Of a stretch of DNA of 64,000 nucleotides, positions 1-64,000 are shown in pieces. A model generated the notes under the pieces. The model did no database searches. It saw nothing but the letters and a program-made list of their open reading frames with translations, and was not told where the DNA came from. Both the position numbers and the translations under genes were made by a program. This DNA comes from Loxodes magnus (Eukaryota > Ciliophora > Karyorelictea > Loxodida > Loxodidae), in NCBI GenBank assembly GCA_946699065.1, contig CAMPDV010000112.1, forward strand, positions 558,001 through 622,000, written 5' to 3'. Every line of letters begins with the position of its first letter. The first letter of the stretch is position 1.

Positions 1-2
1 AA

Positions 3-416
3 GATATGAGTGAGTAAATTGAAAAAAGAATCGGCGAAATTTACGTAGCTATGGAACTTTATGATGGTAGCAATATGCCTAATTCACTGGAAATGCTAGA
101 AGCTCTTGAAAATCTACTGCTTAATAACTTAATAGTCAAATTAAATTCCTTAGACAAAAATGTTTACATGGAAAGAGAGAAAAAGTGAAAATAACTAAAA
201 ATAAGCAAAAAGCAAACTTAGCAAAAGGCACTGACTGAATTAAAAGCAAAGGAAAAATAGGCTTTGATTAAGTAAAGGTCTGAAAATGTGAGTAAAAGAG
301 TAGGAAAGCCAGTGATGTATAGAGCGAAACTTATAGAGAAGAAAGTTGGAAAGAAGAAGAAGCCAGAAAATGATGAGGAAATAAAATAGTAGGAGTTCTT
401 AAATGAATATATTTAA
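3..416 (+). CDS. 3' part of a coiled-coil protein gene (ciliary type?)
   Basis: The gene enters from the left edge in frame 3, and its start lies outside the window. Read with TAR=Gln and TGA=Trp, it gives a charged, Lys/Glu/Gln-rich protein that is probably helical: a segment around MELYDGSNMPNSLEMLEALE, then a Gln/Lys-rich stretch, then the basic motif KRVGKPVMYRAK and a lysine run. A basic GKP-(V/L)-M-(F/Y)-R type ending occurs in some axonemal coiled-coil proteins, so a ciliary role is possible, but this rests on memory of a short motif. The end is unresolved: codon-like composition fades near 416 and the next in-frame TGA is at 807-809. An unseen intron may lie between. Confidence 0.5.
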
Positions 417-1528
417 TACTATATTTCATCTATAAGTGATTGCTTTAACTTTAATACACTTAAAATCTGCATGTCTATCGTTTCTTATCAACTCCTACTA
501 TTCTTTATTATTATTATTGCTGATTAATGTAATTAAGGTTTAAGTAAGCTCACCAGCAATCTATAGAATCTAAAGACACTAATCAGTTTTTCTTTTATAA
601 CCAATTAATAGAATGCTCTATGTGAATATAAAGTAGCTTTGGGAGCAAAAAGAATATCCTAAATCATGTCTTTGAATATCAAATCCACTTTTATTTAAAA
701 AACAGTGAGGAAAAGAAAAGCTCAAATAGGTAAAACTTACAACAATACTCACTATTTACGTAAGAAAGGGAAAGTAAGATAAGTTATCTAAATATAATAT
801 ACCAAGTGAAAGATTGAAGGGGTTAAAGGTTCAACTATTGGTAGTTTAGCTCTACAAAGAAATTAATTAAGTATTTAATAGCCTAAGCTTTAGAATCTCT
901 TTATTAGCATATCCTATGAAGCTAAAAAACTTTATGCTAGAATATAATAATTCAGTCTATATTAAAATAATGCAATCAGTGGCATTTTGTAATTCATAAG
1001 ACTCAGAGTTAATATAAGAAAAATGAATTGAAAAGAGAAAGATATCTACTTATAGTAGTTTTAATAGGATTTTAAGTTAAATGGCAAATAATTATCTTGT
1101 AAGAAGAATATGTCAAAGAGAAATCATAAGAAGTAGTTTGCTTATCTATCCTACAATGAAAAATACTATTGCTTGATGGATATATATAGATTAAAGGAAA
1201 TTAAAATTATAGTTATGATAAAGTTAAAATGGAAGCAGCTATGAGTATTATTTTATAAAGTAGTCAAAAAAAACTTGGAATGAAAGCATGAAAAATTATA
1301 ATAAAAAACCTACTATTTTTGTAAAGAATTCCAGATGAATAAACTAGTTAAAAACAAAATAAGCATAATAGTATAATATTTATGGTTTACTTCACTAGCT
1401 AAATTCAGTGTAATATTAACTTTTAGTTTAGAAATTGGGACTAAATGGTATCAATATACATGCTGTAAGATAAGAGTAATAATGAAAAAAACTTAGAAGA
1501 GAAATATAAAGGTAAACTGTTTAAATTC
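417..1528. other. mostly intergenic, one weak open frame
   Basis: No recognisable family. The frame of the upstream gene stays open, apart from a few TGA codons, to 1244, and an ATG at 666 begins a 193-codon stretch ending at TGA 1242-1244 if internal TGA is Trp. Because only TGA can terminate, open frames of this size occur by chance, so no gene is claimed. Confidence 0.4.
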
Positions 1529-2791
1529 TCACTTAGGAATCATAATTTTATGTCCTTTAACTCCAATTAAAGTGCAATCTACATTTGGGTCATCTACTGT
1601 ATGAAAATCACCCATTCTATTTTCATAATCTATTAGCTTTGTGTAAATGTATTTTCCACTAAATTTCTAGCTTAATTTTATTTCAATTCTATTTACTTTC
1701 TTCTCTACAAACTTGAATCAAAATATTGGCCTTAAATCTAGTTCACAGAAATTTACAAACTCCACTCCTACTGAAGCGATCTCATTAGCAGAAACATCTA
1801 TCAAACTATTATGAATCCATTAAATTCTAGGTAGTGCTTTCTCACATTCGATCAGTTAATTTACAGATTTGAGATCCTTTCTTCCAGTAAAGAAACTAAA
1901 GGTTTCATTAGTGAGCTCAATTTTCTTATTACTGATAAAAACAGCTAAACACTCAACAGGACAAGTGAATTAACCTTTCCTAGAAATAACCAAAGTATCA
2001 AAAATCATATATTCTTAGCTATCCTCAATAAAACTATGTGATAAAGGTCTTTCAAGCCAGTCTTTGTTTTAATTTATCCTAAAGCTAGGAATTTCTATTT
2101 AGTATTTGTTTAAGGTTTAATAATATCTATCAGCTTTTTCTAGAATTTCGCTATTTTGCCTCTTTCCTACACCAGCTAGTAGCAAAAACTCTCTATTTTG
2201 TTGATAAATTTGCTTGAAAACATTCAGATATTTAAAATCGTGGCTTACTTCTACCAGATCATTATCTTCATCCTCTTCGTCCTCTTCATCCTCTTCTTCA
2301 GCTTAATTGTCTTAGTTTTGATATTAATTAAGTTTACGCATCAGTCTAGCCATCATTTTATTAACTTCACGTCTTGCTTCTATAATCTCTTTATCAATTT
2401 TAACAAGATCCATATGAAACATAACAGCCCCAGTGTTAATTCCCCTATCATACCAGATCCTAGAGCAATACCCATCAATGTTATCTGTATACATATTTTC
2501 AACCCAATACGTTTCAGTATCCAGATCAACTCCTCCATCAGTAGTATACCCCAACAATTTAATAAGCTACTTATCCTTCAAAGTTTATAACTACTAGAAC
2601 AAGCTCCAAAGTCTGCTAGTAGGAGGATAGCTAAGATAGAGGCCTAAATCTCTAATAAGGGAAACTTTAATAAGGTAGTCTGATGATTAAACTATTTGGT
2701 ATAAGTATTTAGAGCAAAATGAAACGCGCATTATTTCTGAAGGCTTTAGATACTCTAAAATCTCTATCCATATTTAGTCTCCTAAATTCAT
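1529..2791 (-). CDS. F-box-like protein
   Basis: The gene encodes 420 codons from the ATG at 2791-2789 to a TGA at 1531-1529, with no intron. Residues about 7-45 (WIEILEYLKPSEIMRVSFCS, then KYLYQIVQSSDYLIK) fit the F-box pattern of a Leu/Ile-rich helix, Pro, then a Cys/Lys-Tyr-Leu segment; such domains bind Skp1 in SCF ubiquitin ligases. A very acidic Glu/Asp run lies near residues 161-176. The C-terminal half is rich in aromatic and beta-branched residues and ends with KLIDYENRMGDF and an Asp-rich segment, as expected for a beta-sandwich substrate-binding domain that I cannot name. TAA/TAG occur as Gln throughout, and the TTT-TGA-TTC near the end reads Phe-Trp-Phe. The F-box call is by pattern only; that this is a gene is much surer. 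Confidence 0.75.
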
Positions 2792-3235
2792 TTTTATTAT
2801 ATAAATATTATCCCTCTAATGCTTATTTTGATATAAATCACCTTTATATTACTAACTCTTTAGTTAATAACCTTGCTAAGCTATCTCCCAACTCTGGTAT
2901 TTAAAGGAATAATGTCAGGTAAATGGGGAGATAATTGAGTTGATTAGTTTATTTGGATTTGAATGTAGGATGGAAAGTTTAGTCATTTGGACTATGCTTG
3001 TATAACTAAAAGGGATAATCATCCTTCATGCTAATATATCAATCATATGGCAAACTAACTAAAAAGGGTAAGGAAGCTAGACATATACATAAGAAGCAAG
3101 GTTAAGAAGTAGACAAAAGGGACTAGAGTAAGAAACTAAGAGAAAGTGGTAGGGATAAGGAGTTGTGAGTGATTTTGAATTAAAATAATAAAGAAATTCC
3201 TTAAAAGAAATTCTTTAATTTTAAGTGATAATAAT
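2792..3235. other. intergenic
   Basis: Divergent intergenic region between the F-box-like gene (-) and the ankyrin kinase (+). I see no coding signal or RNA gene in it. It presumably holds both promoters, but no motif stands out. Confidence 0.5.
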
Positions 3236-4889
3236 ATGGGGAATAAATAGAACACGACTAAAAAGCAATCGTAAGTTTTAAAGTTTAGTAGATTACCACC
3301 ATAGTAATAATAAACCCCGGAGTAGTAATTTCCAAGCTCACGCTAACTTGGAGAAATACTTCTTTAATTAACTTCGTAAGGAGATGCTTCTAAAGTAAAA
3401 AACTTGCTCGATCAAGGAGCTGATAAGAATTACCTTAATCAAGGAGGATAAAGCCCGATGTACATTGCTTTAGCATATGGACACGCTGATTTATTCTAGA
3501 TTTTATATTTATAAGGAGCTTAAATTATCCCGGCAGTTGAATATAATGGTTCGCCACTTCACGCTGCAGTAAAATTCGGTCACTAAGAACTATGCTAGTT
3601 ACTCCTTCAAGAGAACAGCTATTACCCTGAATATCAGAACATGAAAGACGATAGAGGATACACACCTTTACATTTAGCATGTCTAAAGGGAAACATAAAC
3701 TTAGTAAAACTACTTCTGAGAGCTAAAGCTCAAATTGAAGTAAGAGGAAAAGATGGAAAAACCCCTCTCAGTATTTGCATTGAGAACATGCATAAAGATA
3801 TACAAAGCCTATTAGAGTCAAGCCTATAGAAGAGCAGCATAGTTGAAAATAACCATTTAACACATAAAAGAGACATTAGCTCTATAATGCTAGAATCTGC
3901 AGAAAATAACCAGGAGAATCTTCAGAACTACCTAGAAAAAAAACTTAACGACAGTAGTTCTTATCTTCCAGTAATTCCAGCAAAAGAGCTGACTTATCTA
4001 GATTAAATAAACAAAGGAAGCTCTTGTTTGCTTTATAGAGGTAGATGGAGATAGAGTGAAGTGGCTATTAAGTAGTTTAAGATTGAGTATTCATAAGGTA
4101 AGAAAGAACTAAAAAAGTTTATAAAGGAACTTAGTGTATTAATGACAGTAAGGCATCCTCACTTATTACTGTTGATGGGAGTTAGTATTGATGGACCAAA
4201 TCTCTGCCTTATAACTGAATATGTGGATAATAACACTTTGTTTTACGCCTTACACAAGAATAAGAAAAGGAAGCTTACATCTCCGGAAAGACTTAAGATA
4301 GCAATTCAAATAGCCAAAGGAATGCTTTATCTACATTATAATGAACCTCCTATTGTTCATAGAGATCTGAAACCTGAAAACTGCTTACTAGATAGAGCTT
4401 ATAATGTCAAAATAGCAGATTTCGGACTTGCGAGACCTTTGATATATTTGCAAGGTGAAGAGCAGGAAAATACAACAACTTGTATAGGCACAACCAGATT
4501 CATGGCTCCTGAGTTATTCGACAAGAAGTTTACATAATTAAGTCCAGAGGTAGATGTCTGAAGTTACGGCTGTTTGATGATAGAAATATTCAGTAACAAA
4601 CGACCTTGGAGTCACATATCAAGTGCAAATACAAACTGCATATACTACGAAGTAAGTTATATAACATTAGATCTTCAAAAAGAAACCAGTTCCTATTCCA
4701 GAAACTATCGACCTACCACTAAGAGATCTTATAAGAAAATGTCTGTCTTATGAACCTCAAGAAAGACCAAACATGGAGATAATTTTATTAGCCCTAGAAA
4801 GCTATGCGGAACAGATTAAATCTGCTAATTAATTTGTATCATTTCTAGATAAAATTAAATTAAGTTAATTTAATTAAAATCAGTTATGA
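3236..4889 (+). CDS. ankyrin-repeat protein kinase, TKL-like
   Basis: The gene encodes 544 residues when the 19-nt intron at 4652-4670 is removed. The start at 3236 gives MGNKQNTTKKQ and a Gln-rich leader. Residues about 40-200 hold about four ankyrin repeats, the clearest being RGYTPLHLACLKGNINLVKL. The kinase domain starts near residue 260: VAIK Lys at about 279, HRDLKPEN (catalytic Asp about 377), DFGLA (about 395), FMAPEL, then DVWSYG with Trp encoded by TGA at 4559-4561, and a C-lobe ending RP-N-M. An ankyrin domain followed by this domain style suits the tyrosine-kinase-like group (RAF/ILK/ANK-kinase types). All catalytic residues are present, so it should be active as a Ser/Thr or dual-specificity kinase. 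The stop is TGA at 4887-4889, after several sense TAA codons. Confidence 0.92.
4652..4670 (+). other. 19-nt intron in ankyrin kinase
   Basis: The segment is GTAAGTTATATAACATTAG. Without removal the frame after TAC-TAC-GAA is lost. With removal it continues as Ile-Phe-Lys-Lys-Lys-Pro and the conserved kinase C-lobe (LRDLIRKCLSYEPQERPNM). It has canonical GT/AG ends and a length not divisible by three. Confidence 0.9.
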
Positions 4890-5860
4890 TGCTTATGATG
4901 AGTTATCATAACCAATGAAGCACTTAGCACATCTATTATGATAATTTAGAATCAATCTTGCTTAAATTACCTTAGATAGAGTGCATTATGTATTATAATA
5001 GTCAATGTCTGGCTTTAATTTAGCTCAGTTCTAATAATATTTTTATAGCTTCTATGTGCTTTGATTTTGACTACTTGCAGTATCAAAGCTTTGTTTAAAA
5101 CTAAGCGACCTATTTCCTTTTCTATGTTATTTTGTAGTTAAATAGAATAAGGTTAATGCATTTTGTCTTTTTAGTTAGTGATATAAGAAATTTAGATACT
5201 ATTAAGTATCTTGCCAGTATATATACTCTTTAAGTGGTAAACTTTGCTTCACTATACTTAAGATCTTGACAACTAAGCTGATTTTTCATCTCTAATTACC
5301 TTGCTACTATATATCTCTTAAAATACCGAGAGTATACTTCAGAGCATTTTAAACAACGAATCTTTATAATCATAGTAGAGTTAAAAAGCAAAGCTCCTAA
5401 GATTTCTAAAAGTAAAGCATATTAATAATGTACTTAATTCACTCTCTATATAGTTTGTCTAGCCTTATATCAATGCTACTTTTTATATTACCTAATCACA
5501 TTCAATATTTAACTATAGTAACTTTAACAGCAATGAATGTCCTTTTGATTGTTAAAGGTTTAATGACTTTGCACTTATAATCACTTAATGTTCATATTGC
5601 TGCTATTTGTAGTCTGAACTAGTTTACTTCGTAGAGTGTTATTATTTAAGGAAAGATTGAGATATATACAAGGTTGATGATAGTAAGAGATTTTAATAGA
5701 ATTAGCTTTAAGGAAGAGAGTAAATAGGTTAGAGGTCAAGCATATAAAAGGTTGAGTGTTAAGAGAGTACTATAGAAGTGATTATTAGGGATTTAATGCT
5801 GGTTGGATATATAGCAGATATCAGTTTTAATTTAATAGCCTTAAATCAATATTACTAAAA
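4890..5860. other. intergenic, nothing recognised
   Basis: AT-rich spacer between two + strand genes. No frame shows sustained codon structure, and I see no RNA gene. Confidence 0.5.
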
Positions 5861-6955
5861 ATGAAATCATAGCCAATCACATCTTAGCAAGCTTTAGGTC
5901 CATTAGCATGGAATATTGTCTAGTATAGTCAGGCAGAAGCTGAAGCTTGAGGATTCCCTCGCTGTTAAGGAGATGTTGAGAAAATGTTTATAAATCTACC
6001 TCCAGTTTCAGATAATGATGTTAGAATCAAGGTAACATGGTCAGGAATGTGCCATTCAGATATTATTATGGGAAAAAATGACTGGAAGCTACCTTTGGAC
6101 GGTTTATTTCCTATGATTCCTGGTCACGAAATTATTGGAGATGTAATTTAGTTAGGTGAGAAAGCAAAAGCGAAATTCAAGTTGGGGTAAACGTTAGGAT
6201 TTGGTGTTATAAGAGGAGCATGTGGAGCTTGCTAGATTTGTTCTGGTGGCTTAGAGTAAAACTGTCCTAAAGTAATGTATACCTATCCTCCTTTTAGTGG
6301 AGGATATTCTACTCTATTTCAAGGGGATGCTGACTGATTCTTTTAACTACCAAGTGGAATGGATGTTTCCAGAGTTGCTCCTTTATTCTGTGCAGGTGTT
6401 ACAGTATACAGTCCTTTAAAGAAAAATCTAAAGCCTGGATTTAAAGTGGGAATTGCAGGAATAGGTGGACTTGGACATTTAGCTCTATAGTTTGCTTGTA
6501 AAATAGTAGAGAACGTTGAAGTAACTGCATTTTCAACCAGACCTGAAAAAGAGCAGGAATGTAGGAATTTTGGTGCTCATAAATTCTTAGTTATAAATGA
6601 GGAAAATGTTAAAGCTCATATTGAATACTTCAATGTCATTCTGTTCACAGCTTCAGGAGGTAAATTAACATGTTATTTGTAAATGCTAAAAGCTGGAGGT
6701 AAACTGTGTCTAGTAGGATAGCCTCCAGTAGAAGAAGATCATGGTATTTCGATGTTTGATTTGCTAAGAAATAGAGAAATAAAAGGTTCTTCATTTGGTT
6801 CAAGATAAGAATGCTAAGAAATGTTATAACTGTGTGCTAAACATAATATATATCCTTAATGTGAGTTCGTTCCATTCACTAGAGTTAATGAATGGATGCC
6901 TAAACTTGAAAAAGGTCAAGCTAAGTATAGGTATGTAATTGATTTCAATCGTTGA
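5861..6955 (+). CDS. zinc-dependent alcohol dehydrogenase (CAD type)
   Basis: An uninterrupted 364-codon gene of normal length for the medium-chain dehydrogenase family, cinnamyl/aldehyde branch. It is predicted to reduce aldehydes to alcohols with NADPH in the cytosol. Catalytic zinc ligands are visible as GMCHSD (Cys64) and PGHE (His89). The structural-zinc loop has Cys121, 124, 127 and 135 in the C-x2-C-x2-C-x7-C spacing. The nucleotide-binding glycine motif is GIAGIGGLGHLALQ. Three Trp codons are TGG, while TGA encodes Trp30 and the Trp in GDADWFF. The gene then ends at TGA (6953-6955) after YRYVIDFNR, where the family normally ends, so TGA is read both ways in one gene. Gln is often TAA/TAG. 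Confidence 0.95.
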
Positions 6956-7882
6956 GTTAATAGACTTAGAATTATAATCCATCACTTTATCTTCAAATAT
7001 TTCCCTTTCATTTTACATGTATCTAATCATATTTTATACCAATCAACTCTAGTCTAAATGTGAAAAATCATAATTCTATATACTTGATGACTACCAAAGT
7101 GATGAGTCTATCTTATAAATATTTCTAATGATTTTTAAAAATAGAAAGTTGTAGTAGAAAGCAGTAAAGCTTTGTTTCATTTATGTCATTAATTACGTAC
7201 CAAAGTACCTACTTTGCGTTAAAGAATAATACATTAAGTAAACAATCTAGATTCTGTAGTTTTAAACCTTACAATCTACTATAAAGCACTCGTCTCATAA
7301 ATTTAGAGGGTAAAAGCTCTTTAATCAATACAGTTCATTTATTGCCTTTCTAGAATACTACTCTTTATTTCTAAATTCCATTTATAGATATTATCATGAT
7401 TAGAAATAGTATTTGCGGCATATAACCTAGAACTGCATTTACTTTCTAGTTTAAATATTAAACCTATTTAAGCAAAATTTAAATGAAACTCTTTTGTAGT
7501 AACGATGAATTATTTTTACTGCATTAATTCTATTTTATAAAATCTCTATTTTAACTTTAAGGGCTTGCTTATCCAGTTATTCAATATCTCCTCCATTTAC
7601 ATTATGTAATTATATTGAAAGTGAGGGAATTTACTGGTATAATTATATTAAACATAGGTTATAAATTAATATGAGTCCATTTGATTTAGGTCAATTTCTA
7701 GATTGTACTTCTGAATTCCTCTATTTAAATTGGAGAAACTCCAAATAAAGTTCCTACTCCTAATATTTAAAAATTACCCTTTTTAATCCGTTATATCTAT
7801 CTTCCATCGTTTTTGACTATTTATAGTCTAGGTGTAAATAGTTGTCAATCAAGTTTTTCTTCCTTTGCTTTTTTACTTTTTA
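6956..7882. other. intergenic, nothing recognised
   Basis: Convergent spacer between the dehydrogenase (+) and the basic protein gene (-). Low-complexity AT; no gene or RNA seen. Confidence 0.5.
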
Positions 7883-8788
7883 TCACTTTCCTTAGATTTG
7901 AGTATCGTTTTAGTTGCTGCTTTCGGTTATATTATGCAATGTTTTGCTTTGAAAAGAATTAATAGCCTAGGATTGCTTAGAGCTCTTGATTTAAGGTTAT
8001 TTTTCTTTTTCTAAATTTATCTTCAGATTAATTTGTATTCTCTTATTATCTTTATCATAGTATGTAGAGTCTGATTAAATTACTGTGCTAGTTGGTATAC
8101 TTTTGCGATTACCCTTTTTAAAATAGGAAGAGAAATTATAAATATTCTTGTCCTGGCTCTTCAACTTTGAGTTTAACTGAACAAGCTTTCATCCAATAAA
8201 ACCTTTTCTAACTAATGGAGGTTTCATCTCTTTCTGTGGCTTCTTTTCAAACCTCTTAAAGAATTGCTAATTTTTTAAGCTCATATGGCTGAAAGTTCTA
8301 AAGCTTTCTTAATTCGATCCTATTTTTTTATGACTAGCAACGAGAGCTTTAGGGATTGAATAGCTATTAACAAGGTGCTAGTTGTAAATTTTTGGTTGAG
8401 GTGTTTTTAATTCATAGTCAATTGTACCTTATTAAGGCACTCTACAACTCAATATCCCTATTTACCCATTTGTAATTCCTAAATATTTAACAGAATAGGC
8501 TTTTCTATCCTCCTTTTAAGTATCTTAAATCAAAGGCTCGTTAATACTACGGAATATCTACTAAGATTTAGGTCTTGCACTCTATGGCTACGATTTTTAG
8601 GCTCTTTTATAGAAATATTCAGGTAGGGATGTCTCTCAGTTAACTGTTATCTTTCTCTCAGGACTCTTAAGAGGCCTATACTTCTATTTTGCTGATTTTG
8701 GCTTTTTTTTGTATATATTATCGAAGCATCCCTCATTAGACTCTATCCTTTGATGCGTTTTATTTATTTCCATTTTAAGTTCATGCAT
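7883..8788 (-). CDS. hypothetical basic protein
   Basis: The gene has 302 codons from ATG 8788-8786 to TGA 7885-7883. The reading is kept open by TAR=Gln, with two internal TGA codons as Trp (VNWETS, FIGWKL). The product is rich in Lys, Gln, Ser, Asn and Pro (for example KPPLVRKGF), without membrane segments or a recognised domain, and looks largely disordered. Evenly mixed codons and a markedly higher GC content than the flanks support a real gene. I do not recognise the family and assign no function. Confidence 0.65.
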
Positions 8789-11700
8789 AGTGTATAAATA
8801 TTAGCTAAGCTAATTCTTTTGAAGTAAGGAGTTACTAATATTAGTCTTTAGGGAGCTTATTGCTAATATCTCTGCTATTGGAGAATGTAGGTATATTAAA
8901 GGAGAGACTCAGCAATTACAAATGCTTAATGGTTCTTATCTATAATGAGGAGGAAAAGACTAGAGATTAAGATATGAAGGTAGGTCATTAAAGGAAGGCT
9001 AAGAAGGATTAAAAATGATTAGCTGTTTAATAAAGGAAAAGAAGGTATAGAATGCCTTAGAAAGTCAGACTAGTAATCTAAATTGTATTTAGTTACGGTT
9101 TAAGTCTTAAATAAGTTTTATATTTTCCGTTTGAAATTTTAATTTCAGCTTTCCGATTTTTAATTTACTAAACTAATTTTTAATCGTCTTAAGTAATGCC
9201 TAGTAAATCAAGACACCTTCTCTTACAAGCTACTATTTATAAGAACTGAAATTAGAATTCTTTCTGATCTATAGACTTTCTAAAGAGCTGGGTCTAAGGG
9301 TAGGTAGAATGAATTTTTTCTTTTTAAAGCTAAAGTTATAGATTCTCCCTTTTTTAAATTTAAATAAGATAAACTCTGCTAATTAAAGTTAGCATACATT
9401 TACCTCATATTTATAATATTTAAGGCTAAAGTTTTATTATTAATTAACCTTTATTATAAACTTCATACTTATACACTTATTAATGAGCTAAATTATGATT
9501 ATATATACGTAACTTTCCTCCATCTTCCATTTTCTTATACCATAAACTATATAGTTTTGATTTAAAGCTCTTACTTATATAAAGTGACTTAATCTCTATG
9601 TTATCTCTTTTTGTTATCATATACATTCCTCCTGTTGATTCTTATTGTCGTATAATAAACTTAATTAATTTGCTATTCAGTTTAAAGTTATAATATTAAT
9701 ATATATACAACTAAACTCTCTGACTCTAATTATGTAGACCAACGGATTACTCATTTAATAAAAAGGAAGGCTTAGTTAGGCTTTTTGCTTTCTATTATCC
9801 AATATTAAATATAACCCCTAAAATATAATGCAAGATAGGCTTCTATAAAAAGATCACATATAGCTTAACCCTTTCCTTCATGTTCTATATAAATTTAGCA
9901 ATTTTTATCTTTCGAATCTCAATAATTTATCATAATGCCTTAATTCTCTTTATCTATACCATTTATTAGCCTGTCATTTATACTTGTTAAGGGTTTATTA
10001 TATATAAGCATGTCTACCCTTTATGCCTATCTTATAACGTAATAATTGTTGAATAGTATTGCACTCTTCGATTTTTGTTTAGAGGTAGTATCTAAGATTT
10101 GATAGTCTGAGTTATAGTAGAAATGTAAGAATCCCTAATATTTTCTGCTTAGCCTATGCTTTAGTAATTTTACAGAAAATGAAAGGTTAAATTGTACTAT
10201 GGCAGAACAAATTATAAGTCTTATGTTAATATTATTTCCTATAGCTTGCAAATTTATCTTATACATGCTTTATACAAAAGCCTAGTATAAATTTGATTAA
10301 AACTACACAATAAAGATTCTAAAGTTAGAAACGCTATATTAGATAGAAGGCAACATTTATTGCTCCTATATAATGATCAAACTCATACGGTACTTAGTTT
10401 ATCTTGTTCACTATACTATCATCAGAGTTTCTTGTGTTACTTGTGTTGCTTAAAATTGTTCTAATTCATTCATATCTATATAAGCAGCAAATCTTTCTAC
10501 TTAAGTTAGAGATACAATTAATAGGAGAGAATTAAGTTCTATAATAGATGGTATCTTAATTAGTATCTTCTCTTATGCTAATACTATTACATTACCACTA
10601 TTATTTGCATTTACTCATTTCCTATACAATAGACTAGTTTTAGTATCTATCTGCTAGCTTTCATTTATTTCCTCAGAATAGTTCTAATCTAGGAGTCTGA
10701 TGTATTTATTATATCAGCTACAATATATATGACTGGACTAGTAAAAAGTTAAGTTTCCTAGCTTATCATAAAATACCAAAAAAGCTGTATTGTTCATAAT
10801 ATAAATATACAATTTTGTATATCGCTATCTATTTCCTTTATCAGCCTAGATCTTCTCTATTCAAAAATCTATCAGCTAACTTACATACTTATATATGTTA
10901 GAAAGAGATAACTATATAAAGCTTTAAAAGGAGGAGATAAGAGAGAAGCTTGTTAATACCTGATTTAGCTATAAGTTTATAGGGTACAGATATAGGAGAT
11001 TGTGGATATATCTTGAGCGTTTAGAAGAAGAATTCTAGAGCTCTTCTCCTGTGTCTTGATAGAATAGCTAATATATCCTCTAGCTAACGAGAGTTTAGTA
11101 CTTTAAAGTAAGAATTGAAAGAAAAGGTTATTGAATGCAGTCAAGTTAAAGCATTATTATTAAAGAAGTGAGAAAAAACAACTAGATACTCAGACTGTAC
11201 TTTTAGGATTAAAAATTGGTATTAAAATTAGAAAAGTTAATGTGCTCAAGTATTTTAAGAAGAAATTCAAGGTAGAATAAGAGTGTAGTTTAGTTAGCCT
11301 TTAATCATTGGAAGATATTAAAAGAGTGATATACCGTAATAGGATCTTTTAATTGGAGAATTTTTTATTTAAGTTTAAATGTTATCCAGCAAATTAGGGT
11401 ACTATAGTAGCTTTTGTGTTTTCATAATTTTCAATGGAGCAATTTGAAAGCAAATCTTGACGAAAGGTCAAAAAAATTTCCTCTTTTAATGTAAAAATCT
11501 TGCAAGAATTTGCTGTTTAAATCCTGAAAATAATATCAGATTGCTCCTCTAATTACCTATATCAACTAATCTTACATATTAATGTATTATCTAATGTCTT
11601 TTATTCTAAAACTCATAAATTGTATGAGAATAATTTTACTCCCATTAAATAATTTATAGCTTGATGTGTAATATAATGAAAGACCCTAATTTAAATCCTC

Positions 11701-12082
11701 TGCATAGAGGATATTATATCAGCTAAAAATTTGTCCTTGAACTGTTAAAAACCTAGATTGGATAATTTAACATTTCTTATCTCTTTTCTTTATTTTATCT
11801 CCTTTGATTGAATTGCTTATAAATATAAAAAATCAGTAAGGTAAACTATTAATTTTCCTTACTTGTTAATCGACATTTTCCTGGTAGCCCTTAGACTCTA
11901 GGTTAGAATCATTAGCTACATTTCCTCATCGTATAAATAATGCCTTCATTAAATCTGTTAACTTAGCAGTTGAATCATATTAGTTTGACATCTTCAACTT
12001 AGTAAGTCAATGGAGTGTAATAAGTGTTATAATTAGTGAAGTAGTAAATAAATTACGTTAATAAGAGATTTAATATTTTAAA
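8789..12082. other. long AT-rich region, little coding signal
   Basis: About 3.3 kb without a recognisable gene except the weak candidate at 11029-11664. Much is simple AT-rich sequence (9.1-10.9 kb). No tRNA, rRNA or tandem array seen. Confidence 0.45.
11029..11664 (+). CDS. weak open frame, possible gene remnant
   Basis: The frame starting at 11029 runs 212 codons to TGA 11662-11664 and reads as plausible protein (LDTQTVLLGLKIGIK, later EDIKRVIYRNRIFQLENF), with TAR codons used as Gln. There is no ATG at the 5' end and no family is recognised. It could be an exon of a gene, a decayed gene or chance, since only TGA interrupts frames here. Confidence 0.25.
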
Positions 12083-13220
12083 TCAGTTTGTAATTTCATC
12101 CTATTCCAACATTTCTGCCCTAACTACTTTCTTTGGAGATTTATTTTCTAATTACTAGCCTTCGTGCTAATAGATTGCTGGTTGGCTTGCTTGTTTCATG
12201 CTCTCTACTTCTCCTATATTTTACCCTATTCCATACCATTGGTATGTACTATAGTTCACTAATTATTAATTTGGTACAAGTTAGTTGATATATTAGTTAT
12301 TGAAAGGTATCTACTATGAAGTATAAACCATCTAAACTTATGGGTAATAAACCGGGTACATTTAGTAAAGTGGAAAAGCTGTCATATAAAATTTATCTGA
12401 TGATATTTCACTACCTTTCTTGACTTTTTAGTCCTCCTTTTTTCTAGATTTTTCACAAAAAGTTTCACTAGTTTATTCTTCAGGAATTTTGGTATCTTCT
12501 TACTCAATTTAATGCTTCAACTTCTTGATTATAGGCTACTTTGTGATTTCCTCTTCTTCAGATTAATCTTAATTTTGATTTCTTTGAGTCTTATTATTCT
12601 TTTGGGTGAGATTATCCTTTTGATCATCTTTTTACTTTGAATACTCTAAAAATTCTTAAACTCATTATTTGAATCTTTACTTATGCTTTTTCCTCAAACT
12701 GTTAAATCTATTACGAACTTAATTTTCATTTCTTCCAAAAATCCCTTTAGCGATGTCTGATCATTTCTTTCCAAACTAAATTCATCTTTCTAGTAAATAT
12801 CTATCTTCCTCGAAAGTCCATTCAGATTCTGAATAAGCACTTACTTATCAAATTAGGATCCAAATGGTTGTTATATCTCTCTCTTATTTGCTTTCCGTTT
12901 CTTACTTATTATTACCCGTGATGCTGGCTGTTAAGAACACTTGCAATTTCCGACCAACTGCAGTTTTCAGCCTTTAGTTGCTAAATTGATTAATCCTCTT
13001 CCTTACTATAAGCTTTTTATAAGCTTTTATCCTTAAAAAAATTAGTGAACTTACTAGCTTAAGTGTCTAGCTAACCTTTTTCCCTATCTTTATATTACAA
13101 AGTTTTAGTTGAGCTTTTGATGTTTTCACTTTTATTCTTCCCCTTAGGATTATCATCATCTTGTCCATCAGTCTCAAAATTTTTCTCTTTTGGAGTGAGT
13201 TTTTTTTGATATGCATTCAT
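12083..13220 (-). CDS. two-repeat MYB DNA-binding protein
   Basis: The gene encodes 373 residues after removing the 16-nt intron at 12829-12844. The acidic/Lys-rich N-terminus is followed by two SANT/MYB repeats. The first (about residues 72-123) has SKEED, CSWSEIASVLN and IRERYNNHLDP. The second (about 126-175) has SEWTFEEDRYLLERW, KKWSDIAKGIFGR and VRNRFNSL. The two are joined by the typical NHLDPNLIKSEWT linker, which the intron interrupts. Tryptophans at the structural positions are TGG or TGA. The C-terminal half is Lys/Glu-rich, then Tyr/Pro/Gln-rich, as in activator-type tails. It should bind DNA in the nucleus as a transcription or chromatin factor. Start ATG is at 13220-13218 and stop TGA at 12085-12083. 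Confidence 0.92.
12829..12844 (-). other. 16-nt intron in MYB gene
   Basis: On the coding strand the segment is GTAAGTGCTTATTCAG. It splits the linker between the MYB repeats. Removing it restores DPNL-I-K-S-E-W-T in frame; keeping it shifts the second repeat out of frame. Confidence 0.9.
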
Positions 13221-13814
13221 TGCTTCTAACAAATTTCAATAAAAAGTGTAAATTTTATGTTTTTCCAGTAATGCTTAAAGATATATTTTCAGTTGCTTTT
13301 CAACTAAATAAAACAGAAATCTAATATTTCACCTTTGTCTCCCTTACTAGGAATCTCACTCTAACTTAGCAGCTTTCGTGAGTTTCATTTTAAGGTTAAT
13401 TTTCCTTTGAAGTAGCTCTAAAACTCTCTAGACTTTAATAGCCTTCTGACTTTTGTTATCTGCTTTGGAATCTTGATATTCCAAAAGTTAGCAAAATGAA
13501 ATGTAAAGTTCTTAGTTTAGTTAAGTAAAAGAATGTTTGCTTTGATCTTAAAACTTGCTTTTAATGTGTGTCATATATTCCAAAATTCTACCTATTCATT
13601 ATATATTGTATATCTTACTCTATCCATGGCTATTGAAAGTTATCTCCTTTTATATTAGTTTATTCCTTATTTATGTTTTAGGTTTCTCTTCTATAAGGTA
13701 TAGTATTGGAATAGTCCTTTAAGTTGTAAAGTACTTAAGATGTATATAATGATCTCAAAGCAAAACAGATAGATTATAAAAAATTCTTATAAAACAGTAT
13801 TAATTTAGAAATCC
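13221..13814. other. intergenic, nothing recognised
   Basis: Spacer between the MYB gene start and the 3' end of the left MORN gene. No gene seen. The left inverted-repeat arm begins just downstream, near 13852. Confidence 0.5.
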
Positions 13815-14873
13815 TCATTAATTTGGCTGATCTTCTTCAATCCATCTTAGTCTCTTTGAATTTTCCCATATTCCCTTCTTACGTGTTCCATTTGGCAAAA
13901 TTTAGCATCCTTCACCATGTTATTTTCCTTCAAATCAATAACCTTCATATCTTCTACCATCTGCCCATGTGTATATTCCATATCCATGCTTTTTGTCGTT
14001 TTTGTACTCTCCTTCATATTTCCTTCCATCTGCCCAAGAATAAATACCTTTACCATGCATATTATTATTTAGCCATTCTCCGTTATACATTCTTCCATCC
14101 AGTCAGGAGTAAATACCTTTACCTGAAATTTTGTTATTAACCCAATTTCCATCATATTTCGAGCCATCTGGCCATTCATATTTTCCTTGGCCTTGTTTTT
14201 TTCCTGCTTTGTAATTACCTTCATATTTTGAACCATCAGCCCATGTTTCTACTCCATATCCTTCTTGAAGATCATTTATCCAATCTCCTTCGTATCTAGC
14301 TCCATTTACATGTACATAAATACCTTTCCCATTAGCTTTATCATTCTTTCATTATCCTGAAATAAAAATTTTACCATCATAAACATCACCATCAACATGT
14401 CAAAACTTTCCTTTTCCACAAGCTTAGTTTTTCTCCCATTACCCTTCATATTTAGCTCCATCTGGCCAAGTTTAAATACCATTTCCATCTCGCATCCCAT
14501 TTTTTCACTAACCTCTATAAACAGCTCCAGATCTAAAAGTATAAGTTCTATTTTCCCTCTCAGAAGTTTCATAATCTAAGTTCAACTTTTAGATCTCATT
14601 CATTTCATCAGATCTAAAGTATTTAGAAGTTGATTTATGATTCTTCTAAAGATGCTAAAATTACTTTCTATCAATATGTCCTCTTCAAGCAGCCTGAATT
14701 TTAGTAGCACTTTAATGCCTCTTTCTACTAGTATTAATTCCACTTTAAGGAATAGCCATATTAACTTAGTTCTACATTATATTTTTTTTATCAAGCTCTG
14801 TGGTGTCAAATTCGTTTCTATTTTCATTTTCTCTCTAATTACAACTACAGTCACTACAGTTAAACTGTCCCAT
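13815..14873 (-). CDS. MORN-repeat protein, left copy (352 aa)
   Basis: The gene runs from ATG 14873-14871 to TGA 13817-13815 with no intron. The N-terminus [11 protein letters not shown] has Gly2 followed by Cys, a pattern compatible with N-myristoylation plus palmitoylation. An IQ-like motif (ATKIQAAQRGHIDRK) near residue 59 could bind calmodulin. From about residue 110, nine MORN repeats follow (YEGxW...GxG; for example [15 protein letters not shown]), with many Trp as TGA and Gln as TAR. MORN proteins act at membranes, cilia and cytoskeletal structures. The C-terminus ([13 protein letters not shown]) lies outside the duplicated segment and differs from the right copy. Compared with that copy it has one more repeat in the shared part but lacks the extra C-terminal half. 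Confidence 0.9.
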
Positions 14874-15055
14874 TTTCTTATTTAACTCTTAATTAACTTA
14901 TCTATTTATTAAGGCTTTTTTACTATTTACTTACATATTAAAACAATAGATCTTCCTAATGCTTTTCCTTTCACTTATTGTATTGATTAAGTTACTTATT
15001 ACTATTACTTAGCTCTCCTTCTAAAACTTCTCTCTTTTTTGATATATCTATACTA
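14874..15055. promoter_or_regulatory. shrunken divergent upstream region, left arm
   Basis: About 180 bp separates the MORN start (-) from the coiled-coil remnant (+). In the right arm the same place is 388 bp (28492-28879). Alignment by eye shows the missing part includes the 5' end of the coiled-coil gene. Presumed shared promoter; no motif identified. Confidence 0.5.
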
Positions 15056-16767
15056 TATTGAAAGTTTAGGGTAATATGAAAGTAAGCAAAAGGCACTGTA
15101 AGAGCAGTATAAAGGACAAATAATAAGAGATTACTAGAACAAATAATCGTAAAAGACTAGAAGGAAATATGCTTAATAAACAGTACCTGAGTATGTTCCT
15201 TAGTAAAGGCTTGAAAACTCCTAAAATAGAAGAGAAAAATATCGGGAAGATTTACTGAAATAGATTCAAGACTCTGAGTAGAATAAGAGATAGTAGAGGA
15301 AAGGTGCTGTATCAGTTAGTTAAGATTAAGATACTTATTTTCCATTTGGAAGACCTGGTGCTGGAGCACCTTTGAGAGATGCTGAAGGAAAAATAATAGC
15401 TAATAGAGTTAGTGCTGTTAATTAAGATATAAATAGAAACTTCTACGAAAGCTAGTCTGGATTATAGTGACAGCAGATTAAGGAACAAAACTTGTATGAA
15501 AAACTAGAAGAAAGGTAGTAGCAATAGAGGGTTGAGTACTAAAAAGCACTAGAAGAGTAAATAAACTTCAAGAGATAAAAGCAACTTGAAGAGAAGAAGC
15601 GAAGAGAAGAAGAAGATTTGCGAGAAGAATTAAGAATTAAAAAATAGCTCCAAGAACTATAGGAAACCTTTGAGAGAGAAGAAAAGCCTAAAGAAAACGC
15701 TGAAACAAACAATGCAAACGATAACGAATAACAAGAGAACTTTATCGTTTAGACGAAGCCTGCTAAAAGGAATATAAAACTTTATGAAAGTACGTAAAAC
15801 ATAAGAGCAGAAACCATTTTCAAAGAACAGCCCGAGACATCTATTTAACCAGTCATGCAGAGCTAATAAATGCCTAATATCGAAAATGAGCTTTAAAAAA
15901 TAAAAGATGCTATTTAATAAGAAACAATGCAGTTATAGAAGCAAATGAATAGCCTTTAGGTAAGCTTTTATATAGGAACAACTTATGCATTAAAACGAGT
16001 ATCGATTTCTACTTTAATAACAGTAGCTGAGAAACGAGATAAGAGCAAGAGATGTCGAGGATTAATTTAACAAGGTTAAGATTCTACAATAGTCTTCTAT
16101 AAGCTTTCCTTAAAAAAACTATAGCACAAATTAAAATTTAATGCCTCAATAGCATTTTTAGTAGTTTCAATAGATCGAAGGTCCATAATAATAAATGCTC
16201 TTTCCTGAACAGAATAACTTAAGATGTCTTTCTGGAGAAAGTATGTTTATACCAGTTTCTCAAATGGAAATTCCTTAATTAGTGTAGAATAAGCAAAAAA
16301 ACTTCAATTAAATGATGAATGAAGCTTGGGATTAAACAGGCAGTGAGTTAGTAAAACTTAGTACTATCTAGAACGAAACTGATAGCTCAATGATACATGA
16401 TTAGAATCAACCTTTACTCTAGGAAAATATATTTGTAACTTAGAGTTTCTAGCCTAAATCTCAGAATTACTCCACTAATAATCAGCAGTTGCATTAGAAG
16501 CTTATGGTTTACTAACAAAATAAAGGTTAGCCAGATGAAATAGATCCTCAAGAAGAGTTAGCTAAGCTTGACTCTTTGCTATTCAACCTTCAGACTTAAA
16601 TTATTAATTTATGCCAATATTCATTAACTTTGACTTAGAAACGTTTCATTTAACTAAAGTTAATCAAATAAAATATATTTTAATTACATCTCTTAGAGTC
16701 ACTTAAGAAGCAAGCATACTAAAACGCTAATAGAACATAAAGGATATATTTATAAAATCCTAAATGA
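15056..16767 (+). pseudogene. 5'-truncated coiled-coil gene, left copy
   Basis: This copy is nearly identical to 26688-28491 (-). It reads in frame from about 15056 (SLGQYESKQKALQEQY), through the FPFGRPGAGAPLR motif, a long Glu/Lys/Arg/Gln coiled coil, the same 16-nt intron (15960-15975) and a Gln-rich tail, to TGA 16765-16767. The segment holding the start ATG in the right copy is missing here, and no in-frame ATG exists near the 5' end. It is therefore probably not expressed as the full protein, unless a distant exon or a downstream ATG is used. The frame is otherwise intact, suggesting recent truncation. Confidence 0.75.
15960..15975 (+). other. 16-nt intron, left coiled-coil copy
   Basis: The segment is GTAAGCTTTTATATAG. 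Removal joins a Gln-rich coiled coil (MNSLQ) to EQLMHQNEYRFLLQQQQ in frame. The identical intron is at 27480-27495 in the right arm. Confidence 0.85.
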
Positions 16768-17137
16768 ATATAAGTTAAGTGCTTTTAGTATATGCTGGCA
16801 ATTTGATATTCTTACTCTGCTTACAGTAATGGCTAGTAAAGTAGAAATATCAAAATATTTACTTTCTACTTCCAATAATAGAGCAATATTCCTTAGTTTA
16901 GTACAACAATACTTCAGATCAAGAACTCTTTTAAAAATTAGTTCTATCTGCATTGCTTTCTTACTTATAAAGAATACTGCTATAACCATCATAAAACGCT
17001 CTATTTATATTAGTAGCTGCTATATCTTACTATTTTTAGTTAAAGCAGGAACTAAATGACAGTAATTGGTACATAAAACTGATTAAAACTGATACTCAAT
17101 ACTATTGCTAACTATCTAAGGATCTGTAAATTCCTAT

Positions 17138-17746
17138 ATGAATCTACCTAATGAAGCCTTACTTAAAAAGTATAATCAAATTTCAGTCCTTAAAGCTATT
17201 GAAGGGAAACTAATTGAAGATTTAAAATAAAATAATTTAATTAAAAACTGAAATAGATACATAGAGTAGATTGACTGTGGTAGAAATGTTTGTATATATC
17301 TATATAAGGGATATACTGAAATGAAAGTTAAATATATATTGATACATTAAATATAAAATAAGTATTATAGAAGCTAAAACAAACTGGATGCTTATGAATT
17401 TGCTATCAGAGATTATAAAATTAGAAATTATTCCAAGTAAAAGATGCTTTAGAAGATAAATTAGGTTTAAAACTAGTGCTAAACCATAAAGCAGTATAAG
17501 CTTTCTAATATATAAAATAACTACTAGTTATCTAATTAAAATTCGAAAGGATAAAGGACTTTTTACTAACAAGTAGATTTGCTTAGTAGACTTAAACTAT
17601 CTTATATCAACTTAAATAATCAGCCTTAGTAAGTTTAATATTAGCAACAATCTTTTGCTTATTATTCTAGTAAAATTTAAACTTATGCACCATAAGTGTT
17701 AGCTTTATTTAATTCTTATATTGTACTATTTGTATAGCTTTGTTGA
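17138..17746 (+). CDS. hypothetical Q/N-rich protein, left copy
   Basis: The ORF is 203 codons from ATG 17138 to TGA 17744-17746, present identically in size in the other arm (25709-26317, -). The product (MNLPNEALLKKYNQ..., LDAYEFAIRDYKIRNYSKQ) is Lys/Tyr/Asn/Gln-rich and becomes hydrophobic at its end. No domain is recognised. The internal TGA in IKNWNRY reads Trp. The frame could instead be an upstream exon of the kelch-like gene that starts 174 bp further on in another frame, because no gap in coding character is obvious between them. Confidence 0.45.
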
Positions 17747-17919
17747 GTATCATTTTATTATCCATCACTTTTTAGTAATAAAGCACAAGAACTAAAAAAG
17801 CTGTTAATCAGCTGAATAAAGCTAAGTACCTTAGCCTTCTTAGTTTAAAATCTCTTCTTTATTTGCTTTTGAGTTTTACTTCTATAATTACCTTATTAAT
17901 TCTTAAAACTCTGTCTAGC

Positions 17920-19011
17920 ATGTAGTATGATTAGAAAAGCCAGTGTGTTAAAATTTTATTTCTTAGGAATGTTTTACGATAATAGAGATCCTTGCTGCTA
18001 GGTAGGATAGGAATAGGAGTGATAAAATATGAAGTATGTTCTAATATAAGAGCAAAGGAGGAATTCTAGTCTCTTCTAGCAGTTTGCTTTAATTCTAGCC
18101 TAGTTAAATGCTATTCAATTAGCACTTCTTAGTTTAAGAAACAATTAGCTGATATTGTAAGTATAGACTACTGTAATACTTAAGTTGAGTAGATTCATCA
18201 GAGTCATCTTGTTATAACTGGAGGACGTAGTTAAAACCAGCAGAGGTTTACAGTTTATGCTTATTAGAAAAGTTAAGAGTATCAAATGCAGTCCTAAAGG
18301 TTTAGACACAGAACATGCTATAATAAGCGTAATCTTATTTACATTATTTCGGGCTTAGATTGAGTAAATCAAAAGTTTTAAGGTGTTCAAGCATGTGAAG
18401 TTTTCGAGACTAGAGTTAAGAAATTTATAAGCATAAAGGAAATTAAAACTCCAGTAAATTAATTTGGTTGTGATTAAACGAAGTCTCAGATTTATGTTTT
18501 TGGAGGAAATCTAGATGGATATCGTTTGAAGACTAACTAAATATAGCAATATGCAGATTATGTGAATGATTGAGTAACTTGTGAGCAGCAATTATTTCAA
18601 AGAGCTTAAACTTCTGCAATATTTATACCTAGCATTTGCCAGTTTATGATTTGAGGAAACAATTAATGAGTAGAGACATAACTATATGATTTGAAGAATG
18701 TATATAAGTATGGATAGAATTATCCATACTCATTTAATAACAGTAATAAGCAGCCTGTGTGAAGTGCAAATAAGGTATTTCAATTTAATGGTGATGATGA
18801 TCTATTAGTTTATGAGTTTAGAAGAGAAAACTGGAAATATTTAAGCAGACTATTAGTTACTAATTGTTCAAACATTTAAACTAAAATATTTCAAAAGGAA
18901 AGGAAATTTATTATTAAAATATTAAGATTTATTTAGTTTATAGCAGTTTAGTTTTATGGTAAGTATTATGGATATAACATATACCATATATTATTAAAAT
19001 ATTATATATGA
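17920..19011 (+). CDS. kelch-like protein, left copy
   Basis: The frame from ATG 17920 to TGA 19009-19011 (363 codons) encodes beta-propeller-type repeats: HLVITGGRSQNQQRF, IYIISGLDWVN, QIYVFGGNLDGY and FMIWGNNQWVE, with Gly-Gly or Gly-rich pairs followed by aromatic blades as in kelch motifs. Several Trp are TGA. Kelch propellers mediate protein binding, and ciliates have many. The frame is also open upstream and is hydrophobic there, so the true start may be earlier. The last about 50 codons lie beyond the inverted-repeat arm (which ends at 18851), so this copy has a different C-terminus from the right one (24594-25535). Confidence 0.6.
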
Positions 19012-19306
19012 AAGTGGCACCTAGAAAATGACAATCTCTAAGAATGACTAAAATAAAATGAGAAATATAAATTCTTCTTTAACATCTACAAAACGAAAAT
19101 CTTTAACTCTAGCAGGTAATCATAGAATATTTAAAAAAATCTGTGTTCTATTTTAGCGAATTGATTAACTAAAACAATTAAAAAATTAGATTAAAATAAG
19201 ATATCGTAAGTAAATTTTTTGATCAACAAATATTCTCATTAATCCAGCAGCTTAATATAGTTTTTAAAGAATAAATTCTGAAAAGCACTAGGAAATGTAA
19301 AATAAA

Positions 19307-19963
19307 ATGAATTATGCTCCCATGCATGCTGAGATAGAGAGAGAAGAAATAAATTTAGCATTAAATTATACGAACAAAAGACCAATAATAAGGTGCAAGA
19401 AGCAAGGTCACAAGATAAGAAACTGTTTGAAATTTTAGGAAAAAGAAAAACAGAAAAACGAAAGACTTGAAATAAAAAATTCAGAATATAATATATAAAA
19501 GAAGCAAAATTATATAGAAGGAAAGAACAATAAATTATTTAAGCAATACCTCAAATACTAATGAAAACAAGAGAATGATAAAAAGACAATACAGATTTGA
19601 AGTAGGAAAGATAATGAAGGTAAGTCTCAGCGGAAGCAAGAGAAAAAGAAATAATACAAGACTACTCTGAAGATTAGTATTGAGAATCAGCTCTCTTCAT
19701 AAGCTAATGATTATCAAACCAAATAAGGTGAAGCCACTTTAATAATTTATTATTATAATCAAAAAAAATTGCTAGCTAACTCTATTTAAATAAAAGCTAA
19801 CTTAGTAAATAGAAGCTTAGATTTTAGCCTTAATAATTAAATTAAGTTATTTAAAATATAAATGCTAATAAAAAATCTTCATTAGATTCCCTTATAAAGT
19901 GATTTAATTTTATAGTAAATAAGATTTATTTTTATAATATCTCTGCTTTATGACAATCAATGA
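19307..19963 (+). CDS. gag-like zinc-knuckle ORF, copy D
   Basis: The ORF is 219 codons from ATG 19307 to TGA 19961-19963. It contains a degenerate CCHC-type knuckle (RCKKQGHKIRNC: the first Cys is replaced), a long Lys/Gln/Glu stretch, and the segment GEATLIIYYYNQKKLL. The last matches GGITLINYYYRKK of the longer copy at 39651-41420, which shows family membership. Two TGA codons are read as Trp. It looks like a shortened, decayed relative of a retroelement nucleocapsid gene; no polymerase gene is near it. Confidence 0.5.
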
Positions 19964-20281
19964 ACATATCTAAGTAAGTATTTTAATTAATTTTGCTACT
20001 TAATAAGGACTCACTCTTACGGCTTTCGTAAGAATCTTCAATAATCTGTTAGATTCCCTTTTGTATTTGTGGAGGTTTTGATAAATTTGAACATATTATT
20101 AATTGTAATTTCTATAAAGATATAAGGGAATTATTAAAGAAAAGATTGAGATTTGATTTAAAAAATTTCATATTACATGATCAATTTTATATTAACTAAA
20201 CCAAATCAGTAGAATAGTTCTTTTTGATTTATAAATAAATCATTCCACTAAATGTTACATGAAAGAGAACAAATTTTTATT

Positions 20282-20389
20282 ATGGAAAAAACTGAATAAG
20301 AAGTCGCTGAAAAGGAAGATTGAAAATGGGATATATTTGAGCAATTTCAAATGAAGCAGCAGAAATTCTACAAAAGCAAATACAATTGA
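20282..20389 (+). CDS. possible small ORF (35 aa)
   Basis: An ATG at 20282 opens a short acidic-then-basic peptide (MEKTEQEVAEKEDWKWDIFE..., ending KSKYN) with a TGA stop at 20387-20389. Its codon composition is unlike the AT-rich surroundings. It could be an exon of an unseen gene. It lies 147 bp upstream of the tRNA-Leu gene. No family recognised. Confidence 0.25.
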
Positions 20390-20536
20390 ACTTAAAAGTT
20401 GTTAACCTAATAATGTAAGATCCATTATAATAAAATATTATTGCTATAAAGTCTAAATATTAAATATTAAAATCCTTCAAATGTAATATTGCAAAAATAT
20501 TAGATATACTTAAAGATCCTTTGATATTTAAAATAA

Positions 20537-20620
20537 GCATGTGTGGCCGAGCGGTCCAAGGCGCTAGACTCAAGTTCTAGTGGGAGAAATCCCGCGTGAG
20601 TTCAAATCTCACCGCATGCA
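20537..20620 (+). tRNA. tRNA-Leu (anticodon CAA)
   Basis: An 84-nt sequence folds as a type II tRNA. The acceptor GCATGTG pairs with CGCATGC (one G-T pair), with discriminator A. The D-arm is GCC...GGC with AGCGG. The anticodon stem is CTAGA/TCTAG with loop CTCAAGT, giving anticodon CAA, which reads UUG leucine codons. A long variable arm (GGGAGAAATCCC) is typical of tRNA-Leu. The T-arm is GTGAG-TTCAAAT-CTCAC. CCA is not encoded and there is no intron. A near-identical copy lies at 48865-48948 and a decayed one at 41557-41640. Confidence 0.97.
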
Positions 20621-21495
20621 TTTTATTTTATTTTTTCAAAACTGGATTATTAAATAAGCATATAATGCACTAAAACTTATTAACTTATCTTAAAATTACG
20701 ATAGAAATCTTAAGTATTGCTTTGAGTTTTAAAAGTCTAAAAAGCTTAAAAAGAATCTATCAAATAACTTACAAAAGAAATATTTAATTGAATATCTAGA
20801 TATTTGCTGAAAATATTTTAACTAAAGTTAATTTAATTATACTTTGATAAAATAAGTGCTTATAGTTCTTTTAATATAATATGCTTTATATAATTTATAA
20901 TATTCTTTAGTGAATTATTTGCATAATAGATATATATAACTATATCACGTCTAAAAGTTCTTTATTTATAACTTATTAATTTATTTTAAACTAAAGGAGC
21001 TTTTTTGACGTAAAAATATGCAAGAATTACTTCCTTCAATTATAGAGGTTGGTAAATGTTTTTTAATTAGCTTTTAAATATCTTATTGATCTCCTCATTT
21101 TTCAATTACATTTTATTTCTTCTCCTCTTTTACTCTCCTCTACTTTCTCCATCTCTAATAGCTAAAGTTTTCTTGGCGTCAGCTTCTTGTGAAATGATTC
21201 TATTAGTAATATAAATACTCCAATTAAGACCTTGAAAATTAATTCATATATCCTTGATCATATAATACAAGTGCCTAAAATCACTATTTCCAACCTTTTA
21301 AAATAAATCCCTTAAACTAGAAAAGTATAAGCATTCTATATTTAAAACTTATTTATATTATAAATACCTTATTTAATACCTTTTTTCGCTCTTTTCTAAC
21401 TAAAAAATTACTTAAAGCAAAGTTGGTATGGCAAGAGTATGATTAAGTTATTATTATCGTATGTTTCTTTAAACTATAATAGGAATATTAGACAA
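20621..21495. other. tRNA 3' flank and AT-rich spacer
   Basis: The first about 130 bp after the tRNA resemble the flank of the tRNA pseudogene at 41557-41640 (shared TGGATTATTAAATAAGCATA and the following TTATTAACTTATCTTAAAA). The rest is AT-rich with no gene seen. Confidence 0.6.
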
Positions 21496-22092
21496 AAGAA
21501 GCTCAGATACTTATGCAAGTAAGTACTTTTTGGTAAATGGGAGAAGGAGTAATTGAATCAGGAACTTTCCAATGTCATTAATCTAAAAAGTTCTAAAATA
21601 TTACAACAATTACTTTAATTCTATAAGCTAATAATTTTTAAATAATCATTACTAATAAGAAACTTATCTTACATTATATAGATTGATTGTCATTTAAATA
21701 AATAGAGAAAATCAATAAAAAAACTTACTTTATTTGGAGGTAAAAGTTAATAGTAAAATAGAGTTTATTTTTGTAATATAATAGGAGATTTAAGTCACCA
21801 AATGAAATTTTCAAGAAATTTCTAGAATTCAGAATTCATAAATTGAGTTACTTTATTTGAGTAAGATCTATGCTTAAAAGGGTTTTAATATAACAGAATG
21901 TGTATCTTTTATATTAAGAGTGAGGAATATAAAATCTCAAAATAAATATTAGTTTTGGTACTTTATTCAGATTTGAATTCTTAAATTTGTGCTTTTGGAT
22001 GTTAAAATTAATAAGACTTCAAAAATAAAAAATATTTGAAAGGCATCAACTCTCCTTTTTTAAATATAGAATGTTCCTAGATTAGCTTTAAC
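21496..22092. repeat. repeat segment X, copy 1
   Basis: About 597 bp occurs in reverse complement at 37373-37970 with few differences. No protein is recognised in it. It is the outer left part of a composite repeat X-Y-Z. Confidence 0.9.
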
Positions 22093-22339
22093 TTATTTTC
22101 CGTCATACATTTATTAGGATATAAAACGAGAAGCAAATATTTTCTAATCAAAATACATTATTATAGCTAATTTTTTCTTCATACTTATTGGTTTTTCTTC
22201 CTTCTTCCATTCCAGAAGAATTTACAACTTTTGAGAAATAAAAGTTAAAATGAAGTGATTATATCTCCCTAGATGAATTTTTAGGATTATTTTAAAAATT
22301 TCAAGTTTCAAATCAGAATTTTTTGCGGCCTCAAAAAAG

Positions 22340-23160
22340 CATAAGTTAACTTCATCCTAAGAAAGTTAAGACTAGGAAAAGAGTTCCAAAATTTCCCACA
22401 AAATCGAGAGTACCACCTCTGGAGAAAGTCTAGAAAATAGGTTAAAAATATAATGCATTCTAAATTCTCGAATTTCACCACAAAACATTAAATAAGCTAT
22501 GATTAGCTTATTGAAGTAGTGCTGGATTTTTAGAAAGAGTTCGAAAGCTGTAAAAGACAATAATAGACTTATGGAAAAATTTAAAATGGCTGAGAAAATA
22601 GAATCTAGACTTATGACCAAAGAAATAAACTTTAACGCCTTCTAGATTTTTTCACAAGATAAGAGCAATTAATCATAGAACTATTAATAGAAGCAGAAAG
22701 AACTGGCAATAAAATAGAAAAAATAGAAGAAAATCAACAAAAAAGGCAGATTAAAATGAAACTAAGAGAATAAGGGAAAAATCTAATGATAATCGAAGGA
22801 GAAAAACTCAAAATTTAAACATAAACGATAAAAAAAGAAACTATTACCTAACTCCCATACACATTTGTGGAAAGTATGCTAGAACTTTACAAATTTAAAT
22901 AAGAGTATTGAAACTAAAAAAGAATTTGGAGAAAAAAAGAAGTGCTAATTACAGATGTAACCTATAAAAGAAAAATAAATATTATTTTGTTACAAATTTA
23001 GAAAAATATACAAGTAGAAAGATAAAAAGTAATATAACTGAGAAAGGATACTTCAAGGACCATATGCATAGCAAAGACAGAATTTAAATAACTTTCAAAC
23101 TTTTATATTTAGTCTCTAGAGCAAACTAGAGGAGATTGAAATACTACCAAGAACACCAAG
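22340..23160 (+). pseudogene. repeat-encoded ORF Y, copy 1
   Basis: The frame from about 22340 reads with TAR=Gln as a Lys/Gln/Ser-rich protein (SSKISHKIESTTSGESLENR..., then a Gln/Lys coiled stretch). It continues to FCYKFRKIYK, after which the frame shifts relative to the homologous KDHMHSK segment. Copy 2 (36700-37340) is diverged but clearly related and has the same strand orientation. A Cys followed by a distant His-x-His suggests a remnant zinc-binding module, but no family can be named. It is probably a decayed mobile-element gene. Confidence 0.45.
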
Positions 23161-23185
23161 CATTAAATTTATTATTTTATTGGTA

Positions 23186-24595
23186 ATGAGTTATTTTATT
23201 TATAAATTAAGCTGCTATTTTATAGACTATTAATTTAATAGATTTTTTTATTGGTAAGTTTAAAAAATGCTTAGTATTAATTTGATTATAGTTGATATTT
23301 AATTCCTAGGTTAGAAATTACTTATATGAACATTATGCTATTTTAATTATTGAGATTTAGATTCTTCTTTTATTAAATTAATTTGATTCTAGTAATTAGT
23401 TTAATTATTTCTATTGAATTTAAGATTCTTCCCTAAATCATTATTTTAGTTAAAAGCTAAACAGATCTTCATAAGTTATAATTTTCTTACTAGCATAAAT
23501 CTATCTCTAATTAGCATAAAATAGAATAATTCTACAAAGCTAATTAGTTCTTCAGTCTCTTTGATCTGTAATTTTAGTTTACAGGAATCCTTTTCTAATT
23601 TTATAGTCTAGATATCTTTGGCTATATTCTTTAAGTTTAGTTACCTTTTATCAACTTTTTATTTATTAAATAAAAGTCTGGCTTAATCTTTTATTGATTG
23701 GAAGATTGAAATAAGATATATAGTGAATGATACTATATTTGATAAATTAACTGATGAAGGAATATTATGCAACTAATTTTCTAAATATTATCAAATATTA
23801 GTCCTTATATTTTAATCGAACCACTTTCTTTATAACTGCGATACCCAAAATTTAAATTAGTGACTTGGTTTATCCTTTAAATAAGATTATAGTCTGTTAA
23901 TACTTATAAAGCAACTAGCTATTTGGCTAAGCTAAATAAATGGAGTTTTGAGATAGGTAAGACTTATCATAATATACTAATAGGTAACTTTTATCTTATG
24001 ACACTATTAGATAATAGAAATGTTCCTTCTATTTATTAAACTATTAGCATTTCTAGTTTGCTACTCTATTCTTAATTCATAGGTATACTTATAATCCTTT
24101 TGCTCTATTTTAAGATAAAATTAAATATATAAGAATAAATATCACTCATTTAATTATCCCTTTAGTAGCAATTACATAAATGTAAGAAACTAAAGATAGC
24201 TTATTAAGAAGGAAAATAAGTAATTTGATAGACTAACCAGCTATTATTAGTTTAGTTTGCTACACTTAACAGTAAGCCAGCTTATTTCATAAATTAAGAT
24301 ACTAATTAAATTATTAAAATAGTAAGAGAGTATCAAATACAGTTTAAAACAGAAGATTAACAAAAGATATTTTAATTAGTGGATACCACTAAGATGCTTT
24401 AGCTAAATATAATAACTAATTAAGCTATTATCAATGTAATATACTTAGTTATTAATAATCAAATCAAGGATACTTACTTTATAGTTAGTTTTATAATACA
24501 TTCATTTAATTGTGAAATAAACCACTTAAAAGAATAGAAAGCTAATTATTAAAATTTAGATAGTATTTTAACTTTCAAAAGGTACTAATTAAGTC
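23186..24595. repeat. repeat segment Z, copy 1
   Basis: 1410 bp is found in reverse complement at 35113-36522, near-identical over its length. It abuts the inner end of the right inverted-repeat arm: segment Z ends at 24595 and the arm begins at 24604. No gene seen inside; AT-rich. Confidence 0.92.
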
Positions 24596-25535
24596 ATTCA
24601 AACAGTCTGCTTAAATATTTCCAGTTTTCTCTTCTAAACTCATAAACTAATAGATCATCATCACCATTAAATTAAAATACCTTATTTGCACTTCACACAG
24701 GCTGCTTATTACTGTTATTAAATGAGTATGGATAATTCTATCCATACTTATATACATTCTTCAAATCATATAGTTATGTCTCTACTCATTAATTGTTTCC
24801 TCAAATCATAAACTGGCAAATGCTAGGTATAAATATTGCAGAAGTTTAAGCTCTTTGAAATAATTGCTGCTCACAAGTTACTCAATCATTCACATAATCT
24901 GCATATTGCTATATTTAGTTAGTCTTCAAACGATATCCATCTAGATTTCCTCCAAAAACATAAATCTGAGACTTCGTTTAATCACAACCAAATTAATTTA
25001 CTGGAGTTTTAATTTCCTTTATGCTTATAAATTTCTTAACTCTAGTCTCGAAAACTTCACATGCTTGAACACCTTAAAACTTTTGATTTACTCAATCTAA
25101 GCCCGAAATAATGTAAATAAGATTACGCTTATTATAGCATGTTCTGTGTCTAAACCTTTAGGACTGCATTTGATACTCTTAACTTTTCTAATAAGCATAA
25201 ACTGTAAACCTCTGCTGGTTTTAACTACGTCCTCCAGTTATAACAAGATGACTCTGATGAATCTACTCAACTTAAGTATTACAGTAGTCTATACTTACAA
25301 TATCAGCTAATTGTTTCTTAAACTAAGAAGTGCTAATTGAATAGCATTTAACTAGGCTAGAATTAAAGCAAACTGCTAGAAGAGACTAGAATTCCTCCTT
25401 TGCTCTTATATTAGAACATACTTCATATTTTATCACTCCTATTCCTATCCTACCTAGCAGCAAGGATCTCTATTATCGTAAAACATTCCTAAGAAATAAA
25501 ATTTTAACACACTGGCTTTTCTAATCATACTACAT
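24594..25535 (-). CDS. kelch-like protein, right copy
   Basis: Nearly identical to the left copy from ATG 25535-25533 through the GGRSQ, FGGNLDGY and NNQWVE kelch-type blades. The coding sequence then leaves the arm, and after WKYLSRL only Phe-Glu follow before TGA at 24596-24594. The stop is thus provided by the sequence at the junction with segment Z. The product is 313 aa against 363 aa for the left copy. Start uncertain, as for the left copy. Confidence 0.55.
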
Positions 25536-25708
25536 GCTAGACAGAGTTTTAAGAATTAATAAGGTAATTATAGAAGTAAAACTCAAAAGCAAATAAAGAA
25601 GAGATTTTAAACTAAGAAGGCTAAGGTACTTAGCTTTATTCCCCTGATTAACAGCTTTTTTAGTTCTTGTGCTTTATTACTAAAAAGTGATGGATAATAA
25701 AATGATAC

Positions 25709-26317
25709 TCAACAAAGCTATACAAATAGTACAATATAAGAATTAAATAAAGCTAACACTTATGGTGCATAAGTTTAAATTTTACTAGAATAATAAGCAA
25801 AAGATTGTTGCTAATATTAAACTTACTAAGGCTGATTATTTAAGTTGATATAAGATAGTTTAAGTCTACTAAGCAAATCTACTTGTTAGTAAAAAGTCCT
25901 TTATCCTTTCGAATTTTAATTAGATAACTAGTAGTTATTTTATATATTAGAAAGCTTATACTGCTTTATGGTTTAGCACTAGTTTTAAACCTAATTTATC
26001 TTCTAAAGCATCTTTTACTTGGAATAATTTCTAATTTTATAATCTCTGATAGCAAATTCATAAGCATCCAGTTTGTTTTAGCTTCTATAATACTTATTTT
26101 ATATTTAATGTATCAATATATATTTAACTTTCATTTCAGTATATCCCTTATATAGATATATACAAACATTTCTACCACAGTCAATCTACTCTATGTATCT
26201 ATTTCAGTTTTTAATTAAATTATTTTATTTTAAATCTTCAATTAGTTTCCCTTCAATAGCTTTAAGGACTGAAATTTGATTATACTTTTTAAGTAAGGCT
26301 TCATTAGGTAGATTCAT
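25709..26317 (-). CDS. hypothetical Q/N-rich protein, right copy
   Basis: Counterpart of 17138-17746: 203 codons from ATG 26317-26315 to TGA 25711-25709, with the same unknown Lys/Tyr/Asn/Gln-rich product. Because the two arms are almost identical throughout, conservation between them does not by itself prove coding function. The even codon use and balanced residues are the main support. Confidence 0.45.
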
Positions 26318-26687
26318 ATAGGAATTTACAGATCCTTAGATAGTTAGCAATAGTATTGAGTATCAGTTTTAATCAGTTTTATGTACCAATTACTGTCATT
26401 TAGTTCCTGCTTTAACTAAAAATAGTAAGATATAGCAGCTACTAATATAAATAGAGCGTTTTATGATGGTTATAGCAGTATTCTTTATAAGTAAGAAAGC
26501 AATGCAGATAGAACTAATTTTTAAAAGAGTTCTTGATCTGAAGTATTGTTGTACTAAACTAAGGAATATTGCTCTATTATTGGAAGTAGAAAGTAAATAT
26601 TTTGATATTTCTACTTTACTAGCCATTACTGTAAGCAGAGTAAGAATATCAAATTGCCAGCATATACTAAAAGCACTTAACTTATAT

Positions 26688-28491
26688 TCATTTAGGATTT
26701 TATAAATATATCCTTTATGTTCTATTAGCGTTTTAGTATGCTTGCTTCTTAAGTGACTCTAAGAGATGTAATTAAAATATATTTTATTTGATTAACTTTA
26801 GTTAAATGAAACGTTTCTAAGTCAAAGTTAATGAATATTGGCATAAATTAATAATTTAAGTCTGAAGGTTGAATAGCAAAGAGTCAAGCTTAGCTAACTC
26901 TTCTTGAGGATCTATTTCATCTGGCTAACCTTTATTTTGCTAGTAAACCATAAGCTTCTAATGCAACTGCTGATTATTAGTGGAGTAATTCTGAGATTTA
27001 GGCTAGAAACTCTAAGTTACAAATATATTTTCCTAGAGTAAAGGTTGATTCTAATCATGTATCATTGAGCTATCGGTTTCGTTCTAGATAGTACTAAGTT
27101 TTACTAACTCACTGCCTGTTTAATCCCAAGCTTCATTCATCATTTAATTGAAGTTTTTTTGCTTATTCTACACTAATTAAGGAATTTCCATTTGAGAAAC
27201 TGGTATAAACATACTTTCTCCAGAAAGACATCTTAAGTTATTCTGTTCAGGAAAGAGCATTTATTATTATGGACCTTCGATCTATTGAAACTACTAAAAA
27301 TGCTATTGAGGCATTAAATTTTAATTTGTGCTATAGTTTTTTTAAGGAAAGCTTATAGAAGACTATTGTAGAATCTTAACCTTGTTAAATTAATCCTCGA
27401 CATCTCTTGCTCTTATCTCGTTTCTCGGTTACTGTTATTAAAGTAGAAATCGATACTCGTTTTAATGCATAAGTTGCTCCTATATAAAAGCTTACCTAAA
27501 GGCTATTCATTTGCTTCTATAACTGCATTGTTTCTTATTAAATAGCATCTTTTATTTTTTAAAGCTCATTTTCGATATTAGGCATTTATTAGCTCTGCAT
27601 GACTGGTTAAATAGATGTCTCGGGCTGTTCTTTGAAAATGGTTTCTGCTCTTATGTTTTACGTACTTTCATAAAGTTTTATATTCCTTTTAGCAGGCTTC
27701 GTCTAAACGATAAAGTTCTCTTGTTATTCGTTATCGTTTGCATTGTTTGTTTCAGCATTTTCTTTAGGCTTTTCTTCTCTCTCAAAGGTTTCCTATAGTT
27801 CTTGGAGCTATTTTTTAATTCTTAATTCTTCTCGCAAATCTTCTTCTTCTCTTCGCTTCTTCTCTTCAAGTTGCTTTTATCTCTTGAAGTTTATTTACTC
27901 TTCTAGTGCTTTTTAGTACTCAACCCTCTATTGCTGCTACCTTTCTTCTAGTTTTTCATACAAGTTTTGTTCCTTAATCTGCTGTCACTATAATCCAGAC
28001 TAGCTTTCGTAGAAGTTTCTATTTATATCTTAATTAACAGCACTAACTCTATTAGCTATTATTTTTCCTTCAGCATCTCTCAAAGGTGCTCCAGCACCAG
28101 GTCTTCCAAATGGAAAATAAGTATCTTAATCTTAACTAACTGATACAGCACCTTTCCTCTACTATCTCTTATTCTACTCAGAGTCTTGAATCTATTTCAG
28201 TAAATCTTCCCGATATTTTTCTCTTCTATTTTAGGAGTTTTCAAGCCTTTACTAAGGAACATACTCAGGTACTGTTTATTAAGCATATTTCCTTCTAGTC
28301 TTTTACGATTATTTGTTCTAGTAATCTCTTATTATTTGTCCTTTATACTGCTCTTACAGTGCCTTTTGCTTACTTTCATATTACCCTAAATTTTCAAATA
28401 CAGTAGGTTCGCTTCCATCTTATAGGGGAGATTCCAATCTGTTAGTATACACTTTATGCCTAGTGCGTCTCATTGGAACATTTAGTTACAT
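26688..28491 (-). CDS. coiled-coil protein with FPFGRPG motif
   Basis: The complete copy: ATG 28491-28489 to TGA 26690-26688, 595 residues after removing a 16-nt intron (27480-27495). The N-terminal part (QLNVPMRRTRHKVYTNR..., KYREDLLKQIQDSEQNKR) leads to the conserved-looking motif DTYFPFGRPGAGAPLRD near residues 122-140. A long Glu/Arg/Lys/Gln coiled coil follows (ALEEQINFKRQKQLEEKKRR), then a Gln-rich, low-complexity second half. Short FGRPG-x-GAPLR motifs flanked by E/K/R helices are seen in some centrosomal and ciliary coiled-coil proteins, so a basal-body or axoneme role is plausible but unproven. It is transcribed away from the MORN gene across a 388-bp shared upstream region. Confidence 0.8.
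27480..27495 (-). other. 16-nt intron, right coiled-coil gene
   Basis: The coding-strand sequence is GTAAGCTTTTATATAG, identical to the left-arm intron. Removal is needed to continue the Gln-rich reading frame. Confidence 0.87.
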
Positions 28492-28879
28492 TTTTTAAAT
28501 CTCTCTTTATATTTATTTTAACTAGTAAGATCTAACTAGCAGCACAATACAAAGCTTTAATCTAAAGTAACTGATTTATTTATAAGCTATACTATATTAC
28601 TTTTTTCAGTTCTTAAACAGGAAGCTGTAAGAATATAACTTAAAGGTGATTAATAAGAAGAACTAGATGCAGGATACAGAAAATGATTTAAATATAGCGA
28701 TAAAGAGACAAGTTTAGCAAGAAGAGAGTTTAAAGTAATAGTGTTAATAGGTATAGGAAATTAATTATTAGTACAGTAAGTGAAAAGAATAACATTATAA
28801 AGATCTAGTTTTAATTCTTAAAGTAAATACTAAAATAAGATTAATAAATAGATATGCTTATTTACAGTTTAATAAGAAA
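28492..28879. promoter_or_regulatory. divergent promoter region, right arm
   Basis: 388 bp lies between the starts of the coiled-coil gene (-) and the MORN gene (+). The left arm retains only its MORN-proximal part. It is inferred to drive both genes; no motif is identified by eye. Confidence 0.5.
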
Positions 28880-30835
28880 ATGGGACAGCTTAACTGTAGT
28901 AATTGCAGTTGTAATTAGAGAGAAAATGATAACAAAAATGAGATTCATACCACAGAGATTGAAAAAAGATATATAATGTAGAACTAAGTTAATATGGCTA
29001 TTCCTTAAAGTGGAATTAATACTAGTAGAAAGAGGCATTAAAGTGCTACTAAAATTCAAGCTGCTTGAAAAGGATATATTGATAGAAAGTAATTTTAGCA
29101 TCTTTAGAAGAATCATAAATCAATTTCTAAATACTTTAGGTCTGATGAAATGAATGAGATCTAAAAGTTGAACTTAGATTATAAAACTTCTGAGAGGGAA
29201 AATAGAACTTATACTTTTAGATCTGGAGCTGTCTATAGAGGTTAGTGAAAAAATGGGATGCGAGATGGAAATGGTATTTAAACTTGGCCAGATGGAGCTA
29301 AATATGAAGGGTAATGGGAGAAAAACTAAGCTTGTGGAAAAGGAAAGTTTTGACATGTTGATGGTGATGTTTATGATGGTAAAATTTTTATTTCAGGATA
29401 ATGAAAGAATGATAAAGCTAATGGGAAAGGTATTTATGTACAAGTAAATGGAGCTAGATACGAAGGAGATTGGATAAATGATCTTCGAGAAGGATATGGA
29501 GTAGAAACATGGGCTGATGGTTCAAAATATGAAGGTAATTACAAAGTAGGAAAAAAGCAAGGCCAAGGAAAATAAGAATGGCCAGATGGCTCGAAATATG
29601 ATGGAAATTGGGTTAATAACAAAATTTCAGGTAAAGGTATTTACTCCTGACTAGATGGAAGAATGTATGATGGAGAATGGCTAAATAATAATATGCATGG
29701 TAAAGGTATTTATTTCTGGGCAGACGGAAGGAAATATGAAGGTTATTGATTTGAAGGAAAATAATATGGAGAAGAATGTTAAATTTTGCCAAATAGAACA
29801 TGTTAGAAAGAAATATGGGAAAACTCAAAAAATTTATAAGTCAGCAAATTTATTAATTCTTTTATTGCTTGTTATTCTAAGGAAAACAATGAAAAAAATC
29901 CAGAAATGGAAGAAAAGTCAAATGAAGTTGAAATAATAAATTTAGGCTTGACTACAGTTTCTTAAGAAAAAAAGAACTAATCTACTTAATTTTTAAAAGA
30001 TAGAAAAATTCCATAAGAAATACTGAAAATACTGAATAGATAATGAATGGAGAGTAAAAAACTATAAAAGATAGAAGAATTTGAATATAATAGTCCTTTG
30101 AAAACTTAGTAGATTAGAGTTGACTAGTTTCTAACTATAGAGAAGAACAATACTATTTATAATGGATAGGTTAAGGATGGGTAAAAGCATGGTTATGGAG
30201 TTCAGCAATGATTAGATGGATCATGATATGAAGGTATGTGAAAGAATGATAAAGCTAATGGACTAGGAAGACTTATATATGCCACAGGAGAATGTTATGA
30301 AGGAGAGTGGAAAGATTGAAAAGCTCATGGGTTAGGTAAGTATTAAGACTCTAAAGAAGGAAGATACATTGGATATTGAAACTAAGATATTTAAAACGGT
30401 TTTGGAATAGAGATATACACAGACTAATCAATGTATAGAGGTTAATTTAAAGAAGGTATGAAGCATGGATTTGGTTTACTTCTATTTCCTAATAACTCAC
30501 TGTATTGAGGCTAATTTTTAGATAATGACATGAATGGTTAAGGAATTTTTATATGAAATGATCTAAAAACTTATAAAGGCCAATGAGTGAAAAATAAAAT
30601 GCAAGGATATGGCATTAACATTCAGCCAGATGGTAGAAGGTATGAAGGACAACACTTTAAAGGTTTAAAGCATGGAAAAGGGAAACTTTTTAATATAAAC
30701 GGCAGTAGTTGGGAAGGAGAATTTATATAAGGAAAGTTAGAGGGAAGAGCTATATATAGAGATGAAGTAGGTAATGAAAAAGTAGCAATCTTCTAGAATG
30801 GGAAAAAGACGTCTTGGGTTGAAGATAAATAGTGA
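28880..30835 (+). CDS. long MORN-repeat protein, right copy (651 aa)
   Basis: The gene runs from ATG 28880 to TGA 30833-30835, which directly follows a sense TAG. The N-terminus [11 protein letters not shown] suits dual acylation, and an IQ-like motif (ATKIQAAWKGYIDRK) lies at about residues 59-70. Eight MORN repeats up to about residue 310 match the left copy, but one repeat is missing (KYEGEYK... through RYEG). The sequence then passes the arm edge (about 29830) into a 100-residue linker and about nine further MORN repeats (NTIYNGQVKDGQKHGYG ... [16 protein letters not shown]). The frame is continuous across the arm boundary. Probable membrane-anchored MORN scaffold. Either the left copy lost its 3' half, or the arm captured it. 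Confidence 0.88.
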
Positions 30836-32779
30836 ATTATACTAAGGTATAAAATAAAATTTCTTTGCTTTATATAGAATCTTAATTGTGAAAATTCTAC
30901 GAAAAGCTTATTACATCAAAAGGAGCTTCATATGTTCAACTATAATAAAATCATATCTGTTGTTGTACTCCTTTTATCTAATCTGTCTTTAAAAATTATT
31001 GCATAAGTTTTTGTTGATATAACTCAATGAATAGTTACTGTTGGAATTGAAAGTATTTGCTTCGCATAATATTGCTAAAAAACAAAATAATTAAGATCAT
31101 ATTGATTTATGAGCATTTATAAGTTAGTATCTATCTAGATTTTTTAAGAAGAGAATTGGAGTAAAGTTAGGAAATGCAAAATCCCTTTTACCTCTTAATT
31201 AAAATTCCCTTCTCAAATAAGGAGAGAGTTTGATTTTGAAGCCCAAATTTAGAACCTTACTATTATCAGTAATATTATATATACTTACATGTTAACATTT
31301 AAGTGTCTTAGCTTAAAATTTACATTATAAATTTATGTTTTCAGTTAAATTTTTCAAATACAGAGTCTCAAAATAACCTTTATCAGAAAAGTTATAAGAA
31401 TTGATGAAAAATAAATAATGGGATGAATGGAAATATTAAATTGGTGATTTTAATTGTTAAAGCACTTTAAAGTATAAGTATAATCAAATTATAAAGTCTT
31501 TGTTCCATAAAAGCTTAAGAGAGTCTTGATCCGTCAATGTTTATAAATATTCTTTCTACTTCAGCTTTGAAAGAAAATTTTACCAAGATTCAGAATCGAA
31601 AGACGTATTTTGAACTTGGCATTTTGAATAAGCATCAGTAAATATTTTAACACGTGGAATAATCTATCACCTCTAAGAGTCTTAAAATGTTCTTAATATT
31701 AAGTTATTTCCTTTTTAAATTTCACAGTAAACTTTTTCAAGATTATTAGAAAATTGCATCTAATTTTCTTCCAGTAATAAGAATTTCTCTAATTTTTAAG
31801 CTTTGCTTTATTCAATATTTTCAAGGCAAAATACTAATACTACAATTAATCGTTTTCATCTTACCAATTTCTACTTGCTAGCTTAACAACTCCAAAAAAT
31901 ATTGTCTAATTGTTTTCCCTAATTCGTAGAAGCTATTATCAACGAGATAGGTTATTTTTTGAATCTTCCCATTTTCATTTTTAGTTATTTCATTGGCATC
32001 TGTATCACAGACAACGAAATCCTACTCCTAGATTTATATATTTAAAAAATAAAACGACCATATACTTCAACATAGATTTTCAGATTTAAATAAAGTTCGA
32101 TACTACTTTTGAATCTGATTGATGGAAGAGTAGATAAATCATATTTTTAATCACATCAATGAGCTAATTTTCATATATCTTGTAAAATCTTGCTCGTGAT
32201 GCTATTTATAGAGATGCAATTATATTATAATAATAAGTCTTCAAATATATAATGCTAAGTAATATTGCAACTTAAATAAATCTAGGTCATTTTGTATTAA
32301 ATAAGGAGTAAAAATAATTTAGTTTCAAGATGAATTAGATTAGTAACCTTAAATTTATGCTTCTTTTGAAGGAAGAAAGTAAATTATTTTTATTAGCTTA
32401 GGAAAATTTTAAAGAGGATTATTACTGCTAGCAATATTGTTTTATTGTTGAAAGATATTATTTTTATCTCAAATTCAGTTGCTATTCATTGATAGTGATA
32501 AATACGATTAATAGGATGTAGTATATATCCTTTTTTTCTGTTCTCTTAAAATTCAATAGATTCAAATGAGAAGAAACTGAATAGCCATGATGATGTTATT
32601 TAAAGGGAATCATTTTTATCATACTATCCCATTTAAGTATTCTTCTATCATCTCTTTCTCAATCTGTTCAAAACATAATTAATAAAGATAAAATTTGAAA
32701 CTAAAGCTTAGATTGAAGTTAGATTTTAAGAGTAAAGGTTAATAAATTATATATACATTACTTATGATTGAAAAATTAG
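30836..32779. other. AT-rich spacer, nothing recognised
   Basis: About 1.9 kb without a convincing frame on either strand and without RNA genes. Confidence 0.45.
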
Positions 32780-35092
32780 GAAAAATTAGCCAAATTTATG
32801 TTAAATTTCTCTGTTAGCAACAATCTTAATTAGATCTCCAGTTTCTAATCCACATAAAAATGCCAATATTTACTCAGACAAGCATCTTTAACACATGCGT
32901 CTTAGAAATTTTGGATTTTATACTATTTGTTTTATCTTAGATTGTAAATAATGATTTAATTTTTATCACCTTTACTATTAGTGAGTCTTAATAGAAAATT
33001 GAAGCTTATATTGGATGAATGTGAAGAATATCTTCTTAAGTTTAGACTTATGAATGAGACAGATTTCTAAGTTGCGTTTTCTCTATTTTCTTTATGGCGA
33101 TTTCAGAATTGAAAATTGCTACTCATCCTAATCTTCTTGAATATTCACCAAAAACTATCTTTTATAAAGATTCTCAATTAAGTTTTTCTTTATATGCATT
33201 TTATAACTCAGTTATACTTTTTTAAGATATAATCTTCACTAGTGCTGTGTAGTATAAGCAAACCATCTAATTCTATACTAGCATATTTTTGAAGTATATC
33301 ACATACGCAGGAGCTTATTATTCCTAAGTTATGCTCATTTAGTGTTTTTTAAGGCTTTTCTTATATGGGAGCGTTCTAAGCATGTAATTCCCATACTGTT
33401 AGATAATTATCATAATTACCAGATACTAGAATGTTCTTACTCAAGCTCAAGCAAGGTACTATTAAATAGTGAAAACAAGCATTTTAAATAAATTTTCTGA
33501 CTATATCGAAATCAGTTTTAAAGAATTATCTCAATTTAAACGGGAGAAAATTATCTTACAATTCGGACTGCAAGCGAAATCTTGTGAATTCAGTAATATT
33601 TTTTCATAGAAAATAGATGCAAACTTGAGGGAGAATTTATGACTTATTTAGTGAAAAATTTCTGGATATTATTTACTCTAAGTACATTACTTTAAATGCT
33701 GCACCTTTACTCTCTTATCCTATAAAATTATTACTAGGCATTCTAAGCTGTGATAAAGAGCCACGATTGCTGAGTACTTTATTTCTATTCTAATTTTAAC
33801 TGGCTAAAGACTTATTCCAGGTTCATCCAATAAATCCAAGAAGCTTTATCCTTTTAAAAGTTTCGCTTTTCATAATTTTTTCTTCATATTTACAAACGCG
33901 TTTATCATCAATAGCATGATGAGAAATTATGCAATATACTTCTCTTTTAGCTTCTCATTATAAGACTTTAATAAAAGTATAAAAATTCGAAAGAACTAAA
34001 TATCTCCGAAACCGAAAATTGCTCCTTCAGGAATTATTATTTCGCATCCAAAATAAAAGCAAATCTGTTACCTTCTCGATGAACTCTCAGTTTTTACTCT
34101 AGCAACTTCACTAACTTCCTCTTGTTCAAAGTGCTACTCCGAGCTTCTAGTTAAATAATTAGTGTTAGTGATAAAGAAAGTTTAAATAAACTACTTTTTC
34201 AGGCAAAGAATTGTGAATAAGAGAGCTATTTTGAGATTACTCTTCTTAGCATTCATTTTCAGCATCTTCTTACTCTTAGTAATTTTAAAAAATAGTATTT
34301 CTCTTTATGTATCTTAAGTCTCTAAAAAATTTCTATTCTTATTCACTTAACTGTTTCTCTAAAAGTGATTGGAAAATTATTCTTGATTTATTTCTTATTC
34401 GAGTTACTTCCGACTTTACCTTGCTTTTCATAAAGAAATTATTCTAACATTTAGAATGCTAAAAATATCCCTTAGAATTATTCCAGTTATTTTCTATCTT
34501 GCTTTTTAATTATGTTTTTATACTTGATTCACTGCTGCTATCCATATATACCTTTTATCTTCTGCTTCTGCTTCTTATGTTCTTTTTCTTTTGTCTATTG
34601 CTATGAATCAATTAAATCTCTATTTAACTTTAAATTTTCCCTATTTCATCATGAAGTAAAGAAATTTAGCTTGCTTGCTGCTCGTAAAACTCCTTCTAGT
34701 TTCGAAGTATTCGTTCATTTACCTCTGAATGAAATAATTTTTGATAGGAAGCTAGACTGATTAGCCAGCTCTTCCAAACCTCTTCAATAAGATATTGTAG
34801 AATGCATCATCTAGTTCTTAAATTTCATTTTGAGGAGGTTTGTACAATTATAGTTCCTGAACAGCTGATTTTGCAAGTATAGTTAACTTATCTAAAATGT
34901 GCCTTGTCAGATACTGAGGTAAGGTCTAGTCTATATAATAAACAAATTCTTCATTTGCTTGGAAAGAATCATCTTTGGAGTGCCTACTTTGATGCTAAAA
35001 TAAAATTGTAAACCTTATTCCTCGTTAAAAATAAATTGATAATCTAGAAACTCTCCTTAATAACCCCTTTTTGTATAAGCTGGAAGATACAT
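32780..35092 (-). pseudogene. decayed BEACH/WD40-like gene
   Basis: Coding blocks on the minus strand follow one another but change frame several times. Near 35092 is MYLPAYTKRGYQGEF, then DQTLPQYLTRHILDKLTILA. Next come Gln/Lys/Ser-rich stretches, and around 34050 is FGCEIIIPEGAIFGFG, resembling the PH-like domain preceding BEACH domains. Near 33430 is a clear WD40 blade (LSKNILVSGNYDNYLTVWEL), and near 32880 a last blade (KDACLSKYWHFYVDQK). The distance between the PH-like and WD40 parts is too short for a whole BEACH domain (about 280 residues). The 5' end stops 20 bp from the edge of segment Z copy 2. I read it as a gene truncated by that rearrangement and decayed; unrecognised short introns could explain some shifts. 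Confidence 0.45.
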
Positions 35093-35112
35093 GTTTCTAA
35101 CTGACTAAAACT

Positions 35113-36522
35113 GACTTAATTAGTACCTTTTGAAAGTTAAAATACTATCTAAATTTTAATAATTAGCTTTCTATTCTTTTAAGTGGTTTATTTCACAATT
35201 AAATGAATGTATTATAAAACTAACTATAAAGTAAGTATCCTTGATTTGATTATTAATAACTAAGTATATTACATTGATAATAGCTTAATTAGTTATTATA
35301 TTTAGCTAAAGCATCTTAGTGGTATCCACTAATTAAAATATCTTTTGTTAATCTTCTGTTTTAAACTGTATTTGATACTCTCTTACTATTTTAATAATTT
35401 AATTAGTATCTTAATTTATGAAATAAGCTGGCTTACTGTTAAGTGTAGCAAACTAAACTAATAATAGCTGGTTAGTCTATCAAATTACTTATTTTCCTTC
35501 TTAATAAGCTATCTTTAGTTTCTTACATTTATGTAATTGCTACTAAAGGGATAATTAAATGAGTGATATTTATTCTTATATATTTAATTTTATCTTAAAA
35601 TAGAGCAAAAGGATTATAAGTATACCTATGAATTAAGAATAGAGTAGCAAACTAGAAATGCTAATAGTTTAATAAATAGAAGGAACATTTCTATTATCTA
35701 ATAGTGTCATAAGATAAAAGTTACCTATTAGTATATTATGATAAGTCTTACCTATCTCAAAACTCCATTTATTTAGCTTAGCCAAATAGCTAGTTGCTTT
35801 ATAAGTATTAACAGACTATAATCTTATTTAAAGGATAAACCAAGTCACTAATTTAAATTTTGGGTATCGCAGTTATAAAGAAAGTGGTTCGATTAAAATA
35901 TAAGGACTAATATTTGATAATATTTAGAAAATTAGTTGCATAATATTCCTTCATCAGTTAATTTATCAAATATAGTATCATTCACTATATATCTTATTTC
36001 AATCTTCCAATCAATAAAAGATTAAGCCAGACTTTTATTTAATAAATAAAAAGTTGATAAAAGGTAACTAAACTTAAAGAATATAGCCAAAGATATCTAG
36101 ACTATAAAATTAGAAAAGGATTCCTGTAAACTAAAATTACAGATCAAAGAGACTGAAGAACTAATTAGCTTTGTAGAATTATTCTATTTTATGCTAATTA
36201 GAGATAGATTTATGCTAGTAAGAAAATTATAACTTATGAAGATCTGTTTAGCTTTTAACTAAAATAATGATTTAGGGAAGAATCTTAAATTCAATAGAAA
36301 TAATTAAACTAATTACTAGAATCAAATTAATTTAATAAAAGAAGAATCTAAATCTCAATAATTAAAATAGCATAATGTTCATATAAGTAATTTCTAACCT
36401 AGGAATTAAATATCAACTATAATCAAATTAATACTAAGCATTTTTTAAACTTACCAATAAAAAAATCTATTAAATTAATAGTCTATAAAATAGCAGCTTA
36501 ATTTATAAATAAAATAAATCAT
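35113..36522. repeat. repeat segment Z, copy 2 (inverted)
   Basis: The reverse complement of 23186-24595, 1410 bp in both. The boundary at 35113 (GACTTAATTAGTACC) matches the boundary of copy 1 next to the large inverted repeat. Confidence 0.92.
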
Positions 36523-36699
36523 TAATAGAAATATAATCATTGTGGCTTAGCTTTTATTAGTCAAAGTTGTAAGTTTTCTGGAAATGGAAGAAGGAAGAAA
36601 AATATAATTGAATTACTTTAATTTATTTAGAATAATATTTTATCTTACTTTATATTCTATTTAATGCTGGACGAGAAAAAATGTCATGACCCAGATCGG

Positions 36700-37340
36700 G
36701 ACTTTCACGGTTCAAAGAAAATAGGAGTTAATAACTTCCTAGAGAAACTAGAATTAAGAAGAGGACTCCAAAAAGATTACCCATCAAATCGAGAGTACCA
36801 CTTCTGAAGAGAAACCTATAAAATAGGTAAATATAAAATATACTCTGAAGACTCCAATTCACTAAAAAATAGTAGATAATCAATAATTACCTGATTAAAG
36901 CAATGCTGGTCCTTCATAATGAGGTCAAAAACTGAAAAAGAGAAAGTAAGATATTTATGGAAAATTTAAAAATAGAATCTAGACTTTTGACCTAAGAAAG
37001 AGATTTTAATGCCGTCTTTAATGTTTCACGAGACCAAAACAACTAATCATAGAATTAGTAATTGAAACAGAAAGAACTGAGTGATAAGATAGAAAAATAG
37101 AAGAAAAAACTTCAGATATAGCTTAAAAGAGAAAGAAAAATATTATTTTGTAATAAATTCGGAAAAATATACAAGAATGAAGATAAAAAGAAATACATCT
37201 ATGAAGAATACATCAAAGACCATATGCATAGCAAAGAAAAGAGTTTAAGATACTTTCAAAATTTTGTATTTAGCTTTTAGAGCAAGCTAGAGTGCAGAAA
37301 AGAAGTTGAAATACATCCAAAATGCTAAACATTTAATTTT
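36700..37340 (+). pseudogene. repeat-encoded ORF Y, copy 2
   Basis: A diverged homologue of 22340-23160 on the same strand, although the flanking X and Z segments are inverted relative to copy 1. The best preserved part reads CNKFGKIYKNEDKKKYIYEE, then YIKDHMHSKE and SKLECRKEVEIHPKC before a TAA. Earlier parts show frame changes relative to copy 1. Spaced Cys and His residues suggest a zinc-binding module, but no family is assigned. Confidence 0.4.
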
Positions 37341-37372
37341 TAATCTTTTTTGTATGTTGAGTGTAAAACCAA

Positions 37373-37970
37373 TTAAAGCTAATCTTGGAACATTCTATAT
37401 GTAAAAAAGGAGAGTTGATGCCTTTCAAATATTTTTTATTTTTGAAGTCTTATTAATTTTAACATCCAAAAGCACAAATTTAAGAATTCAAATCTGAATA
37501 AAATACCAAAACTAATATTTATTTTGAGATTTTATATTCCTCACTCTTAATATAAAAGATACACATTCTGTTATATTAAAACCCTTTTAAGCATAGATCT
37601 TACTCAAATAAAGTAACTCAATTTATGAATTCTGAATTCTAGAAATTTCTTGAAAATTTCATTTGGTGACTTAAATCTCCTATTATATTACAAAAATAAA
37701 CTCTATTTTACTATTAACTTTTACCTCCAAATAAAGTAAGCGTTTTTATTGATTTTCTCTATTTATTTAAATGACAATCAATCTATATAATGTAAGATAA
37801 GTTTCTTATTAGTAATGATTATTTAAAAATTATTAGCTTATAGAATTAAAGTAATTGTTGTAATATTTTAGAACTTTTTAGATTAATGACGTTGGAAAGT
37901 TCCTAATTCAATTACTCCTTCTCCCATTTACCAAAAAGTACTTACTTGCATAAGTATCTGAGCTTCTTAT
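37373..37970. repeat. repeat segment X, copy 2 (inverted)
   Basis: The reverse complement of 21496-22092, about 598 bp, with a few substitutions and small indels. Confidence 0.9.
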
Positions 37971-37999
37971 AATTTTCTTAAGTGAATAAAAATTAGATT

Positions 38000-38760
38000 C
38001 TTATTCTGTAATCTATCTAGCATTTTCTATTTTAAATTTAAAGAAACAATTGATAATTATAATAATAATGAATTATAGTGATTCCATCTTAATTAGGTTC
38101 ATCACTGTTTAAAAATTTATTAATATTGTAAAAATTTATATTTCCAATATTCATCTTAATCATATTCTTTAAGTTAATATCTAGCCATACTGAGCTAACC
38201 CTTTTATATTATCGATACCTTGCTTCAATCAATTTAGATTTAAAACATTTGTTGATTTTTCTTTATTAGGCAAATGCATTGCCCATAAAGATTTACTCCC
38301 TTTAAACATTTTTTTTCTATATAATCCTCCTGGACTACGGTGTAGATTATTTATTGATTGTCATATTTTTAAACTTTCTAGATATTATTTTAGTTAGAGT
38401 CTTCATCATTATCTTAAATTTTTCCATATTTCCTATAATATCAGCATTATTTTCTCTCTTTAATAGAAGAATTTTTGCTGGCTGAGTATCTGGTTACACG
38501 TATATATGATCTTTTGACGATTTTTTTTAAAGAAATAAGCTTTCAACCAATTCAGTTAATTAATATAATTGGTTTCTATCTGTTAAATTCTTAAATTAAC
38601 TGCTTGCAAATATTCATTTTTTAGACTATATGGTTGAAATAAGATGCTATATTTTCCTTTAAGCTCTTTTACTTGGTTTTAAAGCAATCATTTTTAGCTT
38701 TACATATTTGAAGCTATTAGAGGATAATTTTCTGATTGATTCTAAGAGAAAGCCATCTTT
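38000..38760 (-). pseudogene. gag-like zinc-knuckle ORF, copy E (decayed)
   Basis: The minus-strand reading contains KERKQCWYYRKYGKI (knuckle region with lost Cys/His), IIYTVVQEDYIEKK and DGITIIHYYYNYQ. They stand in the same order as CWFCRKPGHFVRQC, RLYVTQEGKIYR and GGITLINYYYRKK of copy A (39651-41420). Frame changes separate the blocks, so it is a relic. At the nucleotide level the stretch around 38060-38115 aligns with 40560-40615. Confidence 0.55.
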
Positions 38761-39650
38761 TCTCTGTGAGGTTTTTTACGAAAATTATATAATTTTAATA
38801 TAATAAAATACTAACTTAATCATACTCTAACTATACCATTATTACTTTAAGTAAATATTTAGTTAGAACAGAGCGAAAATATATTAAAAAAGAAGTTTTA
38901 TAATATAAATGTGTCTTAAATAAGAATCATTATAAATAGTAAAGAAATATAAGAAACTAACTAAGAATTAAGTAGATGATAATCATTTGCAGGTTTTAGT
39001 ATTTAGTTAATTTATTTTTATTGCTGCTATTATATTTTTATATTGCTTATGTATATTATTTTAATTATAGTTATTCATAGGAGAAGAAAATATATCGTAG
39101 TGGATCTATTAGAGATATAAAACTCTAATATTATTGTAACTTTAGCTTTTAGTCATATCTGGCTAATGTCTAGTGTTAATATAATTCAATTAAATTTAGA
39201 ATTTTTAGATATGAAATAGTAAAAATATCTATTTATGCAAATAATTCCCTAATTAACTGATATAAAGTGTATCAAAGGTTTCAGTTTTAAATGGTAAGAT
39301 AAAAGGATAGTTAAAGGCTAATATAAAATTATCTATTATAAGCACTCGAATAGATTTTTTTATTTCTTATTTATTGTTTGCTAATATAATAAGAAAAAAG
39401 ACTGGTTGGTATATTATTTCACCCCTTAAGTGTTTTTTGGGATCTTATATTCTCAAGAATTAACCAAATCCCTAAACTATGAGGATGATTATCAAATGTT
39501 TCTAATTTACTTAAAGTAATTTTACTATTTTTCCCATTATATTTTACATATTTCATCAATTAAATTCTTTTCTCATTGCTAATCTTTTATAGACCACACG
39601 CTTAAAAAGCCATAATAAAGCTAGAATTCCATTGAACGCTAACTAGTAAC

Positions 39651-39699
39651 TCAATTATTTTATTTTTATAATATTTATCTACTTGTTTTATTTATTTAC

Positions 39700-39735
<36 letters not shown>

Positions 39736-41420
39736 TACTTAAAGTTAGTAGAGTTTTGCATTCTCTGGAATTGCAACCAGTTCCTGCGGACAGTTTTTTT
39801 AACGAGGGTGTGATCCACGACCTTTTTATTAAGTGGAAGGTTACCACTATAACCGTTCAAGTGGTCTTGCAAAAAGCTTTTATTTGTAGATCCCTGTTGG
39901 AGTTATTCATAGTTTATTGAGTTGTCTCCATGTTCTTTTCTGCTCTTATTCGTTTATTTTCTTTCATTATCAACAGTTTTTTAAAATATGTTGATTTGTA
40001 ACATCAACAAAGTTTGTATTATTGTCTTTATTTCGTTCTTTTTTTTGATAATTTTTATATTTTCTAATCTTTTAATGAAACTTGTAGCAATCATTTCTTT
40101 TTCTGTATTCAATTCTGTTTTTAATTCTATTGGTATTTTTTCTATTTCCATTTTCGTGTCATATTTAAAGTTTTATTGTGACTAAGTTCAGAGTTATTCT
40201 TCCGTTATCAATTTGCTACAAATGAGCTATCTTCTGAGTATTAATAATTCGTTGTTCTAATCTTCTATGTTACTCATTAGTTCCCGTATTTTTTCGCCTA
40301 AGTTGTAAGTTGTTTCTTCATAATTTGAGATTACTTTTTACATTTGGTCTAATTAAATTTAAAGTTTTTGATTAGTTTCGTTTTTAGGTTAACTTATCTC
40401 TATTTATCCTACCATAACTTTACCTTCTGAAGAAGAGCTTGACTCCTCCTATTGTTATCATTTTTTCTAAATTTCTTTTGCCGCTTTTCTCTTTAGGTTT
40501 CTAAGTTAATTTTTTGAGAGTCGAAGAGATTAATCCATTTTTTTTCTATAATAATAATTAATTAAAGTGATACCACCTTTCATTAGGATCATCACTGATA
40601 TAATGTTTATAAATGTTAAAAAAAAGGAATTCTGGATATATTCTTTATAGTCTTCTTCTGTCTTATGCTTCATTATTACATATCGACTATTACGTTTTTC
40701 TCCAGGTTTTATTATAGGAATTTGGTTAAAATCTAGTTCTTTTCCAATTATTTACTAGGGTCTAAATCATATATTTTCTTCAGGACCGATTTACTAATTT
40801 TTTACGTTTGTTATCTTAAGTCTATAAATTTTACCCTCTTGAGTAACATATAATCTGCTTAATTTATTCAATGTTTTTTAAATTTTTTTATTCTCTTTAT
40901 TTTGTTTATTTTAATATTTCCAGCATTGTCTTACAAAATGACCAGGTTTTCTGCAGAACCAGCATTTAGGTTTTTCCTTCATTCTATTTCTTTTTGCTGG
41001 TTTAATTGCTGGCTCTATATCCATAGGATCGTTGTGAGAGAGATTTTTTAGAAACAGACTCTCAGTAATCTCAGTGAGTTAGTTTAATTTTTCCTCTGTC
41101 TGCTTGATTCTCTAGTTAAATTCTAGTAACTAAGGATGATTGCTGAGTTCAGTCTTGTAGTTACTATTTTCTTATCTTAGCGTGTTCACGTTATTGATCA
41201 GGCATTAGATTTATTCTTTCAGTGAATTAAGTTGTATGGAAAGTTCGTTTTTATCATTTTGCATTTTTTAGAGGTTTTCAAAAATTATTTTCTGAGGATC
41301 TAATAAATCTTAGGAAGAAGATTGGGTTAGTTAAAGCTAAGATGTGGTTAGAGATGACGCTTCAGGTTTTCTCTCCTACTCTGAGGAGGTGGTAAAAAAA
41401 CCTTTCTTGAAGCCAGCCAT
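39651..41420 (-). CDS. gag-like zinc-knuckle protein, copy A
   Basis: The longest member of the local family: open from ATG 41420-41418 to TGA 39653-39651 (590 codons). The N-terminus MAGFKKGFFTTSSEQ leads to a Gln/Glu coiled coil (about residues 50-130). A perfect CCHC knuckle follows, C-x2-C-x4-H-x4-C (CWFCRKPGHFVRQC, residues about 150-163), as in retroelement nucleocapsids. Next is a conserved block (RLYVTQEGKIYR), then a hydrophobic membrane-like stretch near residues 265-290 ending GGITLINYYYRKK, and a second coiled coil. Three TGA codons read Trp. The last about 85 codons cross a GC-richer patch and the (ATA)n run, so the true stop is doubtful. No protease or polymerase gene adjoins. 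Confidence 0.65.
39704..39735. repeat. (ATA)n microsatellite
   Basis: About ten uninterrupted ATA/AAT triplets. They lie inside the 3' end of the open frame of copy A, where they would encode poly-isoleucine, suggesting the true end of that gene is earlier or the frame is non-functional there. Confidence 0.85.
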
Positions 41421-41556
41421 TTTTTGTATATTACTATAACATACGCCATCTAAAAAGCATTACTCAAACTATTCTATCAGAATTTTAAGATAAGTTAATA
41501 AATTTTGTGTATTATATGCTTATTTAATAATCCAATTTTGAAAAAAATACATAAAA

Positions 41557-41640
41557 TGCATGCGGTGAGATTTGAACTCACTCGGGATTTCTTCCATTAG
41601 AACTTGAGTCTAGCGCCTTGGACCACTCTTCAATACATAT
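41557..41640 (-). pseudogene. degenerate tRNA-Leu(CAA)
   Basis: Aligned with 20537-20620 over its full 84 positions. The anticodon arm (CTAGA-CTCAAGT-TCTAG) and T-arm are intact. The 5' acceptor strand (ATATGTA against CGCATGC) and the D-arm are mutated so that the acceptor stem cannot pair. The upstream and downstream flanks still resemble those of the intact gene at 20537. It sits 137 bp upstream of the start of gag-like copy A, on the same strand. Confidence 0.9.
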
Positions 41641-43594
41641 TAATTTTAATCTCAAAGCATCTTTAAGTATATCACATATTTTTACAATATTTAATTTGAA
41701 AAATCTTGATTTTTATTAATAGACTTTTATATCAAATTTCTTGGTTATGGATAATCATTTTCATTTCTTTATTTCATCAAACAGACAAAACAATAACTAC
41801 CTTATTAGATATGCTTTTATATAGCTCTTTCTAGCTCTGCTTATCTTGCATTTTAAGTTATCTTAATAAGTTAATTCTAAAAGGGAAATCTATTTTTAAG
41901 TTAAATAATTAGAAATAAGTATGTATATATAAGATGAAAGGTTTATAAGCATATATATCTATCTGAGAGTTATAAAGTATGTAAGTTATTAGATTCTAAC
42001 ATGTAATCTATTATTTTTTATTAATACTTAGTGATCTAACAATTCTAATAATGCATGAATTATCATTTTACTATTAGATCTAAAATAAACTTTAGTAAGT
42101 ATATTTAAACAAATTCTTAATTATAGATCCAAAATTAATTTTAAGTATCTATTTTATTAAATTGGTCTCTTAATATAGTTGTACTTTATTCTTTACAAGT
42201 ATATAAGTGGATAAAATATATAGACATAGAAGAAGGATTGGATTAATGGAATGCATAACTAACTCTTTGTTTTACGATTAAAGTAAGAAAGTATTATTAA
42301 ATCAACTTTCGAAAATTAATAGAACTTAACTTCAGTTAGTTGCTATATCTTCATATATTCAATTTACATCTTAGAATATCATCATAAGATTTTAATCTGA
42401 CTGTAAGTGAAAATAGTCCTTTTTGCTATTTTTTCTTAATTGATATAAAAATAAAAAATAGACAACATTTATGAAGACAATGGAAAGCCAGATTATATAA
42501 AAAGGCAAATAATATAAAATATGCATACATAAACAGAAAAGAAGCATTAATAAAAATAATTAGTTACTAGGATAAAGTTATAAATTTTTATTAATTTTAC
42601 CTATTAAAATTTGTCATTAATGTATGCTTTGGTTTAATAACTACGATTAAATAACTAAAGATTAAATCTCAGCTTTATCAGACATTGCTACTGTTAATTA
42701 AAGCTATATAGCTTTACTTTCAATGAGTACTTTATTTCTAGCAATATAATCATAAAGTATAAGATAATATTTATTTTTCAGTCTTTTATAATTCATGCAA
42801 GGCTGACTTTAGTAAAATTATAGAATTTGCTCCATTCATTTTACCTAAGAGCTACGAAGAGTCTAATATAACGTATTTAAGTGAATTTGTTTTACTTTTA
42901 AAAAGTAATTTTGTACTTTTTGATAATAATATATGAATATATCTTACATATATAATTCTAACTATAAACTAAGACACTATGAATTAAATCTCTCTTAGCC
43001 TTTTATAATTAGTTTCTTTCTATTTTGATGTTCTTTTCTCTTAAATTATTTAATGGTTAATAAATTTCCTGAAGAAATACTTTTTCCTCTATTCCTGTAT
43101 ATTATAGTAATACATTTATTTATTAATAGAATAAAGTTCTATGATGTCTTTATGCTTAAAAGAACTAAATAACTTGCACTCCTTTTAATAGAATTCTTCA
43201 TCTTAGATTTTTAAATTTATTTTGGCTATTTTACCCTTGAGAGTTTACTAAATCCTTTTGCTGAGTATTTATAAGATGCTTTTATTTAATGATTTTCCCT
43301 AATGTTTTGTTAATTATTTGTATATCTCTTCACATGAAAAGTTTTGTAAGTAGATAACCTTTAAGAATAACTATCTTTGAGGCAAATGCCTTTTAAAGCT
43401 TAAAGTAGTGAGATAAAAGTAATTTTAATAGTAATTTTGTTTAAGAGTATTAAAGTTTGAAGCTACACTAGTTTGATAATTTAGCTATTTTGTAAATGAT
43501 GTCTTATTTTAAAAGAGTTAATAGAGTTTATTTTAAGTACAATTATTAAGTTATAAAAGTAGATAGTTGCTTAAAAGTTAAAGTTTAGATTTCA
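41641..43594. other. AT-rich spacer, nothing recognised
   Basis: About 2 kb of AT-rich sequence. The first about 40 bp are the conserved 5' flank of the tRNA-Leu family. No gene seen. Confidence 0.5.
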
Positions 43595-44182
43595 TCATCT
43601 ATAAGCTACCTAAGTAAAAATAATAAACCCTATTAAAACTACTGTATACACAGTAAAATGATAGATATACTTTTTCAGTATTTTAACTTCTTCAGGTAGA
43701 TATTCGTTGTATATCATGAATTCTTCTTAAGGTTACTATCTTTCTATGAATTATTGAAATCTCTCCTAGGTTTCCTAATCATTTATTTGAGATTGGAATT
43801 CTTAAGGATTTTAGAAAAATCTAATTGCTTAGTTTCCTGCTTATCAGATGTTTTAGCCAGAATAGATTTAAAAAGCGTTATCCCACATTCTATCTTCTGG
43901 AATTTTGGAATCATTAGAACGTTTAACTAGTACACCACAAAATCAGTAGAGAGTAAAAAAGCCATGAATAACTAAATAAATAATGTTAAGCACTGGAGTT
44001 AAAAATATGCCTATTATAATTAAAACAAAAAGGAAAAACTTAAATTTATCAAAGCAGCTTAGTCTTCTTCCACAAACTCCTCCTCGTATTATTAATAAAG
44101 TTTTTATTATATATTCCAAAAGGTAGATATATATGTCAAAACAAAAATAGCTAAGAAAAAATCCTGGAATTTTTGATAGCAT
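43595..44182 (-). CDS. small integral membrane protein
   Basis: The gene has 196 codons from ATG 44182-44180 to TGA 43597-43595. Hydrophobic segments lie at about residues 8-32 (FFLSYFCFDIYIYLLEYII), about 48-80 (FFLFVLIIIGIFLTPVLNII) and about 172-190 (YTVVLIGFIIF). They are separated by a short Cys/Arg loop (RGGVCGRRLSC) and a long Gln/Glu-rich hydrophilic region with Trp encoded by TGG and TGA. Gln is nearly always TAA/TAG in that region, which a standard-code reading would see as a dense run of stops. The family is unknown; topology suggests a three-pass protein of an internal or plasma membrane. Confidence 0.7.
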
Positions 44183-44214
44183 AGTGTTATTAATTCTGTT
44201 ACAATAAGCGTTGT

Positions 44215-46073
44215 AAATATTAATAACATTGTTGTATCTTTAAATAGGGTTTATTCCAATTCTAGTAGGCATATCTTGTCTAATAATTATCTGGTATTTA
44301 ATGCTTTAAATTTAGACTTAAGAGTCAGGCTAGTTTACTTACTATATAGGAGGTTAATTCTAGTTATTTTTATACTCTTCTTAAGGATAATTTTATTGAG
44401 GCTGTTATTAGAAATGCTAGGGATATGAATAATTCTATTATTGCAACTATTGCTAAGGATTATAGAAAATATTATGCTACTAATTATTTTAGTAATTATA
44501 CTGAGGAATTTAAGGAGTTTAATACTAAGCGTTGTATGGCACTGTATTTTAGTTATTTTGTTAAGATCTTGGCTAATTAGATTGAACAGTCAAAGGATTT
44601 TGTTGTATTTAATATTGCGGAGAATTAGAAATAGCTATTTATGGCTATAAATATTAGTTATCAGTTTGAATGTTACTAGCGTTGAAGTAGTAGTGAGTTT
44701 AGTTTTGATTCTACTTAAGGAAGATTTATGGCTAGATGTTTAACTACTGCGTATTTTGAGCGCTATTGTTTATAGAGTTGAAATTCTACTATTAGGCTTA
44801 AGTTTATTACTCTCAGGGATAAGGAGGTTATAAAAAACGAATTTCTAAGTTTATTCATTTTATTGAGTAGCTGTTTAATTTTACTACCTTTGTTAAGGAA
44901 CTGGTTCTGGATTCAATGCATTCTAAACAGTTGAAAAAGCTTAATCAACTGGAATTGGAATATAATGGGTTGACTATATCTAAACCTAATTAATTGGTCC
45001 TTCATTCTAAAAGACAAAATTTAAAGGTTAAGCTTCCTAAGACTAAAATTTTGTATTACCAACTTAATTCTCTGAAGAGTTCTACATGTTTAAATCTTAA
45101 AATACTGTAATTTTAAGAGATTTTTCAACTAAATTTATCAGAAATTAACAGAAATTTTAAACGTTAGAGAATGTAATTAATAGTCAAACACCATTATGGC
45201 TTATTAATTTAATAGCAAGGAAGCATTCGATCTCTCTATTTTCATTTAGAATAACAAATAATTAGAGAAAGACTAAATGACGAAAAGGCTTAGTTAATTA
45301 AGATTCCACGTTCAAGGTATATCATGCATTTGGTAAAAGATACTGAGTATTTCAATTGGTAACTTAAATAAAGAGAATTTTTCTTATCTTTATTGAGACA
45401 GAAAACAGAATAACTAAAATAAAGAAGTTATATAAAAGCTAAAGATAATTCTTTATCCTTCTCATTACCACAATTTCCAAAATAGATAAATAAATAGTTT
45501 CTTATAATTAAATCTATTAGATTTAGAAACTTATCTAATAAAAGTTATATATTAAGAATAAGTTAAAAGTATTTAAAGTCTAAAATATATAAAAAAACTT
45601 GGATGTAATAAACTTTAAGAAGTTAGTTATTATATTTTATTTAAAATAATACAATAAAGGATAAGATTTATTTTGGATAAATATTAATTAGATAGTTTTA
45701 AATAAGCTAAGGAAATAACTTAAGATTTTTTTTAATTTATTTTCTGTATTTTAATCTTAATCCTAAATTTCTTAGTTAAGAAAAGAAATCTTTCACACTT
45801 ATTTTCTTCTTTCTAAGAAAGATGATTATTTCTTTCTAAGTAAATATGTTTTACTTTATGATTATTAGTTTAAGCTATTTTACTTAAAGGAAGAAAATTT
45901 ATAGTTATCATATAAATATTATAAAGATTCTCCTCATTGATCAAGATTCGAAAAATCTATAGCTATAAGTTCTATTTAAAGCTTTTTGCTTTGATGCATA
46001 AAAAAATTTATATTGTAAAATCTTTTAAAAAGTATACAGCAATAAACTTAGTGAAAATAGCACTATAAAATGA
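44215..46073 (+). CDS. long hypothetical ORF with one frame break
   Basis: From about 44215 the frame reads as convincing protein (DNFIEAVIRNARDMNNS, SKDFVVFNIAENQKQLFMAI) to the A-run near 44835. It then continues one frame over (FIHFIEQLFNFTTFVKEL, RERLNDEKAQLIKIPRSRY, YIMHLVKDTEYFNWQLKQ) without a TGA for about 400 codons, ending at TGA 46071-46073. A missing base in the A-run, or a small intron, could join the halves. The start is not identified (first in-frame ATG 44428). Basic, leucine-rich, Gln via TAR; the second half becomes hydrophobic. No family recognised; the length without TGA argues against chance. Confidence 0.5.
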
Positions 46074-46299
46074 AAAAAAAAAAAATTAAGATTTAAACGC
46101 ATTTGTTGAAATAGAAAAAATGAAGAAAAGCATACTTTAGACGAGTATTTTTAAAATGTTTTAGTTTTATAAAGAACTTGCAAATATGTTTATAAACTAA
46201 AATAAATATCCAAATATTAATTTTTGAAAGATGTAGTTAAATCTTCCAAAAATCCCATGCACTATTTAAATCTTCAATTACAATAAAAAAAAGTTAAAA

Positions 46300-47147
46300 G
46301 TTAAAAAGCTTTGTTAAAGCCTTAGTAGTCAGCCATCTGACCTATTCTATCAGCTTGTCTCCATTAATTTGTCTTGAATTTCTACTAGGCTTAGTTAGGC
46401 GGTGTAGCACTTCATTAGCGCACCATCCTTTAATATTCTGAATAATTTTCATCTTGCATGTAGCGTTCCTAATTATTTCTCCAAGGATTAAGATTTGAAT
46501 TAAAGAATTTTTTCTATAAATGTTTCCGCTTTATGTTGGATATATCCTAAATAGTTTTCTAAAAATATCTTATTTATTCTTTCTTTAAATTTCGCTTAGT
46601 TAGTAGCAGTATTTTCATTGGTGTTATTCATTGCACACGTAGCATTTTATTCTTCTTTTAACCTATTATTCCTGTAACACTTATTTAATTTAAATTTACT
46701 ACTTATTTTAAATAAACGTTTACTGTTTATTTTAATTTGAGGCTTCATTTTCTATTTCCATAGGATCTGATTAATTCTGTTAAATCGAAAATGGCGCTAC
46801 CTGAATTTATTATTAAATTTAAAGAATTCTTTGCTCCAGTTTGTCTTCTTTTCTTATGATTATTAATATTGTTTCTCAAGTAAAGACGTTATTAGTTTTT
46901 CTAATTTTTCTACTTTATCAGTGAGGTATCTATTTTTAAACATAAACTCTTTTAATGACTTAGATAATATTTCTATTTAAGTTTGTGTCGGAAGTTTTTT
47001 TAATTCTGGATTTCCAAGTAGTTAATGTTCGTCATATCAATCATATTTCTCACTTTCACTCATTGTAATTATTTCGCTTTTTTATTTTTTAGAGAATTTT
47101 CCTGTTTAAATGTTTTGTTCGAAGTTCTGTTATTTCTTAGAAGCCAT
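46300..47147 (-). pseudogene. gag-like zinc-knuckle ORF, copy B (decayed)
   Basis: ATG 47147-47145 opens MASKKQQNFEQN and a Glu/Lys coiled coil, similar in layout to copy A. After that the homologous blocks lie in shifted frames: DPMEIENEASNQNKQ (copy A has DPMDIEP), KCYVCNEQHQWKYC (knuckle one residue short of C-x2-C-x4-H-x4-C) and LFRIYPTQSGNIYRK (copy A RLYVTQEGKIYR). It is therefore a frameshifted member of the family. The end near 46300 is approximate. Confidence 0.6.
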
Positions 47148-47529
47148 TTTATATATAATATATAATAAAGATAGTCTATCAAATTGATAATTTGGAAGAT
47201 ACAAATTTGCTAACTAAGTTGAATTGTAAAAGCATAGATATATAAAGGTTATAGGAAATGAAGCTTAACTTTAAGATATTTAAGATTTGCTTTATTTAAA
47301 AAAATAATTAATTATTTATCTATAAACTTTTATATTTTTAATTTAGATGAAAAATAAAATTAATAAGGCTTTATATAATAAGCATAAGAATTTAATAAAA
47401 GAAATAGGATAAAATAATATAATAGAGAGATAAAAATTTAGCGTGGGATGAGATATAAAGAAATTATAGAATATGTATAATTAATAAGATTTAGAATATT
47501 TTCTAAAATTATTATATACAATTTTTTAA

Positions 47530-47880
47530 TAACGTGGAAAGCCCTTTCCTTCGGATGCTGCTTAGAGACCCAGTAAGGCAACTAAAAAATGAGCGCAGAG
47601 GGAGGATAAATCGGAGAAAGAGAAACCAATAACAAGAGAAGGAAGATGCGACAAGCTGGAGAACTCTGAAGAAAAGGAGGAAATTTTCTTCATCATAGAT
47701 TGGGGAAATATATCCGTAATCGCATATTGCATCCTATGCTTTAGAAGGAAAAATTACATGGATGTACTGTAGGAAGAGAAAACAAGGATAGAGAGATCCA
47801 TAATTTTTTTTTCGACATTAAATAAAATTAATTTAAAGAGCTGCGCACCAACGAGAGTGCTACGCGCTCTATAATCCAAT
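47530..47880. ncRNA. GC-richer island with hairpins, candidate ncRNA
   Basis: About 350 bp stands out from very AT-rich flanks. The 5' part has a perfect hairpin (GGAAAGCCCTTTCC). The 3' part has a strong stem, GCGCAC-caacgaga-GTGC with outer GAG/CTC and GCGC pairing (47842-47874). No rRNA, snRNA or SRP signature is recognised. A + strand frame beginning ATGAGCGCAGAGG is also open, so coding cannot be excluded. Strand unknown. The call rests on composition and hairpins only. Confidence 0.3.
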
Positions 47881-48864
47881 TTATTTATTAATCTTTATAA
47901 AATCTACAAAAGATTGATATAATATAAATATCAATTTAAAATTAAAGATATCGAAGGAACTTAATTAGATTTATTAATGACCATATTTTTTCTTTTATTT
48001 TTTAGAGAATCCCTTTACGATTTTTTAAAATTATATAGTCTTTAGTTTTTAAAATCCGAATTATGGATTAATCTCATCTCTAAATATTTTTATAATTCTT
48101 ACGAATAACTAAATAGAGAGAAAATTATAAGTGAATAATTTTGCTATAAGAAGCAAGTAGAATAGAAACAAGAAAATGGTCTACCTAATAAAAATATTTC
48201 TGTTTATACTCTATACATACTTTAATTATTAACTTATAAGAACTTATATTTAAATCTAAGATAATTTTACAGGAGGACAATGTCTAAAATATAAAGCTAT
48301 GAAGGTTCTTTTTATTAATGTATGACTAGAAGAACTTTATAATTTATTCATTAAAAAAATATAATTTTTAATATTTGGCTTTAAAAATATCCTTATATCA
48401 TAATAATTAAAATCCTGCAAACATTTTTACTAGTAAAAATTTAATCAAAGTAGAAAGATAAAATATTTGAAGAAAAAATGAGAGAAAAATAGTTTGGAAG
48501 AAGAAAAAATTATTCTATAAATAGAATAATAAAGAAAAAAAAAATTGCTATTAAATTAAAAATTAAATAAGTTAAAATAAATTGATATAAAGTACTATTA
48601 ATAAAAGTTGGAAAAAATTAAAAATATACAATAAAGTTAAAAATTTAGAATAAAATAAAGAATAAAGATTTAATTTAGATATTGTCAGAGAAAATTACGT
48701 AATGCATTAGAAAATTATATTCTTATGAAAATAGAAAGGACAGGAAGTAGCAAATATTTAAGCATATAAAGCATATCCCTAATACTTTAATTAAATTTAA
48801 TATGCTTAGTTAAAGATTTTATTATCTATGTAATTTATATATGTTACATGATTGGACATAAAAA
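47881..48864. other. AT-rich spacer
   Basis: Extremely AT-rich sequence between the GC-richer island and the tRNA-Leu gene. No gene seen. Confidence 0.5.
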
Positions 48865-48948
48865 TGCATGCGGTGAGATTTGAACTCACGCGGGATTTCT
48901 CCCACTAGAACTTGAGTCTAGCGCCTTGGACCGCTCGGCCACACATGC
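48865..48948 (-). tRNA. tRNA-Leu (anticodon CAA), second copy
   Basis: The 84-nt gene body matches 20537-20620 with all stems intact, the same CTCAAGT anticodon loop and the same long variable arm. The 5' flank (TTTAAAATAAGC preceded by an AAAGAT-like segment) is shared with the other copies. The 3' flank diverges within about 15 bp. Presumably functional. Confidence 0.97.
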
Positions 48949-49234
48949 TTATTTTAAATCTCAGAACATCTTTAAATATGAAAAATTTAAATGAATATAA
49001 TATTTCAATCATCTCTATTATCATCATAATAAATTGGATCTAAAGAAATAATCCGGGAAGGATTATTAGGATATGGACTAGCAAAGCTCATTCATTGAAA
49101 TTCACTCCCTTGAAGCAGTAAATAAATAACTTTAGCAAAATCTAAGATTTAAATTAGCGAATCATTTCTCTAGCCTATAATACAAAAATTATAAAATAAA
49201 AATCAATTATTAAAAACGGAAATTATCAGTAAGG

Positions 49235-49860
49235 CTTCAATGTCACAAGTTAATTAAGAACTGGAAAAAAAAGTAAAAATAGAAGAAATTAAAAAGCCAA
49301 CAATTATTTATAACTAATTTGCATCACAATCCTATCAACGATCCTATGGTAACTGAAGAACAGAATGGAAAGACTCTATTGAATCGAAAAAATTTATAAA
49401 AAGGTCAAAAATTTATAAAAATAGGTCATGACTCAAAGAATTGTAAAACAAGATGCTTCTAATGTTAAAAGATTGAGCATATTTTAGAAGATGCTAATAC
49501 TTTTAGAATAAGCAAAAGTTAAATACGTAAAAGATTTGAAATAATATGACTAAATTATACTGCTCTCCAGAAGGAAAAATCTACAAGAAAAAGATATACA
49601 ATAGAGATAAATTACCATTAGATATAATAAATCCTCAAAAAAAAATTTTCGTGCAAAAATGAGATTGGAGCAGATTCCTAGGTCAAGAAAAGTTAAATTT
49701 GCATGCCGTTATCCAATAGAAGAAGTGAGTTCTGAAGAAAACTGCAATGATCCTATAATTGAAGGAAATAATCCTATAATAACTTATAAACTTATTAGCA
49801 AAAAACCTAATAATGGAAATATCACTTTAATTATCTTATTAAAAAATTATAAGTAGAATA
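49235..49860 (+). pseudogene. gag-like zinc-knuckle ORF, copy C (decayed)
   Basis: The + strand blocks match copy A in order: NLHHNPINDPMVTEEQNG (copy A NLSHNDPMDIEP), a half knuckle IGHDSKNC, then CFQCQKIEH and, after a one-base shift, LRRC (a second CCHC). These are followed by KLYCSPEGKIYKKK (copy A RLYVTQEGKIYR) and a final NNGNITLIILLKNYK (copy A GGITLINYYYRKK). At least two frame changes are needed, so it is a relic. It starts about 290 bp from the tRNA-Leu gene at 48865-48948. Confidence 0.6.
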
Positions 49861-50382
49861 TTTAAGATTATTAAATTAATATCTTTGCTTGATGTTTAAT
49901 CTGAAAATTGTTATAAAGTTAATATTAAAAATTTAATTGAGTTTTTTGTATAAAATAATACTTTAAATCTAAGTTTATTTAGAGACTTATATCTCATTAA
50001 GAAAAAAATAAAAAATAAGGATTCACTTAAAAAATAATTTTAATATAAATGATATTAAGAATCTTTTAATACTTTAACCAATTTTTGTTTAATATAATAA
50101 TAATTGAATTAAAATTAACTTCTTTATATTCTTACTAAATTTAAAATTAAGCTTTATATTTATAAGCTCATATTATGAGGTAATTATAGTTTTTGTGATT
50201 TTATAAATTGAAAGTTATAATAATCGTATATTATCATGCTCATTTTAAGCTTTATAATTTATTATCTAATAATTAAAAGGATGATGGGATCTGAGGTAAT
50301 ATCTCTCTTTAATAGAGTAGAGCATTAAATAGAGTTAATAATTTAATTGAAATAATAATATTTAAAAGTTTAGCTTGCTTAT

Positions 50383-52548
50383 TCACCTGTTCTATTTCGG
50401 ATAGCCTTGACCTTGATTTGGATTGCCTCCAAAGTTTCCTTATTAATAATTGCCTTACTACTGTGGAAATTGTTAAAAAATATTTGCTTAAACTGGGAAC
50501 GGATTTTATTAAATATTTTATCCATATTAAAATCCTAAATTTTATTAGCGCGGCATATATACATTATTTTACTAAATTGGTTCATATTGAAATTAAGTAG
50601 GAATCATTTAAGGTTTTTGTTAAGGAAAACTAGGACCAGGATATTAAGGTTAAAATTGAAATTAACCTCCTTAAGCCTACTATTATTATATTCCCATACC
50701 TTAATTTTATAAAGGTTATTTAGTCCCTTAATAGCCAAACTACATTTATTGTTGTTTTAATTAATATTAAGGCTACTAATATTAATCCTATTTTTTAATA
50801 TCATTTTATGAATAATAGAGATTACTTTAATATTGGCCTTACTGATTTAAAGATGGATTTTATATTTCAGTTTAATACTGAAATGCTTATTATTTGTTTT
50901 ACTACTACTGATATTATCATTAATTCTACTAGTTTAAATTTTATTATTACTAATATTATTAATATTATTGCTGCTATTTTCCCTATTAATTATATTACTG
51001 CTGCTATTAAATATATTAGGGCTAAGCTTATCCTTAAATTTATAATTATGGCTGCACTCGATTGCTTTAAATTATTTGAGGTTTATTATACTAGTATTAA
51101 TTATTCACTGGCTATTATTAAATCTAATTATAATTTTATATGAATTACTATTGATTGCTTTTCCATAAATCATTCAATTTTGAAAATTGTTATGCATTTT
51201 TTTTCTCTTCTTGTTCTTCTTGATCTTCGTCTTCTTCTTAAATATCAGTTAAAATAAATTCTTTAATATCAAGTAAATCTTTTATTTTGTTTTCACTTAG
51301 TTTATTTTTTATTGTTAAAGGATGCTTCATTACTTTTACTAGTAAATCTTTATTTTATAATCTTTGAAAGTTATTCATTTTCAAGTAACTACTCATCTTT
51401 TCAATTTAATCTCCACAATAGTCAAGTCTTTCTGCTAACTCTTCTAACTCTTTTCTTATTTAGTAATTATTACTAATGCCATTATTTTCAGCATATACTT
51501 AATAGAAGAAATCATTAGCAATTTTTATTAAAGCTATTGAAAGATCTGGTTCATCTTCACACTCCTCTGCTGCTTCTAGCCATTACTAAGCTTATAATGA
51601 TTAGTTTTATATGGAAGCAACAATACTTTAAACATCAAGTTGTTTTATTACTTAAGTTTATTGTAATTATTTAGAGAACCAAGGATGATTTAATACTTCA
51701 TAAATAGTTAGTCTATCAGACGGACTAAACAAAAGCATCCTATTTAATAGATTTTTACACTCAGGGCTGCATTCCATTTGATTGAAAGCTTTTTAAGCAT
51801 TAGTAGAATGCATGAAGGAATTAATGAATCCATTTGTATCTCTATTCATGAATCTTTAGCCAGTTAGCATAAAATACAGTACACATCCAGCACTTCATAT
51901 GTCTACTTTTAGGCTTTGCTTAAATTATCTCGAAAACACTTCTGGAGCAGCATAACTTCTAGTTCCTGCTACAGTACTTTGTTATGTAGAATATTTCTTT
52001 AGTTTTTTAGATAAACCGAAATCAGCTATTTTTAAATGAGGAAATTCGGAATTATCCGTGAGAAGAAGATTATCAGGCTTTATATCTCTATGCATAATAT
52101 TTTTATCTGCTAAAGCCTTCAAACCATTACAAAGGTCTCGGAATAAATGCTAAGCTTAAGCTTCACTTATTTTTGCTTCTTCTTTACTAGCCACAAAGGA
52201 CGTAAGAGTTTCCCCTGCCATAAATTCTTAAATGACCCAAACAGTACCAGTCTTGTCTATTATATAGCCAATTACTTAAACAATATTATCACTTTCAGCT
52301 TCTTAAACATGCCCTATTTCTCTATCTTTTAAAAGGTCTGCTAATTATTTTCAATTAGGAATTTATTTAGGAATATTTTCATATGTCAGTTACTTCAGTG
52401 CATAGTAGTTATTAGCATTTTTTTCAGGAGGGCTTACTTGCATAATATTAGGAGGAGCTTCTTTTTTGCAAGCCAATCATACAGAAGCCATGCCACCTTG
52501 GCCTAACTTCTTAATAATTCTATAAGGTCCTAGGACTTAATTTTCCAT
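50383..52548 (-). CDS. Ser/Thr protein kinase with Q/N-rich tail (721 aa)
   Basis: ATG 52548-52546 to TGA 50385-50383, continuous, with no intron. The kinase domain spans residues 1 to about 275: glycine loop GQGGMASVWLA, YYALKQL lysine, [29 protein letters not shown] (Trp by TGA), and HPWFSK near the end, all catalytic residues present. A helical region and an acidic run (EEDEDQEEQEEE) follow. The last about 260 residues are a Gln/Asn/Tyr/Gly/Pro-rich, prion-like tail in which almost every Gln is TAA or TAG, ending GNPNQGQGYPKQNR. Related to the genes at 55186, 59990 and 62261. The nucleotide block 51213-52176 is duplicated at 60096-61057. Confidence 0.92.
51213..52176. repeat. direct duplication, copy 1 (kinase C-lobe block)
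   Basis: About 0.96 kb, nearly identical to 60096-61057 in the same orientation. It covers the kinase HRD-to-C-lobe part and the helical region of the gene at 50383-52548. Homology ends abruptly at both sides. Confidence 0.93.
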
Positions 52549-55185
52549 TTATAAATATCGTTAAATGTTTAGAATTTATAATTACAATTAATTATTATCT
52601 TATACTTTTTAAATACAAAGCTTTTACAATAGAATTTATTTTCACTCTCTTAACTTTAAATCTATAATCCCTTTAATCTTTTAAGCTTCTTTAATTCCTT
52701 TTTAGCCTTCTTAGTAACGAATTTTAGAGTTATTTTAGATAGGGGGCAATAAATTTAGAGTGCTTTGATTATAAGTAAAAATGAGAAGGTTTCTTGATGT
52801 GGATATATGAGAAATAGAGTTATTTTTAATGCTTAATAAGTAAACTATTATATAACACTTATTAATCCGATTGGGTTTGCCAGAAATGCTTTATATTATA
52901 TTAGCTGAATGAGAACTGAAAGATAATGCTTGTATAAGTATTTCTGTTATGGAGACTGATTAATTAATGAGATAAAATTCTAGAGGCACACTTATGAGTA
53001 TCGGAATTCTTAATCTGTTAATAGAGAGGATATAATATCCTTTCTTCTAAGACTTGCATACTAATATTTTCGTTGAGATTAATTAATCTGAAATGAGGTC
53101 TTCGATGAAAGGAATAAGACGTTTAATCTAATAAAATTGTGGGGAATATGCTTTTGCATTGCTTTTTCTAAAGTTTTATAACATTCTATATATCCTCACT
53201 GCTCTATCTCATAGGAAGCTTACAATATGTTCGTTAATTAATCTTAACCTTAACGATTTAGAAAGCTATTTATAAGAGATCCTTTAAAGTTCTCTAAAGA
53301 ACAAAAATCACAATTACTGTTGCAGAGTACGACTTGAAGCAAGAGGCAGACAAATCTAAATAATTGTTTAAATGTTTTTATGATGCTTAAAACTAATTAA
53401 ATGTAATATCTTGATTTTAATTTAATTGGAAGAGTATAAGGTTTTGGTATTTTAGCAATTGATAGCAACTCTATGTAGATTTTGTATGAAATAGTTCCTA
53501 TTTGCTTAATTTTATTAAGAAACTAGAGTTTATATCATAATCATAGCCCTTAAATTCTAAAGCTTTGTTAAGCATTTCTATATCTCTAAAATTTATCCTA
53601 ATCTACATCTTTTACCATTAATAAGCCTCATAAATATCTAGCTTCTATAAGTGGTTTTCTTTGGTTAATTATATCATGAAATATCTCTCAAGTATTAAGT
53701 TAAATACCTAGCTTAAAAAATTTCTAAGAGGCTTAAGTATTTAAAGAGCAGATAGAGATGATTAATAAACAAGTTTAGTACTAAATTTCCTTTATAAAGT
53801 TACTTTACTAGACTTTAAGCATAAAGTTTCTTTTATATCTAAAGTACCTATAAATTATAGTAATTTTAACTGATTCACTTAAATCTTCATTAGTTATATT
53901 AATATATCTCCTTCTAATTCTTTAGCTTATAGATAAGGTTAAAAAATATTATTAAGCTTATTTATCTTTAATGACTTTCTTTATAAATAAAAGATAAGCC
54001 TTCATATTTATAAGTGAGAAAAATCTGGAGAAATATAATAAAGCATTATGATTTTATTTTATTTAAAGGAATAATTTCAGTATTATGAGTTAAAGTCAAG
54101 CTGTCTAACCCTTTAAAACTTGCTAGCACTTTTTAACTATCACTAACTATAATCTTCTTCTTCTAGTTATGATTCTTTAAATCTACCTCTATAATCCTTC
54201 AATCAATTCATTATTTTGCTTTTATTAATGTCTATAAAATCTAGAAATTAAGAACTAAAAATAAAATCTGAATTTGCTTTTTTTCCTAGTCTTAGAAATA
54301 TACTTAATAGATATATCAAATATAATAAAGAGGGAAATATTAAGATTAGAGATGTAGTTATTTACTCTCTTTTAAATCTTAAAATTGAAGAATTATAGTT
54401 CGGATTTAAAATTGATATTAGCTATTCTTTAGTAACTTTATATCATCCCTCTTTTATAGTTATTTTTCCATTTTGTATCAAGTTTTAATAAATTCTACTT
54501 AGAGAGGAAATTAGTGTAAAAAGATGAAGCTATAGCTAAATCCTTTAATTTTTAATTATTTTTTCTTAGCTTTTTCTTTAATTTTTCTCTTATTAGCATT
54601 TTCCTTAGCCAATTAAAAAAACAGTTGTAGTACTTAAATTTTGAAAACATTTAAGGCATCCAGCAAGAAAAGTTATTATCTAATTTAAATAGCAGTATAG
54701 GATTATTTACTCTGCTTATTAAGTGAGCTGCTTACTTAGGTAGATGAATCTATACCTTGCCTTATAATACTTAAAGCTTAATACACTTTGCTAAGTTCTA
54801 TCTATTAAAGAAATTTAGAACTCTTCTATAGTATAATTTTGCATTTCTTTCAGATACCTTTACTACTATAAGCTAATAGATATCTCAAAGCGGAAAGAAA
54901 CTAAAACTGCTTAGGCTAGAACAATTTATCAAAGGTTCCTTTAAGTATCTCAAGGAAATGGATACAATAATACCACTAAAATTTACACTAGTAAGCAATA
55001 AGAAAACAAGAAGGAATATGAAGGCCTCGTTTAGTCAAATAGCACTTGACAGCAATTTTAGATTCAGATGCATTATAATAATTGCAAAAGAATAACTAAA
55101 TTACTAAGATAAAATAAATACTTTATTTTATAATTTCTTTATTAAAAGTAACTTTGAAGTTCTTAGAACTATAGAACTTATAAAA
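52549..55185. other. divergent intergenic region between two kinases
   Basis: 2.6 kb upstream of both the minus- and plus-strand kinase genes. A moderately coding-like stretch (54.85-55.1 kb, e.g. LEQFIKGSFKYLKEMD) shows no start, family or clear end. No RNA gene seen. Confidence 0.4.
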
Positions 55186-57909
55186 ATGGAAGGAAAGATA
55201 ATAGGAAACTATTAGATTTTAAAGGTACTGGGAGAAGGAGGATTTTCTATTGTATATCTGGCGAAAGAAATCTCATAAGGTAGTAATACAAAAGAAAATT
55301 AGTTTATAGCACTAAAATTAATTACCAATTAGGCTATTCCTTATGATACTCCAGATCGAAACTAAATTATAAAGAACTTGATTGATAAAGAAATTGGAAA
55401 TTCTAAAGAGGTAAAAAGTAAAAATATTGTTAAGATTTTAGGTAAAATTGAAGATTGTGAAAATAGAATCTGGACTATTACAGAGTATGTGGCAGGGGGA
55501 ACTCTTACTAAATTTGTGGCTAGTTAAGAAGATCCAAAATTGAGTGAAGTTTAAGCTCAGCATTTAACCTGGGATCTTTGCAATGGTTTGAAATGCATAG
55601 CCGATTGTAATATTATACATAGAGATATCAAGCCTGATAATCTTCTTCTGACGAACAATTCTGAATTTCCTAACTTAAAAATAGCTGATTTCGGTTTATC
55701 CACTAAAAATTTAGCGGCATCTGGAAAAGAAAAATGCGGAACTAAATATTATGCTGCTCCAGAAATGAAATCTGACTTCTTTGATCAAAGTTTAAAAGTA
55801 GACGTCTGAAGTGCAGGATGTGTGCTTTATTTTATGCTAACTGGCTAACGCTTCATGGTTTTTTTTACCGAAAATGATTTTGCTGATACTTTTGAATTTT
55901 CTAATAAAGCTTAAGTAGCATTTTAGTAACTGACTTGCAGTTTAGAGTGCAAAGATTTACTGTAAAATATGCTTAAACTTAATCCAAATGAAAGAATAAG
56001 TATCTGGGATGCTTTATAGCATAAGTGATTTATTAAGTAGCAATAATAGCAAAAAATAATAAAAGAAGGACAAGATTCAGAAGATTTAAAATTATAGTAA
56101 GGTGAGCTTTGGTTATAAGCAATAGGTAATTTTGAGAATTAGCCAGATCTTCAAGTAGCTGTCTTGAAAATAGCAAATGACTATTTTTTTTAATTGCTAA
56201 ATAGCGAAGGTAGCAAGATCTAATAACAATAGAACATCAAAAAATATGTCCTTATAAATTAAAAAATTGACTAATGTTTGACAAAAATAGAAGATATAAG
56301 AAGGAGCATGGAGTAAACAAATTACAAGGGATTGACGTAAATTGAAATATTTAAGAAAATAAAAAACCATCCATTAAGTATAAAATGTAATATAAGTGAT
56401 ACCAAAATAAAAAATTTGCTAGAGATTAATTAATTAACTCTAATTGAAGCAATTGAAGATGAAGATGAAGATGAAGAAGATGAAGATGAAGGAATAGATC
56501 CTAATAGGATAAACTAAGCTTTGAACTTTCAATAAATAAATTAGTCTTAGTTAAATTATTTCTTATCTGAAGGAAGAAATTTCGAATAAAACACTTAGAA
56601 ATTGTATTTTTAAAGTTAGATTACCTAAGAACAAGATGATCAATTAAATACTACTAAGTTATAAAAGTAAAGCATGAAATAATGTTTAGAATAGCAGCAA
56701 CACAATTTATAAAATTTTCAATGGACTTAGGACTAAAATACTCAATAAGGTAAATAGTTTGAACTCGTAAATCCACAAAATTAATATGATTTCTAGGTGA
56801 AAAATCAAAACCCTACCTTCTAAGTTTAGCAACAAAACTAGCCCTTTTAATTCACTAGCACTTTTCAATACTAAGATTAAAGCTAACAAAGTAATTAATA
56901 TTAAAATCCTTCTTAAAATGTGTAAAACTAGTAGTAATTTCCAGTCTAGAATTATGTAGAAGTCCCTTTGATTCAAGATTATAATTAGGATTATTTTAAA
57001 TTTATGTAGCAGAATTTAAAATAAGAGAATCGGTAAGATTAGTAGCATACCTTCACTTTATCAAGCTAATAGAACTTTAGACCTTAAAATTAAATTTAGG
57101 AAACTACAATTAGCTTTCAGAATTACTAGAATGCGCAAAAGTTATAAAACGAAGTCTAAATTCTTTAATAGTAGTTTAGAAATCTGCATAACATGGAGAT
57201 TATGAATCAGACCTCTCCAAACTTTTGTAACTTAGAAAAAAACCAACGCCTGTAAATGTCTCCAATGAATTAGTAAGCATAGTAAAATCCTTAAACCACT
57301 TTCAAGTAAGAGACTTAATTAAACTTTTAGTACCAAAACGTAAATTCCCAAAATTTATTACTATAAAACGCATAAGTTTAGAACAACTCTTTATAATGAA
57401 ATTAACAATAGAGCAATTAATAAACTGGATAAGAGAGCTTAGGATACAGATAACGTTAAACAAATTTTAGTTTTAATGTATTAAGCCCTTAGACTAATTA
57501 AGAGTAGTATAAGTTTAAATTAAACTAAAGTTTTGAAATCTCCCCTAATATTAATGCATAAAATTAGTTTCCAAACAAATTGTAATAAACTAATTAAAAT
57601 CAACCGTTTTAGTAAATAAGAGCTCCGTACAACTTTGTTTATTAGCCTAGTTAAACTATTCCTATTATTCAGAACTAACTCCAAAGCTAGAATAATCAAT
57701 ACTAGTCCACCTTTATTACTAATTAATAAGTTAATCCTTAAAATTATTTTTCAACTCCTTAGAACTAGTACTTTTATTAAGAAAATCAAGCTCAAGCTCC
57801 ATAGAATTTTTATTAATAGAACATCCCTAACAGGAACTATTCTTAGTTAGAAGATACTTTTAGAGTTAACACAAATAATATAGGAAATCAGAACGAAGTG
57901 AAAAAATGA
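55186..57909 (+). CDS. Ser/Thr protein kinase with long Q/N-rich tail (907 aa)
   Basis: ATG 55186 to TGA 57907-57909, 908 codons with no intron. N-terminal kinase domain: [14 protein letters not shown] loop, IALK lysine (about residue 44), HRDIKPDN (Asp about 147), DFGLSTK (about 168), YAAPEM, DVWSAG (TGA Trp at 55807), HKWF (TGA Trp). All catalytic residues are present. A regulatory helical part follows with an acidic run ([13 protein letters not shown]). Then come about 450 residues extremely rich in Gln, Asn, Pro and Tyr, with Gln mostly TAA/TAG, so a standard-code reading sees dozens of stops. A TGA inside the tail (about 57399) must be read as Trp for the reading to reach NQNEVKK at the end. 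Gln/Asn tails of this sort often drive condensates. Confidence 0.92.
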
Positions 57910-59989
57910 AATTGTACTAAGATTTATTATTTAGAACTTTATAATTTCTACAAGTTATTCTTAATTACTTATCAAACTTTTATTAGCATCTACTTTTCTA
58001 AATTCAAGCTTCTAAAATAAAAATAATATTTAGTAAAATATTTTAAGACTTTGTGCTTATAATTTCTATATACTAGCACCATGTTGACTTAACTAAAGAT
58101 TTTCTTTATATTACATTTACCTCTTTTATCATGAAATGATTTTATATCAATTTTTCTTTTCTATACCTTAGCTTTATTTAGATCAAATTATTATATGTAT
58201 AATCTCTTAATTTTATCTTTTACTATAAATTATTCACTTTCGATAATCTAAAATTTTATTAATTAAGCATTAACAATTTTATAATTAATAAGCATACACA
58301 AACAAATAGTTCTGATATAACAATATTTATAAACTTCGAAGATTGAAAAAATGGTAGTTATCTTTAAAAACATTTAAAACCATAAGATATTCTTTTTTAG
58401 TTTCATTTAAGATATAAATTCTATTTTAATTTGTTAAACCAGGATGGTTAAACTTTAATGCTAGCTAGTATATTTAATAAATCATATTAGATATAAGTAA
58501 ATGACCTAAAGATAAATCTTTGATTCAATAACTTTATCCATCTCTTTTCAAAGGTAAATTTAAATAACTATTTATCTTATATTTCAAATAATTGAATGAT
58601 CATGTGATTATTTTTGATCTTTCTTTTATTTAATTAATCAATTTTTCTTTATAGCTTTTAAATATGCTGAGTATCATACCCTTAGACTCCTCTCCTAATA
58701 GAAGTTATATTATATTTATGACTGACTAGGCTTGTTTGCTTTAAATATTGATTTATTGGAATATAGCCTTTTTAGTTAAAAATTTTATCTTATACCGTTT
58801 TGATGAAACAACATAGTTAATCTAAACTAAAAATATCACATAATCGAAATTAAACTTAAAAAGCATCTGTTTCTGCTCTTTTCAAGTAATCACTCAAAGT
58901 ATAATAAAAATATATTATAAATTCTATAAAGAATCTTGCTTCTCATTTCTCCTTTGAAAATAAAGTAGAATATTTTAAAATTTCAGCTAAAATTTAAAAA
59001 ATTTTAGGTTTAAAATAGTTGAGATTGAGGATATTAACTAATTAATAGAAGCTTAAGTTCATTACATTACTCACTTTACTCATTTTTGATTATGCTAACT
59101 TCGTAAATTCTCTTTGAGACTAAATTAGAATTATTATTTATGCTAGGTCTATTAATATAATGCAATAAGCTAGATTTATTAGAATATCAAAGCTTTAAAT
59201 TAATTATTTCTTAGATATGCAATTATTACTTTTTGTATGAATGGCTTTGCTATAGAGGATAAGGAAAATTGAATAAAGGGTAATAAATTAGACTTAGAAT
59301 AAAAATAATGTTGCTATAAAATTAATTTAAATATGGTTGGGTTTTCAATTTCATTACTTGCAAAAAATTGGAAGAAAGAGATGAAAAAGATAGATAACTG
59401 ACATTATGACTAATACTATTAAATAAATATACGATCTAAACTAAAAGAAATATTTATAAGCATTATTTTATTTTTCAAAACTGCTTGCTTCTGAATATTT
59501 ACCCTTTATTTTAATTTCTTTATTTACTAAATTATTAGTTAAGAGGCTTGAAAGTTTAAGGCTGAAAATTAAAGATTTAATTCAATGCTTATTATTATAT
59601 TTTCTTAGTGTTTTGCTATGTAAATTAGAATTTTGAGGTGTGGTTATGGAAAAAATTACTATTAAGTTAGTTGCCACTTAATTCAAATTATGTAATTGAA
59701 TAATAAATACTAAATACAACATTGGGTTAAAAATTTCCACTTGCAGATTTCAAAACTTTATATTATATTTTATAGAATTAAGGCATGCTTGTTCTTATGT
59801 TTTAACTAAATATTTACTAGGATAAGAGTACTTTTCTTAGAAGAAGATCTGTTCTTAATTTTGAAACGAATTATTATTTCTGTCTTTTGAGATTATTAAG
59901 CATTTTAAGACTTCCAATAGCTTTGCTAATTTTATAAATTTTGATTTGGAAATTTATTAAATTACTATTAATATTAATTTTATTTTGGT
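57910..59989. other. AT-rich spacer
   Basis: About 2 kb with no recognised gene. Its right end may contain a scrambled Gln-rich tail of the kinase pseudogene. Confidence 0.45.
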
Positions 59990-61413
59990 TCTTTCTGGGT
60001 AGGTTTTTAATTGAATTTTTGTGGATTTTCATTTTTTTTCTTTAAAAACTTTGAAACATTGCATTCTTAATTTTTCACATATTAACTCTTCGTCTTCTTC
60101 TTGATCTTCATCGTCTTCTTAAATATCAGTTAAAATAAATTCTTTAATATCAAGTAAATCTTTTATTTTGTTTTCACTTAGTTTATTTTTTATTGTTAAA
60201 GGATGCTTCATTACTTTTACTAGTAAATCTTTATTTTATAATCTTTGAAAGTTATTCATTTTCAAGTAACTACTCATCTTTTCAATTTAATCTCCACAAT
60301 AGTCAAGTCTTTCTGCTAACTCTTCTAACTCTTTTCTTATTTAGTAATTATTACTAATGCCATTATTTTCAGCATATACTTAATAGAAGAAATCATTAGC
60401 AATTTTTATTAAAGCTATTGAAAGATCTGGTTCATATTCACACTCCTCTGCTGCTTCTAGTCATTACTAAGCTTATAATGATTAGTTTTATATGGAAGTA
60501 ACAATACTTTAAACATCAAGTTGTTTTATTACTTAAGCTTATTGTAATTATTTAGAGAACCAAGGATGATTTAATACTTCATAAATAGTTAGCCTATCAG
60601 ACGGACTAAACATAAGCATCCTATTTAATAGATTTTTACACTCAGGGCTGCATTCCATTTGATTGAAAGCTTTTTAAGCATTAGTAGAATGCATAAAGGA
60701 ATTAATGAATCCATTTGTATCTCTATTCATGAATCTTTAGCCAGTTAGCATAAAATACAGTACACATCCAGCACTTCATATGTCTACTTTTAGGCTTTGC
60801 TTAAATTATCTCGAAAACACTTCTGGAGCAGCATAACTTCTGGTTCCTGCTACAGTACTTTGTTATGTAGAATATTTCTTTAGTTTTTTAGATAAACCGA
60901 AATCAGCTATTTTTAAATGAGGAAATTCGGAATTATCCGTGAGAAGAAGATTATCAGGCTTTATATCTCTATGCATAATATTTTTATCTGCTAAAGCCTT
61001 CAAACCATTACAAAGGTCTCGGAATAAATGCTAAGCTTAAGCTTCAATTATTTTTGCTCACTACAAAACTATGAAGAGTTCCACACGCTATGAATTCAAA
61101 AAAACATTTAGGTTGCTTAATTTTCATCCCTTAATTAACAAAAATATTGACAACATTTTTAGAGTTTATATCTATAAAATATTAAGTTTCTCTGATATTT
61201 ATTCTACTATTTACTATCTACTAGGATTATTTTTGATTATATTTTCATTAGTAAGCTATTTCAAAACCATACAACTAAATACATATTCTTAAGAAGGAAA
61301 TCTTGCTAACATATCACTAGGTGAATACTCTTGCATGCTAATCATACAGCGACCATAGCCCCTTCTCCAAGCTATTTCAAGATTCTATAGTTCCCAATAA
61401 TTTTTCCTTCCAT
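59990..61413 (-). pseudogene. protein kinase pseudogene, chimeric
   Basis: ATG 61413-61411 begins [20 protein letters not shown], closest to the start of the kinase at 55186. The N-lobe then needs at least two frame changes (blocks VLKQLTNENIIK and SKNVVNIFVN lie in different frames). A deletion of about 8 bp relative to the neighbour shifts the frame again before IIEAQAQHLF. From 61057 down to 60096 it is nearly identical to 52176-51213, with [14 protein letters not shown] and so on intact. After the acidic run the Q/N tail is scrambled. So an old, diverged 5' half is joined to a recently copied 3' half, consistent with gene conversion or segmental duplication into a decayed paralogue. Confidence 0.85.
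60096..61057. repeat. direct duplication, copy 2
   Basis: The partner of 51213-52176, with only a handful of substitutions (for example at 60436 and 60460). Embedded in the kinase pseudogene. Confidence 0.93.
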
Positions 61414-61699
61414 ATTATAAAATAAAGTTAAATTATGATATTTTTATCAAATTATTTCAATCTATAATGTAATTTTGTACTTATTTAGTCCTTTAAACTT
61501 GCTATAGCTGTTTAGCAAACCCTTACTATCTATTCTTTATTTAAAACATAACCATTCTACTCTTTCTTCTTCATATTTCTAGTTAAAACTTTAGAACTTT
61601 GTCGATTTTAGTTTGTTTAAAAATTAAACGGCTTTTTAAATTAAAGCAACTAAAGATTCTAGAAGATAAATTTTCGATTGAGATTAAAAGAAAAAAACT

Positions 61700-62240
61700 A
61701 TGATAAAGGATAAAATCATAGACAATGAAATTAAAAGTTTGTATGAAAAAATAATTCCAAGTAGCTAAAGCTTTAGATTGAAATCACTAGAAGTATATAT
61801 TCAATAAATTTAGATTAATAATAGTTATTTTGAGGATGCATTTTAAGCTAAAGATAATTAAATCTTATTAAAAATATAAATAAGTGAAATAGAGTCACTA
61901 TCTAGAAAAAATCCCGGAAAATGGAGAACATCAAAATAACAAAAACTTAGTAATGAAATGCTTGAAGATAAGCAAGACTAGAAGAGAAAAAACAAAAATC
62001 ATCGGAATCTTCTTCATAAAATCAAGCAAAATACTATAAAGTATTTAAGACAACATGTAATTAATCGAGTAAGAAAATATATTCGTTTATGAATAATGTC
62101 ATAAATTGAAGAAAATTCTTAGCAAGCTGGATAAGATCACTTACAGGCTTTCGGAGAGAATAAGAGAATTAATGGCAGACATTGAATAATTAAATTAAGA
62201 AACTATGTATTTAAGGAAGCAACATAAATAATTTTGTTTA
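61700..62240 (+). CDS. coiled-coil protein, frame structure unclear
   Basis: ATG 61700 opens a clearly coding, charged sequence (MIKDKIIDNEIKSLYEK, YFEDAFQAKDNQILLKIQ, KNPGKWRTSKQQKLSNEML). From about 62040 the best coding signal is one frame over: NMQLIEQENIFVYEQCHKL, then KKILSKLDKITYRLSERIRE and LMADIEQLNQETMYLRKQ, a heptad-rich coiled coil. A short intron or a frameshift near 61980-62060 must connect them, but I could not place it with confidence. It converges on the pseudokinase gene, whose stop is at 62261. Function unknown. Confidence 0.55.
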
Positions 62241-62260
62241 TTTCTAGTTCAGTAAAATTA

Positions 62261-63814
62261 TCATCTTAACTCTAACTCTTTATCTATCTTCTATTCTTCT
62301 TTTTTATTTGATTGATCAGATTCTTTTTGAAATTCTTGCTATAGTTATTATTTCTCTGATTAATTATCTTATAACTGCTCCCCTTGCTGTTTAATATTCA
62401 TTTTGTTTTCTTATTCAAATTTTTCAGGATTCTCAATATATTATTAGCATAGTTACTAGTATTCCTTTTTTATATCTTCTTACTTTAAAAATTCTTCATC
62501 ATTCTTGTTTTCGTTAGTCTAGTCCGCAAGAAACTAATTATACTCTATAATTTTTTTAATTTTATCATCACTGATCTTAAATGTATTATATAAAGGATGC
62601 TGCTTTATCATTATTATTAACTTTTCAACTTCTTATTTTTACAATACATATCTTTATTATCCATAATCTAAATAAGTAAGACTTTCTCCAATGTATTCAA
62701 GTTGTTTTTCTACTCTAAACAATAAATTTTATAGTTCTTCATTGCTAGTTAGTTATCTGTATTCGACGAATAACTCCCAGAAGAAATAATTAGCTATTTT
62801 TAAGCAAGCTTCATGCCCTGCTTATCCTAAGTTTCTAGAGGCTTCAAATCAAGCTTCATATTGGTAGAATTTCTCTTCTATCTACTAAATGGTATTTTCA
62901 CTAATTTGAGCAGGCTAAATAACAGAATCCTATATTTCCATTTGAAGTCATTAATGATTTAATACTTCTTAAATGCTTATTCTCTTATTCACATCGAATT
63001 ACAGCATTTTGGTAAGTAAATCCTTACATTCTGAACTGCAATTTAGTTTCTTTATCTGGTTTTAAATGTTAATTGAAAACCTAAAAGAAGTCAAGAAGAA
63101 TGATGGTTCTCTTGGCAAATATCTAAGACCTGTCAGCATAAAGAATAGAACACATCCTGCACTTCATATATCCATTTTTGGACTATATTTAAAATGCTAA
63201 AAAAACCATTCAGGAGCAAAATAACTTTGTGTTCCAATAGGAAAAGCGTAACTTTTATTTTCATTTCTTGTTAACTTAAAAGTCTTACCTAGACCATCTA
63301 TTTTTAACTAAATAGTCTAAGATTTGCAGTTCATAAAGATGTTAGATGGTTTGATATCATTGTGGATAATGCCCTTATCTGATAACCATTTTAACCCGTT
63401 ACAAATATCTTTAAACAATTGCTAAGCTTATTTTTCTGTAATTTTTCAATTTTCCTATCTTAGCACATAATCATGAAGAGTTACTCCATTGGTTAATTCA
63501 TTTACTATAAAGATATTTTATTTACCATCTGAAATATACGCTTCACTCTTTATAATATTTTCGCAATCGATCTGTTTATCTACCTTCATATATCTATCAA
63601 TCAAAATTTAAATTATTTCGCTTTTAGTTAAATACTTAGGAATTTTATTTATATCCAGATGTTTTACGAGAACATAGTCTTCAGGAAATTAAGCCGACTC
63701 TGGTATAGGCTCCCTTAATTTCGATCTGGCAGTTTTATAAGCAACAGTTCCAATATTATCATAACTATAACGTACTTCATCCAAACACTAATACCCTATT
63801 TGCTCACTTTTCAT
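62261..63814 (-). CDS. predicted pseudokinase (517 aa)
   Basis: ATG 63814-63812 to TGA 62263-62261, 518 codons in one frame. It follows the architecture of the neighbouring kinases but with key changes. The glycine loop is lost (YSYDNIGTVAY). The HRDIKPDN motif is HNDIKPSN, so Arg is replaced while Asp and Asn remain. DFG is replaced by IDGLGK. The putative ATP lysine (VLVKHL), FAPEW and DIWSAG (Trp by TGA) are kept. The regulatory helical region after the kinase fold is present, with an acidic Asn/Glu/Lys tail instead of the long Q/N tail. An intact frame with specifically altered active-site motifs suggests a catalytically dead scaffold rather than a decaying gene. Confidence 0.8.
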
Positions 63815-64000
63815 ATTATTACAATTATACTTATTTCTGAATTTATAGACTAATATCATCTTTATATTATAAATTTTTAGGAAGAAAAAGCAATAAATTT
63901 TATATATATATCTAAGATATCTAGACTAAGAGCTTAAAATGAAGTATTTAACTTAATTTCTAAAAGACTAAAAGTAATAAATGCTGATAAGGCTTTATTA
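63815..64000. other. window end, no gene seen
   Basis: Upstream region of the pseudokinase gene. Too short to judge. Confidence 0.4.

Follow-up and report, generated by a model that had tools for sequence, protein, structure and literature searches.

Short gag-encoding units without a polymerase in Loxodes magnus, probable parasites of resident LINEs

We think that a 64,000-nucleotide stretch of the Loxodes magnus genome (the window, throughout) carries members of a family of gag-only, short and polymerase-less non-LTR retroelements that parasitise LINEs in this ciliate, and we would put the probability of this reading at roughly 0.8. The well-defined copies are separate retroelement units of 0.84-0.89 kb that start 5-10 nt before an ATG and hold one ORF, with a coiled coil, a PM(D/E)IE-like block, a CCHC-type knuckle and a KL..T..G.IY(R/K) block, followed by a short UTR and an AT-rich tail. 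They are dispersed, lying in many contigs and within other repeats with target-site duplications (TSDs) around them, and insertion confined to telomeres was not seen. No polymerase lies inside the A, D or F units, and Pfam searches of the A and F stretches in the window gave neither endonuclease (EN) nor reverse transcriptase (RT). An earlier note on this DNA had described a gag-like, nucleocapsid-type family with no adjoining polymerase, and that part of its interpretation stands, with the addition that the family is multicopy; the membrane-like segment to which it joined the nucleocapsid-like domain does not.

Our genome searches covered the assembly that contains the window (705,730,643 bases in 7843 contigs). 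Reading frames here require TAA and TAG as glutamine and TGA as tryptophan (table 27): in a MORN-repeat ORF at 28.7-30.5 kb of the window TGA falls on tryptophan sites, and codon 218 of type A is an in-frame TGA in 32 of 38 copies, the remaining six differing partly via indels. The features of the window are collected in Table 1. In another 114,254 bases of flanking DNA we counted roughly ten additional relatives, of types A, D and E; the figure varies with the way fragments are merged.

Table 1. Gag-type units, their parts and LINE-related segments in the window
Feature	Position	Strand	Evidence or remark
Copy 1, decayed relative	19394..19765	+	similarity to copy A
Type C unit	38047..38797	-	old relative of A; the duplicate arm lacks it at about 21455-21496 (+)
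Type F unit	39703..40545	-	ATG at 40538, coiled-coil ORF, ATT-repeat tail 39703-39735; 95.7% over 841 bp to the L048 copy
Type A unit	40547..41430	-	5' end about 10 nt before ATG, one ORF, 3' hairpin, AT tail; window match 41429-40548, 97.6%
AT-rich (ATT)n tail (the earlier reader's 'YYY')	40547..40565	-	unit-end comparison among type A loci
3' hairpin AGTGAT..ATCACT	40566..40596	-	common to LINE2, with both partners changed in two pairs
Type A coding stretch, table 27	40589..41420	-	ATG at 41420; putative stop TGA TGA at 40594-40589; the window copy enters its 3' end in a different frame
RLYVTQEGKIYR block	40821..40856	-	A-D alignment
CCHC knuckle CWFCRKPGHFVRQC	40923..40964	-	zf-CCHC E 0.0015, 18.9 bits, below the Pfam cut-off of 20.8
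DPMDIE block	41013..41030	-	aligned with D type
Type A 5' end, homologous to LINE1 5' end	41315..41443	-	window copy 82.9% over 129 bp
Type D unit	46297..47152	-	ATG at 47147; young, with indels disrupting the frame; 96.8% over 851 bp
LINE1 3'-end stub, 66 bp	47824..47889	+	comparison with LINE1
Type E unit, decayed	49180..49832	+	similarity to copy A
Relic related to type F coiled coil	62103..62222	+	tblastn E about 1e-5, 45% over 40 residues

The units, their kinship and their ends

The five loci picked out by the earlier note do form one family, and we take the family to be real because of tile scores and shuffle tests on the half of the protein that follows the coiled coil. We aligned the copy A protein, allowing frameshifts, against the window cut into one-kb tiles at steps of 500 (247 tiles over both strands, those on the minus strand over copy A excluded), and the top scores over the other four named loci were 336 for C, 243 for E, 209 for copy 1 and 185 for D, against a highest score of 154 (median 105) outside the named loci; segments cut around the loci scored 336 for C, 220 for E, 212 for D and 171 for copy 1. 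In the half after the coiled coil, window copies C, E and 1 each matched copy A with 0/200 shuffles as good, and the same figure was reached for A against copies of D, E and F taken from other loci (the D copy being L080 rather than the window's) and for D against F. The D-E link (5/200) is the weakest in the family and is not secure, being about as weak as that between A and the ORF1 of LINE1 (4/200). A codon-position test on the frameshift alignments gave unrelated tiles values like those of family members. Between A and D, the profiles match (hhalign E 6.8e-6, probability 84.6), spanning DPM(D/E)IE, the knuckle and KL.R.Y.TQ.G.IYR, and over 42 codons in blocks picked for being conserved 20 residues agree; synonymous changes there are near saturation, with 7 differences among 19 degenerate identical residues where 8.1 would be expected at saturation.

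In other respects the earlier description of these loci has to be revised. What it treated as a single copy A at 39651-41420 is in fact two units head to tail, A and F, each of which occurs elsewhere with other flanks, and window copy D, which it considered decayed, is broken in frame but shows no old decay, since its identity to 15 further D copies is 96.1-98.2%. The further genome copies for which it proposed a search are there: every scored candidate matched for type A (132/132, with the copy A protein as query), type D (150/150) and type F (143/143, at 68-93% identity). All three figures are lower bounds, because 12131, 6381 and 10003 candidates, respectively, passed a loose first look and most of these were left unscored; the 12131 for type A is no copy count. 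With A, D and F all multicopy in the assembly, a single-copy cellular CCHC gene, which the earlier note had named as a refutation of its reading, does not describe what we find.

For type A, 29 other loci share with L010 only 883-919 bp (96.1-98.6% identity), in most cases beginning some 10 nt ahead of the ATG and reaching a common 3' end, and twenty more loci share in like manner at 95.6-98.5%. Grouped by 5' flank, these 50 loci amount to 38 independent insertions, and in all 50 (all 38) the shared DNA stops within about 0.92 kb. The first 30 loci were picked by score against copy A, so the sample favours copy A's frame; the starting frame is kept near codon 265 in 36 of the 38 independent copies, and lost in L027 and L035. 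The type A knuckle is a canonical CCHC. Type D units, of about 850 bp and starting some 5 nt before the ATG, have an ORF that stays open as far as the TGA of codon 246 in 11 copies out of 16 (9 out of the 12 fetched), and their knuckle is a non-canonical CX2CX3HX4C in all 12 fetched. Of nine type F copies fetched, several lose the frame at some point beyond codon 117; the copies that stay in frame have a coiled coil, KMEIE and a canonical knuckle, C-W-C-C-KSNQ-H-ILKN-C (motifs by eye), and KLWITPTGIYKQK is seen, again by eye, in L089 and L091. AlphaFold2 run on six sequences gave a mean pLDDT of 46.5, the sole partly confident part being a helix at residues 42-127.

Searches of the PDB by sequence returned weak matches, to a Copia VLP protein (E 0.0048, or 0.025 with a profile) and to retroviral NC knuckles, and these might suggest that the units are gag fragments of LTR retrotransposons. 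However, the unit ends share no sequence beyond short TSDs, no terminal repeats were seen, the TSDs vary in length and the tails are tandem AT repeats, and on these grounds, together with the multicopy units, we have rejected both a cellular gene and LTR gag fragments, the latter being hardly credible.

The 3' end is where our reading departs most from that of the earlier note, which saw a conserved hydrophobic GGITLI-N-YYY protein end. Three different frames enter this region in different type A copies, beside a T run of variable length (7 in 5 copies, 8 in 18 and 9 in 10, as measured in 33 of the 38). One frame from the ATG reaches TGA TGA in 10 of 38 copies, window copy C has TGA TGA at the matching place, and GGITLI is read in the ATG frame by 17 of 38, a number raised by the choice of the first 30. 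We infer that TGA TGA is the type A stop because the DNA beyond it is conserved as a hairpin common to a LINE, and with the stop so placed GGITLI-YYY is best read as 3' UTR plus (ATT)n tail, or its YYY as target microsatellite. A membrane segment at this end was rejected, since the entry frame varies among copies next to the variable T run. The five loci are thus kin as proposed, whereas the limits of copy A, the decay of copy D and the hydrophobic end are not as first described.

Insertion and the resident LINEs

The way in which the units enter DNA can be read from their flanks. For type F, the longest string common to both flanks averages 13.7 nt, against 6.9 nt for 90 mismatched pairs (2/90 reach 12), and TSDs of 12-17 nt accompany nine of ten copies, L088 having no clear one. 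For type A the signal is modest, in AT-rich targets: 8.31 against 7.83 over 36 copies, with 2/500 shuffles as high. In locus L050 a type A unit lies within a D copy and is accompanied by a duplication of 7-8 nt, the D unit of L052 has a paralogous site in L016 and L033 that lacks it, and an inverted duplication in the window lacks copy C on its plus-strand arm, so that empty sites as well as TSDs point to LINE-type insertion. A 3' tail, a TSD of variable length and an empty site, the marks of target-primed reverse transcription, are all present, and the enzyme would presumably be that of a LINE.

A genome search for RVT_1 placed all 150 scored sequences above the cut-off, out of 3403 candidates, and so found at least 150. 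LINE1 (L059 and L060; 5.5 kb, 96.4%) has in L060 both Exo_endo_phos_2 (1.3e-12) and RVT_1 (2.5e-34) in a single frame by Pfam; for LINE2 (L061) the endonuclease lies in the part given to Pfam and the RT comes from the RVT_1 genome search. Pfam at E 0.01 found no RRM and no CCHC in the LINE stretches, and by eye each ORF1 of LINE1 and LINE2 has one CCHC motif.

The ends of type A tie the units to these LINEs. Its 3' end is homologous to that of LINE2 (score 45; 0/5000 shuffles as good, the highest reaching 32), and the ends of LINE1 and LINE3 gave no match (254/2000 and 249/2000 shuffles as good). A test of the A-LINE2 hairpin, resting on five sequences that are in effect one contrast, found 97.8% of cells paired (3/500 shuffles as high, slid versions at most 73.3%), two pairs changed on both sides (reached by 257/500 shuffles) and 4 cells changed on both sides (reached by 3/500). 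At the other end, the first 111 bp of type A agree with the LINE1 5' end at 85.6% (E 5e-28), so that type A has a 3' end homologous to that of one local LINE and a 5' end matching that of another. The 3' end of D is weakly like those of LINE1 (6/2000 shuffles) and LINE3 (3/2000).

Such shared ends also suit a different account, in which the units are internally deleted LINE derivatives (HAL1- or SIDE-like) whose ORF is no more than a local LINE's ORF1. The 5' 111 bp shared with LINE1, the 3' end shared with LINE2 and the single CCHC motif of each LINE ORF1 (by eye) all speak for it, and the first 21-35 residues of type A do match LINE1. Past the coiled coil, though, A matches D, E and F with 0/200 shuffles as good, but LINE1 and LINE2 ORF1 with 4/200 and 12/200, the former at least a score that beats most shuffles. 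In the LINE families read, which were few (for 5' ends, four LINE loci of two families), any likeness of ORF1 to the rest of the unit protein is weak at best; we regard deletion derivatives as an unlikely account. It is equally worth asking whether gag units and LINEs might be two halves of a split retrotransposon, the units supplying a protein that the LINEs also need. Units and LINEs do lie side by side in L059 and L063, type A has its ends in common with LINEs and there is constraint on the F ORF (see below), but LINE1 and LINE2 appear by eye to have a knuckle-bearing ORF1 of their own, and in L060 the same LINE stands with no adjoining gag unit, which makes a split element distinctly improbable in our eyes.

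Returning to LINE parasites, we envisage that each unit would be expressed as an mRNA with hardly any leader, encoding a single gag-like protein. The coiled coil may serve self-assembly and the CCHC-type knuckle RNA binding, and the protein would probably coat its own RNA. The endonuclease-reverse transcriptase of a resident LINE would then read the 3' hairpin and AT tail and copy the unit RNA into a nicked, AT-rich target by target-primed reverse transcription, leaving a target-site duplication.

Selection on the protein

Between two subfamilies of type F, F1 and F2, which were named after inspecting the F sequences, dN/dS is 0.14 (0.07-0.26; dN 0.078, dS 0.549) over the first 115 codons in 24 pairs of ten copies, and 0.15 (0.06-0.29) with the window copy included; the limit of 115 codons marks the stretch in which all F copies share a frame, L090 leaving it near codon 118. 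Over 190 codons, four frame-consistent copies give 0.13 (0.07-0.23), and single F1-F2 pairs across the whole ORF, frame-shifted copies included, give 0.22 to 0.59, most above 0.35. Because of the ratio of 0.14 we hold that the F ORF has been under long-term constraint, and that selection has kept the protein in the lineages that spread, even though the element has no polymerase. Within F1 the ratio is 0.66 (0.29-2.33), or 0.36 (0.16-0.97) with the window copy and 0.94 without L090, and within F2 it is 0.25 (0.00-1.23); these values are imprecise, and we therefore draw no contrast with neutral drift inside the groups. Among the 38 young type A copies, singletons stand at 135 non-synonymous to 69 synonymous, where 2.43:1 is expected, and variants found in three or more copies at 13:5, so that no constraint is detected at that depth.

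These ratios bear on the possibility that the units are processed pseudogenes, made when LINEs copied a host CCHC gene or a few such genes, and that their protein has no role. Near-leaderless, full-length, single-ORF copies with TSDs do of course resemble retrocopies, and the type A ratios fit a protein free of selection. Yet the tails are (ATT)n or AACTTT repeats and not poly(A), type A bears a LINE hairpin at its 3' end and is LINE-like at its 5' end, and two F subfamilies have spread with a dN/dS of 0.14 between them, so that we consider pseudogenes very improbable. Nor are the units SINEs in the usual sense, with a Pol III small-RNA head and no coding capacity: the F ORF is constrained, and inside the window's units no tRNA was found and Rfam at its curated threshold gave no match. 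We also considered a link of the units to tRNA-Leu and gave it up, the tRNA copies being part of duplicated DNA.

What this suggests is that purifying selection can maintain a gag-like protein in a SINE-sized, polymerase-less element, and whether a LINE parasite needs a nucleocapsid-type protein of its own now becomes testable. More tentatively, the units may form a distinct order of SINE-sized, protein-coding retroelements, in which subfamilies share an ancient gag-like protein and each bears the 3' end of a different resident LINE, gag and polymerase having long been separate units that possibly serve each other in trans.

Comparison with known systems

We found no description of such elements in the literature on ciliates or on Loxodes, and the main text of the Loxodes genome paper gives no hit for SINE or CCHC (PMC11441545). 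The earlier note had matched the family to no retroelement it could name; in principle the units fit the HeT-A or HAL1 kind. According to the genome paper, L. magnus is a ciliate without extensive genome editing, and its MAC has a large unclassified repeat fraction of 757 k copies and 366 Mbp, part of which the units may now name (PMC11441545). The same source describes two LINEs of 5-6 kb with EN-RT, rnd-1_family-27 and -19, in the very genome that houses the units, which have neither EN nor RT; these are likely helpers, LINE1 and LINE2 being local names not mapped to them. None of the LINE ORF1 types I-IV (PMC4120745) is a direct fit for a protein that combines a coiled coil with CCHC and has no RRM.

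Among elements of other organisms, the TR-GAG elements of plants are one kind of comparison, and HeT-A, about 6 kb long with long UTRs, is another. HeT-A is a telomeric non-LTR element of Drosophila that encodes Gag without RT and draws its RT from elsewhere, and the conservation of its gag suggests selection (PMC5537684). Our units are like it in encoding a gag-type protein, under selection in type F, in having no RT and in apparently borrowing one, and unlike it in being 0.85 kb, dispersed, flanked by TSDs and almost leaderless, whereas HeT-A is targeted to telomeres. HAL1, or half-L1, is described as non-autonomous, derived from L1 and encoding only an ORF1-type protein (PMC5753468); the units, too, are non-autonomous with one ORF1-type protein only, but that of HAL1 is the L1 ORF1p, and the unit protein has no established descent from the local LINE ORF1s read. 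Finally, SIDEs such as Persaeus are reported to be short and high in copy number, with both ends common to partner LINEs and an unrelated middle (PMC6740152). The units share with them the small size, the LINE-like ends and the high copy number. They differ in two ways: the middle of a unit codes for a protein, under constraint in type F, and the two ends of type A resemble two different LINE families.

Gag-only units and the 3' ends of LINEs

At two of the loci cut with flanks from the same assembly (L059 and L063), one D-type and one E-type unit, both short, probably gag-only retroelements, begin approximately 50-90 bp past the 3' end of a LINE and on the same strand, whereas at L060 no gag unit follows the LINE 3' end. 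The 3' hairpins themselves differ between LINE3 (L063; AGTGC/GCACT) and LINE1 (L059/L065; AGAGC/GCTCT), and the differences look like compensatory changes.

Short LINE1 3' ends of approximately 64-78 bp are recurrent, being found in the flanks of L028, L051, L026, L057 and L019 as well as in the window (see table). In L026 and L019, a type A unit (also gag-only) comes immediately after such an end. Two further type A copies, L055 and L056, have a 24-bp insertion within the ORF, and L049, a duplicate of the L055 locus, lacks what L055 carries there.

On two other contigs (G000:C20:2028-7877 and G000:C5131), reverse transcriptase domains are spaced exactly 2532 bp apart, with a second set in G000:C5131 at 2504 bp; in the part of G000:C20 that was read, a LINE1 3' end closes each 2532-bp repeat.

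Duplicated DNA in the window

The large inverted duplications could be genuine or an assembly effect; their 99.6% arms are flanked by older ones of approximately 74-98% identity. The tRNA-Leu(CAA) copies belong to duplicated DNA. For another repeated family, a Pfam search of read-through frames from two stretches gave no convincing match. The duplicated MORN-repeat gene has in-frame TGA at tryptophan positions, which is a sign of the karyorelict code.

Repeated and duplicated features of the window
Feature	Positions (strand)	Remark
Large inverted duplications	13855-41735	
Inverted pair	15051-18854, 24601-28405	99.6% identity
Inverted pair	23171-24596, 35112-36537	99.6% identity
MORN-repeat gene	13855-15050 (-), 28689-30385 (+)	duplicated
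tRNA-Leu(CAA) genes	20537-20620 (+), 48865-48948 (-)	
tRNA-Leu(CAA), third copy	41553-41649 (-)	decayed
Short LINE1 3' end	47824-47889	
Another repeated family	51190-52233, 55477-55857, 60071-61056	copies 98.7% and ~77%
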